Positions 1 through 64,000 of a stretch of 64,000 nucleotides of DNA are shown here, piece after piece. The stretch spans positions 17,401,959 through 17,465,958 of the forward strand of contig NC_049987.1 in assembly GCF_000003815.2 (NCBI RefSeq), given 5' to 3'. Source of the DNA: Branchiostoma floridae (lineage: Eukaryota; Chordata; Leptocardii; Amphioxiformes; Branchiostomatidae). A program made the translations under genes and the position numbers. Every line of letters begins with the position of its first letter. Positions within the stretch are counted from its first letter, which is position 1. The notes under the pieces are model-generated. The model made no database searches. It was not told the origin of the DNA and saw only the letters and a program-made list of their open reading frames with translations.

Positions 1-1
1 A

Positions 2-3000
2 GCATTTGGAGCTTTAGAGCCGGTGTTCGCTCTGTTTGGAAACCTCCTCGGCAACTATGTTACAACGACTGCCGCGCGAAAAGCCATGGCTGTCACCGGT
101 ATGCTTTACATGCTGTTTCTCTCGGTGTATGTTAGCGTAGGGTTATTTCTGGGATAGGTGGTATGAACAAGAATGAGAAAACATGTCGTATGGTAAAGCG
201 ACATGTTACATATGATATTCCACATTTACATTGTAATGCGAACGTTGCAGTTGTTGATAGTTGTCATTCACAATTCATAATTATGATGCATAATCATGGA
301 AGTTAATTCGTGTTCGTTGTCACCATAGCACATTATCGTATAGCCAGATGGAGTTGGCCAATCAGAGGCCCCCATTTCCTATAGGTTATCAGTCCGTAAC
401 TTCAAAAGTATGCAGTTACCTATCAGTAAGTGTGCAGTTATCAGAATAACTGCACACTTACCTACCAGTACAGATATGACAGGGGGGTGGCTTCCTCTAT
501 TAACATCGTTAGTGCGCGTTTCATTGTTTAAAGAAAACGTTTACCATCTTAGAAAAACATTAGATTACTTACAATATGTAAAACAATAAAAACTATTTTA
601 ATTAATGTCCAATTTAAACTGAAAATTAAAAATTGAATTGTTTGCATAATAGTCCCCCCTTCAAGTTGAACGATCTGCAGATCATTCCTCCCGGAGAAGG
701 AATGATCATGAATACAGTACAGTAGAATTTTGAAAAGACTTGGCATGCAAAGACGGCAATGTTTTGAATATTTTCTGAGGAAATTTTGGATTCCAAATAC
801 AATATGTAATCGCCCTATGTACCAAATTGAAAGAAAAAATGTAAATTTCTAGAAATTCTACAAAGGCATTCACACGTATAGTAACAAGGGATCTTTGCGT
901 CATACAGGAGTTTGCAAGTTTGTGTAGGCTATATGATAATAGTGTTAATGACCCGCCTGTTCCTCGGTGTATATGGTGTGATAACGCCTGCTCCTTTGCT
1001 ATAACCACCTCATAAAACCACCTCGTTCGCTTCGCTCACTCGGTGGTTTCATTCGGTGGTTAAAGCAAAGGACCAGGCAAAGGAACAGACCATATACACC
1101 TCGGGGCGGGTCATTAACACTTAAATATTAAACTTTTTTCCATCACAGTGGTCCAAAATGACAGTCGCCTTATTCATGATCAGTAATATAATCACTTCCG
1201 AACGTAATCTCGCGAGAGTAACACGTTACCCTATCGATACGTGATATTTCCTCCACGTGACGTCAGCAATTCGCAAAAAAAGTGCCAGGAAGTTTATACT
1301 TTCTACCACCACGTTTATACCACCCATCGGCAACGCAAAACTCTTACTCTACATAAACGTAGAAGCTCCCTGTCATGTCTTCGGAAGTCTCTCAACACAT
1401 TTTCAGTGAACCACCGAATCAAACCATTTCATCTATCTATTTGATATCTACAGCTTGTCTATGCGTATCTGGATGCCTTTTTGTGGCGGCCTTTACCTCC
1501 AACTCTGCCGTGGCAGCATGTTTCGTCGCTGTAGGCTACGGATGTTCCGCAGCCAGGGCAGCGGGTATGTTCTTTTCATTGTGTTTTTTTTTTTTTGCAT
1601 TGCAGATTGGTGCTATTATGTGGCGTAACTGCAGGATGTTTGACCGAGAAGTCAGAGGACTTGGGTTCAAATTCTATCATGTTAGTGATCTTGTGCTCTT
1701 CATATGTCCACTGATCTTATACCCTTGGCAGTGCCATTGTGCATGGTAAAAGATAGTGAGAGGAAAGGGTTGGGGTCCGCCTTTCAATACTGTGCCCAAT
1801 ACACAGTGGATAACACCCCCCCTGCCCCGCGGCCTTGAAAACGGCCATGAATCTACTACAGCTACTTTTTTTTTCAATTTCGGATGAGGCCCCTTAGAAC
1901 CTTACTGTGGCTGCCGAGATTTTTGTCCATGATCAAATAAAATCCTCATTTAAAGTATGTGACAAAGCAGAAACTCTACAAGGCTGTAAGCAGGAAAATT
2001 CAATTCTAAACATGGCAGCCAGTGCACGCCCACCAGTTTCATGTCCCGGTTACGATGTCCGCCTCCTTTCATTGCGAAACAACCTGTAAACTCTATGAAC
2101 ACGGTATCCCCATTTTACGTTATTACCGAAATACGCCCGAATGCAGCCCACGTTCGTGTGTTGAAACGACAAAAATCAACAAAACATTTGAAAATCTTTA
2201 GTGAGTCACGGTTTTCTTTGTCGTCTACAGTTGCTGATGCCAACGCCTTTGACATCGCGCCCCGGTACGCCAGCGTGATATCTGGGATCTGCCGAGTCTT
2301 TTGTCGTACCGTCGGCCTAACCTTCCCACTGTTGGTGGCAACACTCACAAAGAATAAGGCATGTAACGTTATTTGACATTTGTTTTACCTATATTCGTTA
2401 CTTTTGAAACGGGTAATCCTATTGACGGAGATATGATATGGAATCTTTTGGTCTTAAAGTTGCAATTCGTAAGGTCAAGGTCTTACCGATTACATTTAGC
2501 ATATCTGTTCAATTCCCCGTTTTTTAAAGAAAGAAATATACTTACTTACACAATGAATGAAACTCAAATAGCTTTATGAGAAACAATCATTCAGATCTTT
2601 TCATAATTGAGGTAATCAACATTAGTCCGAGATGGTATAAAGCTAACATTACTGCATAAGTGTTTTTCAAATACAAAAACATGTACATAACTCTAAGAGT
2701 AAGAATAAACAACATTATTGTTACAGTACTTGAAATGTTTCAGAAACAACGATTTAAACCGCGAAATTACAAAGGATGCAAACAGCTGTAAAGTCAATGT
2801 TTACCAATTCATTTTTGAAATTCAAAATAACGACAAAGATTTGAATTTTACAGACGTTTCAGGAATGGTCCCAAGTAGTCCTGATGAATGCCTGCATGTT
2901 TGTGGCGACCGCCATCTGCTTTGGAGTCTTCGGGAGCGGGATGGAGCAATCTTGGGCCGCGGTGCCGCAAGGTCAGAATGGCGACGGAATCCAACAGGGT

Positions 3001-3054
3001 GGTAGTATCAACGGTGAACATGAAGATGAGATACGACCGCTAGTCCTCAAATGA
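2..3054 (+). CDS. SLC17 family anion transporter, C-terminal exons (5' end outside window)
   Basis: Four exons splice in phase: 2-98, 1454-1564, 2231-2358 and 2854-3054 (TGA at 3052). The product is the C-terminal part of a major-facilitator carrier. Exon 1 gives a glycine-rich membrane segment ending ARKAMAVT; exon 2 is hydrophobic; exon 3 carries DIAPRYAS, the signature of SLC17 carriers (sialin, phosphate and vesicular glutamate transporters); exon 4 starts TFQEWSQV, matching the EWQxVF start of the last transmembrane helix, and ends in a 40-residue hydrophilic tail with an acidic EHEDE cluster. SLC17 proteins move organic anions across lysosomal, vesicular or plasma membranes. The intron after exon 3 appears to start with GC (AAG|GCATGT), the rare GC-AG class, because only that join keeps frame. 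The substrate cannot be told from this part, and the upstream exons lie before base 1. Confidence 0.86.
941..1121. mobile_element. Foldback MITE in SLC17-like intron 1
   Basis: The arms are inverted repeats: AGTGTTAATGACCCGCC on the left and its complement GGCGGGTCATTAACACT on the right, with further matching (CTCGGTGTATATGGT, GGTGGTTA). About 180 bp with no coding capacity. No clear target duplication. Confidence 0.6.
2359..2853 (+). other. Putative GC-AG intron of the SLC17-like gene
   Basis: The donor reads AAG|GCATGT and the acceptor TTTTACAG|ACG. Phase 0 joining gives TLTKNK followed by TFQEWSQV, which matches the SLC17 family across this junction. A GT at 2364 would add residues and shift the frame. 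Confidence 0.6.
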
Positions 3055-3941
3055 CAAGACGAAGACTGTTTTTTGGCATTCCCTGGTCTTGGGGAGACCC
3101 CCCCCCTCCCTTTATCAGGCTCTGAACTTTGCTGACAGTTTGAAGGCCCTGATACAACATAACGCCCGAGCTCTTGGTTTTATGTTTGCAGCAACTATCT
3201 GGGGTCTTTTTTCTGTGTCTAACAATGTTTTCTTGCACAGTGGGAGGTCAGGACAGGATCAAAATTTGCATGTCAAAATTTGCAAATCTCTTTCTGCTGT
3301 TTCCTGTAATTGCTGTGGCCAGACGGGTGGAGAAAACTTACTTATTTTTGGAAACGGCCGAAAATTGATGCGCGGGCAGATGGCATCCATATAATAATCG
3401 AATCAACATGACCTTATCTTTAATTATATTAAACAGGTGGTAATGTGCCTGGTAGCGTTTTAGTAGTATAGTGGTGCTTTTCGTTAATTTGCTGCACGAT
3501 TTCAAAGTTATAGAAGTATTGAATACTTTTTTTATTTTATTCTTACTACATAGCTCATATTTAGGAATGAGGGACAAGACTGTGGGTTTGAAATTAAGAC
3601 AAATATAAAATAGAAGAATGGATTCCCAGCGTTTTGTTAAGGTGTATGTTACTTAGACTGATTATGTATTATACAGCGGTTTTGCACTATCAATGAGGAT
3701 GATTTATGTTTTAATTTTCTGATGACAGGAGCTTAATGCTTATTACATATTACGTTATATGGCTAAAGAAAATACATGCAAACTACGTACTGTATCATAC
3801 AGAAGTGTACATTGTATTTGATGGAATATCCGAAGTATTCACACAGTCACGTAGGTTGGATAAACGTTATATAAATTTACCAGAGATAGAATATTTAATT
3901 TATACATGGGTGCATAATGCATATAAATTTTTTTGAGAAAA
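3055..3941. other. 3' flank of SLC17-like gene, no further gene seen
   Basis: Probable 3' untranslated and intergenic sequence, AT-rich after about 3400. No exon with splice signals or recognisable protein was found on either strand. Confidence 0.5.
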
Positions 3942-4267
3942 TACAGTTGAACCTGCCCAAGCGACCACCTCTTCTTAGCGACCACCTGGCCATTACGACA
4001 GCTTTTTCTCGAGCGCGATTTTGTGTCGAATTCGGCGAGTTTGCGTCGGATTTTGAGTACCATTACCGTAACAATGTTATGTTCAAAATAAAGATGGCGG
4101 CGGATGTACGCGCGACTGTGCTTGCTTTTTGCCATTAAACACAACGGAAACCATTTTAACTATGCATCGGGCATGTTGTGAGTCGATAGTCTTTTAACCG
4201 ACCATCTGGTCAAATCGACCGCTTTTGCCCGGTCCTCGGGTGATCGTCTTGGGCAGGTTTGACTGTA
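3942..4267. mobile_element. Mariner-like MITE with TA target duplication
   Basis: Terminal inverted repeats CAGTTGAACCTGCCCAAGC (from 3944) and GCAGGTTTGACTG (to 4265) are each flanked by TA (3942-3943, 4266-4267), as expected of Tc1/mariner-type insertion. The interior is about 320 bp and non-coding. A degenerate relative of the terminus (GCCAAGCAACCACCTG) lies near 43,670. Confidence 0.72.
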
Positions 4268-4439
4268 ATACGGAAGAAGTCAATATTTTAACATTTGTAA
4301 TATACATGTTTTGAAAAGGGAGCAAAATAAATCTATCAAAATTGTGTCTATGTGAATATTTTTTGTATCGTAATACCTAGCTAATGAGCGAATATAAGAG
4401 TGCAAAAACCCATTAGTAGATAGATGTTTGTGATTTTAT

Positions 4440-5350
4440 GAAATGATTAGGTTTGGGGCCCCCTAGCAGCCTTCCTTGGTACTTCTGGGTGTGTTTTCTG
4501 ATCTTCTGAACAAGCTATGGTCACGAATTTTTTTTAAAATTTAGATAGGTCTTGTGCTCGGGAAGAAGTGACGTAAGTTTGGGCCCCCTAGCACCTAGTT
4601 TCGGAATAACAGGGGCATTTTTATCAAATAACTCAAGAAGGGAACATCGTATTTTCATTATTTTTGGTATGCACGTGCCTTAGACAATGTTGTACAAAAT
4701 GAAATACTAATTATGCAAAATATGAGTACATTTGCATAATTGATGAGAATAATCTATCATAGCAGTTATATCAATGTATCTCTTGTCCAAGACATGATAT
4801 AGTCTTGACATTTGGGTGGTAGATAGCTTTTAGCGTTATGACAAAGTGGAGTACGTTTCAGCCCCCTAACATTAACTTTTGGAACCACAGGGGTGTTTTT
4901 GTCAAGAGATTCCAAACAGGATTACTGCAGAAAGGAACGACGGATTGACATCATTCTAAGCATGCGGGTAGGTTCAGCAAAGATGTTCATAATGACATAC
5001 ATGTTATGCAAATGAGGACTTAATTTGTATAATTAATGTGGAATTTTTATAATTCCATTGTTTTCAATAACTGGACTTCAATAAATGCAACACATGTAAA
5101 TAATGGTAGATGGAACATGAGCAGATACCAAATATGCTAATGAGGAACTGATTTGCATACTATATGCAAAGATTGCAAAACCGATTAATGATTAATGATG
5201 GGAATTTCATACCTGTGACATGTGTATGTTAGTCAATGATGAACATCACCATGCATAAATCATGTAAATGTGCCAGACATTTGCATAAAATTTACAAAAG
5301 GTCTAGATATTTCATGGAGGTATGAGGTCGCCGAACTCTAGTTGAAAGTT
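4440..5350. repeat. Dispersed AT-rich repeat family, longest copy
   Basis: Long non-coding repeat with recurring phrases: TTTGGGCCCCCTAG, ATGAGGAACTGATTTGCATA and a 3' part near TTCATGGAGGTATGAGG...GAACTCTAGTT. Related segments occur near 8560-8690, 49,670-49,900, 55,530-56,020 and 62,560-63,270. No reading frame, so probably a non-autonomous element. Confidence 0.5.
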
Positions 5351-5751
5351 TATTTGAAAGTTCATGCCCGGAGGCTAATTGCAAGTACAAGGTGGAAACA
5401 TAGGAGATATATAATCAATCATGTGGCAATGAACAGTGATAGACATTGTAAAAATGGGGCTACTCAAATCCTAGTGTTGACTATTTCTTAACGGGTTGAT
5501 TTTGACGTCTTTTTTGTAAGCAGAGGAAGACGAAAAGCCCCATTTTTTGCAGGTACAACAGTGTTAAAATTGATGTTGATATCGGTAAATTATATATACT
5601 TACGAATCATGGTTTATGCAGTAATCTTAAGAAAAATATATCTAACGAACGTATGCGTATAAATGGCATACTAGTACTTGTATAACCCTTAAAATTAAAC
5701 CTGATATAACACCATTGGGATAAAGCGGAAAGTTTCAGCTGCAGGTGAACT

Positions 5752-5893
5752 ACATGTGACTAACACGTGATATCTTTGAGACTCACGCGTGGCTAGCAAG
5801 CGATCTCTATGAGACTCAAACGTAACGGACGCATGATCTTTATCAGATTGACATGTGATTAACACGTGGCTAACACGTGACTAACACGTGACA
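5752..5893. promoter_or_regulatory. Cluster of CACGTG E-boxes built from a short repeat
   Basis: The phrase CTAACACGTGA recurs, with CACGTG at about 5766, 5863, 5874 and 5885 plus CATGTG variants. A second cluster lies at about 6499-6541 in the last intron of the lectin gene. CACGTG is the palindromic bHLH/bZIP E-box. Whether these are functional or only a degenerate short tandem repeat is not known. Confidence 0.4.
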
Positions 5894-5904
5894 AGACGGC
5901 GTTC

Positions 5905-8900
5905 TCAGGGCTGTCCGGGTGGGTACAGCTCGTACACCTTGCCGTCGTTGGCGGGCACGAATACTCGGGAATAAGGTCCGGAGAACATGACAGTGGGACG
6001 GTCCACAAATGTGTTGGTCCCGGACGGCTTGCCGCGATTCACCCAACCACTTCCACCTTGAAACACGGACAGCTGGTACACCTGGAGAAAATACATTCAT
6101 AACTTATGAGTTTTTTTTTACCTTTTTCTTTGTACCCCTTTTCTTTCTGCCATATAGCTTTTCTCGTATAGCATTAGATAAAACTTGGTGTCAAAATCTG
6201 TGAGTTCATGATGCATGAGAAAATTACGTTTTTAAAAATCCATCAAAAATGGCATTATAATGATGAATGAATGAATGAATGAATGAATGAATTTTATTGC
6301 TCAACAATCGCACAGGGTACAATGTATGGCAATTAATAACAACTAATAGCTATACAGACAATAGTACTACATTATAATGATGTCATTAGCTACATGTAAC
6401 AGTCAGACAAATATACATCATTAAAGGCATAATGACTCCATAAATATATAGTCCAAATGAATCTATAAATCTGTATCCTATACATATATTCAGGTAAATG
6501 ACACGTGACTAACACGTGATTCCCTCGTGACTAACATGTGAATAGCACATTATCTAAGTGCCTGACCTCTTGGTATGACCCAGCGTGAACACAGAACAGG
6601 GTGTTGATGTTGATGGACGGGCTTTCAATGAGGAAAGGGTCGGAACAATCCCAGACGATCTTGTTGTCAGGCTTTCCATAACATGTCCAGCTCCCGGACC
6701 ACCTATGGAGAGAATAGATAAGATAAGTGAACTTCGATCGTTACTTCAATAGTTAAAACACACCCAGAAGAAGAAGAGATAAGAAGATCCAAACAGCTTC
6801 CATGATATTTATACTGATATGCAAATAGGGAGCCCAACATGGTGGCGGACTCAGCGATGACGTCACATTTAAACTACAATAATGTAAAGTGACTGTCGTG
6901 AATTTCAAACATTAATTTTGATACTTAAACATATTAGATGTTAACGTTACTAACCTGCATACTTCTCCGTCAGTCATGATGGCGAAAATCCCGCCCTTTT
7001 CCGTGGCGTGCACCTTCCTCACAGACTTGCTAGAGGGCGCTCCTAGGTCCCTCCAGACGCCGTTGTAGTTACTGTCCAGACTGAAGCGAAAGAGATGGCC
7101 GTTGCTTCCGGGCACGAAGACGCGGATTGTCGGGCCGTAGATGACGTAGCTACTGGTCGTACCGAACGCCTAAAATGGGGGTGAATTTGATCAGAAAATG
7201 TAAAGATGCAAATGAGATACCCATATGGCAGTTCGGGGAGAGCAAAGATGCAAATAGGATAGCAATATGGCGGTTCGAAAAGCGCAAACTGATGCAAATA
7301 GTATACCAATATGGCGGTTCGCAAAGAGCAGTACAAATAGGATGCCAATGTGGCGGTTCGGATAGAACAAATTAAAGATGCAAATAGGATAGCAATATGG
7401 CGGTTAGGAAAGTGCAAAGATGCAAATGAGATGCCAATATGGCGGTTCGAAAAGAGCAAAGATGCAAATAGGAAACCAAATTTGTGATTCGGAAAGAGCA
7501 AAGATGCAAATTGGATACCAATATGGCGGCGGAAGCATTTCGTTTTTTGTTTTATTTTGTATGTCAACCACGAATTAGAGATTTTTCGGACGGGTAAAAA
7601 TATCAATAAATATGTCATGTCAACGCCACAAAATATGACGCCTTACGTCAGTGCCAGGTGGTTTGCCATGGTTACGCCACGCCCACGAGCTGCCGGCCCA
7701 GTACCGCTCCCGAAGTGTCCCGTCATACCCTCTTGTAAACACGGTGCCTGAGTTCCCCATGACAGCGCTACATCCCTCCAGTTTCGTACCTGGACAGAAA
7801 CGACAAAATGTTTTTAGAATAGGTAACGCTAGTTCACCTTTATCCTCGGGGGAACCTATATCCGCTGTTTAAGTCGACTGAAGGTGGTTTCAAATTACCA
7901 TATTTTCAACCTATTGCAGTATAGAACCACCGCACCGTCCACTTGATATCCCTAAATGCCTGTTTTTTTAACGTAGTGGATATAGGTTACCCCGTGGATA
8001 AAGGTAAACTATTGTTATAGATCTAAGTAACGTAAATAGACCTCATCTTTTAATCCGGTCTCTTGAACTTTTCTCCGTTCTGTGAGCAGAACTATCTGCA
8101 GTCCTTGAGAAATCCGCATGGGGCAAAAATAGTTTTGTTCCCGTTTCAGTTTTTGTTCCCGATACCTGAACTTATGCGTTGAAAACCATGAATTATCCGT
8201 TGACAATGCATCAACTTATCTTTTTCAACTATAGGATTATTCATAAAACAAGCAAACAGTACTTTTGAATTAATGTTCTCATAAGAGGTAAAGATGTTTT
8301 GGGGATAATAGTGCCAAGGGGTATCGCTCCAGTGTTGTTTTATGGTGGAAAATGGTATCGTACCGGGGTTTCCATGGGCACCAAACGACCACTGCGAACC
8401 CGTCCAGTACCGCTCGTACAAGTCTCCGTCAATCGTTGTCATATACACTTTTCCATCACGCAGTACACACGGTTCTAAGGGTAAAAACAAGTAGCGATAA
8501 CGTTAATTTGCATAATTAATAAGAGAATGCTATAGTCCCACTGTTATCTGGGTTGAGGAGATGATCAACTAATATAATTTATGTAAATGAGGAACTTATT
8601 TGCATAGTTGATGAGAAACACAATTAATACACCAGTTGTAAAAGTAAAATCATTTGGCGAAGGTATGGGGTCGTAGAACTCTAGTTTGTGTATGTTTTGG
8701 TTGTTACAGTTGCAACAGAATATACAGGCTTATGGTAAATTGCTACGCATTTACGAATAAAAGAACGTTGAGCAGCGAATTCGACAAAGTGATCAATGCT
8801 TTGTCGGTATTGAACCATATCCTTCTATGCCCTTTGATTTAAAACAGCAAAGGATAAAATCATAATATCAAACACACTGGTTGCAAACACTTTGGAACGT

Positions 8901-10131
8901 GTCAGTGGCATGCCCAATGGGAATTTAAAAAATAAGGGGAAAACGTACCCTCCAGGAAGTTTTTCGGGTTGAATATGCCGGAAGACGGTTTTCCATGGTT
9001 GACCCAAGTCCAACTGGATCCTGTCCAGACCCTGAAAACAGGTAAAACAGTTGGTAACTACACAAGTAGCCCGCGTCTTCATCAAGACACTTGTTTTCAT
9101 TCACTGTTTACCCTGTATGTAGTGTGCAGTTTATAATGAAATAGTGTTTAAAAGTCCCTGATTGGTCATCAAGTTCATCAGTTCGTTGGTTATTTGCCTT
9201 TAATCGTCATTCTTGGTTTTCAAATCATTTACTATTACAATTATTACTCAGTCAGTCAGTCAGCCAGTTACTCACTCACTCACTCACTTACTCATTCACT
9301 CGCTCATTCACCCACTCACTCACTCACTCACTGGCCCACTCACTCACTCACTCACTCACTCACTCACTCACTCACTCACTCTCTCTCTCTCTCTCTCTCT
9401 CACTCACTCACCCACCCACGCACTCCCTCACTCATTCACTCACTTATTCACTCATTCACTTATTCACCCACTCGCTCACTCATTTTCTCTCTCTCTGTCT
9501 CTCTCTCTATCTCTCTTTAACTCAACCCACCTCTCATACAGCTTCTTGTTCCCTCCGACTCCAAACAGCTTTCCATCCTTCATCACAGCCATAGCGGACC
9601 TAGAAAGTTAGGATCAAAAACAGAATGACATTTTAAATGATTTTATGCTAGGAAATGGAGAAAGATACAGAATATAGCCCTATGGCAGGTTCCGACAGGG
9701 GCGTTTTAGGTAATGTTTGGAAGCGGATACCATACGAACGCCACCTATGAATTCGAACCTGCTATGACAGGCTTATAGAATGTCTTGTATAAGTTGCGTT
9801 ACGTCAGAAGTAGTAACAGGTGTTCGCAGAGGCTGCGAATGATGTTACGGGCATTCGTACATTAAGCAGTTTGTTCATCATTGAAAATACATGAATAGGG
9901 CAAATAATTTTCCTTGAGAATACATAGAGATCAAAGAATTGTTCAGAAGAAAATAAAGAAATGTTGGGAATATGCTTTAAAACAAAGGAAAGAAAAACAC
10001 GTTTTGATAAATGCTTACTTTATGTTGACAAGCCCCGGTTTGCCGTGGGACCTCCATCTCCAACCCTGGGCGGTCACAGTGGCCAGTCCCGCCGCCAACA
10101 TCAAGAGAACTACCGGTAAAACTCTCGCCAT
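5905..10131 (-). CDS. Secreted seven-bladed beta-propeller lectin-like protein (PLL-type W..HGKP repeats)
   Basis: Eight exons join in phase to 348 aa: 10019-10131, 9531-9599, 8949-9031, 8364-8474, 7647-7789, 6955-7169, 6567-6702 and 5905-6081 (TGA). The start is the ATG before a clear signal peptide (MARVLPVVLLMLAAGLATVTA). Seven repeats follow, each around a W-x-W-x-x-H-G-x-P motif: residues 24-33 (WRWRSHGKPG), 63-76, 112-125, 156-169, 212-220 (degenerate), 246-256 (WSGSWTCYGKP) and 303-309 (WVNRGKP). This resembles the seven-bladed fucose-binding lectins of the Photorhabdus PLL family, also found in some invertebrates, so carbohydrate binding outside the cell is inferred. Blades 5-7 lack the histidine and may not bind sugar. 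Exons nearly coincide with blades. A tachylectin-like propeller is an alternative name for the same fold. Confidence 0.8.
6245..6440 (-). mobile_element. LINE 3'-end fragment with (ATTC)n tail
   Basis: On the minus strand the sequence runs TTGCCATACATTGTACC...GAGCAATAAAATTC followed by seven ATTC repeats, the 3' end and tail of a CR1/L2-like non-LTR element. A second fragment with the same CCATACATTGTACC core lies at 56,585-56,650. Confidence 0.5.
7201..7535. repeat. About 41-bp minisatellite in propeller-lectin intron
   Basis: Eight imperfect copies of a unit containing AGATGCAAATAGGATA and CCAATATGGCGGTTCG lie between exons 6955-7169 and 7647-7789. Most units carry the octamer ATGCAAAT and an AATATGGCGG motif. 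The long minus-strand reading frame here is a by-product of the repeat. Confidence 0.8.
7831..8010. mobile_element. Foldback MITE in propeller-lectin intron
   Basis: The left arm AGTTCACCTTTATCCTCGG and right arm GTGGATAAAGGTAAACT are inverted repeats that continue with AACCTATATCC / GGATATAGGTT. The centre is short and non-coding. Confidence 0.65.
8560..8690. repeat. 3' fragment of the dispersed AT-rich repeat
   Basis: ATGTAAATGAGGAACTTATT and the terminal phrase GGGGTCGTAGAACTCTAGTT match the repeat at 4440-5350. Confidence 0.45.
9246..9530. repeat. (CTCA)n/(CT)n microsatellite in propeller-lectin intron 1
   Basis: About 285 bases of CTCA repeats with a CT-rich core abut the donor site of exon 9531-9599. 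Both overlapping Ser/Leu/Thr/His frames are translations of the repeat. Confidence 0.9.
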
Positions 10132-10231
10132 CTCGGTACTGGAAGTCTGTTTGTCCGCAGAAATAACAAGATCACCACCTTTCAAGACCTGCAGCGAGAA
10201 GTATAAACTAGTGGTGAAAACCATGCAGATA

Positions 10232-10239
10232 TTTATATA
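10232..10239 (-). promoter_or_regulatory. TATA box of the propeller-lectin gene
   Basis: On the minus strand TATATAAA lies about 100 bases before the start codon at 10131, leaving a roughly 70-base 5' leader if transcription starts 25-30 bases downstream. No upstream coding exon is needed because the signal peptide is in the first exon. Confidence 0.5.
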
Positions 10240-11394
10240 TTCTTTACCACCGGAAATTATGACATCACGAACTTCCTGTATTCATCTTTAGAGTTAGACA
10301 AGATTTAATCTTATTTTCCTGCTAAGGTGTAAACAGGAAGTACAAAACAAAGAAAAATCAAAATAGTCCCCTCCACACCCAGTATTCTTTTTTGGAGCGA
10401 TATCCTTAAGCGGTTCTTCTTCTACCGGAAGTGACGTAGAATCCCGGATGTCATCCCGAGGGTTTCTGACGAATACTGAATAGCTATTATCCCTGCAGCA
10501 CTTGCGATATTGCTGTGACGTAAGACTACCAAGTATTTACTTCGAATTAAATTATTCTCTCACTATGTTGTAATGTTCAGTGGATAGACTACCCATTAAA
10601 TGATTGGCAACCGAAAACGGTTATTGAGAAATAACGCGGTTACGAATTCTGGGGTGTACCCGATTCCTCAACCCCTCCTACCCTCCACTGTTAATTAATA
10701 AGTCCAAGAAAAAAATGATTGAACCAAACGTCTAGATTTTCACGCATCTAGAATAATAGTTCAAATCTGTAGGTACCTATCTAATAAATCAAGAGTAAAT
10801 CTAGATCTAAAGTAAGAATAGTTATTGTCTTCATAATTCTAAACGCCATTCTAGTCAGTCGCCCTTTCACTGTGACTTTCTCCATTGTTCAGGCTGGGTA
10901 TGATACACACGCCTTTGTGTAACCGTATACCTTCAATGTAAATGTGGTGTAAACATAAACGTAACGTCCGGCCTCCGAAAAACAGAGCTCAGATTGGCGC
11001 GCATCCAGACCTACGCTGAACACGACTTACCTTCTTCTTGATTTTGCACGCGGGCTGTGCTGGTGTGTAGCGGGCAAAAATTTACCCCTGGTTAATAGAA
11101 TGCTCCCGGGTATATTGTGACAGGGGTGGGCTCCAGCCAGTTACACCGGGATACGAACTATCGACGCTGAATCCAGCACAGGTAAAGACTAAAACTTCCC
11201 TATCCCGTTCCAAGAATCGAAGCGACGTCAACTTAAGGAAGTTCCCAAACACGATGCATTACTCTAATTACAGTAAGATTACGATACACGTAAGCTTGGT
11301 AATTATAATAATGAGCCACACCCAACCATCACAGTGCTTAACCTCACCCAACGTAATTTTACCGACGACGCGGAAACGGATCTCTGTTTTTGTG
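10240..11394. other. Intergenic, no gene recognised
   Basis: Upstream flank of the propeller-lectin gene. A few CpG-rich patches lie near 10,960-11,200, but no exon or RNA gene could be supported. Confidence 0.5.
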
Positions 11395-13402
11395 GAACAC
11401 ATACTGTGACGGAACTGTCTTAGGGCAGACACACCCTCATGCTTCGAAAAAGGTGGGCACGCGAAAAACGACACGCCAAAAAAAGGTAACAGTTACTGGT
11501 GCTAAATTCCACAAACACTTACCCTTTTTTCTGTTGACACCTAACAATTTGTAGATTGTAGAATCTTGAGGTTGAGATCTTTAAAAACTCAGTGTCCTTC
11601 TTCTAGCAAAGGAACTATACGGACGACTGAATTCATGAACTGTGCAATTATATTTGAGGCAACTCAGACTTGAACATTCTTAGCATGTGTGTTATCAAGT
11701 TTTTCTTCTGGCCTACAATGACTCAAAAAATTTCAGACTTGGTTGGTTTTATCGAAAATGTTTTCATATGATGAAAATGCGACCAGAATATGAAATGTTG
11801 TCCAAATTCTACGCTATGTAACATATGAAACAATTTTTTGTTATACTTGCACCCCTTTTTTTCAATACTCAAGTCCATACTTGGTGCACGTGACTCAACC
11901 ATCCAGTTTCACAAAATGTCAAGCCTTGGAAAAATGCTTGTCATTCAAGGGACATTGGGCCACTTATAATTCCGTCATGTGATTATTTTTGACTTTTGAC
12001 GGTTGTGACACAATAGAAAACCCCTGTTCTACTAGGTTGTCAGTTATTTGATTAATGAACTTCGCGGGTGGATATTTGATTCAATATGCATTTGTATTCT
12101 GCAATAAGGCATATGGCTATTGACTAATCTTTAAATCTATAAACCGTAAATTTTGTCACCAATATTCAGAAATCATTCAGTTATTAGCTATATATTTCTT
12201 TGATTAGTGGGTAGTGAAAATGCAGAATGTGCTTGTTTCTTCGTTTTCATTGTTTTTGTTGTGCATAGCGTATACGTATTACGAGGACAAACTGAACTGA
12301 ACTGAGCGTATACGTAACTATCCGACTAGCCAGGTTCTGTCACAAAATACTATCCTTTGTAAAAAGACAGAAAATCTAACGTTTTGTCAACTGGGACGCT
12401 AAAATACCATTACCAACGCTTGCTAATTGAGTTGCTATACGAAATAGACGTATGAAGAAGGATTTCTGTGCTTTTAAAAAGACAGAAAGCGTGTTGATTT
12501 ATTTACAGGTTAGCTAAATCGTGACCATAAGAAGAGTAGCCTCAAGCGATAACTTTCGACCGACATTTTTGACCGTGAGTACCCTCTTACAAAGTGCATT
12601 TTGTAGTGTCCCTGCCCTTACTATTCCTCAGTTTACTTTTCAACACAAGCATCTAAAACTGTTAAGACTACATTCGAATAAGAGACAGAAAGTGCATAAT
12701 CTAATGTCAGATGTTATTCATATAAAGACATGAGTATTTGAGTTGGGGTGGGGACAAGGCATCTTCGGTGGTAAACAACACTTAGTGTGCATGCATTTCA
12801 CGTGATGAGGTTAAATGAGGTTATGACAACGCATTGGCTATAGGGTGTATGCCCATGAAGCCACCATATGGTTTCAAGTGGCATGAAAACTCAGCTAATT
12901 AATCTCTTTGGTGGGATTAAAAATTAAGAATACAAAAAACAATGGAGAACATCTTATTTACGCTTATTATATTTTCATTTAATGAGACCAAAGAAATGTT
13001 GACATATCGCAAATAATGTTGATTAAATTACAGTTAAGTATATTTTAGTCGTATATTTTTTTTCAACCTTTATTTAGCCTTGATATATATATAGTTGAGA
13101 CAGTTGAGTACACGGGCTGTTGTTATTGTGTGAGCCGACAACACTTTCTTTGTAGTCAGGGGCTAACTTCATTGTGAGTAACTTACAATTGGTGGGGCTA
13201 AATCGCCAGGGTCTGGAGTGGCTGCCATTCGGCGCTAACTCAAGTGACCTCAATACGAATTGTCCCATTTGCGGCCATAGGAATATAGATTTCAGTTGGG
13301 GTTTGCAGAACACACGACACATGTGAGCTCGCGACCGATAACGTAAGGGGGACAGGGGAGGTTATAGTTACACCTGCCCCCCACGTGGTATATTAGGGCC
13401 CC
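11395..13402. repeat. Tandem duplication, copy 1
   Basis: This 2-kb block matches 14,110-14,232 plus 19,712-21,517 in the same orientation. Shared landmarks include AGAATCTTGAGGTTGAGATC, TTCAGTTATTAGCTATATAT and GGTGGGGCTAAATCGCCAGG. It spans the 3' flank and last 111 coding bases of the cysteine-rich secreted-protein gene. Copy 1 lacks the 5.5-kb insertion of copy 2 and so preserves the empty site near 11,510. Confidence 0.8.
13292..13402 (-). pseudogene. 3' fragment of the C4-like secreted-protein gene
   Basis: On the minus strand 36 codons are open up to TGA at 13,292-13,294 and read GALIYHVGGRCNYNLPC, then the family's PPYVxGRELTC end. They align to the last residues of the intact gene at 21,406-22,985, with changes E to G, N to I and K to N. 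Homology stops abruptly at 13,402, the duplication breakpoint, so no 5' exons exist here and it cannot make the full protein. Confidence 0.82.
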
Positions 13403-14109
13403 TTTTCCTTTGTATTCATTTCAAGGGCTTGAGAGATTGACTTTTTTCTGTAAGAAAATTGTTACGACTTGAATTCTCTTTCAAATGGAAAAGTTGGGTT
13501 AAAGAAAATTGTGGTTTCTCACGATAAAACATCACTGTATTGCAACATTGCTGTGTGTACACATGTATATCTGGACTAGTACTAGCGATGTGTACCTAAT
13601 CGCAACACCATGTACATGTACAAGTACAGATATACTGCTAAAAGTAATTGGTTGCAGAAATCTAAAGGATGTATTTTTGCTGCGCCTTAGATTTTCAGCT
13701 CCAGTGCCCGTTGACAAAGCATTAAACCACTTCCTGTTGCCTTCCCCACTTGCTATCACCTGGAGAGGTTACATGAGGTCAAACATCCCATGGGTGTTCA
13801 TACAAGAACGCCTTCTACCGATCATTTTAACACCTGCAGTGTAGAGAGCTCTCTTAAGTTTAACGAAGGAACAGAGGTTGGCTGAGCGGTCAAGTTGTAA
13901 AAATAGCCGGCCAATGAGCATTTCGTATATTTGTGATAACAATTATAGCAGTAAAGAAGACATTGAAAGGATGGACATACAAAAGAACAAGGAACCAAAT
14001 GAACGAACAAAAATGTAGTTAAAAGGGTATGAAAGAGGCTAACGAGCTTAGAACCCACTTCAACAACAAGTCAACATTAAAAAAAAAAAACATTGGTGGT
14101 GTAGCGCAT
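13403..14109. other. Spacer between duplication copies
   Basis: About 700 bases without recognisable similarity to the duplicated block and no supported exon. An open frame at 13,509-13,844 has no recognisable domain. Confidence 0.5.
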
Positions 14110-14232
14110 ACAGTGACGGAAATTTTACGGCACAGTCACACCCTCCTATGTTTAACAAAAGGTGGTGGCACAAAAAAAGCGGCATGCCATAAAAAGTGTC
14201 CCCCAAATTTTTCTTCAGGTACTAAATTGCAC

Positions 14233-15002
14233 TTTCTGCATCACCCCTACACAGTACTCCCTCACGATGCATTCATACTCTTCACACACACAGAAAAACA
14301 CCAACACAAGTGTTAGGATGGGCGCGAGTGCGTGGACACCGCAGGAAGACTTTTATTTGCCAAAGGTACAATCGTAACGAGAACGGCAGTTCGAAAATGC
14401 AATAGAACACCGAAACATCAAATTCCAAACACGATTATCAAACCAATTCCAAACATATACCAAACATCACGATTTTTCGTAATCGAGTAAGCCAAACCGT
14501 AAAGCACAGCATAAATAGCTGCATACGTTGTTTGCCAGCCACGCAACCCCTAAAAAAACCTCCCGAAAGTACGAAGGCCAAAAAAATGGGGGACGTGCAC
14601 CAGAGCCTTAGCGCAAACAACCAATCTTCTCTGGGGTTTCTTTCTGAAAAGAATCACTCCATGTCCTGAAACACACAAAACATAGTTCAAAGAAGTGATT
14701 ATATTGGACTGTTAAATACAAAACACCAAGTAACAGTCACTTTCGCCAAAGGCAGAAACTTGCTACACTAACAAACATTTCATTACCTTAAACAACGATC
14801 TTGTTGCTTCCTGGGTGTCGTGACAAGCGTCGAATGAACAGACTACTCCTGTAGCACTATAAGTACTTACCATACACCTGTGAATCACGCCCTGTGTGCG
14901 TGATCCCACACCTGTGATACACCTGCGTTACTGCAGAAACTCAATTATTTGCTAATTCGTCACGGTAACGAAGTTAGTTCCTCAAACGCAAATAATTATC
15001 AT
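14233..15002. mobile_element. Inserted unit 1 (770 bp), unknown class
   Basis: Begins with block A (14,233-14,343) and ends with block B (14,800-15,002). Both blocks recur, apparently identically, as the ends of the abutting unit 2. The middle differs from unit 2. Together the units fill a site that is empty in duplication copy 1. No reverse transcriptase, transposase or helicase was recognised. Confidence 0.7.
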
Positions 15003-18000
15003 TTTCTGCATCACCCCTACACAGTACTCCCTCACGATGCATTCATACTCTTCACACACACAGAAAAACACCAACACAAGTGTTAGGATGGGCGCGAGTG
15101 CGTGGACACCGCACCGCATCGCGTCGAACGAACAAATCACGGGAAAGTTTCATGCAAGATTAAAAGTCTATCGCCATATAAAACAGCCGACCTCTCCTTC
15201 AATGATCCACCTTCCGTACCTGTTATACAGTCTGTCTGGAAAACCTTCTGATAAAAGGGAATGTAGCCCCAAACAAGAAACATCATTAACAACAGTCTTT
15301 TGCATGTCGAGGTCCAACTCTCCAGCTGTATTATAACTAGGACGCCCAGAAGTGCTTAACTTGGAGCCTGATTTGGTTCTTGTGACACTTCTGAAAAAGG
15401 AATCTGTCAGATGAGAGATCTATACAAGCCAATGTACAATACTTCTGCAACATGTTGACTGGGCAGTTGACCTTTCCTGTGCGTGCAATAGGTGTCGAGC
15501 TGCCATCTCTATACTGATCAGTCTTCCTTGATCCTAAAACAAACACAAACACTTCTCAGATAGAGAAAAATTACATGATAACCGTTGTAAGATTCGATGT
15601 TCCTCAGCAAACCTGCATAAGAAGTCGAGAGAAAAGTAAACGTCCTTATAGAACCAAGTTTGAATAAATTGTGTTATGTTCCTGTGCAAACATGACCCAA
15701 AGTGTGTTCCTGTACCAGCATGACCAACATATCAGGAGTTATTGGGCATATGAGCTCGTCTGTTGGCGAATGCAGCCTTCTCTATGGAAGAAACAGATGA
15801 AAAATGTTGCATCACAAGTTCCCATCAACACAATGCTACATAAAGAGGAAGTGCTTTAAAACTACCACTTTTGGTAATATACTGGCAAACTCACGCCACT
15901 TGTTGAACGCAGCCCTTTATTGAGCTACAGTTTTAGGTGCTCTCGAAGCTACAGAAAGTGGGTAATTTCCCGGCCAGCTCCATCAGATGTGTATCCATCA
16001 GCTCTGCAGCGTCTTCTCAGATACCCAGCTTGTACAAGTCAGCTCAGACGGGAATATGTAGGAAGAGAAATAATAAAAACAAATGTTAATTATCTTCAAC
16101 ACAAAAATAAGTATGCTGAATACTAATTACTCCTATACTAATCCTGATTCAAGACAAATCGTTACCGTGGGCGCTACAATAAAAAGCCAACACAACACAG
16201 TCACTGGGCAAATCACAGCATTCACATAGCTGGGCAATCCACGGCCTGCCCTGGGCATCAAGAGCCAGCATTAACATAGCTGGGCCATACAACGGCCTGC
16301 CCTGCCTTAGTGTCCACTCATGACACTATTGCATCACACAAACACCACAATGTCTTCTCACTGAAGAACTCTTCAATCAACTTGTGTGCATTTTCATCAC
16401 ACTCACTGGGCATCAAATGACAGACAGCATAAACATAGCTGGGCCAATCAACGGCCTGCACTGGGCATCAAGTGACAGCATTAACATAGCTGGGCCATTC
16501 AACGGCCTGCCCTGCTTTAGTGTTCCATCATGACATTATTACATCACACAAACACCACAATGTCTTCTCACTGAAGAACTCTTCAATCAACTTGTGTTCG
16601 ATTACTTCACACATAAATCACAAAGTCTTCTCTCCGAAGAACTCTTACACCAACCTGTGTGAAATGATGTCAGACATACTTCACGAAATCTTCTCATTGA
16701 ATAACACTTCAACAATCTAGTGTGTCATTACATCAGACATATACATCACGATGTTTTCTCACTGAAAAACACTACAGTGAACTTGCGTATCATAACGCCA
16801 AACATACATCACAAAGACTTATCACCGAAAAAACATCAATGAACTTGCTTGTCATAACATCACAGTCTTCTCACTGAAGATCGCTTCAACTATCTTGTGT
16901 GTCGTTACCTCAGACATACATCACGGTGTCTTCTCACTGAAGAACATTGAAGAACTTGTGCGCAATTACATCAAACTTCACATGTGAATTTCTTCTCATT
17001 GAAGAACACTTCAATGAACTAGACATACATCACAATGTGTTCTCACCGTAAAACACCCAAAAGCACTTGCGTATCATTACGCCAGACGTACATCACAGTC
17101 TAATCACTGAAGAACATCTCAACGAACTCGTTTGTCATAATATCAGACAAATCACAAAGTCTTCTCACTGAAGAACTCTTCAACTTGTGTGCAATTACAT
17201 CAAACTTCACACTTGTAAAACAATGTCAAATTCTTCTCATTGAAGAACATTTCAATGAGCTAGACATACATCACGATGTGTTCTCACCGTAAAACACCAT
17301 AACGAACTTGCGTATCATTACGTCAGACATACATCACAAAGACTTCTCACTGAAAAACACCTCAACAAACTTGTGTGTTATTACTCCAGACGTACACCAG
17401 TCTTTTCACTGAAGAACTGTTCCACCAACGTATGTCCAATTCTTCTCACTGAAGAACACTGCAACCAACTTGTGTTCAAATTACGTCACCCATCACCGTG
17501 AATTGTCACTGGAAAACATTTTAAAAAAACAACAACAACAACAACATTATCTCTCAGTTAAACTTATCAGCAGAAATGCGTAAAGGCAGTCATTCTATCA
17601 CCAAATTGTGCCGTTTCTAAAGAGGTTCCACGATATTCTTAAATCAACACATGTACAAAAATGTCACTTGTACATCATCATTAAATAACGTTTACATTCA
17701 CATCGGTACAGTAATAGCGTCAATCCTGTACTTACAACTTTCCCCGACACTTAAGTTGAAATCAATCTGACCAGCAGAATTCAGTCATAGTTTTGTCCAG
17801 CCAAGTCTAAATACGATGAATCATCTTGTAAACAAGGAGAAAAAAAAACAACTCTGGAGTTAACCCAATTTTCCGTGAAAAGCAAATCTGACAACTTGGT
17901 GAAGACTTAACTTTCTATCAAAAAATTAATTCAGGTAGATCGATTTCATGCTCATCCTCATCAGCAAAATTGCTCAAATGAACTGCTTTCCCCTCACTGA

Positions 18001-19711
18001 CCTTGGTATCCAAGTCAAATCAAGAACTAATGTTTTTATCCTTCAAAAAACTCAAAGCAAAATCGTGTGTCTCTTCACACTGTCAGTCATCACAATTCTC
18101 ACAGCGACATTATGTTCACAATGCCATATCACACATTATCCGGTCATTTCCTTTTATCAAACCACTGAACACAAAATATCTCTTAGTTCTCTCCCAGTAG
18201 CACTCTGTACAATCTGTGTCATTCCAAGTACATTGAACATAACTTTCTAAATCACAATATAACCACCATGACATTCCGAAGTCACATAGGAATACACCAA
18301 ACGCGCATCTTCCGAAACTGGAAACAATTCATTGAACATAAAATGCTCATAAAGAAATTTTTTCTCATAGCTATGTAGTCTAGCACTTTACAGTACCATA
18401 ATTAACGTGATTTCATCACAGAATACATCTATCTCATCATAATCCTAAAACCAACCAGGCATTCAAACCTACCTGATCTTCGATAATAGCCACGTGTATA
18501 ACAGGCATTGTGTATGTCTCTTTCTACAGCTAAAACAAATCTACTAAAACAGAATACAACATGTTCACATTGTATCGATGCCAAGAACTTAAACCCTTAC
18601 CAACTGACCATTGCTCTTGGCCAACATAATATAGACACATTTACCTGGATAAGAATCAATTTCGAAATTACCTAAGCAAACGTGCCCTGCTTACGTTTTC
18701 CCAAATTCTTTTACTGCTCAAGTCCAGACACTGGGACATAACGTTACGTTTGAGCACAAATTAATGTGCGTACCATAAAACAAGAAAAAGTCTTATTTAC
18801 CTGATGGATGCGTAGCTATAGAAAAGGGATTGCATACAAAAGGACACTTTGAAACTTCTTAAATGGGTCCAAGCTTCCAAGATCAAAAACTGCAGTGGAA
18901 ACAAAAACACGGTTATTGACAGCACTGGCATTATCATGCAAACCTGGATGCATTCCGAAGCCCCAGCCTGTGGAATTCGAAACAAAAATCAAATCAAACT
19001 CTCTTGCTTGAATGCAATAGATGCACACGCTTCTGTAAGTACTTATTTTGTGGAAAGTAATCCTCAATTTTTCTCCTCTGTAAGCAATTCATAATCCGGG
19101 ATTCTTGTTGCTTGAAGAAGAGCGATACCAAGTACCTGAAAAGAAATAGCTGGAAAATTCAATTGCCTGGTTAGCGGCTTCCTTATCCCTCCATTCAGTA
19201 TTTCTTGCCTCTCTTAGCTCCAATGCAAGTACAATTGTTGAACATACGCTTTTGATTGCAATGTTATCCGCTACCTCCTTCCGAAACTATTCTAAAACGG
19301 TTAGCCAGCCGGCGTCTGATTTATCAGTCATTAGAAAACCTTTCTATCGGAACGAAATTCCTCACCTTCATTCTAGGAGTCCAGAACTGTCTCTTTGTGT
19401 TCTTTCGTCAGTTCAGTTTAGACATGGCGAACAGAAAAGAGCGGTTGTAAACTTCAATGGCCTGGTTGACCGCCTGTGCCTCCATCTTGATGCGAGAAGT
19501 AGAAAATCCTTGTTGCTTCCTGGGTGTCGTGACAAGCGTCGAATGAACAGACTACTCCTGTAGCACTATAAGTACTTACCATACACCTGTGAATCACGCC
19601 CTGTGTGCGTGATCCCACACCTGTGATACACCTGCGTTACTGCAGAAACTCAATTATTTGCTAATTCGTCACGGTAACGAAGTTAGTTCCTCAAACGCAA
19701 ATAATTATCAT
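15003..19711. mobile_element. Inserted unit 2 (4.7 kb), head-to-tail with unit 1
   Basis: Starts with block A (15,003-15,113) exactly where unit 1 ends and finishes with block B (19,509-19,711). The interior holds a degenerate 60-odd-bp tandem array (16,230-17,520) and otherwise AT-rich non-coding DNA. Block B contains a small hairpin, ATCACG...CGTGAT, about 90 bases from its end. Shared ends with unrelated middles and head-to-tail tandem placement recall Helitron-type non-autonomous elements, but no TC/CTRR termini were seen. Confidence 0.65.
16230..17520. repeat. Degenerate tandem array, about 60-65 bp unit
   Basis: Around 18 diverged copies of a unit with CTTCTCACTGAAGAACACTT, then AACTTGTGTG and ATTACATCAGACATACATCA. 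The first part is overlain by a roughly 210-bp higher-order duplication containing CATAGCTGGGCCATTCAACG (16,255-16,395 and 16,465-16,600). No long open frame runs through it. Confidence 0.75.
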
Positions 19712-21405
19712 ATACACTTACCTTTCTGTCCGAAGCTTACCCTGTGCGGCTTATAGAATCTTGAGGTTGAGATCTATCAGAGAAAACGCACTGTCCCTCT
19801 TCTTGCAAAAAAACTAGACGGACGACTGAATTAATAATCTGCGCAACTTGAGTAAACTGCGCAACTTGAGTAACTTAGACTTAAACATTCCTTTGATGTG
19901 TTTTACCAAGTTTTTCTCCTGTGTAGCAGTGACTCACAAAATTTCCAGACTAGGTTGTTTTCATCGAACTGTTCTTTTATGACGCAAAAAGCGACTGAAA
20001 ACAAAATTTTGTACAAACACTACGTTACGTAACATTTGAAACAAGTTCTTGTTATACTTGCACCCCTTTTTTTCAGTACTCATGTCCATACTTGGTGACT
20101 CATCCATTCAGTTTTAAATATGCCAAGCCTTGGCAAAATGCTTGTCATTCAATTGACCTTGGGTCACTTGTAATTTCATCATGTGATTATCTTTAACTTA
20201 ACATTGTGACACAATAGAAAACCCCTGTTCAACTAGGCTGTCAGTTGTATGATTAATGAATTCCGCGGATGGATTCAATGGGCCTTTGTATTCTATAGTG
20301 AGGCATATGGCTTTTGACTAATCTTAATCTTGAAAACCATGGCCACAAATTTTGCAACCAACATTCAGAAGTCATTCAGTTATTAGCTATATATTTCTTT
20401 GATTTGTGGGTAGTGAGATGCAGAATGTGCGTATTTCTTCGTTTTCATTGTTTGTTGATGTGCGTATCGTATACGTTGCTATCCAACTAGCCGGGGGCTG
20501 TGACAAAATACTACCCTTTGTGAAAATGCTATTGCTAACGCTAGCTTGCTAATTGTGTTGGTATATGAAATAGATTGAAAATACGTATAAAGAATCGATG
20601 GTTGATTTAGAGGTTAACTAAACGCACGGTGACCGTAACAAGCGTAGCCTCAAGCGATTCCTTGTTATAATTTCAGACGACATTTTCGACCGTGAGTACC
20701 CTCTTACAAAGTTCATTATGTAGTGACCCTGCCCTATTTCTTTTTTCAGTTTACTAGCTTTTCTACACAAGCAAACTTCTGGAGATTAAAAACTGTTAAC
20801 ATATTAGATCTACATTGGAACAAGAGATAGACGCATTCATAGTTTATGATGATAAACAATATTCATATAAAGACATGACCGTCCTTAATTGGTTGGGGTG
20901 TGGGGGGAGGCATATTCGGTGGTAAAGAACACTGAGTGTGTATGCATATATCACGTGATGAATCTAAATCAGGCTAAATATATATCTCAATGACAACACA
21001 TAGTCTATAGGGCGTATGCACATGAAGCCGTCACATGATTTCAATTGGCATTAAAACTGAGCAAATCAATCTCTTTTGTGGAAAAGAATAAACGAAAAAC
21101 AAAATCTTATTTAGTCTTATTGCATTTTCATTTAATGAGACCAAAGAAATGTTGACATATCGCAAATAATGTTGATTAAACTACAGTTATGTATCTTTTA
21201 GTCGTATATTTAAGTGCATGGGCTGTTGTTATTGTGTGAGCCGATTACACTGTTTTCGAAGCCAGGGGCTATCTTGATTGCGTGTAACTTACAATTGGTG
21301 GGGCTAAATCGCCAGGGTCTAGAGTGGCTGCCATTCAGTGCTAGCTAACTCATACGATCTCGATATTATAAAGACAGTAATTGTCCCAGGTGCGGCCAAA
21401 GGACT
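19712..21405. repeat. Tandem duplication, copy 2 (3' flank of intact gene)
   Basis: Matches 11,511-13,291 with small insertions and deletions throughout. It is the downstream flank of the gene ending at 21,406; the homology continues into its last coding bases to about 21,517. Confidence 0.8.
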
Positions 21406-22985
21406 CTACTTGGGGTTTGCGGAACACACAACACAGGTGAGCTCACGGCCGTTAACGTAAGGTGGACAGGGGAGGTTATAGTTACACCTGCCCTCAACGT
21501 GGTATATCAGGGCCCCGTTATCGTTAGCCTCGCTCCCGAACTCCCCCTCGGCCCCCTCGTCCACGCAGATGAAGTCGGCGCGGTGGTGGGTATACTTCTC
21601 CGTCATGAGGTAGCCGATGTACTCCCGCGTCCAACCGCTAGGGCACGTCGTTTTGGCGGGAATCATGAGGGTGGTTGCCCTGGGAACGAGGCAGACGGAG
21701 CACAGAGCGTCGGTCTGGTGGAGGTCGAGTAGAGGACCGTGCTGGTTGGTCTGGAACTCCCCGCCGGCAAGCCGTGCTCGCTCGCCGTTCAGGCTGTCGT
21801 CGTAGCTGTGCCACTCAGGGTCGGGCGGCAGGCAGAGGAAGTTGGAGCCGCCGCCGGCATTACCGTACCAGGTACCGGCCACAAAACCTGCGAAAAACAA
21901 ACAAACAAACAAGAAAAAAATATTCAATGTCGTCCATGACCAGTAAGCAAAAAAAAAAAAAACACATCAACACCTTCAAACCATCACAAACCTTTGTTTT
22001 CGATTCATGCTCTAACTAAAGAAGTTTTACTTTCAAGAATTAAAATATAACGGGCATTCATATCAAAAGCAACGGTTACACGAGTATGAATCACGACCAC
22101 AAGCCATTTAGAAGTTAATTTACTACAAATTTTCAAACCGAAATATGTTTTAAATATGTACTAAAATATTTCAAATATGCACTACTTTTAATTGCAACCC
22201 ATGAATGCGTTTTCTTATGTTTTTGTAGCCCTACTTAATGTCAAAGTTTACCTGAGTAGATCAAAGCAGCTCCGGTCCCCACTGGACAGCTGCTGTTCCC
22301 CCAGCGGACGTAGTTAGAAACTCCTGTGTGAAACCGACAATTTTAAAGCAAGCGACGTTCTATATCGTTCTGTACATTAAATGAACATTTCTCACCAATG
22401 TGTAGACTTTTTTTCACAATTACATACATACTGAAGTGTAACCGTAGTAAAACGAGCCTTTTATCTTCAATGACTGCACGTATTTTCCAGTCAAAACAAA
22501 ATTACTAGTCTGATAAAATCTGGCTTATATCGGCCCGTCCAACATTGCCTACCTCTGTGAGGAGAGGCCAGTGACAGCCATGGACAGCGGGGTTTGCGTC
22601 ACACAGATTACAAAAAATACCATTTTGTCTTTATTTTTCGTTTAGAAAACTCAATATTATTTCAATGATGTCAGAAAGAAAATGCCACGGCTGCTTTTGA
22701 AACCACTGCCTTTCAAATGCTGCCACAGAAACATAGTCATCAAAACGTTGACAAATTTGAAAGTCTACGACAACTTCATACAGATACCCATGCTATCCTC
22801 ACTGTCAAGGTTTTGCCGGGTATTCTCGATATAGAAACGTTTCTATAGCATATTTTACCGGTTATCTTTCGTTTCGTATCGTCCCCGACAACAACAAATC
22901 AAACATCCTTTGGCTTACCCGAGGCGCTGCATGTAGCAAATGCCACCGCCAAAAGAACAGTCAATGTCTTCCCCAGCATGATCAT
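21406..22985 (-). CDS. Secreted ten-cysteine protein, short-chain-collagen-C4-like domain
   Basis: Three exons, 22,919-22,985, 22,252-22,323 and 21,406-21,887 (TAG), join in phase to 206 aa. The N-terminus has two in-frame ATGs (22,985 and 22,979) before a signal peptide (MLGKTLTVLLAVAFATCSA). The mature protein has YVRWGNSSCP, FLCLPPDPEW, CSVC, LMIPAKTTCPSGWTREY, FICVD and a C-terminal RCNYNLPC...LTCVVC, ten cysteines in all. This is the domain found with collagen stalks in short-chain collagen C4-like proteins of invertebrates (recognised from memory), but there are no Gly-X-Y repeats here. Biochemical role unknown; an extracellular, disulfide-bonded protein is inferred. It is transcribed divergently from its paralogue at 24,636, and its 3' end is duplicated at 13,292. 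Confidence 0.82.
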
Positions 22986-23025
22986 GGTTTACCCAAGACT
23001 GAGTCTTGTGTTTAGAGTGTCGCCT

Positions 23026-23033
23026 CTTTTATG
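23026..23033 (-). promoter_or_regulatory. Probable TATA element of the minus-strand C4-like gene
   Basis: CATAAAAG on the minus strand lies about 40 bases before the first in-frame ATG at 22,985. This gives a very short leader if used. Confidence 0.35.
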
Positions 23034-23280
23034 TAATCGTTCCTACTTCACCCCAACTTTTAGTGACGTCATCGATGTCTGGGCACACAAAATCATTTTG
23101 GTGGTCACCATCAATGGACCTTTAAACAATGGTCGATGTGAAAATACGAAACATGCATTCTAATACAATAGTTCAAAGAAAACAAGGAATGAGAGAAATG
23201 CATATCTTTAAGATGATCCATCTTGATTGATTTATTGTATAGTTGTAGAGTTTGACATTTGTTCCAACACAAAGGAAACA

Positions 23281-23453
23281 CCATGAATTTTCAGTCTATC
23301 TCGCCGGCCTTCGTCAGATGTCTGATTCACTGCGCTGGCTTTTCAAAGTGCGGAAGCGTGATGACGTCAGGAGTGAATCAAAGGTGCCAGGAAGACGGTA
23401 TCTACCACCACAATGGTTCAGAGCTAGATACGGTCGATGGGCTTTGATGTAAG
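23281..23453 (+). pseudogene. Possible decayed exon with cysteine-spaced motif
   Basis: Between an acceptor-like TTTTCAG and a donor-like GTAAGT (23,451) one frame reads FVRCLIHCAGFSKCGSV followed by NQRCQ, a spacing like PAN/apple-domain exons. It hits a stop just before the donor. The GC content exceeds that of the surroundings. No flanking exons were found. Confidence 0.2.
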
Positions 23454-24574
23454 TTATCATTTATAAATCAAAACTTTGGTCAGCAATCATATTTGGTATA
23501 TGATAAGAAAATTGTATTCATATTCTAGGTTTCAAAGTAAGCAATTTGCTAAGTTTCATGCATCTTCCTTTATGCTATCAAGAAACCGGGGGGAATAGAT
23601 CTCAAAACGTTTGACATAAAAATTATTGCAATAAAGCAAAGACGTTAACCAAAGATGTCACTAAAGATGCCTTGTAATTATAAGCGACTTGGAAAGCAAA
23701 GGATGTGTTGTATTTATACCAAACTTTGTTTTTACCTTCATTATAGTAGGTCTAAATGTAGTTTGCTGTCCACAAAGTAATTAACACTCATTAGGCTCGT
23801 AAGACCTGCCTCAAAATGAAGGTTGGTCCAGATTTGTTTTAGATTTATAGACGTTCGTCAGGAGATTGTTATACACAGCGTCATTAGCGTATAGTTGGTT
23901 CAAAAGTTCAGAAGTTACATAATACTGCATTGATGAGTTTCACCTTTACTCCTACATTTGACGAGTAGATTGCAGGTGCTCACTTGATCAATCAATTTTA
24001 AATTTTACCAGGTATTTTGAGTTATCAGTGTCCCACATTCTAATATTGAGAAGACAATGTATGAATGCTACGTTTTGACCAATGCTATAAGTTTTTGACC
24101 AATGCTGATGATACAAAGGTTCTTTTTCTGTTGTTCATATGGAAAATCGTAGGACAACAAGAAGAAAATAACATAATGTCATTGGCTAGAGAAGCAAACA
24201 TAAGTAACAGTTCATAACATGAAATAGCTTGTAGCTCTCCTTGCCACTTGGTGCACATCGTCCAAAATAAGACTAGCATTATGACCATAACAATGTATGC
24301 GGACCAATTGCAAGGAGGTTATATAAGAGCTAGAGGTTATATAACCACCTTGCTCAGACTAGCAAAGTTGGTTTCAACATCCTGTATCCACGAAAGCTGT
24401 TTGGTACAACTCTGTCTGTATAACTCGACCCTGTTTTCAACACGAACACGACGATAATGGACGTAAATGACAAGGTAACATCCAAACAACCAATCTACAT
24501 CAATATGTGTGAGTAGAAACGCATACCTTCTGGGCAAATGCCAAAATTGTTACATACAAGAATGTTATATTAGG

Positions 24575-24584
24575 ATATTTAAAG
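24575..24584 (+). promoter_or_regulatory. TATA-like element of the plus-strand C4-like gene
   Basis: ATATTTAAAG lies about 60 bases before the ATG at 24,636, a spacing that allows a 30-base leader. Confidence 0.35.
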
Positions 24585-24635
24585 AGGACACTGGTAGATT
24601 TGAAGACCAGCAGCTAGTGAGATCATATAGGCATA

Positions 24636-27154
24636 ATGATGGCTGTACGTGTGGTGGTGGTTTTTGCGTTGGCAATAGTTGCACATGGAAACGTGCTCCA
24701 AGATGAGACTGTGGATGGACTACTTGGAGAGGTAAATCTATCTCTTTTGGATCTATCACATCCTTCAGATATTTCGAACTGTTCGCAGATAGTGTACGTT
24801 TTGGTGTGTACTAAGGCTGGTGTGTTACGCCGAACGGCGGTTATACCGGCTATATAGATACAGATACAGATACAGATAGGCAAAATCTCACGACCACCAT
24901 AGATTCATATGTTTTGGAATTATGAAAATCTTTTGCTTGTTTTTCTGTGTGCAGCAAAAAATACGGGCCATGTACATGTATGTGAAATTGTACGAGAGTC
25001 TTCATCTCTTCTGATGAAAGTATAGACTAAAGATTTTATGGAGTGCTAAAGAGCACTCTCGCAATGGATCTTGAAGGGTCAAGTGTTGTGTAAGTTCAGT
25101 TCAATGTTACAGTATTGAATAGGACGCATAAAGCAAGCATACTATATGCTTACAAAATAGCTTGAACTCTAAACTCTAAACGATTGTTACTATCAGAGTG
25201 TTCCATTGTTGGTACCAGCAATTACTTTAGATTGAATCCCATTACATATCAAAAGCGATCTATTTCGCAATGATATTTCATTTCTACGGTGAACGGTGAC
25301 TAAAATGAGGCATTTCAGTCGTACATAATTGGTATTTTCAGAATAAAATGAAACATATGTATTCCGACATAAGAGAAGTTAGTCAAGGAGCAGTAACTGT
25401 GTTTATTTTTCAGCAGGCCTCTGCTGGGGCCCATCATCTGTTCGACTCTCTTGACGATAGCGCAGGTAATTTGCATACTTTGTATTTGCATATTTTTTAA
25501 CCTTACGCCTGATATCTCTTAATTCAGTTACGTTTGACTTTTGAATTTTTTGTCAGGAATTATGTGACAAATTCATATCTTTAAACGTTGCTTAGCGGGA
25601 CTATTTGCGATTGCATGATCCTTGCTTTTTTTTCTTGAAAAGTAGCAAACCAAAACGTATTGTAATAATTCTATTTAATTACATTTCGTCACTTGGATTG
25701 GATGACGAAGGTGTTTTACTGTGTGTGTCTGTGTACTGGTGTCTTGGCGTCCTGTATCTTAAAAATACGTACCAAAATATGCGAATTACGTACTCCGTTC
25801 CTTATCCGTATTCTGCGTTGTCTTTATAACTCAGTTCGAAAACAAGCCTCATGTATCGTAAACCGTTATGCTGTTATTGTATATTGTAAATTGCGCAGCT
25901 ACCCCTCGATAATAGTCTCCCTCGATAATAGTCTCCGGTAAGTTGGGTAGCCATGGCTGTATTCTATCTATACAGCCGAATAAATCAAATCAAATTAATG
26001 ACCGTTGCTATTTCCTACCACAGTTAGTGGGATGACCCAGTACACCCGTTGGGGGAAGACCATGTGCCCAGGTGACGCCGTTTTGGTGTACAAAGGTGAG
26101 AGTAATATGAGTTTGACGAGAGGAACTCCATGGAGATTATATGTACAGCCCCCCATATACTTATATCAATACCTTTATTTTTTCATTACCTTGTTGTGGT
26201 TAATCATTTGATATAATGTGTTTCGTTGTATTATTTCCTTTATTTGTTATCCATATGCATACTTCGTTTGTTTAATTGATATTGTTATAAGTCAGTAAAT
26301 AAAGCTTTGTAGCTTTGTAGCAGCTTTTGGCCTCTCTTACTGTTGTCTCTTTATATTTCATTGATAAATATCTGTGTTTTTTTTTCTTTAAGTGCGAAAA
26401 TAGATAAGCAAATGAAAAAATTTAAAAATTGAAAGCGAAATCGTTATAAAAAGGTGCGATTACGGTCGTAAGACGACAGATTTGTATTTCGAAAATCGAG
26501 GGCATGTTGCCGTAGATCCTTATTGGCTTTCTCTGAAAAACTTGCGACCAATCGTACGGTAAAAAAAGCGATGCGACCCAAAAAGTCACACGACCCAAAA
26601 AAAAAGTACGAGGAATTGCAGTGGTAGTTGAACAACTCCCTACTCCGTTCCTACCCGCAGGTATAATGGCAGGTTCCTGGTACAGTCACTCCGGGAGCGG
26701 CTCCAACTTCCTGTGCCTCCCGGAGGACCCGGAGTGGATGGAGTACTCGGACGCTACCGACGGACAGCGAGGCTTCGTCGCCGGAGCAGAGTACGAGACC
26801 GACCGCAACGCGCCGTTCGCCATTCACGACCAGCACGACGCACCGTGCGCCGTCTGCGCCATCCCTCGGGGCACCTCGCTCATGATCCCGGCCAAGATGT
26901 CCTGCCCCACCGGCTGGATCCAAGAGTACTCCGGCTACCTCATGGCGGCGAAGTACAGCCATCGCCGTACCGACTTTGTCTGTGTGGATGTGGAGGCTCA
27001 ACATGAGGATGGAGGGGATGCTAACAACAACGGCGCCCTACTGTATCTAGTAGAGGGCAGGTGTAACTATAACCTCCCCTGCCCCCCTTACGTTAACGGT
27101 CGTGAGCTCACCTGTGTCGTGTGTTCCGCCGGTGTGAAGCCTGTTACAACATAA
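24636..27154 (+). CDS. Secreted ten-cysteine protein, short-chain-collagen-C4-like paralogue
   Basis: Four exons, 24,636-24,731, 25,414-25,465, 26,024-26,095 and 26,661-27,154 (TAA), give 237 aa. A signal peptide (MMAVRVVVVFALAIVAHG) is followed by a linker of about 35 residues rich in acidic and small residues, absent from the neighbour, then YTRWGKTMCP, FLCLPEDPEW, CAVC, LMIPAKMSCPTGW, FVCVD and the shared RCNYNLPC/LTCVVC end. All ten cysteines match the paralogue at 21,406-22,985, and the 72-nt third exon equals that gene's second exon in length and phase. Exon 2 has a tandem CAGCAG acceptor that could add or omit one glutamine. There are no collagen repeats. An extracellular role is inferred; function unknown. 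A polyadenylation signal AATAAA lies at 27,422. Confidence 0.84.
25690..26000 (+). mobile_element. Probable LINE 3'-end remnant in intron
   Basis: The segment ends ACAGCCGAATAAATCAAAT, like the 3' tail of CR1-type elements, and is preceded by a short cysteine-rich open stretch. It lies just before exon 26,024-26,095. Only the tail is convincing. Confidence 0.4.
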
Positions 27155-27421
27155 ATCTAGACTATCATACTTTCATAACCTAGCATATAATTGTATAACA
27201 GCTTTTTAAAAGAAATGTGCCGTTTGTTTCAAACAAAAATGCATCCTGCCGATTATTTGCCGTTCTTAACTACTTGTTAAAACACGATAAAATCAAAATC
27301 ATATAGAAATCCTACGCCCCTGAGGCGTCGCCAAAAAAGGCGGCGTATCATAAAAAAATCAAAAGTCGTTTGACTACTAGTATTTGAAGAAGGTTGGTGA
27401 AACTTTTTGTTGTTGGTGGAA

Positions 27422-27427
27422 AATAAA
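27422..27427 (+). terminator. Polyadenylation signal of plus-strand C4-like gene
   Basis: AATAAA 268 bases after the stop codon, the first canonical signal downstream. Confidence 0.45.
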
Positions 27428-29295
27428 TGAACAAATGATATCCATAGCTTGTTCGTTTCAACCTTTGTTTATTCGTAGTATGGCAAATATTCTACAATTC
27501 TGCAAAGTTAGTGTGCATTTATCTGTAGTACAGGTATGCAACCATAACTGATAGCCTCAATAACAGGCCTATGGAGTCATTACTTTCAATCATACATCTT
27601 CACCAAGTACTGGATAAGTCCCTATACAGGCACATGAATCTCAGGAAAGCCTGGAAGACAGACTATCTAATGCTTAAGCTATACAGATTGTACAATATTA
27701 TTGTAGTAACACACACTGACATTTTTTGTAGTCATTGCTAGTCTTCTGAATGGCCAAACATGTATTTCTTATACATGTACATGTATATCTAAAATGTTAA
27801 TTTCAAAACGAATAAGTACTAATTTGTAACAATTTTGCTCAAACAAGAAGCATATTTAAATCAGGTTTCGTTGCATAATATTACATCAAAGGTTTTTGTA
27901 TGATTACTTCATATAGACAGAGACTTGACATGTTTTTGTGTTGAATTTTCACTTTTTAGAAGGAAAAGTGTGCTACTGCCTCATCCTCCACAGTGCTGCT
28001 TTTATAATAAGGGATAGAAAACAAGACATATTTGTTGATGAGCTTTCATCCATTTTTAAAACATTTACAAGTTTGATACACTCAGGCAAAAGCAACAAGG
28101 GAATATAGGAAGTTATATGATATTATGTAACATGATTTTGTATATAAATACAACAATACAACAACAAAAGTGATCACCTTAAAGTCATGCTAAAACTGAA
28201 ACAAAGGAAAATACAAACTTGCAATCATCAAAGATGCAAATTCACAAAGCTATCGCATTATAAGCAAACATTGTACACAGAAAGCAAAATACTGCATGAA
28301 CATGCAATGGTTTTCAATCATTGATGGTATGAATGTAGTAAACATATAGCACATGTATTCAATGACATGTCATGATCACCATACCATGTTTTACACTGAC
28401 TACAATAAACAGAATATAAAATTTTGCTTCAAATAGTACATCTAAAATATGAGTGAAACCATTGATATTTCTGAAATACCAATGGTTTTGCTCTTATTGT
28501 ACTATTCACTAGAAATATACTTGCTATGTTTCAAAGCAACAAGAAAAATCTTAACTTAAATATATTAAAATAAATCAATGCATCTTTCACTAATACAATA
28601 TTAGCCCCCACCATAGTAGAAAAGGACCACTTTTTTTAATAATTCATAAAATTTACTTCTTGTTCTGCAGAAATAGCATCTTGAAAAAGCTTGAATTTCT
28701 GATCCAACGGTTGGAGTTGTGTTTTTGGTGAAGCTTATCCATTTGTACTCACAAGTACAAATATACTGTTTTGATCCTTACAAAGTTTACAACCTACATA
28801 ATAATATTTAATTTTATCTATTTATTTATTTGCCCTACATATGCATTTTATTTTCCCTTCTTGCATCAAACATTTTTGTCAGACATTTTCAAATTACACC
28901 AGTGTGTAACAACCACATACAACCTTATATTACTAGAAAGCAAAGAAGATTTGGGCTTGTCTGTACTCTACCTTTTAACCTTCTTCTACATGTTTTGTAC
29001 ATGTTGCTACCTAACCCCAAAACAAATACAGAGTAACCTCAGCAGGCTGAATGTTAAAGAAGCAAAATTTACAATGTGCGAAATGAATCTAAAATATGTT
29101 GTTGTAAATATGACTGAAATGCTATGGGTAATACTAGGAAAAAAAGAAACGAAATACATCAAAAGAATTATCACAGACAAGAGTGGGACATGCTGTTTTA
29201 AACATAGAGTGCTGTATGCTGATTGGCTGAACCTTGTTTGACCTGTAAATTTGCGATGACCATGTTTATATGTCGCTGTGTTAGAGTATCTTGGC
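27428..29295. other. AT-rich intergenic/3' UTR region
   Basis: Lies between two convergent genes. It probably includes the 3' untranslated region of HGD on the minus strand. A 156-codon open frame at 28,771-29,241 (+) is AT-rich and has no recognisable domain. Nothing else supported. Confidence 0.5.
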
Positions 29296-32200
29296 TTACT
29301 CTGGTTTCCAGTCAGGGTTGAAGTGAGACTTGAGAGGCAGCCAGCACTTGTAGTACTCGGCGTCCACACACTCACACGTCTTCTGTCCCCACTCTGTAAG
29401 GGCCATGCTCAGGGAAGACTCAAACATAAACGCCTGGAAAGGAAACAACAAAAAAGATATACACTCGTATATGTATGCATGTATGTATCACTATAAGGAA
29501 TGCACAGGACTGAAAAGAAAACCTGCTTTTATTTATACTGTAGTGAAACCACAGCAAGAAGGTCACACACCAGGGAGCTCAACCTTGACTCCTTTGTCTT
29601 CCTATACCTATCCACATACCAAACATGATCCATCCAGAGGTTCTGATGTACTGGTGACCAGAAATATCTGGAAACACAAACACACACACACACACACGTG
29701 TGCACATGCACACACACAGATACACCAGAAACAATACCTCAATTTTTCATGGTGGTAAAAATGGTAATTGTTAATATCAAACTCAGTATAACACAAGGTA
29801 TCACAAGGCCATGACATAAAAATGGTGTTATCAAAATCTACTCAAGAATGCTGCATTAGAATATATTTTAGATCTCTTTACATTCCAAATTTTCAGAAAA
29901 TGTGGCAGTCTATTGAACCAGGTAGAATTACAATAGCTGACCTTACTTTGTTATATTTTCTAAGGTTATATATTAAGCAATAAAACAAGAGCTTTTGTTT
30001 CACATTCATAAAGACAGATACAACACAAAATAGCAAAATGACTAAAAAAGATTATGGAACAAACCATGGTGCCCTCAGCGATCCTCTGTGGTTTGAGCTC
30101 AGCGTTGGAAGCCCCCTCGAAACACGTGGCGTCCGGTCCGTGGGGGGTCATCATGCTGTGTAGGGTGGCCCCGCCCGGGCGGAAACCCTCCTCTTTGGCC
30201 TCGTACGAACCCTTGATCAGCCCCATAAACTCACTCATACAGTTTCCTGTGGGAAAACTCAATTCTTAGCTTTGTAGACGGCTAAATAAACGTTGGTCCA
30301 ACACTCCAAGGATTGTGGAACCACATTTTGACAAACAAAAAAACAGATTGACACTGCTAATTATATTCTCTATCACGACTAGCCAACCATGGTGTTTTGA
30401 GTTGGTCAGCGAGTTTGCCTTAGCTTGGTTTAAAAACTGTCTGCACAAACTAACTACAAATTTTATAAAGCAAATTTGGGGAAGTCATAGTCTATCTTGG
30501 TAGCAAAGTCATTCGAAGGCCCTGAATGCGTGACAGGGAATCAATAACCAACACGGATGCACTTTCAAGGTTTGTCTTTTTTATTATCTAACTCTTATAT
30601 TTGAATAGAAGAAACTGACAAAACTAGATTAATGTAGAGTAGTCTTTGAAAGAGATAACTGTCCATACTTAGCAAGACATTAACACTAGCTAAAATAGCT
30701 GGGTGACACACTATACATGTTGCAATGCAAAAGTCAGTGCAGTACACACTGCAGTGCACAGGCTATGTGCTAGAGGGAGCTGTTGCACGTACTGTGGTAG
30801 TATGGTGGGCGGAAGGTGTCGGTCTGCACCGACCAGCGCGGGGGGAAGATGACAAAGTCTGCGATGGCCACGCCCGGTTTGACGGACTGGCAGGTGAGCA
30901 CGGTAAAGATGGACGGATCCTGTACAATGTAAACAAAACAGCGAATCAATCAAAGCAATATTATATATGACTCAAAATTTCGCATCTCAAATAAACTACG
31001 TTAGTCTCCTGATAAAAAGAATATATAATCACGTTATCACAAATAAACATGATGATGTGAAAAAAATTCAAGCATTCAAGGTTTTAAAATTTTAAATGTT
31101 AACTGCCAAATACTGGCTTTGTGACTGTATCAAAATACTGGTGCAAAAAGGCCTACACCCCAGCGGTGTTGCCAAGATTGATTTTAATATACTGTAAATG
31201 ATGAAATATTTGCAGTGTTTTTTTTTCAAAGGTTTTCATGCCATCTCTCTACTACGAAATCTTCATACTGTGAATATGTGTTCAAACACAACCCAAAAAA
31301 ATCCTTCCAACTAAAACCGAAAAATCAAATCCCAGTGAAAATAAATGAATTTATGGTGCGTTCTATAGATGCTGCAGTTAAATACTCACCAAGTGGTCAA
31401 ATGAAACAGAGTTGACGACACAGAAGTTCTCCAGGTTGTACTTGTACGGTACATAGTTCCCGTGCCACGCTACAACGTTGAAGGGCGACTGGTCCTGTGG
31501 AAATTAATACACACGTTTAAGTTTTTTGGACAAGTGGGAAAAAAGCAGCAGTATGACATATCAAAGCAGTGAGTATCATGGACAATCTCAGTAGTGAGGC
31601 TAGCATGGATTCAACTTCTGGCATTCCTGGATTGATGTAGTATCCTTGAAAAAGCACTTAACCCTTGTCCTGCTGAGCCTGTTTATGGAAGAAGTTTATT
31701 TGCAAGTTTGTGCTAGAGGGCTAATTCCAAGTACATGGTATAAACAAAGTATATACACAAGTTATATAAACGGGATGGACATATTTAACCCTTGTCATGC
31801 TGAGCTGTATTGTTATGAGTATCGGGTACTGTAATTTACTTTGTCTTCACGGTACCAAACTTTCACGATCTGAGAAAATTTAACTTCTCACGACAAGTGC
31901 GCATTAATTAAAAAAGTCTGTGATTTATTTGTTGTCAGTAATGATAAGTTCACGTTACAGTAGTCACCATGAAAACCGTAAACATAACAGTACATTGAAA
32001 AAATCAGGAATTACAGTATTTCTCATGTAAAAGTTGCATATCACTGTAAAGCCCATCGAATGGAGGAGTAAATCTGCAGCAGCTGCAGCACAGAACAGGT
32101 CAAGTTTTACTTATTTTGTTATCTGATGAAGCCAGGCTATTTGACTACCTTTACCTTTACTCTGTGGTACGACTGTAAAACCTCACCTGGTGAGCCTGGA

Positions 32201-35200
32201 ACAGTTTGCCCTGATACTTGCTGATGACGGTGTACCCCCCCTGGGGGACCTTCCTGTCCTCGTACCATGCCACGGGGGTCAGGAAGTCACGCGGGTTAGC
32301 GAGGCCGTTGGCTCCTGTACAGTAATATGAAGTACATAAAAACATTTAACATTGTCCTATTCAAACATATGTTTAGATTATAACAGCCATAGCAAAGCTA
32401 CATTGTACTAGTGCTAGCCACAGAGAAAAGCGTGTGCTTCCCTACACAATAGAGGATACGTGCTTCCAGTTTCTTCCAGATCACTTCAGTGTCACTGACG
32501 AAAACTAGTGGATGCTTGTCGAAACGTCTGACCGTTTCCAAAATCATATCGAGTTGCTTGAGTAACTGCTTTTTGGTGGATAAGTGCTTTCCCTTACACC
32601 TAAGTGCAGTCTTCACTTTACTGACACTTTTGATCCCTACTTTTCACTTTTTTCATTATTCTTAATCACTTTGTAAACACAGCAATTTCGAAAAGCAAGC
32701 AGCAGTTAATGCTAATAACAACTCTGAATTTGTTTCAACAATTTTCCTGAATCTATTTATCACAGTATTCAAAAGTGAATATGTCCAAAAATCATATGAT
32801 CATCTATGTGTACATGTACATCACACATTTCTTCCTTACCTATTGGGCCAAGGTGGGGAAGTTCGAAATGTGCATCAAACACCTCCATCACGTATCCGCG
32901 ACTTTCACCATCTACATCCACAGAGAATCGCATTCCTTGCTACATAGATGACAAGACAATCATATAGTCTAATATATATGATTACTAATATTATGTGATG
33001 ATATTTCATAACCATCATGTATAAATAGTGGTGCGTACCTTAACTCATATTCAGGTTCAGGTCCGGATTCAAGTCCAGCAATTCAGGTTCAGGTCCGGAC
33101 TTTAAGTCCGGACCTGAACCCATCATTGCATATTATGTGTGCTAGAAAGTATTCTTTTTCGAGGGGGAGGGGGGATGGTGCATATAAAATTACATGTTAG
33201 CATGAACTGAAATGCAATGTGAAAAATACATGCAAATTATATACAGCCAATGTAAACACAAAATGTTTTTGGCTTTTTCCAGTGCAAATTTCACTGTCTA
33301 CGGAAGGTTTTAGATGGTTAAGAACAAGAAAAGGGAATATATAAGTGACAGATAGCTTTTTGCAAGTCCGGACTTTAGGTACGCACCCCTATGTATAAAT
33401 CTCAGCAATTTGGGGCAAACTATTTGTTGCATCGTGTTTCTGAAATCACTAAAGTTGACAAAGGCAACGCAAAAGTAAAGTGCTCAAATACCCCACCTGT
33501 ATGACACAGATTTCGTTGTTGACTACGTCCATCTTGCCAAACTCTGTGGTGATGTGTAGAGTTCCCTTCTCTGGAACTGAAAGAATAACAAGAACATCAT
33601 TTAACCTTATTTTCTGTATACATGTACATACATGCATACTTGTCAGTTAGTATATGAGTACGTGTACATTACTATTGCTGTTGATGTGTAACTCTGCCAT
33701 CCTTTGTCTTCAACAATTATCAGTTAGAGCATCCTAATATAGTGTCAGGTTGACTTGCTGGACAATTTCTATACCTCCATGGAAGGCTTGGGTTTCAAAG
33801 GGTTTAATAGCTAGTCATATTGGAATAGTCTGAATAGCCAACAGTCATTATCATTGGAACACAAAAACGACTTATAAAACTTTGTATCCATTTGTAAAGT
33901 CTGTGATAGATCATTTCCACATGTCCTGCTATACTTTATTCCAAATTTAGGGCTGTATTGACAACTGTACTATACATTGTAACTGTAGACTCTAGAAACA
34001 ATGTGTTGTTGGTTTTTTGGGGGGAGGGGGGCAATCCTGATAAAATGGCATGTACATTTTGTAGCCTGACTCAAATTCTACATATCTGACAAATCGTGAT
34101 GCTCACCAATGAGGAAGTCTCCATCAGACGTGTACAGGCACGTATCCACCATGGACGTGTTACACATGTACGCGTAGACGGCGATACCGTGTCGGGCGCA
34201 GGGGTCTCCCGCTCCGCAGATCGTGTGTAGACCCTTCAGAAATTTGCAATGAGTAAACAATAATATTGCAATGAGTAAATACTAATACTGCAATGATTAA
34301 ATACTAATATGGTGGTTTTACTTTCACAGTTTTCATTTTATGGGACCTTTCTATATGCCAAAATATGTCAGTACATGTCAAATATACATTACCATAATGT
34401 AATTACTACTGTACTATTAAATAATCATTTCAACCACCTACTTAAAACACAATAACCTGCCATGAAAAAATGAATTGACTGAAACATATATAAAAACTTT
34501 TTGTGGTATGATTCAACATTGATATTTTTTTTTTTATAATGATTGAAAGGTACATATGTAATTATCAAACCTACCTGAACCCAGTCCACTTTTTCCTTGT
34601 TGATATGGGGGATGGAGAAGGGGTGCCATCTCATCTGAAATATTTATGAAAATTTTGTTAAATTAGGTCACACAATATAAGGTCACACACCGGAGGAGGG
34701 GGTAAAAATCGACCTTCGTCCCCTCAACGCCCATCCACAAGCCAAATATCATTAAAATCTAGAGGTCCTATGGGTTCCAGAGGTTCTAAAGTTATGCTGA
34801 TCACAAATATCCAGAAACACAGACACACCAAAAGTCTAATACCTCAATTTTTCAAGGACACAAAAGGCTTTTCCATACAACAAAGCTGTTTTCTATCTAC
34901 CTGGTTAGGGTTTGGCTCAGAAGACTTCCAGTCATGTGTTAGGTAGGGCTGTTCCATTGGACTGAAGGGGGTGTGAACAGCACTGGGCAGGATACGGTAC
35001 AGCCACCTTTAAAGTCAGAAAAATGTAGTTATTTAGACGAATATCTGTCACCTGTAAGCACTGTAATAAGAAAATTAAAACAAATGTTTGCTAGTCTTTT
35101 AATTTGTCAGTTGCAGGCTTGTGCCATTATCAAAGCTTCTAGCACTCACACCATTGTCAGACATAATGCAGAAGTCAGACTGATGTGATCAAAAACAAAA

Positions 35201-38200
35201 TGATATTCATATTCATACTGGAAAATATGGGCAGGGCATGGTTTTGTGGTTTTATAATCTTATGAAATCTTAAGTACAATGTAAATTTTAGTACCAGTAT
35301 GATCAAAAAGGCAACAAAACACATAAGTGTAAAAATATTAATTACTCTTTATGAAATTTGTTGAGCAATCTGTCAAATGTTTTGTCACTCAGTGGTTACA
35401 GTGCATCGAAAGCCTCTAGTGAAAAGGTGGTGTACTGCTGGGGGGAGGTACAGTTGTGAGACTCACGTGCGTCTGTTGTGCGTACGAGGTGCGGTGAACG
35501 CCGACCCAGACAGCTGCTCTGCGTACAGGCCATACGGACACTTCTGGGGATTGTTCTGAAAGGTGGTACACAAAAACTCTACTGACACTTATAACTTATC
35601 ATCATCATCATCTGGCGTCCCTGGTAAGGCGATGCACAGCATCTCTCCATAGCACTCAGTCTTTCATAGCTGCTCCCAAATCCTTAAGTAACTTATTATA
35701 AGTTCTAAATATAATACAATGTTCAACATCTAGATGAATGGAATTCATAGTGCAAAGGTTAGAAGCCCTTTTGATGTAAAATAAGTTATAAACATATGGT
35801 CATTTCATGCCTATGAAGCTTAAACTCAAATTACACAGTACTGATTTATAATTAGGGTTAATCCTGCAATTAGGTTGTATATATAAGACTTAACTCCAGC
35901 AGGCTATGCTTTGGGGTGGTTTAGCAGTAATCACCAGTACAGTACAGTACAGTACAGTAAACAAAGTACTAGTACTTACAGTATAAATTAATGTGTAATG
36001 TGTAATAGCCTTTATTGCACATTCATGCCCTATCGGGCTAAGTACAGGCATATAGATACAAAGGGTAGTAATGCAGTAAACATGGTTTCTAAGACTAATC
36101 TAAAACATAAATTCTAAAACTATTCTAATACATTTGTTCGGCTTCTTCTCGTTTCTTAGTTATGTTAAATATGTAGCTTGAGATGTGTTTGTATAATGTC
36201 GTTTGATCAAAGCTCATAAGAAAAATGAATTTTTCAACACTAGACATATATTCAAAGCGAGGGAACTTTCCTATAATATGGCTAAAAAGAATACTTCTAT
36301 CGTTACTATATAAACTACAATCTAATAGAAAGTGAGATTCATCTTCGATCTTGTTCAGGTTACAGAACTGACAGACTCTTTGCTCCAGAGGTGTGTGGTT
36401 GTGCCTCCCTGATTCAACACGGAGTTTGTGGCAGCTGATTCGTAGTTTGGTGATAATAGATCTTTGTCGTTCGTTCGGAATCTTAAGATACTCTTCTTCG
36501 TTATAGGTGGATTTGAACAGTCTGTATGAGCGTAATTTGTTCTTTGCGCATTTGCCCCTGTTGTCATTATGAATTTCGCATAGAAATGTTTGAAAGTAGA
36601 TGTCCTTTAAACGTTGTTGAATAGCAGAGATGATTGAGGGCACTTTTGAAACAATTGAGTGTGGAGAATGCCAAACAAAGGCATAACCGCATTCTTCTAA
36701 AGTTTTCCGCAAACCGGAAGCCCAACATTTACTACCTAAAGAGTCTAATTCTAATTGACATAAAAGTGCGTCTGTCTGGAGACTATCAGCCGGCACATTC
36801 AAGCAGACTCTAGTGAAAAACTTAATGGCGTTTAGGGAGGCCTCCAAGTGTAAGGGGTACCTCCCAAATTCAGCCCGTGCAGCAAGATTGCTAGCTGTTT
36901 ACTACTGTAAGATCTGTGCTATAACAAAAATGACACATGCTGTAAAGACTAGTCTTACCTGTCCTTTAGGCAGAGATCCAGGGCACCTGGGATCTTCTGA
37001 TGCAAACTCACTACCAAATCCTGACATATACTGTAACACATGTACAGATGGAGTTAAATGACTAAATATAATATGTTTATATAGAGTGAGCAGGGCTCGA
37101 AATACCACATGCATATGCAAGTTTGTGCATGTAAAATTGGTGTGGTGCAAGTAAGTTTGGACCAAACTTGCACCAGTGCAAGTTACTTTTATCCACTAAT
37201 ACCTGACTTTAGAAAAAGCTTACACACACCAAGAATATTGTCTGCCATTGAAAGGTAAAAGAAAACAACACTGAATAAAAAAAATAGCCTAAATTTGTTA
37301 TTTCTAAACTTGGTTAGACATCCAGGTAAACAAAATTTGAAGACAATTCCATCTCTATAATGCTAATAATTCCTATGGTGTTGTCTTACCTTGATTTGCA
37401 TATGAGTAAATACATTTTGCATACAATTTAGTGACTTTGATATGATCAACTGGATTTTCCAGTTATATGTGTTTGTATTGAGTTGTTCTAGCGATGGTTA
37501 AGAATAGTGATGGAAGTCACTCGCGATCGAAGAGTCCAGAAGAAATCTATTGATCTTATCAAGTTGTAGACATTGAATTGTCTTAAATTAAGCCTAAATT
37601 CACATTTGTTGTACAATTTGAAATCCAAAATAAAATACGCTTTGGAAAACAAATATCCAAACATGTGGTCTTTATGTATCCCCATATATTTGCAAATTTT
37701 CAGAAGAAGAATAAAGGGTTAACAGTTCACTATTTTGGGTTGTGCAAGTAAGTTTCTTTTGGTGCAAGTTACCTTTGGCTTAACTTGCACTGGTGCAAGT
37801 TGACTGAAAAGTGTATTTCGAGCCCTGGTGAGTGTGTGTGAGTGTGTTTATATAGACATTGGATAAGGAACAGACAACGACTGGTTTGCAAGGGTCGTGA
37901 GGTAGGCGATCTTAAACAGGCACAGGAGACGTCACCACCTCAAGCCTGTATCTGTCACTTGGTACACCTTAGTGTCAACATCATCTGAGTTATGCAACAA
38001 TTCAAAGCTTCCAAATAACAGTAAATTTTTGGAGGCGCATAATATCATCCATCTTTATACCTTGACAGAAAAAAAATACTGTTCGTAATTGTATACAATT
38101 CGTTATTGTCACAGTGCCCCGTAGCAAACCATCAGTCCTGGAATGCCACTGTCAGTGGCTGGACAGGCACTGACAGAGGCATTTCAGACGCAAATCAGCA

Positions 38201-41200
38201 GAAGACCTCCACTGACAGGCCTGCAATACGTCTGGCAAGTACAAATCGGGCTCTGCACTGATCTGGGACTGTCTTGACAGGCCTGAAAGCGCTTAGGACT
38301 GTCTTGACAGGCCTGAAATACGACTGTTGATGACAGTCCCACCACTGTCAGCCATGGCAAATCACAATCTTGTATTAATTAGGCATCTAGCGAATCAGAT
38401 ACCAGCTCTTTTAATTGGCTGCAGGCCCAGGGAAGTTTGAACTGAGACAGTTAGGTTTTGAGCTCAGCTAGAGAAGGACAGCAGGGATATTTACTCTGTA
38501 TCCAGGCCTCCATCTCTCAGACTTTGCAGCTTGGAAAGGAGATTGATTGCCATAACTATTGTTTGGAAGTACTGTGGATGTGGGGGGAAGTGTACATCAT
38601 GTTTCTGAGGTAAGATATTAGTGACAAATGGCCACATTTTGAATTTTGACAATTGTTGGGAGGGGGGCATGGCAGACTGTGCTATAGACTGGGTGCCTTA
38701 AACAAATAGGTACAGAATTAACAATCATGTACATTTGTGTACCGTCAGTTGTTGTCTTGTTCTTTAAGAGACTTATTTGGTTGTGGTTTCAGAACTTCAT
38801 ATTATAAGCATTTTAAACTTGTCAAATCAATGACAGAGGAGGTATTGACGATGCCCCATTCTTGTCTATAATGGTCTTAAATCTGCTTCAGTTACTTTTT
38901 GAAGCATTTTGCAGTTGCATAAATTTCTGTACTCTATGTAGATAGAACCTAGTTAGCCAAAATCTTTCTATTGTTCAGTTTTTGTATAATTTTTACCTCC
39001 AAAATCTAGTACATGAGCAGAAGTGTTTTGTTATGTAAGAGCAGATCTACGACTGTCAGCGACTGTTTTACGTCTGTCAGCCTCTGGGAATCCACGACTG
39101 TCAGCCATGATTCAACGACTGTTTTACGACTGTTCTACGACTGTCAGCCACTGGGAATCTATGACTGTCAGTCATGATTTAACGACTGTTTCTACGACTG
39201 AAAATTTGCATATTTTGTGAATAATTAGTGGCTGATACAGTGCACTGACAGGCCCTGATCAGAGGCAAAACAGTGCTGTCTGACAGTCACTGACAGTGCC
39301 ATTCCAGGCCTGATAGTTTGTTAAGGGGCATGATAACTGGTTTGATTTCACATATTGTGTTAGCATAAAAAAAGCAGTGCCTTGTGTGCTAGCAGACCTA
39401 CATGTAATATTAAAGGAATTTGTACACAGGCAGACTCCTGTGAGAATTTGCTCTTATGCAATTTACGCCAACATAGATTAAGTTCTCAAAATGGCAAGAA
39501 GGACTGATTTATGCCAAAGTGTTGGTAAATGTCTCATAATGATACTGGTGCAAAATTAAACAAATTTACCATTTAGAGATAAGCTGAGGCAAGTCCGAGA
39601 GTGCGGACACGCTAGTGCGTTCCTGTCCGTTGACAGTGGAGTACAGTCAGTGGCACGTGACCAAATTCTCACAGGGTCTATGACGACACGAGTTTACCTG
39701 TACAAATTCCTTACTATGTGTATATAGGTCTGCTAGCACACTGGCAAACACTCAGTAATTTTTATTATAGCTCGTCACGGTTGACTTGCACTGATGTACT
39801 TATTAAACATGTAAATGATGATGTAATAAATTCCATTATGCTTTAAAGTTTTTATGAGGTTGTTCTTTACGGCATCTCGCAAAACATTTCTGATAACAGA
39901 TAACATGATATGGACGGATCAGAGACAATATATCAGCCGCCCAGCCATGTAGTATATCGAACGTCGATGGAACGGTTTTTATTTTCTTAAGTATCCATCC
40001 GCCGTGCATAGTAACGCCGTTGCTAAGGGCGCAGTTTTCCCGCGCGCCAACGAGATGAAATTTCATCCGAGTTGACAGCTGATTGCATCACGATGTGTGA
40101 CCTTTCAGCGAAATGACGGTAAGTGTCGGATGTGTTTGCTATCTGCTCTCCATTTAATCCATTTCTGTGGGGTTTTACAACGATTTTAATTTGTTTTATG
40201 ATCAAACTTGGAACACAGTCAAATTAGCAAAATGGCAGCGTCGTAAAGAGTTGAAAATTCGGCGATTTTCAGATTGGGGGCGTTTGCTTTTCGCACTTAG
40301 ATCCTTATTCATTTGATGGTGCGTCAGAACCATTTAACCCTTGTCTATATCCCGTGTGAAAATCCCGTTGGTTTGAAATCTGGGTAGATACGTAATTCAA
40401 AGTCTGCCTAGGTCACTTTTTAGCGATTTTTCGCCAACATGCTGGTGTTCGTAGTGTAAGTCCTATGAGGTTTTTTTACTGGGCGGGCCCTGTTACATGT
40501 GACAAATTTGCTTTATCGTCGGTATTTCTTGTAAACACAATAACCACTGAGGTGCAAACCTGCATGGCTTGGTGTAAAATGTTGATATACGTGACAAATT
40601 TTCTGACTCAGAATTTGTTAGTGAGGATATATTTGGCGCTCAGAGAAATTTTAATCGAAAACAGCGGAGAATTTGGCCGTGAAAAACCTATCCTTCAATG
40701 CGTTACATAGCCTGACATCCTCTGAAAGCCCCAAAACTAATACAGGAGGTCGAAAAAAATCCAGCAAAAAACAGATAATAGTTGCTAAGCCACAGGACAA
40801 CAAAGCTGGTTTAAAATGTATTACGAATTGAACCACAGAACGTGTATCAAAAACAGCAATTGTGTATCAAAAGAAACAACAAGTCTTTACAATTACTTGT
40901 AGGAGGTACATTTAGGTTGTCTTGTTCATCTTAGCAGACTCAGCTGAGGTAATCAATGTTTGATATACAACATGTATTGCCAAGAAAGATCAAAGAAGTA
41001 CACTTTTATAAGGTAACGGTTATAAATTGACTCCAAGGATGGATGGTACATAGATAGCTGGATAGACTACAAAATTATAATAATAATAATAATAATAATA
41101 ATATCTGTTGTATTTGCATCCAGTAAAAAAAGATTGCAATCCCATGGCAACTTAGTTGTCCCTATTTGGCCAAATTCTTCTATTTTTTCTTCCAGCTGAG

Positions 41201-44200
41201 TAGCTGACACATAGTACATACTGTTAACTGAGTTTTATTCAACTTGTGAGGAGTAAGGGATAAGTGTAATATTGTAACCTGTTAGTAAGAGTACTTAGTT
41301 GTGAGGAGGGAAAGAGATGAGTGTTATATTGCAACCTGTAAGAGTAGTGAGGCGGATAGAGATAAGTGTGATAATATCAGTGTAACCTGTAAGAGAAGTG
41401 AGGAAGGGGATAGAGATTAGTGTTATACTGTAAACTGTAAGAGTAATGAGGGGGATAGAGATTTATTGTTATACCGTAAACTGTAAGAGTAGTGAGGGGG
41501 GTAGAGATTTATTGTTATACCGTAAACTGAAAGAGTAGTGAGGGGGACAGAGATGAGTGTTATACCGTAAACTGTAAGAGTAGTGAAGGGGATAGAGATG
41601 AGTGTTATACCATAAACTGTAAGAGTAGTGAGGGGGATAGAGATTTATTGTTATACCGTAAACTGTAAGAGTAGTGAGGGGGATAGAGATGAGTGTTATA
41701 CCGTAAACTGTAAGAGTAGTGAAGGGGATAGAGATTAGTGTTATACCGTAAACTGTAAGAGTAGTGAAGGGGATAGAGATGAGTGTTATACCGTAAACTG
41801 TAAGAGTAGTGAGGGGGATAGAGATTAGTGTTATACCGTAAACTGTAAGAGTAGTGAAGGGGATAGAGATGAGTGTTATACCGTAAACTGTAAGAGTAGT
41901 GAAGGGGATAGAGATTAGTGTTATACCGTAAACTGTAAGAGTAGTGAAGGGGATAGAGATTAGTGTTATACCGTAAACTGTAAGAGTAGTGAGGGGGATA
42001 GAGATTAGTGTTATACCGTAAACTGTAAGAGTAGTGAAGGGGATAGAGATGAGTGTTATACCGTAAACTGTAAGAGTAGTGAGGGGGATAGAGATTAGTG
42101 TTATACCGTAAACTGTAAGAGTAGTGAAGGGGATAGAGATTAGTGTTATACCGTAAACTGTAAGAGTAGTGAGGGGGATAGAGATTAGTGTTATACCGTA
42201 AACTGTAAGAGTAGTGAGGGGGACAGAGATGAGTGTTATACCGTAAACTGTAAGAGTAGTGAGGGGGATAGAGATTAGTGTTATACCGTAAACTGTAAGA
42301 GTAGTGAAGGGGATAGAGATGAGTGTTATACCGTAAACTGTAAGAGTAGTGAGGGGGATAGAGATTAGTGTTATACCGTAAACTGTAAGAGTAGTGAAGG
42401 GGATAGAGATTAGTGTTATACCGTAAACTGTAAGAGTAGTGAGGGGGATAGAGATTAGTGTTATACCGTAAACTGTAAGAGTAGTGAGGGGGACAGAGAT
42501 GAGTGTTATACCGTAAACTGTGATCATTATGATGATATAACCTATAAGAGTAGTGGGGAGGGGGAGATGTGAGTGATATTATCCAATGTTTGTATAATAG
42601 TTATGTGTTATCAATGAACAGTAACTACCAGTATCATGGCAGCATGACAGATGGAAATTACAGTAACATGTTTTCTGTTTATGGACATGAATTGCTATAA
42701 ATGTTGTTAATAATGCCCTAATTTGCATGATAATAGCAACAATATTATGATATTTAGCAAGATGATATCTGAAGTAGGAATGAGGGTAGTTTTGAATATT
42801 CAGCTCAAAAGGACTTTTGACTGAGGTTATGCCAATGACATATTACAATATTATACTACTTGTGCTACTAAACACCTTGATTGCATAATTAATGTCCGAA
42901 TATTACTAGTATGTTCCCTTTGACAAACTTGGTACGTGGTATAGGGAGGTTAGCTAAACATGTCAATATAATGAATTATATCCAAGTATATCCTGGATAC
43001 TAATTAGGACCGAATGAGCATAATCATGATAATTTGGACTATTTCTCTCATAATTAATGCTATGGATGTCATATTGGAGGTGAAGGGAAGGTGCATACAG
43101 CAAAATGTGAATTATGTTAGTGAGTACTTCATGTGCATATTTGATGCAGAAACTGCTAATTTCTTCTGGTCAATGGTAGGGATTTCCTATAAGACATGTA
43201 GGTAGCTCTAGGATAGGTAAATACAATGGCATGTGGGTAATGCTCATGATGACCTTATTTCCATTTTAATGCAGAAATTCATTAATGATTCCTTTTGTGG
43301 TAAATGGGAGGGACTTAATGGTGGAGACATAAGATTAAGAAGCTTGACAAATGGCCAATTCCAAGAAGTATGTGTTGTGCTACTTAGCATCTAATCTGCA
43401 TAATAGATAATGACATTTTATACTTTCTTTATTACTGAAATATCATGCACTTTGTTCAAAATGTTACATTTCTATATAGTTGGCAGTATAGTCATTAGGA
43501 TGTAACAATGATTAGTCATTGTGAATGAAGATTCTTGATATTTATATTTCATAACATACTATGAAATATCATGTTTTATACAGGTGATGTTGTGCTGTGG
43601 ATCTGAGGAGGGGGACAGCTGTTTTAGCCAGTGACATCATTTGGCTTGATGGGAATTAGACAAACTTGGCCAAGCAACCACCTGTCAGCACATCAAAACA
43701 GTCCCATCCATTCTTACAGAGTTTAGAACCCTTCCCAAGCTACCTACTGTCTTTACCAGTAACATTTTTTGTAGTTTTCAGGGGTCTTTCACACCTCTCT
43801 AAACAACCAAAATTGACATAAAGCCCAGCAGCAGCCATGTCTGATGAAAGGTCCTTGGTCAAAATGGGAATGTCTGCATGTTCTAGCACTAGCAACCATT
43901 CATTTTATTCTAACATCATAATCAGAAACAATCCACAAATTAATCTTCACAAAAATTTGTTAATGACAATAGACTATTATGTACCTTTTTGGGACATGTC
44001 ATTGAATTCAGTAAAGCACATTAAAACTTTGCACTGTGCTATTTGCACCAGTGGGCATTTTGACATACTGAGAAACTTATGAAAGCACTTGTTTGGTCTG
44101 TTTAGGAACAGATAACTACAAAACAAACCATGTTTGATTCATTGTTAGACAAACTCAGCACTGATTGTTAAACAATGGTTTCTTAAAATTTGTCTAACTA

Positions 44201-45986
44201 ACATGGATGTTAAAAACTGTGTAAATACCTTTCATGCGAACTAAGATATCCTGCAAATGGGATCATTTATTATGTTTTTGGCCCAACCAACCAACTAGAT
44301 CCAACTAGTTTTGATCAACTAACTGACTTCAGCATGCATTTTTGCTCAGTCCCATGATATATATATATGAGTGGTTCCCCACGACAAGTTTGTACATCAT
44401 TTCACTCAACTGTAATTATATAACTCTGGCTATAAATTGTTGTTGTTTGATTACAAATCTTGTTTCTAATTTGGCATTGATATTTATACATGACATGTTT
44501 GTTCAATAAAATTTGGCTAGTATTTAACAAATATGACTTTATTTCATATTGTTCAATAGCACTTAGGGCTAGTTATCATAAACTTCAGATGAAGGTAGGA
44601 AAGAAGAGAAAGTTGACCCTTCTGGATTAATACAAGGTGCATTATTGACTATGCATCATCACATGCCCCTTATATGCAACATCACAGATCAAAACACAAT
44701 GTATTACTTATCTAATCTAGTGTGATCTAGTGTGAGTATGAAATGTAACTAACAAACTGTAGGGTAAACCCTGGAGACGTGATTAAAAATGACAATGGTA
44801 GGACAAACTCTGAGCTATCTCATAGTTTTGATTATTTCAAGGTGATTTCAAGCTGGAAAAAACCCCTCTTGCTAGTGTCACAAACACATTGAAAACGATA
44901 CAGTGTGCGTAGATAAGAGCTAAATGTAATTTTAAGTTGGAACGCTTGGTAAGATTTTAAAGGATTGACAACTTGGCTTGATAAATGGGAACTTTCTTTG
45001 ACTGATTGATGAGACTTGCAGATGAAACAATTACTCTAAGTACAATATGAACGAACGGTCGGTATAGCATATTATAAACTAAAAGAGAAAGTGAGGGACG
45101 CGTCTATAGATTCTCCAAGCAGAGATTTCGGTCGGGAGGCGTCGACCGAAACCTCCGCCTGAAGAAAAATACGCGCTCCGCTGCACGCGTGCTGTTTGTA
45201 TAACGTTTAATATAACGTTATAGTGGTGCGTTCTTTTTCTGGAATCAAAATAACCGCTCCGAATGACATCGCCTCGCGCGGATTGGGGGCATCTGCTTTT
45301 CGCACTCGAAATGTATGATAAACCATATATCGACAGAAAGTACAATTTTCGCTCTTTCATACACGCTAAATTTCCTGTTGGTTTGAAACCTACACCATGG
45401 TAAAAACAACAAAGGAATTTACACGAAAATTACGTGTTTTCGAGCCGTAGTATTGGCGGGAAGGCGATAAAATAGCAGTTAAAAAAACTATAAGAGTAAA
45501 AAATGAAGCTGAAATATTGTAAATAACTGGAAAATAAGAAGATACAGGGTTAAATACTCCAGCGGCAAGGTTTCTTGCAAGGGGTGTCTACGCCCGGAGT
45601 CATGGAACGGACTACTTTCTCTCGCGGAAGGAAAATAAAACTGCCTCGAACTCTCGACGTGGCTGGGCGGCTGATATGGGACGATATCAGTCCATATTTG
45701 GAAAAAAATAGTGGGCGCGTCAGGTGACAGCCAATGAGCGATCGCTATCGGCGACACACCCCCAAGCACGTACGCGTTCTGTGCATGCCTACGTGGTAGA
45801 TTACAAAAACATTTACGCAGTTACGGCTATATTCATCCTCCATTACTCTCGCCAACCACATAGATAAAGTCCTAACATGTTTAACGTCATATTGAAGCTA
45901 ATTTTGAGGAATATTTCCTATGATAATGCATATAAAACCTTACGATAAGCTACAGAAAACGCAAAACTCACCCGAAGTGGCGCCAT
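29296..45986 (-). CDS. HGD: Homogentisate 1,2-dioxygenase
   Basis: Thirteen coding exons join in phase to 442 aa (human enzyme 445): 45,972-45,986, 36,959-37,030, 35,467-35,555, 34,901-35,006, 34,575-34,634, 34,107-34,233, 33,497-33,576, 32,840-32,939, 32,187-32,314, 31,390-31,494, 30,793-30,919, 30,065-30,246 and 29,296-29,433 (TAA). The enzyme opens the homogentisate ring to maleylacetoacetate in tyrosine breakdown, using Fe(II) and O2 in the cytosol. The three iron ligands are kept: His336 and Glu342 in YYHRNCMSEF, His372 in TPHGPD. Other family blocks are [42 protein letters not shown] and VVAWHGNY. Exon 1 codes only MAPLR, matching MAELK of the human protein before YxSGFG; this remote exon is the least certain part. 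Introns 1 and 2 carry transposons and a minisatellite. Confidence 0.95.
29682..29722. repeat. (CA)n microsatellite in HGD last intron
   Basis: ACACAAACACACACACACAC followed by further CA-rich sequence to TGCACACACACAG. Confidence 0.85.
33018..33399. mobile_element. hAT-like MITE with perfect 8-bp target duplication (HGD intron)
   Basis: The element (33,026-33,391) starts TAGTGGTGCGTACC and ends GGTACGCACCCCTA. TGTATAAA flanks it on both sides (33,018-33,025 and 33,392-33,399). The interior contains palindromic TTCAGGTCCGGAC / GTCCGGACCTGAA. No transposase. Related to the elements at 47,399 and 59,678. Confidence 0.85.
35985..36905 (-). mobile_element. Non-LTR retrotransposon (LINE) 3' part in HGD intron 2
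   Basis: A minus-strand open frame of 240 codons (36,125-36,847, continuing upstream without ATG to a stop near 36,895) encodes the C-terminal region of a LINE polyprotein. It contains [16 protein letters not shown] and a zinc-knuckle-like [19 protein letters not shown]. The 3' end (TGCAATAAAGGCTATTACAC) carries a short TAATGTG-type tail at about 35,988-36,005. The reverse transcriptase is missing, so this is a 5'-truncated copy. It must be spliced out of HGD transcripts; it is in HGD sense orientation. Confidence 0.8.
37091..37827. mobile_element. hAT-like non-autonomous element in HGD intron 1
   Basis: Ends are CAGGGCTCGAAATAC and GTATTTCGAGCCCTG, perfect 14-15-bp inverted repeats with CAGGG...CCCTG termini. 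Subterminal TGCAAGTAAGTTT/AACTTGCACCAGTGCAAGTT repeats occur at both ends. The flanks (AGAGTGAG and GTGAGTGT) are not an exact duplication. No coding frame. Confidence 0.75.
38115..39330. mobile_element. 1.2-kb inverted-repeat element in HGD intron 1
   Basis: The left end TGCCCCGTAGCAAACCATCA and right end GATAGTTTGTTAAGGGGCA are inverted repeats that continue through CCTGGAATG...CACTGTCAGTG. Inside are many copies of CGACTGTCAGCC or TGACAGGCCTG. No transposase recognised. Confidence 0.7.
40255..40390. repeat. Dispersed 130-bp repeat, copy 1
   Basis: GATTGGGGGCGTTTGCTTTTCGCACT and CCCGTTGGTTTGAAATC match 45,283-45,395 (GATTGGGGGCATCTGCTTTT, CCTGTTGGTTTGAAACC). The flanking CpG-rich block (39,960-40,130) contains a donor-like ACG|GTAAGT at 40,117 (+). 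Confidence 0.5.
41077..41102. repeat. (ATA)n microsatellite
   Basis: About eight ATA/AAT triplets. Confidence 0.8.
41400..42530. repeat. 45-bp minisatellite in HGD intron 1
   Basis: About 24 near-identical head-to-tail 45-bp units containing CCGTAAACTGTAAGAGTAGT and GGGGATAGAGATGAGTGTTA; looser units extend upstream to about 41,270. Because 45 is divisible by three, the minus strand is open for 352 codons of a 15-residue repeat, but there is no promoter, splice or codon evidence for a gene. Units alternate AGGGG/GGGGG and GATGAG/GATTAG variants. Confidence 0.93.
42540..45282. other. HGD intron 1, no gene recognised
   Basis: AT-rich sequence with a degenerate mariner-like terminus near 43,670 and a short (TA)n at 44,361. 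No exon supported on either strand. Confidence 0.45.
45283..45395. repeat. Dispersed 130-bp repeat, copy 2
   Basis: Matches 40,255-40,390 as described there. A neighbouring CpG-rich block at 45,100-45,280 contains TCTCCAAGCAGAG, which recurs in short form near 46,195. Confidence 0.45.
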
Positions 45987-46018
45987 CTTGTTTGACCCGG
46001 TGATGACCTTGTGAGGAG

Positions 46019-46028
46019 GTCACATGAC
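46019..46028. promoter_or_regulatory. Palindromic E-box upstream of HGD
   Basis: GTCACATGAC lies about 35 bases before the HGD start codon in a CpG-containing, TATA-less region. It resembles sites for USF/TFE-type bHLH-zip factors. Function is inferred from position only. Confidence 0.3.
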
Positions 46029-46915
46029 TGTCGCCTGACGCCTCTCGTTCCCAGCCCAGGCACCCTCGTGTTGATCTCAAAGCAGATGTAGGGTGGATTG
46101 TTTTGCGTGTGTTTTTCTGACGTTTTGTGCGCGTTTCTACTTGATCTCATGATGAGACAGAACTTGTCAGAAGCGAAACTTGAAGAAGAAAATAATCTCC
46201 AAGCAGATTCCTCCGGTGACATTAAAACAGTAACATAAATCTCTTCTTCGGAGATTAGAAGAAAATACTGAGAAAGATGTTGCAAAAACAGGCATAAAAC
46301 ACTGACAAGGAAGTGGATTTTTACAAATAGTTATGAATAAATATTCTTTAGTTTCTAGAAGTACTTCAAGAGAGGATCATCTTTAAAGAAATCAATCAAC
46401 CGAATGGAATTTACTAAGTAGATATGGGACTAGATATGGGTCTGACTCGGGCAGCTCAAAGACTGCAGTACTATCATGGCTTACTAGTCGGCGCTTCAGT
46501 ACCGCCGAGTTGCAAAATACGGTACAGTATAATAGTAGTACACGAGGCACTATCTCCGTCACGGCCAAATCGTTACATAAAAGCTCTCCGACAATTTATC
46601 TTCACAATTTAAAATATATATATATATAACTTCCTGACATAAATAGTACTCAACAAAAACATGAAATGTTCACACGTACAAATTATGTCATCAGCTTACA
46701 AGTTCCCCTCGACATGAATTACAGTAAAATGTAAGCCAGTCCATATTTGCCAGCAAATACTTATTTCTAATCAATATGTGAAATTAAAATAAAATACTCA
46801 CTTATCTTACACCAGAAGGGTATTTTGTTTGCAGCAATAGTAAAGAAATAAATTCACAGACTGTGAAAAGGTTTCGCTGAAAATTTCTAAAGCATGCACG
46901 ACGCAAAAACAAAAC

Positions 46916-46921
46916 AAAAAA
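46916..46921 (-). terminator. RNA polymerase III terminator of tRNA-Tyr
   Basis: TTTTTT on the minus strand two bases after the discriminator base. Confidence 0.8.
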
Positions 46922-46922
46922 C

Positions 46923-47008
46923 TCCTTCGAGCCGGATTCGAACCAGCGACCTAAGGATTCCAATGACTCCACTACAGTGCTCCGCTCTACCAACTGAGCT
47001 ATCGAAGG
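46923..47008 (-). tRNA. tRNA-Tyr (GTA) with 13-nt intron
   Basis: Minus strand: acceptor stem CCTTCGA/TCGAAGG, D arm TAGCTCAGTTGGTAGAGC, anticodon GTA in CTGTAG, then a 13-nt intron TGGAGTCATTGGA directly after position 37, and T arm GCTGGTTCGAATCCGGC. The length of 86 equals 73 plus 13. Eukaryotic tRNA-Tyr genes characteristically carry an intron here. The anticodon stem has an unusual C30-C40 mismatch (GAGCA opposite TCCTT). A T6 terminator follows. Confidence 0.92.
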
Positions 47009-47390
47009 ATTTGTATGCAAATGGAGTTACATTGTTAATTATATTATGAAGATTTAGTCAAGTAATGGTCCACATTCAACCGAGGACCTCATTTATTCAG
47101 CCATTTGGGCGAATTTTTAACGAAGTGGAAAGTTAGAAAGCTATTACGGAATGTTTCCTCTGGCATTCTTTGCAAATGACAATGACACTACAGAGTTCAA
47201 AGTTGAATACTAGTATATGATGTTGCATTGTTTGTATCTAGTCTAGCCTTGGGGTGTTGCAAGCGACCTGGCAGGTCATTAACAACAATAGACGGAGTAC
47301 GTTCACTTGCTGATATGTCATACGTACATGCGTGCTTTGCTTTGCTTTGTGTTTCTTCATTGAGAGATAAGCTGTCTTGCGATGACATTG

Positions 47391-47841
47391 GTTGGGACTA
47401 GGGCTGGGTACCGGTACAGAAAATTCAGGTCCAGGTCCGGTTCAGGTCCAGAGGATCAGGTCCAGGTCCGGACCTGAACCTGGACCTGATTCAGTATGAC
47501 TCATACCAATGGTCCATTTCACTACAAAGAAATCTGTTTGGTGGAGTATTAGACTAATACACTGGCGTTTTAAAATGCTACAACGCTAAATGTACCTGTA
47601 CGATTGAATGTAAACCTTGGTAGAAATTACTATAAACTCTACTCTACTTCACTCTTGTCATTTTCTTCCAACTGCAAGCTCCAAAACGTGTGAATGCCTG
47701 ATCAAATAATATGTTAATTTTCTAATCGGTCCAACATCCGGTCCACCTAATTTTTTCAGGTCCGGTTTTTCTGGACCGGTCCAATAAGAAAAACCGGTTT
47801 TGTACCGGTACGCTGTACCGATACCCAGCCCTAGTTGGGAC
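47391..47841. mobile_element. hAT-like MITE with perfect 8-bp target duplication
   Basis: The element (47,399-47,833) has ends TAGGGCTGGGTACCGGTAC and GTACCGATACCCAGCCCTA and is flanked by GTTGGGAC at 47,391-47,398 and 47,834-47,841. The interior carries GGTCCAGGTCCGGAC and GGACCTGAACC palindromes. Same family as 33,026 and 59,678. Confidence 0.92.
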
Positions 47842-47933
47842 AAATTTTGTTTTTAGTTATATTGATCATCTAGGTACTAACTTACTAGTTGAAGGCAGAA
47901 CGACCATTTTCCTTCAGACGGCAATCACTTAAG

Positions 47934-48177
47934 GTGGTATCTCACTGCACTTGGGGTACCGGTGCGACAGTGCGGGGTTCGAAAGATCACTCAACGAATT
48001 TCAGAGATAAAAAACGAATTTTCTTACGTTTTGTATATTCTGATGTCTTCTAAGTCATACTTTTACGTATTACGCAATATCTAGATTTTTACAAAATCGG
48101 CGAAAATAACACAACAGTACCACAGTGAAAGAGCCCCGCAGTACCGCATCGGTGCCCCAAGTGCAGTGAGATACCAC
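47934..48177. mobile_element. Foldback MITE
   Basis: Left arm GTGGTATCTCACTGCACTTG and right arm CAAGTGCAGTGAGATACCAC are exact complements for 20 bases, then continue imperfectly (GGGGTACCGGTGCG / CGCATCGGTGCCCC). Confidence 0.8.
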
Positions 48178-49051
48178 ATTTACAGGGACCAAAATTGGAT
48201 TTGTGTGATCGTTGATTTTATGATTGAAACAAAATGCAATAGGTAATGTAAAAGTATGACTTATACAAGACAACAAAACGCACAAGAAATTCGTTGGAAA
48301 AATTTTATAAAACGAATCGAATCAACGAAACATCATATCACAACCAGAGTATTTTTATTCCTGTATTTAAGAAGTGCAATAATGTACGTGACACTGGTGT
48401 GATAGCGTAGTGTCACAACATATCTATGTACAAATGTAACTCTACTGATTTATTGTCCTTATTTGACAATACACAAATAAGAAAATTGATCGGAAGTGCA
48501 CTCTTTTGCGCATTTTGTCTCTCACCAATTGTCATTTTAAAACATAATTAGGACTGAATTTTAGATGCTTTACCTGACCATAAAAAAAACGAAACATGAT
48601 TTTTTTTCAAAATACCAATTAACGACGTCCATACGAATTTGTTATTTTCTTCGTCAATTTACTTTGGTCATGACATTTGAAACTCTTCAGGCAACAGCTG
48701 AGACCATCAAAAATGTTTACAAGAATTGGGAGCCGTTCATGAAGATGGTGGAGATTCACGTCTACATTATTCTCTCAAAATTTGGCGGTCATAGAAAAAG
48801 TCGTTTAAGAGTTGGAAGGGGCGAGCCTAAAAAATTAACCACCACCATTTCCAGAATATGTGATATATAATATGCTGTGTGAGTCAAAAAGCTGAGTCAC
48901 GTGTAAATAATTGTGACATGTAAAACATACACATTCTAACACAGCAACCACTGCCATGATGGCACACTTCAAAATTTCTGAAAATAATTTCATCAGGTTG
49001 GTAGATCATAATATAGGAGTTATCCTTTACGCAACCAGTTGATCTGACCTT
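48178..49051. other. AT-rich intergenic sequence
   Basis: No exon, RNA gene or element recognised between the foldback MITEs. Confidence 0.5.
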
Positions 49052-49354
49052 GTTTCGATGCCTGTCAGACATCTTCCGTAATGCTTTTAACTGGAGATCT
49101 GCTTCTCGCCGCTATATATGTAGCCGGTGTATAGGTGGCGCTTTTGCGGCGAGAACACAATCCCAAACGTGGCTGAGTTTGTACGTCCCCCCCTTTATCA
49201 AAGAAGCACTGTCGATAAGAAATGAACCGTGACGAGGGGGGTACAAACTCAGCCACGATCGGGGTTGTGTTCTCGCCGCAAAAGCGCCACCTACATCGGC
49301 TTCATATACCGGCAAGAAGCAGAACTCCAGTTAGCAGCTCAGAGGCATCGAAAC
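49052..49354. mobile_element. Foldback MITE, 150-bp arms
   Basis: The arms begin GTTTCGATGCCT and end AGGCATCGAAAC. They include GGTGGCGCTTTTGCGGCGAG paired with its complement, and the TGGCTGAGTTTGTAC arm. Nearly the whole element can fold back on itself. Confidence 0.78.
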
Positions 49355-49416
49355 GTCAGCTAAGGTGAGATTAACTAGTTGGGTAAAAGAACACCCCTAT
49401 ATACTTCAAAATTTCT

Positions 49417-52400
49417 TCAATATATCATCATCGTCGAGGCACTTTGTCCGAGAAACATGGCTACCACCAGTGGCAGGACCAGGATTACAAAGACCGGAGC
49501 CGGAATTCCGGGCGTTCCTCGGCTCACGACAGGTTTGTAAGACTCGCAGATTCCATTCTGCATGCAGTTGAGGATGACATTGGCCTGGTCAATCCCGGAA
49601 AGGTACCTACCATTGACACAAGACATTAGCATTACTGAATGCAGCATTTTTACCTCCTTGAGAAATAAAGGTGTTGTTGTCGGTTTTCGGTGTACTTGTC
49701 TCTTTGTGTGTTCTTGTCTGTCTGTGCTTCTCTCGTGTTTTTTTTTTTGTATGGATCACGATGATATTTGGGTACGTCTTAGGAAGACGAAGGACAATGT
49801 CAGTGTGTGCCCCTAAGCTTGGTAGTACAGCAGAACTTTATCTTTTGTCTTGGACATGCTGTGGTCTTGTTTTTTTGGTGGCAGATAGCTTTTTGATATA
49901 AGTACTAAGATTACATAAAAATAAATTACACGATATTCTTTAAAACGCGAATTTCTTTAGTGGCCTAGCTCGTTTTTACCAGATTTACAACGTTACATTC
50001 TGCTCTTCGTGTGCTGTGCCAGATAATGTTCAATATTCTCAAGTTTTCAACTCACCCTCCTTGCAGGTACCCGTTGTATTTTGCGTGTGTTGCCTCTCCT
50101 CCGAAGTACAAGCGTCCGACAGGTGCCGCCAGCTTCTCAAAATCTTGCGTATTCACGTGAACAGGCCAGTTGGAGTAGGCACCAAAGAACAGTGGGTCAG
50201 TCAGCCATCTAGAGACAAAGAAGCAGTAGGACAGAGGTAAACAGCCGTAACTATCAAAGTTAGAAAAAGTTGTTGAATCAAGCATAATTCATATTCAGGA
50301 TATCACATTATATTGAAATTGTCTCTTTATAGGATATCACATTATATTCAAATTGTCTCTTTATAGGACATCACATTATATTCAAAGAGTACCTCTCTTC
50401 TTAGATGGGCATACCTAATTGTCAAAGCCTGCTTGAATTACCTTTGTAGGCTGTACCTCTCTTCTTTGATAGATGGGCATGCCTAATTGAATTAACTTTG
50501 TAGGCCAATAAATGACCTAGACAAGCAAAATACGATCTGGTGGGTCATCAGAGATATGAGAGCCAGACAGCGGTGCAGAAAAAGTATGGTGCTATGAAAA
50601 ATGTGTGGTTCTATTTTATGCAAATGAGTTCATAGTAGCTCACATTTTTCATAGTACCACACTTTTCTGCACTATGGGGATATAAACACAGGGCTCTGAT
50701 TGGCTAAGGGGTAGTGGCCATGTTGTAATGTAAACAATATATATTTCTATATTCTAACCAGGCAATATTTCCTCACTGTATCATATAGTTCATGAAACAG
50801 GAACGGGACAAGTCCAGACCTGGGTACGAGGATGCTCTCCGGTTCAGGGATGTTGTCGCCGTACATGTTCTTCAGGACAGCCATCACCTCCTGTTTGGTC
50901 TCCTCGTCAGACTGAAGTTCAATCGCTTGTACCTCGTTGGCCAAGGCTGAAACCATCAGAATATTCGTGCCTGGTGGAAGAATTATATGCATGTATATGC
51001 CTTGGTAATATGTTGACATTGTGGTTATGGTAAATGACAAATTGAATAAAGATTAAAACTTCTATAAATGTTCCGGGTTCGATTTCCTGACAGCCCCTTG
51101 GGAATGGCACTTTGCACATATTTCCTCCTTGAAAATGAGCAAAAATGAGCGGGACTATCTCACCAAGTGGAGGCACGTTGGAGGCACTGCGGAGTTTGTT
51201 CACGAATGCACTTTTGCGCTACTTTAGCCACTTTTCTCTTGCACTCTCACTGACGCGAGGCACTGTTGCGTCTCAAGTGCAGATGAACGGGTTATTGAAA
51301 ATCGCAGCGTTGTCAAGTTATCAAAAATGTTTAAGATGCATCACAAAAGAGATTGATTAGAAAATATAAAAGGGTATTCACTTATGATACTTGATATTTG
51401 CTTCTTGTTACTGTCATGGTGAAGGCACGATGGAGGCACTGCGGAGGCATTTTACCACTTGCGTTGGTTTTTAAAATTTTTTTAAACACTGCCTTTGTTG
51501 GTTGCACGTTGGATTTCGTTGGAAGTACGTCGGGTTTTCGTTGGAGGCACGTTGGATTTCGTTGGAGTCACCTTGAAGGCACGTTTGTGTTGTCGAAATC
51601 AACAGTGCCTCCAACGTGCCTCCGCTTGGTGAGATTTGGTTATGTACATGCTATCGGATGGGACGTGAGGCCGGAAGTTCTGTGCCTTAGGAGAGTGCTA
51701 TTTCTCGAGCATGTGAAAGAACCCACCACACTTATCAAAAACTGCATTTGGTTATCCCAGTACGTCAAATGGTCTGCATGCCTTTTTCCGTTAAGCGTTA
51801 CGAGCCATTTTAATTCACCGTTAATCGTTATTAGCGATCCGCTCTTATTCAACGTTAAGCGTTATCTGTATATTATTTGTGAAGCGTTATTGGTCGTTTT
51901 AATTCAACGTTTTAACGTTGAATTAAAACGATCAATATATTATATACGCTTAAAGGCGTTATTTGTTATCCTGAATTCACCGTTAAGCGTTACCAAGAAA
52001 TTCTTCATAACCCATTATATTCACGAAGTCAAACACCAGAGAGCCCCTGAAATGCAGGAACTATGGCGTTTCAAAGGGTCCAGATTTCAAAATTTCGAAA
52101 AAAAAAAGACACAGAAAATTTCAATAGCTCAAATTCATTTACAGTTTTTATACAGTCAAAGTCAGTCACGCACAAATTATCACAAAAGTACAAATACGGA
52201 ATAAATATCTGCTCAGGATATGTAGTCCGTTTTGATGTAACATAGACTATCACAATTCCACCAGGTGTCATTATACCGCCACCTAAAAAACGTTAGTAAA
52301 GACGTCTCCCCAAGATTGTCCTGAACACCGAATGTTAAATATCTTAAATGTAATACAATCCAGATATGTAGGTGTTGAAAACAATCTTGAGAAGGCCTCT

Positions 52401-55400
52401 ATAACAACGTTATTTGAGATGGCGTCATAATGACACCTGGTGGAATTATGAGAATGTATGTTATATGATCGTGTGCAGATTTTATTCAAAGACATATGTG
52501 GAACTCTATCGTCACACTAACCAGTTGGGAAGAACCCTGGTGCCTCAAGGTTTTGCCATATGGCATACTGGGGCCAAAATGACCCTGCATACATAATGTA
52601 TTCGCTGTCATCCCAGAACTTGTGTGGAAACTTCAGGAAAATCTTGCAGTGTTGTCCCATCCGAAACTGGTAGATCTCCTCAACCTGTGGATGGAGGCAG
52701 TTAGCATCAAGGTAAAAGGAGAAAAAGATGAAGTGTACTGTTCGACAACATAAAACGATTGAAATCTCAAGATTTAAACTTCAATGGTGATGTAACGGAT
52801 ATCAATATATATCAATAGGTGAGTGGGTGAGCGAATAATGAGTGAGTTGGTGGGAGAGTAGCCTTTGTTTCCACAATCTCTCGCTGGCTGGGGTTGATGA
52901 CCTTGGGTGCGGGAATTGTAGGGTCGGCCGCTAGGAGCGCGATTTTAGTCAGGCTAGTGGGAGATAGAGTGAGTAGGTTGGTATTTTTAGCGAGTGAGCG
53001 AGTAAGTGATTGAGTGAATGAGTGAGTGAGTGCGCGAGTGGGTGAGCGAGCGAATGAGTGAGTGAGCGAGCGAGTGAGCAAGTGAGTGAGTGAGTGAGTG
53101 AGTGAGCGAGCGAGTGAGCAAGTGAGTGAGTGAGTGAGTGAATTGGTGCAATGAGTGAGTGAGTGAATGTGTCAGAGAGTGAGTATGATGAAGACTGACT
53201 CCCCACCTTCCAGTCAGGTAGATCAGGTATGAAGTCGATAACTTCGTTCTCCAGCACGCCGATACTGACAGTCATGAGTCCGTACTCCCCTCGGTAGATG
53301 GACCCGTCCGTGGTAGTAAACGTTACTTCCGTATGATCCGTCCAGTTCACCGTCTCGACCACTTTGTTCAACTGGAGGCGGGGGTCGTTTGGTGACAAAA
53401 ACTCGTTTGACAACCTGGAAAATTAAAAGAAAGCAACTATTGAAATTATAGCTTTGATAATCTTGAATTATTTGAATTACTTAAGGAAAATGTCTGAATT
53501 ACGAAGTGCAATTTGAAAAAATTTATCTGACTTTTACGAAATGCAATGCATTTTGCATCCAATAACTGTGAAAATGCATCTAATAACTTTTGTGACAACA
53601 TAGGGCTTGTTCATAACAGCCAGAAAACTGTTCGTTACCAAGAAAACTGTTCGTTGTCCAGAAAACAATAAATATTATAATCATAATTGCAATCCAATTT
53701 CTTGCTGTATTATCTCCAAAGTAAAACAAAACAGCTGTCGTTCAACACACATCAGTCCTAAAATCTCAAAGGCTACCTACTAGTATGGCTAAATACTACG
53801 TCCACGACATGTTTACAAGAAGTATACGAACAACTGGTTCCGTACGGCAAAGAAAGTCATTGATAGCTTGTCGAATTATCCTGTTTGATGACAGTGAAGT
53901 ACTTAAACCAAGACATGAGATTACGTCATACCTGTCAACAATATGTCCAAAACCTCGTTGGTCAGTGACGAAGTAGTCCTCATCCGAGAAGTCTTCGGCA
54001 ACCCGTCCGGTGTTGTTTAGTGATGTCACTTCCGCTGGGTCCGCGTATTCAAACTCATAGTCAAAATACTCTAGGATCCTCTCCAGTGGGGTCTTTGCCT
54101 TCCAGCCTCCCAGTTTCAGTGCGACTTCCAATGACACGTCTGGCAGTCTGAAATGATACAGTCAACAAAGGAATCATCCTGCAAAAAGGAAATAATGTAA
54201 AAGCTAGGTACAACATCATATCCTTTTTGCATTTTGCGACTTGCAGTCGCAAAATGCCTTGTCGCTAGAGTATTCGCTGTTGTGATGTTGAGATGTTGGA
54301 ATCTTGGAATGAGCGGACCTGTCCAATCTATGCCATGCATTTGTATACCTGTTAAAACAAGCCCTGATAATATGCTGGAACTAGCTCAGTGGTAAAGTTT
54401 ACGCGTTGTAAACCAACGCTTCGGGGCCGATTCCGTGGACGGAAAATTTGTCAACTTTCTTTTTTTTATTTTTTTTACATCCATTAAAGTACTAGTAAAC
54501 AATGCTTTTGTCTTTTGACCAGAACATTTGGGACCTTCTGTTATAGTTCTGCATTTTTCCGCTGTTGGGATATTTGAATGAACGAACAGACATGTATTAC
54601 ATAAAACATTTAATGTCTCTAACTATATGTCGTTCTAACTTTCCTTAAAATGCCCATACAACATCTATATCACATAATTACACGAGAAGAAACTGATTTT
54701 CTTGAAAATAATTGCATACAAGCTGCATGATAAAAAGTTTCACTAAACATATTCATTTTAATTTCCTGGACGTACCTCATTTGCATATTTGTGAATCTCT
54801 CCATGCGACCATATCAGGTTTAGTTACTCTTTTTCTATTTATAAAACATTCTAATAACTAGAAAAAAACGTTCACATACGCAAACCTTGGCAAAATGCCA
54901 GCCTTTTTAAAAGCACTTGTTTTCAATAGTTCTGCTAGCTGTAGAGAGTTGAATTTCTAAGGAACCTGTTTTAAAACCTTGAGACAACTCTTCAAAAAGG
55001 GTGGCTCGAGTGAGTTCAAATCACATCTTAAGATCAACAAACAGTGTAGTAGGTTGTAGCCCTTGCACTAAAAAGTGTTAGAATCAAATCAAGAGTGAAA
55101 TCCGTCTTGCACGATTACATATATCATGCTAATTGGTACACTGGTTAAATTTAAAAAAAAATCATAATCACGTGTCGTTGCGAATCTGTCCCCTCCAATT
55201 TTCCAGATAATCTTGTGCTGTTGACAGCCTCTCAGTCTGTGCCTCCGCCTGGTCGGTTACGTCATTTCCTGTTTTGTTGCGAACGACGAAGTCATCGTAG
55301 TTGGATTCCTAGTACACGTGTATAATGTAACGCTTGTAGTTACGTTAATTAACTTACCACTCTAATCGTGGCATATATCCGAGCAAATTCCCTTCCAAAC

Positions 55401-56578
55401 TAAGTAGTCTGGATTTAAAAGCATCTTATACCACCATCCCATGACAAGGGTGGTTAACAGTAAATAGGACGTACACTTAGCAAATACTATATTTGTGAAG
55501 AACCTCTAAACGGATCTCAATGGCATTTGGTATGTGGGTAGATGTTGAAAAGACGAAGGCCAAGCTAAATTTTGGGCCTCCTGGTGTCTGAGCTTGGTAC
55601 TGCAGCACAATTTTCGTTTTTTTTTTACCTTTTGATCTAGTCTTGCTATGATGTTGATTTTTTGGTGACAGATAGCTTGTGATTTAAGAAAGAAATGGTG
55701 CATGTTCGGGCCTCCTTGCAGCTTGCTCTGGAACTGCAGGGGCATTTTTTGCAAAATCTTCCAATGACGATAACCGTTGTTTGTGAAAAGTGGAACATTA
55801 TATATACCAATTATGCAAATAAACCTAATTTGCGTAATCAATGCAAAAGTGCCATACTTCTTCTGAATCTGTGGTTCAGTAAATGATTGGAATGTCAACA
55901 CTGGACCCGTGTAGATTAATTAAAGGTACACATAACTAAGCATAGATTATGTGGCTGTGGAAGTCATTTGCATAATCATAACATTTCATGGAGATATGAG
56001 ATCTCTGAACTCTTGTTTTGTTAACGGATACAAGATTCACCCGTTTTTCTGATGTCAAAAAAATAAAAGCTAAGAAATCTAGAGTGATAAAACAATAATG
56101 TTACCTTTCCTGAGATGCTGTACTTCTGCACCAGCTCCCAGATTGGGTTGTTGTTACTACGACCGTGCACCCAGTTGGCCCCCACTTCAACCTTAACTCC
56201 TCCGAATTCCACCTGAAATAAATTCAAAATTGCAAAAGACAGTGGTAACATGTGGTAAAATGAAACACCGAGCTCCACCTACAAATGGAAAAACCATAGC
56301 AGCATCAAACAGTTTAAAGGCAACAATCATCGTGGAACAACAAGAAAACCGTTCGTTACCTGTTTCATCCTTCCACCAATCCGGTCTGACCCCTCCAGAA
56401 TGACGAAATCGTCCACCCCGTTCTCATGAAGAGTTTTGGCGGCGGCAATGCCAGCGATGCCCGCCCCGACAATCACGACTTTCCGCTCATCTGTAGCTCT
56501 TTTCGACAACTGCTTACAACTAACAGTTGTCATGGCAACCAGCATCATGGCTATGGCCCCCTTCATTGTGGTGCAATC
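49417..56578 (-). CDS. Secreted/anchored FAD-dependent polyamine oxidase-like enzyme
   Basis: Nine coding exons join in phase to 510 aa: 56,360-56,566, 56,105-56,212, 55,172-55,308, 53,932-54,147, 53,207-53,414, 52,522-52,684, 50,820-50,970, 50,056-50,208 and 49,417-49,606 (TGA). A signal-like [17 protein letters not shown] precedes the dinucleotide fold [14 protein letters not shown] (GxGxxG at 34-39) and [53 protein letters not shown]-like YSNWPV and YFGGEAT...[12 protein letters not shown] match plant polyamine oxidases block for block. Lys306 is the likely flavin-water lysine. Such enzymes oxidise spermine/spermidine and release H2O2. A hydrophobic C-terminus ([14 protein letters not shown]) suggests a membrane or GPI anchor. 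The acceptor TTCTAATAG at 56,579 implies an untranslated exon upstream. The exon 7 donor (GTCTGG) is weak. Confidence 0.9.
49670..49900. repeat. Dispersed AT-rich repeat, partial copy
   Basis: GTACGTCTTAGGAAGACGAAGG...CCCCTAAGCTTGGTAGTACAGC...TGGTGGCAGATAGCTTTTTGAT parallels 55,530-55,690. Confidence 0.5.
50290..50510. repeat. Short tandem duplications in PAO intron 8-7
   Basis: Three copies of a unit with GATATCACATTATATTCAAA and TTGTCTCTTTATAG (about 37 bp), then two copies of a 70-bp segment containing GTACCTCTCTTCTT and AGATGGGCATACCTAATTG. Confidence 0.75.
50572..50690. mobile_element. Small foldback MITE
   Basis: GTGCAGAAAAAGTATGGTGC...ATGAAAAATGTG on the left is mirrored by CACATTTTTCATAGTACCAC...ACTTTTCTGCAC on the right around a 30-base loop. 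Confidence 0.65.
51157..51635. mobile_element. Inverted-repeat element in PAO intron
   Basis: Ends are ATCTCACCAAGTGGAGGCAC and GTGCCTCCGCTTGGTGAGAT, extended by GTTGGAGGCAC repeats also scattered inside. About 480 bp and no transposase. Confidence 0.75.
51780..51990. repeat. GCGTTA-rich palindromic element
   Basis: CCGTTAAGCGTTA-type phrases recur in both orientations around a perfect 18-bp inverted repeat (51,894-51,911 and 51,914-51,931; TCGTTTTAATTCAACGTT) with a two-base loop. Confidence 0.65.
52238..52463. mobile_element. Foldback MITE family X, copy 1 (PAO intron)
   Basis: Ends TAACATA and TATGTTA; arms ATTCCACCAGGTGTCATTAT / ATAATGACACCTGGTGGAAT. Shares interior phrases GGTGTTGAAAACAATCTTGA and GAAGGCCTCTATAACAACGT with 56,650-56,878. 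Confidence 0.75.
52805..53185. repeat. (GAGT)n microsatellite in PAO intron 5
   Basis: GAGT/GAGC repeats interrupted by a GC-rich 100-base segment at 52,860-52,960 and ending about 20 bases from the donor of exon 53,207-53,414. Confidence 0.9.
54373..54480 (+). ncRNA. tRNA-derived sequence (SINE or tRNA pseudogene)
   Basis: AACTAGCTCAGTGGTAAAGT resembles a tRNA box A, with a short anticodon stem-loop GCGTTGTAAACCAACGC, then a decayed box B GGGGCCGATTCCG and a T-rich stretch. The acceptor stem does not pair, so it is not a functional tRNA. Confidence 0.4.
55530..56020. repeat. Dispersed AT-rich repeat, copy in PAO intron 2
   Basis: Contains GAAGGCCAAGCTAAATTTTGG, CATTTGCATAATCATAACAT and the terminal TTCATGGAGATATGAGATCT...GAACTCTTGTTTT phrase shared with 4440-5350 and 62,560-63,270. 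Confidence 0.55.
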
Positions 56579-56584
56579 CTATTA

Positions 56585-56650
56585 GAAGAAGAAAGAAGAA
56601 CTTTATTGCTCGACAATTGTAACAGGTACAATGTATGGCAATCTGTGTAT
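56585..56650 (-). mobile_element. LINE 3'-end fragment
   Basis: On the minus strand CCATACATTGTACC...GAGCAATAAAGTTCTTC ends in a CTT-rich tail, matching the core of 6245-6440. It lies directly against the acceptor of the first PAO coding exon. Confidence 0.45.
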
Positions 56651-56878
56651 AACATCGACTATCATAATTCCACCAGGTGCCATAATACCGCCACGTGAAA
56701 TGAAAATGTTAGTATAGAGGTCTTCTCAAGATTGTCTTAAATACCGAATGATAGCTTTCGTAAATGTAATACAACTCAGATATTTAGGTGTTGAAGACAA
56801 TCTTGAGAAGGCCTCTATAACAACGTTTTTTGAGGTGGTGGTATAATGGCACCTGGTGGAATTACGCGATCGTATGTT
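56650..56878. mobile_element. Foldback MITE family X, copy 2
   Basis: Arms ATAATTCCACCAGGTGCCAT / ATGGCACCTGGTGGAATTA; same family as 52,238-52,463. Confidence 0.75.
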
Positions 56879-57075
56879 GCATGGGAGTTGAATTATGTAC
56901 TATTGCGAAAGTCTAACAACTACAACTAATCTAAACCTATCTAATGTAACAGCATAAACAATCTAGTAAATATTATACAAGCTAATACTTCAGAAAATTA
57001 TGTCAATATTGCATTGTCTCGTTTTTGCAAGAAGTTGTAAATGAATGAAATGAAGCTGTGATAGCTAGCCACTAG

Positions 57076-57823
57076 TTGAAATTCTGTCTTCAACAATTAT
57101 TTGATATCAACAAATTTCAAGTTGCCATATTTGTACATAAAATTGTTCACAATAGTTCTTTCCTACCACAGCAATTTAGATGTCTTTTTAATTTCAATTC
57201 AAATTCAGATTTTCACCACCACTACACAAGACAGCAGAATCTTTTAAGACCAGTTAAAGCAAAATCTTGTCTAAAACAACACACAATAAAATTTAGAGGC
57301 CCCACCATCTGGAATAATTTAAGTCAAGTCCAACAATGCTGCTTATCATTATCCAGGTTCAAAAAGCTTGTTAAGATTGATTGCATCACACACCCAAGCA
57401 TAACTTTTACCTGATTTGTTTGATTTCCTTGTTTCCTTGTTTTTCATATCAGTTTTTGGTTGATTTTGGTAGTTGATAGCTAATGATTCTTAACACTTAG
57501 AGATCCTACCTTTTTTCTCAAATCCCAAGTTACTTGTATATGTTTTGTCTATTTTGTTTTGTATTTATTATTTCATTTGATCATTTGTAATACAACTTCC
57601 AGTCCATTAGTGTATTTCACATGATGATTTCAACTTATGTTATGTGCATTTTTCGTTCACTTTAATTATGTATAATTATTATTTCTGCAACTTATTTCTG
57701 GGGGAGGCCAAAGAAAAGCCACATAGGCTTCTGCTAACCCCCCGCATGTTCTTCATCTTTGTATACACATTTGTTTTTAAGCCATGCTATTATGTGCGAA
57801 TAAAGAAAGAAAAAAGAAAAACA
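57076..57823 (+). mobile_element. LINE 3' end (CR1/L2-like), truncated
   Basis: An open stretch to the stop at 57,412 has the C-terminus typical of LINE reverse transcriptases: INKFQVAIFVHKIVHN, HYTRQQNLLRP and IKFRGPTIWNNL. The 3' UTR follows and ends GCGAATAAAGAAAGAAAAAA. The rest of the element is missing. Confidence 0.78.
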
Positions 57824-59677
57824 AGAGTGTGTGTATATAGACCGCAATTATGAAACGTCTATAGTTTGTTGGAGAGCCCATGGCATGAAAGGATGTGGAG
57901 TGTGACATGCAGGAAGGTTTTCTTGAAAAGTGTCTCTGAAATATTGACTGGGGCTCTTAGTCTGAGTCTGTTTGTGACCACAAGACTTGGAAACATGTTT
58001 CCCCTTTCTTCCTTCCCATGCTTTTAAAATACAAGCACACGACAACGCGATCTACTACTTTTAAACACAATACAAGACACATCCTTTTAGACAGAATTGG
58101 TATGTCTGTATGGCGGGTAGTCGCCGTCATCCGGCAGGGTTCGTGGTCAGGGAGTGGCACCCCTGCCCACTGAGGAACCAAAAGCCACCAGTCAGCCTGC
58201 CACTTACAGGATACGTTTTCCGTGAGCTCCGATGGCGCTATTTAAAACACCCAGAACGCTCATAGAACGTACGATATGGGTAATCAGGCGACGAAACCGC
58301 GTTACCACTATCGCGCACAAATACCAGGAAGTGTTCGCCGGACGACCAAATCTACCGCACCGAAAAACGCTACGAAAAAAAAAGAACGGGCTTTTGGGGA
58401 AATAAAAAAGATTATGCACTGTTATAGTGGTAGCCGAAAAATTGGGGGCCAAAACTAAGGGGGAGACCTATGATTTGCTATTTCTTTCACGGACTATTTC
58501 CCTGGTCACAACAAATTCCGAACCGGAATCTCAAGTCACGTACTAGACAATAATGGAGGCGCAGGTGGTTTGAGGTAGTGGTGAAGCGGTTACAGCGACA
58601 ACCGCGGACATAAAACCAACTCGAAAATCTCAATGATTACAGTACATTTATATATACGTTAACGCTCCTGTCTCCATAGTGCAGATTCCAAAATGGTAAA
58701 ATGAAAATAGGGAAGTCAGTTGTTGAAATTCTTGGGGAGGTTCTTTGTAATAAATGAAATAGAGATCTAGAATAGCAAGGATACAGGCTTTTCATTGCCG
58801 TCTTATTGATATAATTTGAATCCTCCGACGAGCATGTTGGCGGGTAATTGAATTAAGCAGTTAGCATCTTCTTGTGGTTAAAAGGTAGCAGAACACAGTT
58901 TTCGGCCTATGGGGATTTCTATAGTTAAGGACCACAAGGTGTCTGGCATCGACGCTGATAAAATCATAGCAGGGTGCAGTTTTCAACCATGACAAACTAA
59001 TATGTTGAAGTCGAGGGTATAACCTACCAAAATAATTGAAAAACAGAAAAAGTTGTCGTTTTGAATTTTTTAAAGCCTTCTTTTAAATTGGGTCATGCGG
59101 GGTCATGCGGAACTGCAGCCGACTCACAGGGGCAGGCAGCTGTAAAGGTCACGCGCATTTATACACCAAATGGACAAACATCAAAATCTTACACATACCA
59201 CCTGAAAGTCGACTTGTTATACTACCATATAGCAAAGCTCATCCCCCGCTGTCTTTCACGTAACGGTGTTTACAGGCGCTTCCAGATTTCGGCCGCACTA
59301 CTTTTTACCCCTACGTAATACGTTACCATACTGTGGGCTTCGACCTTAACAGACGTACGATGTAGTCCAACATGGCGCAGATGACGTCAAATGAAAAGCC
59401 TGTATACTCATTTCATGCAGATTCATGCAGAAAATGAAAGTGATCTCGAAACAGTTTAGCTCGCTGAAGAGCTCTTCCACTGGTCGTAGCAAAGAGGGGA
59501 GACACTATGTAAAGTATTTACAGGTTCATTGTACTGGGTAAATTTTTCTTGTTTTTTAAAAGGCACAGTGAACCCTGGTTTAATGTCTTAGGGACTGCAA
59601 CCATTTCCGGTACCGTAGTTTGTTTTGCCGGGTGAGCGACACAGCCGAGATCGAACTCACGGCTTCCACTTCCAGAG
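57824..59677. other. Intergenic, no confident gene
   Basis: Contains a CpG-richer patch at 58,200-58,460 with a 60-codon frame beginning MGNQATKPRYHYRAQ (58,276, +), no recognisable domain. The upstream untranslated exon of the PAO gene may lie here. Nothing else supported. Confidence 0.4.
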
Positions 59678-60160
59678 TAGGAGTGGGTACCGGTACAGAA
59701 AATTCAGGTCCAGGTTCGGTCCAGGTCCAGAGTATCAGGTCCAGATTTGGACCTGAACATGGACCTGATTCAGTACGTGAGAACTTGTGAATGGACAATA
59801 CTCAAAATAATGGTCAATTTTGCAAAAAAGACATCTGTTTTGTGGAGATTCGACTACCACTGCCGTTTTAAAATCCTACAAGGCCTCTGTACTATTGACT
59901 GTAACTATTAACTTGGTAGAAATGACTGTAGACTATGTTCCGCTTCGTTCTTGTTATTTTCCTCGACCGGTAAGCCCCAAAACGTGCGAATGCCTGATCA
60001 TATAATCTGCTCATTTTCCAATAGGTCCAACATCCGGTTCACCGATTTTTTTCAGGTCCGGTTTTCTGGACCGGTCCAATAAGAAAAATCGGTTTTTTAC
60101 AGAGGCAAGGCCGCTAACCACTGGACAACACACGCTACCCTGAATGTCTTCGAAAACTCG
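59630..60160 (-). repeat. tRNA-related SINE interrupted by an hAT-like element
   Basis: On the minus strand TTGTCCAGTGGTTAGCGGCC (box A side, 60,105-60,145) and GCCGTGAGTTCGATCTCGGC (box B side, about 59,640-59,665) form a tRNA-like unit once the inserted 59,678-60,096 is removed. The intact form is inferred from position; it is not a functional tRNA. Confidence 0.5.
59670..60104. mobile_element. hAT-like MITE, 3' terminus lost
   Basis: Starts TAGGAGTGGGTACCGGTAC at 59,678 and shares the interior of the 47,399 element through CTGGACCGGTCCAATAAGAA. The right terminus is missing after GGTTTT. Flanks TTCCAGAG and TTACAGAG agree at 7 of 8 bases, a likely eroded target duplication. Confidence 0.75.
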
Positions 60161-61640
60161 TCGAGTGTCTATTTTCCAGCTTGTATGACGCTGGCTTTAA
60201 ACAATTGGCGTAGCAAACTTGTTTTGATGTAGGCTAATTTGAGCCGTACATCGTTTCTTTCGGACGAAGTTGTCTTTTTCTCAAATAGCTGCAAAAAAGA
60301 ATGCAATGCTGTAAAACGTACCTTGAACTCAGCTGTTATCATAAAGAGTGACCAGTCTTGCCTTTAGCTGTGTGAAGCTACAGCACGGAGAAGAAAAATG
60401 GCGCTGGTTACAAATTGCAACGCCCACGTAAACCGTTGGCATTTGACAATTAGCTTGTTTTGTTAGCTTGAACTTGATCTCGCAACGGAGTTTTTCATGC
60501 ACCACAGACACATTTGTTGAAGTCGTTACCTACACTCGGGACAATGACACACTTTGATGACAAAATGTAAACATGTATTTCTGCCGACGGAAAAAAAACT
60601 TCCACAGATGCACTTTGCACAAGTTTGGTAAAGACCATAATCAAGAATGTATCATGTTAATGTTTTTTAAAGAAATGTGGTTGACTTCTTTTACGCTCAT
60701 TGTGTGCGTAACAGCCTGAAATCTGATCTGACGGCCTTTGAATGCACCTTACAAATTAGAACATTCCTCGTGTATGAGGTCAGACGACTAGTTGACGCTC
60801 AAACACTTACAGTGAACTTTCGAACTCCGAATGTGTACTATGACAGAGGGACTACAAAAGTTTACAAAAATAAAACCTTGACGTTCAGACGAATAGTTGC
60901 CGTTCAATGATAGTTCTAAATTAGAGTCATTGCACGAGAAAAATAGGCAAAACCAGGCAGTGGTCGGCGGACGGGGGTCGGCCAAAGACTTTGTGTGTGA
61001 CAGGTATTTGGAACTATGAACGGCCATATGAAGAAAAGTTTATTGCATTCATTTACATGCCTGAGCGCCACCTATGTTGGTTTATGTTGTATTTAGTTAG
61101 ACTAACACCCCTATGTTAAGTTGGTTCCGTCCTATAGTGGAGTCCGACCACCGACTCGTAGAGTACCGCCATGTTGGAATAAAGCTCCTCATGTTAGTTG
61201 CACTTGTGTCGCCTGTGAGTCGCTCCTTATAGCGGTCCTTGTACTAAACTGGCGTGGTAGCAGCTGACATGCCGACAAAACAAAGGACCATGCCGACAAA
61301 ACAAAGGACGTCACGGTGACATTGCCCTCCTCCAGCAAGCAAAGTTAACTGACACTTGTTCCACATGTTTGCCAGCATTTATTCATGCAACGTTACACTG
61401 TGCAAATCGCAATTTGAGACACCCTTACTCTATCTGTAAACAAACCCTCCAGTTTTATACAAAGGCTAATACTTGAACCCGAACATTGGCAATGCTCTTC
61501 TGAGGCGAAGTGAATCCTGTTTATGGCACACTGCTGGCGCGCTGCATGCAGAGACTTGGACTTGTCTATCATGATTATCTTAATTGAAGTTTTTTCACCG
61601 TCATTCAACACAAGAATTTGCTCACATCGAATTTTCCGTC
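60160..61640. other. Intergenic, nothing recognised
   Basis: No exon, RNA or element could be supported on either strand. Confidence 0.45.
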
Positions 61641-61871
61641 GCACATCCGTCGACCTTCGTCAGGAGTGGTGATTCAATTACTCTGAGCACGTGACCTAGG
61701 GACACGTGACTCGAGTAAATAATCGTAGATGCCTGGCAAGCGGTATCGGCCCCCGTCTCTGTTAAGTGTCGGCTGGTGTAGACGGCCTTCTTTACACTCA
61801 CGCACACACCCTTCGCGAAGAATAATCAGAGTAATTGAATCAGCACTCCTAGCGAAGGTCGACGGATGTGC
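61641..61871. mobile_element. Foldback MITE with 46-bp arms
   Basis: Left arm GCACATCCGTCGACCTTCGT and right arm GCGAAGGTCGACGGATGTGC, continuing through TGATTCAATTACTCTGA / TCAGAGTAATTGAATCA. The centre includes two CACGTGAC E-boxes. Confidence 0.8.
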
Positions 61872-62559
61872 AATGTTGGTCCCGAAGGTTGACAGAAAAA
61901 TGCATCGACATGCAACAATGTAGCAGCTATATAAGCGAAGTCAATAATCCCTTCCAACATATAAATACGGTGATGGTAAAACGTGATTGATGTGAACTAT
62001 GTTTATTTGTATACTTGTTATATGGTGCATATAAAAGTCATAAGAAGTATAATCTGGTAACATACTAGGCTAACGACGTAATGTCATAGCAAGGGCGTTA
62101 TAACGTCCCTGGTCATAGGTACGGACTAGTTGACAGTATGTGCTATAGGCCAGCATAGCTGTTGTCTTATATCGGAGTGTTACTTAACAGATTAGACGAA
62201 GAAAGGTGCAGTAGCCAGACGTTGTTGTAAAATAAAACTACCGCATTTTCTCGATTGAAGTACGCATCCTGATTTGAGCCAAGTTCCAGGCAAATAGATA
62301 AGAATAGAAATAAAATTGTTGATAACATTTTTACAACACGTACTATCTTTCTACAACAATAGTCACGCTATACTGACGTACAATATTAGCCAAAAGTATG
62401 CATTAAGTATTTGTCTCAATTGACCTCGAGTTTGGTAATGCTGTGAAGGCTTGAACAGGTGATTACTTGTTTTGGGTATCTGTGGAAGGTAAATTAAAAA
62501 AAAAGATAGGTTTCAGTTAGTAAATGCACATTAATGTACCGCTTCTACTAAGTTTTCTT

Positions 62560-63270
62560 AACATTTCTGGGCGTGTCTGTGTGTGTGTATGTGTATGTGT
62601 GTATGTGTGTGTGTTGGGACAGAAAGTGTGCTGTGCGTTTGGGCCCACTGGTGGCTTTTTTTTAATTACTAGGGGGATCTTTATTTCCGGCTTTGAAGGA
62701 GAATGACCAACAAGAACGGGTTGATCTTTGGTATGTAGATATCTAAACTGATGATTTACAGGATTGAATTTGAATTATGCAAATCAAGAGTCATATTCAT
62801 AATCAACAAGGAAATATATAAATCCATTGCATTCCATGGTTAGCTAGGACTCTCAAACACGTCACATATGTAAATGAGAAAAATAGGAATACCGATTGAT
62901 ATCAACTATACAAATAGCGACCTAGTTTCCTTAATCAACGAGAAAATACTTTCATTCTATGGTGTTAAATGATGGGAATTTTATTATTGTGACACGTCGC
63001 AAGAACGAAATTCCCATTAAAAATTAAACAAAAGTGAACATTATTGGACATAAATTAAGCAAATCGGGGCCTTGCTCACATAATTAATGAAGGAATACCA
63101 CAATAGCTAAGACAAGAGTCAAATACGTTGAACAACATATGCTATTTGAGTACAGAAGGTGACATTAACTGAATGAGCCCCTTATTTGCATAATCAGAAG
63201 AGATACATTCATCATAACTCACTCGAAAATGTTAACGTCATTTAGTGAAAGTTTGACGTCGTGGAACTCT
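62560..63270. repeat. Dispersed AT-rich repeat with (TG)n head
   Basis: Begins with TGTGTGTGTATGTG and contains GATCTTTGGTATGTAGATAT, CCCCTTATTTGCATAATCAG and a 3' phrase GACGTCGTGGAACTCTCA. Same family as 4440-5350. Confidence 0.5.
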
Positions 63271-63386
63271 CATTTTTTCAAATGAAACATTGGCAAGGCA
63301 TCTGCTTATTTTAAAGTTGATGATCGATTTCCAATTTCTATTAATTAATTTGTGTCTCTTTCTACAGCTGTTAAAATGATACGAAC

Positions 63387-63803
63387 CTGACGGTATGATT
63401 TGGCAGATGAAATTACGTCGGCCGGTACACCCATAGTCATTCCAGTTGATGTCATTGTAGACTCGCCAGTACATGTACAGGACACAGCGCTGGTGCCCTG
63501 TTCCGTTGTTACTGGGTTGTCCCTCTCCCCACATGCTGAAGTTGGTCCCCAGTGGGGTTCCGTCTATCCACTCCCACCTCCCGTTTTCCCGCTGACTGTG
63601 CAAGCCGAACCAGAACTTGGCGAACTTGAACTTGGCTGAATCGATGAGGGAGATGAGGAAGGCGTTGATGCCGGCATCACGGGGCATGGCGAGGGTGCCT
63701 CCGTCGGCGACACAGGCAGCAGCCGCCTCTCGGAACTGCTTACGTGTTTCAAACGGTTTGTAGCAGACTTCGCGGTACTTCTGGTAGTCGTTTGGGCAGA
63801 AGG
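63387..63803 (-). CDS. C-type lectin domain exon (gene incomplete)
   Basis: A single 417-nt exon (acceptor TTTTACAG at 63,804, donor CAG|GTTCGT at 63,386; phases 2 and 1) encodes a whole C-type lectin-like domain: FCPNDYQKYREVCYKPF at the start, FWFGLHSQRENGRWEWIDGT, WGEGQPSNNGTGHQRC, INWNDYGC and NFICQI. Six cysteines indicate the long form. The primary sugar-site triplet is QPS instead of the mannose-type EPN or galactose-type QPD, while the second calcium-ligand motif WND is kept, so sugar preference is uncertain. The first exon(s) lie beyond 64,000 or in the unassigned 63,804-64,000. No downstream exon was found before 61,900. The donor is weak; if unused, the frame stays open past 63,387 to a stop near 63,240. 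Confidence 0.87.
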
Positions 63804-63911
63804 CTGTAAAATAGGACCCGTATATAACTTAACTTGGTCACAGTCGAAAAACATGTACAGTACTAGCCGAAACTGGCTTGGCAACCACCTGGCACAAAAC
63901 AGACCTTCTGT

Positions 63912-64000
63912 CTGTCTGTGTGTTTGTGTGTATGTAATGCTATATACATATGTGGGTTTATATGCGAGTTTGGGTGTGTATGCGTGTGTGTGCGTGTGTG
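63912..64000. repeat. (TG)n microsatellite
   Basis: TG-rich repeat with interruptions running to the window end, in the intron upstream of the lectin exon. Confidence 0.8.

Follow-up and report, generated by a model that had tools for sequence, protein, structure and literature searches.

A 5,479-bp repeat-bordered block in Branchiostoma floridae is very probably a single decayed tyrosine-recombinase retrotransposon with split direct repeats

The window, the whole 64-kb stretch of DNA analysed here, contains a 5,479-bp block built from two short repeats and two interiors. There are two copies of repeat A (111 bp) and two of repeat B (203 bp), 100% identical within each pair. The borders of A and B are sharp on either side, with 0 bases of further extension, and the two A-to-B units abut at 15002/15003, the B1|A2 junction. 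No further copy of A or B was found in the window (blastn at E 1e-3; nhmmer). The A and B repeats are direct, and 0 inverted repeat pairs were found at 12000–22000 with a minimum length of 25. The interiors (456 and 4,395 bp) have no mutual similarity beyond chance, with a best E of about 2. The features are given below, one per line.

11392..11907, no strand: paralogous empty site, with its junction at 11512/11513
14233..14343, minus: A1, terminal repeat, identical to A2; 3' terminal repeat in the coding sense, 'B2' in retrotransposon naming
14344..14799, minus: m1, 456-bp segment separating the terminal from the internal repeats
14352..14357, minus: AATAAA, possible poly(A) signal, 8 nt inside the m1/A1 border
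14800..15002, minus: B1, internal repeat, identical to B2
15003..15113, minus: A2, internal repeat
15114..19508, minus: m2, decayed coding interior
15198..15658, minus: recombinase remnant, C-terminal part (tblastn with the recombinase of L033, E=1e-20)
15747..16055, minus: recombinase remnant, N-terminal part (tblastn, E=2e-14)
16190..17530, no strand: minisatellite-like array inside m2, period about 63 bp, outer borders approximate
17875..18446, minus: RNase H/methyltransferase remnant (tblastn, E=2e-15)
19263..19403, minus: gag-like ORF1 remnant (tblastn, E=3e-8)
19408..19485, minus: short ORF MEAQAVNQAIEV..., at the ORF1 start position of the coding relative (MDAEAVTAAIEL...)
19509..19711, minus: B2, terminal repeat, identical to B1; 5' terminal repeat in the coding sense, 'A1' in retrotransposon naming

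The origin of m2 is revealed by a relative at C10:20.40 Mb (L033/L025), which has the same ends (B' and A') as the window block. Between these ends lie a gag-like ORF, an RNase H/Dam region and a recombinase, in that order from B' to A'. The gag-like ORF carries a CCHC motif, the kind looked for in a Pat1-like Gag, although the zinc knuckle model PF00098 scores 17.4 bits, below its cut-off of 20.8. The Dam methyltransferase PF05869 follows the RNase H at 34.6 bits (cut-off 28.1), and the recombinase PF00589 reaches E=6.7e-6 at 26.4 bits, slightly below its cut-off of 27.1. HSLRSGG...HGRW is visible in the L033 recombinase, which we take to be a tyrosine recombinase motif. The RNase H models stay under their cut-offs (E=0.0093 and 0.047). 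Most of the reverse transcriptase falls within a run of N, and its start (L025:7229-7450) has no match in the composites, the copies with the window block's layout. The coding copy has one A and one B, without the internal pair; among the copies compared, none combines intact frames with split repeats.

The DNA of m2 is 60–65% similar to L033/L025 over long stretches. The C-terminal recombinase remnant is interrupted by stops and frame changes; its E-value comes from a tblastn search of four sequences, and the likeness of the MEAQAVNQAIEV and MDAEAVTAAIEL ORF starts was judged by eye. As a genome query, the L033 recombinase protein matches C9:17417156-17417522 and has matches in all five composites. 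On the minus strand of m2 in the window the longest frame is 90 aa, against 237, 432, 206 and 197 aa for those of the coding copy. Frame length separates dead from coding copies, unlike the stops per frame in the aligned recombinase region (10–23 in the composites, 14–20 in the coding copy), which fail to do so owing to frame changes of the coding copy in that region. Relative to the coding copy, 11 frame-shifting indels are common to 4/4 composites. Given these shared lesions, the composites were probably copied after the death of the coding region, by the enzymes of another element.

Direct Pfam scans of the interiors (ten ORFs, six frames of m2 and four of the six frames of m1) give no reverse transcriptase, recombinase or Rep/helicase, because m2 is too decayed, and only the comparison with the coding copy disclosed its origin. 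In the four m1 frames scanned, there is no Pfam match at E 0.01. We attribute the sub-threshold hits to chance (Netrin receptor at E=0.0093, Dis3l2 at E=0.027 and some weaker ones). PDB searches return one chance-level match (E=0.5) or none, and exact-pattern scans of viral and prokaryote collections return 0, where animal sequence is not expected.

Other loci of the genome have the same architecture, again with exact junctions. At least five B|A junctions are listed, with 40 of 90 candidates scored. The composites are the window block, L010, L011, L012+L029 and L014, on four large contigs. No relationship is seen among the 600-bp flanks of the window block, L010 and L011 and the L012 5' flank. 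The minisatellite-like array of m2 is also found in the other four composites. A-m1-B is present in solo copies as well (L009, L013 and others), so that m1 is known from five composites and solo copies. In L024, A and B are separated by 14 bp, and in the C10 copy and L026 an m2-like interior lies between a single A and a single B. L014 was once considered a circularly permuted copy; it sits between runs of N and proves nothing. The within-copy comparison uses the four composites other than L014, out of five.

Within these four composites, A1 and A2 match at 111/111 positions in every copy (444/444 bases), and B1 and B2 match at 203/203, 183/183, 203/203 and 168/169 (757/758). Between the same copies, A has 2–4 differences per 111 bases and B has 1–4 per 169–203. 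In the C1 copy, B1 and B2 carry the same 34-bp deletion, which is seen in 0/16 other B sequences aligned. The identity within pairs and the shared deletion fit a tyrosine-recombinase retrotransposon with split direct repeats. Sequence comparison of the copies points to a joint renewal of the repeated ends at each move, while assembly consensus or gene conversion could be part of the cause of the identity.

These copies bear on two other explanations. One is that collapsed repeats or wrongly joined units made an assembly artefact, and the assembly does have gaps, with L014 lying between runs of N. But the other four composites extend past the gaps and carry different variants, each in both repeats, and the empty site matches the composite exactly. 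Recurring exactly across the genome, the structure can be put down neither to chance nor to an isolated misassembly, and we give the artefact practically no credence. The other is an ordinary tandem, in which two independent insertions or a mobilised pair had A1/A2 and B1/B2 equalised later by gene conversion. Both parts of such a tandem exist on their own, as solo A-m1-B and as m2-like interiors between one A and one B; solo forms would, however, be predicted just as well if split repeats recombined. The composites keep the same order and exact junction, and the identity in 4/4 of them demands rapid conversion every time, across up to 8.2 kb. We therefore regard an equalised tandem as very unlikely.

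The insertion site is preserved within the window. The joined flanks of the block align through the junction with the paralogous empty site (73%, 5e-83), and the alignment is ungapped in the 15 bases to the left and the 11 bases to the right. It follows that the whole 5,479-bp block was inserted cleanly, without target duplication. The target of the block at the empty site is C|A, and the left flanks of other copies are varied. A target duplication is found in 0/9 tested copies having both termini, whereas copies with the A end only have one in 3/7. The recombinase insertion does not explain these A-end-only duplications. The A-only loci L027, L028 and L030-L032 are short truncated pieces, 3/5 with target duplications. 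We also notice that the flanks of the C1 composite, which is outside the target-duplication test, have ACATG in common; this may be chance.

The original prediction is confirmed in what it observed and borne out in part in its interpretation. It had described two head-to-tail mobile units, neither TIR nor ordinary LTR elements; their identical ends, unit borders and abutment are confirmed by blastn, the tandem recurs with exact junctions at other loci, and the lack of a target duplication is upheld by the empty site. The middles are dissimilar as described, but the 4.4-kb one turns out to be a decayed gag/RNase H/recombinase region. No inverted termini had been seen either, and this holds apart from an 8-bp inverted match of TTTCTGCA at the left end and TGCAGAAA 63 nt from the right end. 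At the B1|A2 junction, the two 8-bp arms sit on the outside of a single imperfect inverted repeat that crosses the junction.

A rolling-circle origin, to which the tandem placement had been likened, deserves weighing here. The canonical Helitron (5'-TC, 3'-CTRR, A|T target) is rejected: its termini are absent, as had been remarked, with ends reading TTTCTGC...ATTATCAT, and the target is C|A. The A1 terminus TTTCTGC... is common to independent insertions. We initially favoured two non-autonomous Helitron2/Helentron elements in tandem, with common ends and different captured interiors, for the 8-bp inverted repeat and the 3' hairpin. The block begins with T, its 8-bp asymmetric terminal inverted repeat starts 0 bp from the 5' end, a 5' hairpin is possible, and the 3' repeat lies 3 nt upstream of a 10-bp hairpin. 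These end features match descriptions in PMC3627910 and PMC4067079, with the repeat at the lower length limit given in PMC3627910. As among the copies here, truncated copies with target duplications beside full-length copies free of them are also described for Helitron2 in PMC3627910, though there it is the other end that is lost. As in Helitron2, Helentron and HINE elements (compared from PMC3627910, PMC4067079 and PMC7492417), the interior contains a satellite and full-length copies have no target duplication. In 5,000 shuffles the inverted repeat occurred 49 times, the hairpin 7 times and both 0 times; in 20,000 shuffles the repeat occurred 106 times, the hairpin 87 times, the 5' hairpin 1,046 times, and the repeat lay upstream of such a hairpin at a distance of 10 nt or less 0 times. 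However, the features were picked after viewing the sequence, so these figures overstate the Helitron2 case.

The comparison of copies and the coding relative led us to drop the Helitron2 explanation. The repeat pairs are alike within each copy, and the interior is a decayed retrotransposon whose genes are found in a relative with the same ends. The search for an enzyme-bearing relative thus succeeded, with RNase H/methyltransferase and tyrosine recombinase in place of Rep/helicase, which has no Pfam match in m2 (six frames) or m1 (four of six). Helitron2 elements insert at T-rich targets (TT or after TTTT), in contrast to C|A here. The Helitron2-like end features are superfluous to the retrotransposon reading, and we hold a Helitron2 tandem to be highly improbable. 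Since the composite recurs as one unit with repeat pairs alike in each copy and a decayed coding region as its long middle, the claims of two separate abutting elements and of an undescribed element type fall as well.

In our view, the block is very probably one tyrosine-recombinase retrotransposon, decayed and non-autonomous, that carries split direct repeats and has its coding sense on the minus strand. Its best filing, by repeat layout and domains, is PAT-like (DIRS order); the type is known, and this family is an added member of it. PAT-like elements are described with A1-B1A2-B2 split direct repeats, a methyltransferase after RNase H, a tyrosine recombinase and no target duplication (PMC4157794; PMC3266345). 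Pat1, Toc and Kangaroo share their split repeats with the decayed composites here, their methyltransferase and tyrosine recombinase with the C10 relative and the absence of target duplication with the copies having both termini. In contrast to them, the copies bearing split repeats here are dead inside and hold a minisatellite, and between the last two repeats lies a 456-bp segment containing a possible poly(A) signal. The PAT-like hosts named in PMC3266345 are green algae, nematodes, L. gigantea, Nematostella and S. kowalevskii, with Branchiostoma not among them.

Other groups share parts of this design. Ngaro-like elements are reported from amphioxus (PMC2632668), with a layout given as A1-[ORFs]-B1A2B2 (PMC8547959), and a Xenopus one has repeat pairs of 236 and 152 bp that are 100% identical within the element (PMC9210276). 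Ngaro elements likewise have split direct repeats, and they carry gag, RT/RNase H and recombinase, but no methyltransferase domain, unlike the C10 relative with its Dam domain. VIPER is given without a methyltransferase (PMC3266345), and its non-autonomous derivative SIRE of trypanosomatids consists of the A2-short segment-B2 part alone (PMC6681497), the same design as the A-m1-B and A-14bp-B copies, albeit in a different host group. DIRS1-like elements belong to the same order and agree in coding domains and lack of target duplication, and the TTT/CAT termini here resemble their 3-bp termini, such as CTT/CAT or TTT/TAT (PMC3266345); they differ in having inverted terminal repeats and internal complementary regions, as opposed to direct repeats.

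On the minus strand, the block reads as the reverse complements of B2, the dead coding m2, A2 joined to B1, m1 with the possible poly(A) signal, and A1. Following the published DIRS-order model, a transcript without the outermost ends would be reverse transcribed, and the internal B1A2 junction would serve as the template restoring the missing A1 and B2. The DNA would then close into a circle that carries a B-A junction, to be inserted without target duplication by a recombinase that a coding relative provides in trans. AATAAA is found at +9 or +10 of m1 in 13/13 loci examined (three being one duplicated insertion), but in 0/5 m2 starts, and the 40 nt next to the m2/A2 border contain no such signal; judged from the sequence, a poly(A)-signal role is possible. 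We speculate, with somewhat better than even confidence, that the element, its coding region long dead, goes on being copied by enzymes acting in trans, that each cycle rebuilds both repeat pairs from a single source, as natural variants would show, and that the repeat borders mark the transcript ends. With the poly(A) signal at m1/A1, the repeat length would then correspond to the untranscribed ends.

Our findings remove a candidate new transposon type and put a testable case in its place. They also expose an annotation trap, as short repeats, a clean insertion, a hairpin and an asymmetric inverted repeat mimic a tandem Helitron2 until copies are compared. Dead elements at unrelated sites provide a natural experiment on end renewal in split-direct-repeat retrotransposons and, if our proposal is true, would provide a replication model so far based mainly on anatomy with direct evidence from the comparison of copies.

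The block at 14233–19711 (5,479 bp) reads A1-m1-B1-A2-m2-B2 on the plus strand, where A (111 bp) and B (203 bp) are direct repeats, and m1 (456 bp) and m2 (4,395 bp) are the interiors of units 1 and 2. On re-measurement, the lengths, coordinates and 100% identity of A and B in the original prediction were all exact, and m1 and m2 proved unrelated on comparison, as it had proposed. No further A or B copy was found across the 64 kb of the window. The segments 11515–13405 and 19714–21519 are 72% identical over ~1.9 kb and represent a tandem duplication of the DNA flanking the block, which therefore provides a paralogous empty site. The joined flanks (13832–14232 plus 19712–20112) align with 11392–11907 (73%, 5e-83), and the closer alignment is gap-free at the junction (GGTACTAAATTGCAC followed by ATACACTTACC, versus GGTGCTAAATTCCACAAACACTTACC), in agreement with the earlier claim of no target duplication. 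Therefore, the whole block entered cleanly as one insertion, with target DNA neither duplicated nor lost, and it postdates the flank duplication. Elsewhere in the window, a minisatellite with a 45-bp unit fills 41246–42521; its ~27 copies show 93% matches, and more than one of its frames is open. Near-palindromic repeats locate at 52235–52466, 56648–56882, 49011–49402 and 941–1121; two are related to each other, and they are possibly foldback or MITE-like elements.

In the 513-Mb assembly containing the window, unit 1 as query gave at least 48 matches (103 candidates, 40 scored) and the B/A junction gave at least 43 (90 candidates, 40 scored); the counts are lower bounds because only 40 candidates were scored per query. 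Among the matches listed, at least five loci carry the B/A junction, namely the window and the first four loci below.

L010, C14:13.73 Mb, B/A junction
L011, C9:9.84 Mb, B/A junction
L012 with L029 (one copy), C1:22.93 Mb, B/A junction
L014, C2:4.49 Mb, B/A junction between runs of N
L009, C6, solo copy (A-m1-B alone), 99%
L013, C10, solo copy
L015, L017 and L018, solo copies, one older insertion in segmental duplicates
L024, A, 14 bp, B

The termini TTTCTGC... and ...ATTATCAT are constant across insertions with unrelated flanks, and some older copies show small changes in them. L012 (C1:22.92 Mb) contains ~3.9 kb of extra DNA in m2 with two similar long ORFs ~1.2 kb apart, which suggests an internal duplication. 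The array at L014 (C2:4.485 Mb) runs m2, a shortened B/A junction (B 1–29, A 83–111), m1, B, A and m2 with N runs on either side, and may be either a misassembly or a tandem of greater length. Among the matches listed, seven at 81–83% cover exactly 34–314 of unit 1 (including C2:8.286 Mb, C15:8.421 Mb and C8:22.016 Mb) and one covers 34–294; this related family has the A/m1 region in common, not the terminal 33 bp.

A1 equals A2 at 111/111 positions in each of the four testable composites, the copies with the whole layout, and A differs at 2–4 positions between them. B1 and B2 match at 203/203 positions in the window, 203/203 in L011, 183/183 in L010 (whose B2 lacks the last 20 bp) and 168/169 in the C1 copy, with 1–4 differences in B between copies. 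Both B repeats of the C1 copy, 8.2 kb apart, carry an identical 34-bp deletion, which is absent from 16 other aligned B sequences (one, L023, has different deletions). By simple arithmetic, independently evolving repeats would have gathered ~20 differences in all since the common ancestor of the copies, whereas one was observed. Such identity is expected of elements whose ends are rebuilt from an internal copy, and not of tandemly joined rolling-circle elements. Our first reading was Helitron2, based on a left-end inverted repeat and a right-end hairpin: TTTCTGCA at the left end has its reverse complement, TGCAGAAA, 63 nt from the right end, and a hairpin whose arms measure 10 bp lies 3 nt downstream of TGCAGAAA. 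The original prediction had also drawn a rolling-circle parallel. The Helitron2 reading was dropped once the copies had been compared and the coding relative described below had been found. The ends may resemble Helitron2 termini by coincidence, or the likeness may stem from a recombination site.

A relative carrying enzymes, which the original prediction had proposed to look for, was found on C10 (L025 and L033), with gag-like, RNase H/Dam and tyrosine recombinase frames. An ORF starting MDAEAVTAAIEL adjoins its B copy at C10:20,404,750–20,404,960.

L025:6485–7177, gag-like ORF1, CCHC motif near the end
L025:7229–7450, second frame (reverse transcriptase start), runs into Ns
L033:805–2100, RNase H-like and Dam methyltransferase region, beyond the N gap
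L033:3038–3628, tyrosine recombinase (PF00589, 6.7e-6)
L033:3674–3786, A copy (85%), closes the coding relative

In L033:805–2100, PF05869 scores above its cut-off (1.9e-8) and two RNase H models score below theirs (0.0093 and 0.047); PF00589, at 26.4 bits, falls just short of its cut-off of 27.1. The coding relative has a single A and a single B without an internal pair, a state that we infer A1 × A2 recombination of a split-repeat element would leave. L026 (A, ORF2 start plus gag, B) is a shorter derivative that arose by deletion. The coding relative (C10:20.405–20.410 Mb) directly adjoins a BTB-domain-like gene, and L027, another A-end copy, is also near a kelch-like gene (both named by eye).

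Letter for letter, the layout of the block matches the arrangement A1, B1A2, B2 described for the split direct repeats of PAT, Ngaro and VIPER retrotransposons (PMC4157794, section 7; also the accessible parts of PMC8547959, PMC9210276 and PMC6681497). In the published key, the methyltransferase domain of the coding relative rules out Ngaro and VIPER, and the direct split repeats rule out DIRS1-like elements; together the two features lead to PAT-like. According to the accessible part of PMC2632668, Ngaro-like elements occur in amphioxus. That of PMC3266345 mentions, for Branchiostoma floridae, DIRS1-like families and no PAT-like one.

The coding sense of the block is the minus strand. On this strand, AATAAA precedes the m1/A1 border by 8 or 9 nt in 13/13 m1 loci examined (out of 16 loci carrying m1, and counting one duplicated insertion three times), a GT-rich stretch follows in A, and no AATAAA lies within 40 nt of the m2/A2 border at 5/5 borders. 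A minus-strand transcript would thus read through the internal A2-B1 pair to an end close to the m1/A1 border. With a start near the B2/m2 border, such an RNA would lack terminal A1 and B2, and given such ends, which we infer, the internal pair would be their only full template. The DIRS-order model follows the same reasoning: in it, as far as the accessible part of PMC3266345 goes, circular DNA is inserted by the recombinase without target duplication. On the plus strand, C exceeds G and A exceeds T in m1 and most of m2. The C-over-G skew is −0.215 in m1 (19/536 456-nt windows elsewhere equally skewed), −0.218 in the right part of m2 (0/446 windows of 2 kb as skewed) and −0.086 in the left part, which is not unusual (50/446). 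Only the minisatellite and the right part of m2 are strongly asymmetric, and the 1-kb flanks show no asymmetry.

Of the tested copies with both termini, 0/9 showed a target duplication; the test covered the sequence near the assumed ends, so L021 and L022 may hide one. L010, whose B2 is 20 bp short, has a 6-bp flank match, within chance, and the C1 composite, outside this test, has ACATG at both sides. Target duplications do flank three of the seven fetched copies that retain the A end alone. Recombinase insertion does not account for these three short copies, which seem to have inserted by another, less precise route.

L027, C14:13.917 Mb, A end only, 53-bp target duplication
L032, C1:18.287 Mb, A end only, 22-bp target duplication
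L028, C6:19.159 Mb, A end only, 9-bp target duplication

Matching the proteins of the coding relative against four sequences revealed remnants in m2 of the window, and the reverse transcriptase start (L025:7229–7450) had no match in this search.

15198–15658 and 15747–16055, minus strand, recombinase remnants (E down to 1e-20)
17875–18446, minus strand, RNase H/methyltransferase remnant (2e-15)
19263–19403, minus strand, gag-like remnant (3e-8)
19408–19485, short ORF MEAQAVNQAIEV... at the expected ORF1 start (likeness judged by eye)

As a genome query, the recombinase gave 39 matches, all five composites among them. In m2, the longest minus-strand frame measures 90 aa in both the window and L010, 134 aa in L011 and 132 aa in the covered part of L012, including its extra DNA; the frames of the coding relative are 237, 432, 206 and 197 aa. 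Composites and coding relative could not be told apart by the number of stops per frame. Alignment of the recombinase region with the coding relative gives 13 indels that the four composites all share, and the lengths of 11 of these are not divisible by three; a further 12 occur in one copy each and three in two copies. The direction of the indels was not polarised, single ones may be misplaced because the alignment is only ~65% identical, and the coding relative itself reads in two overlapping frames. The composites also have a minisatellite in m2 in common, and their flanks are unrelated, on both sides for three copies and on the side tested for L012. The common frame-shifting indels, short frames and common minisatellite suggest that the m2 interior most likely broke first and the copies inserted at their sites afterwards. 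The enzymes of a coding relative would have moved them. Among non-autonomous split-repeat elements in the literature consulted, the nearest described case is SIRE of VIPER, in the accessible part of PMC6681497.
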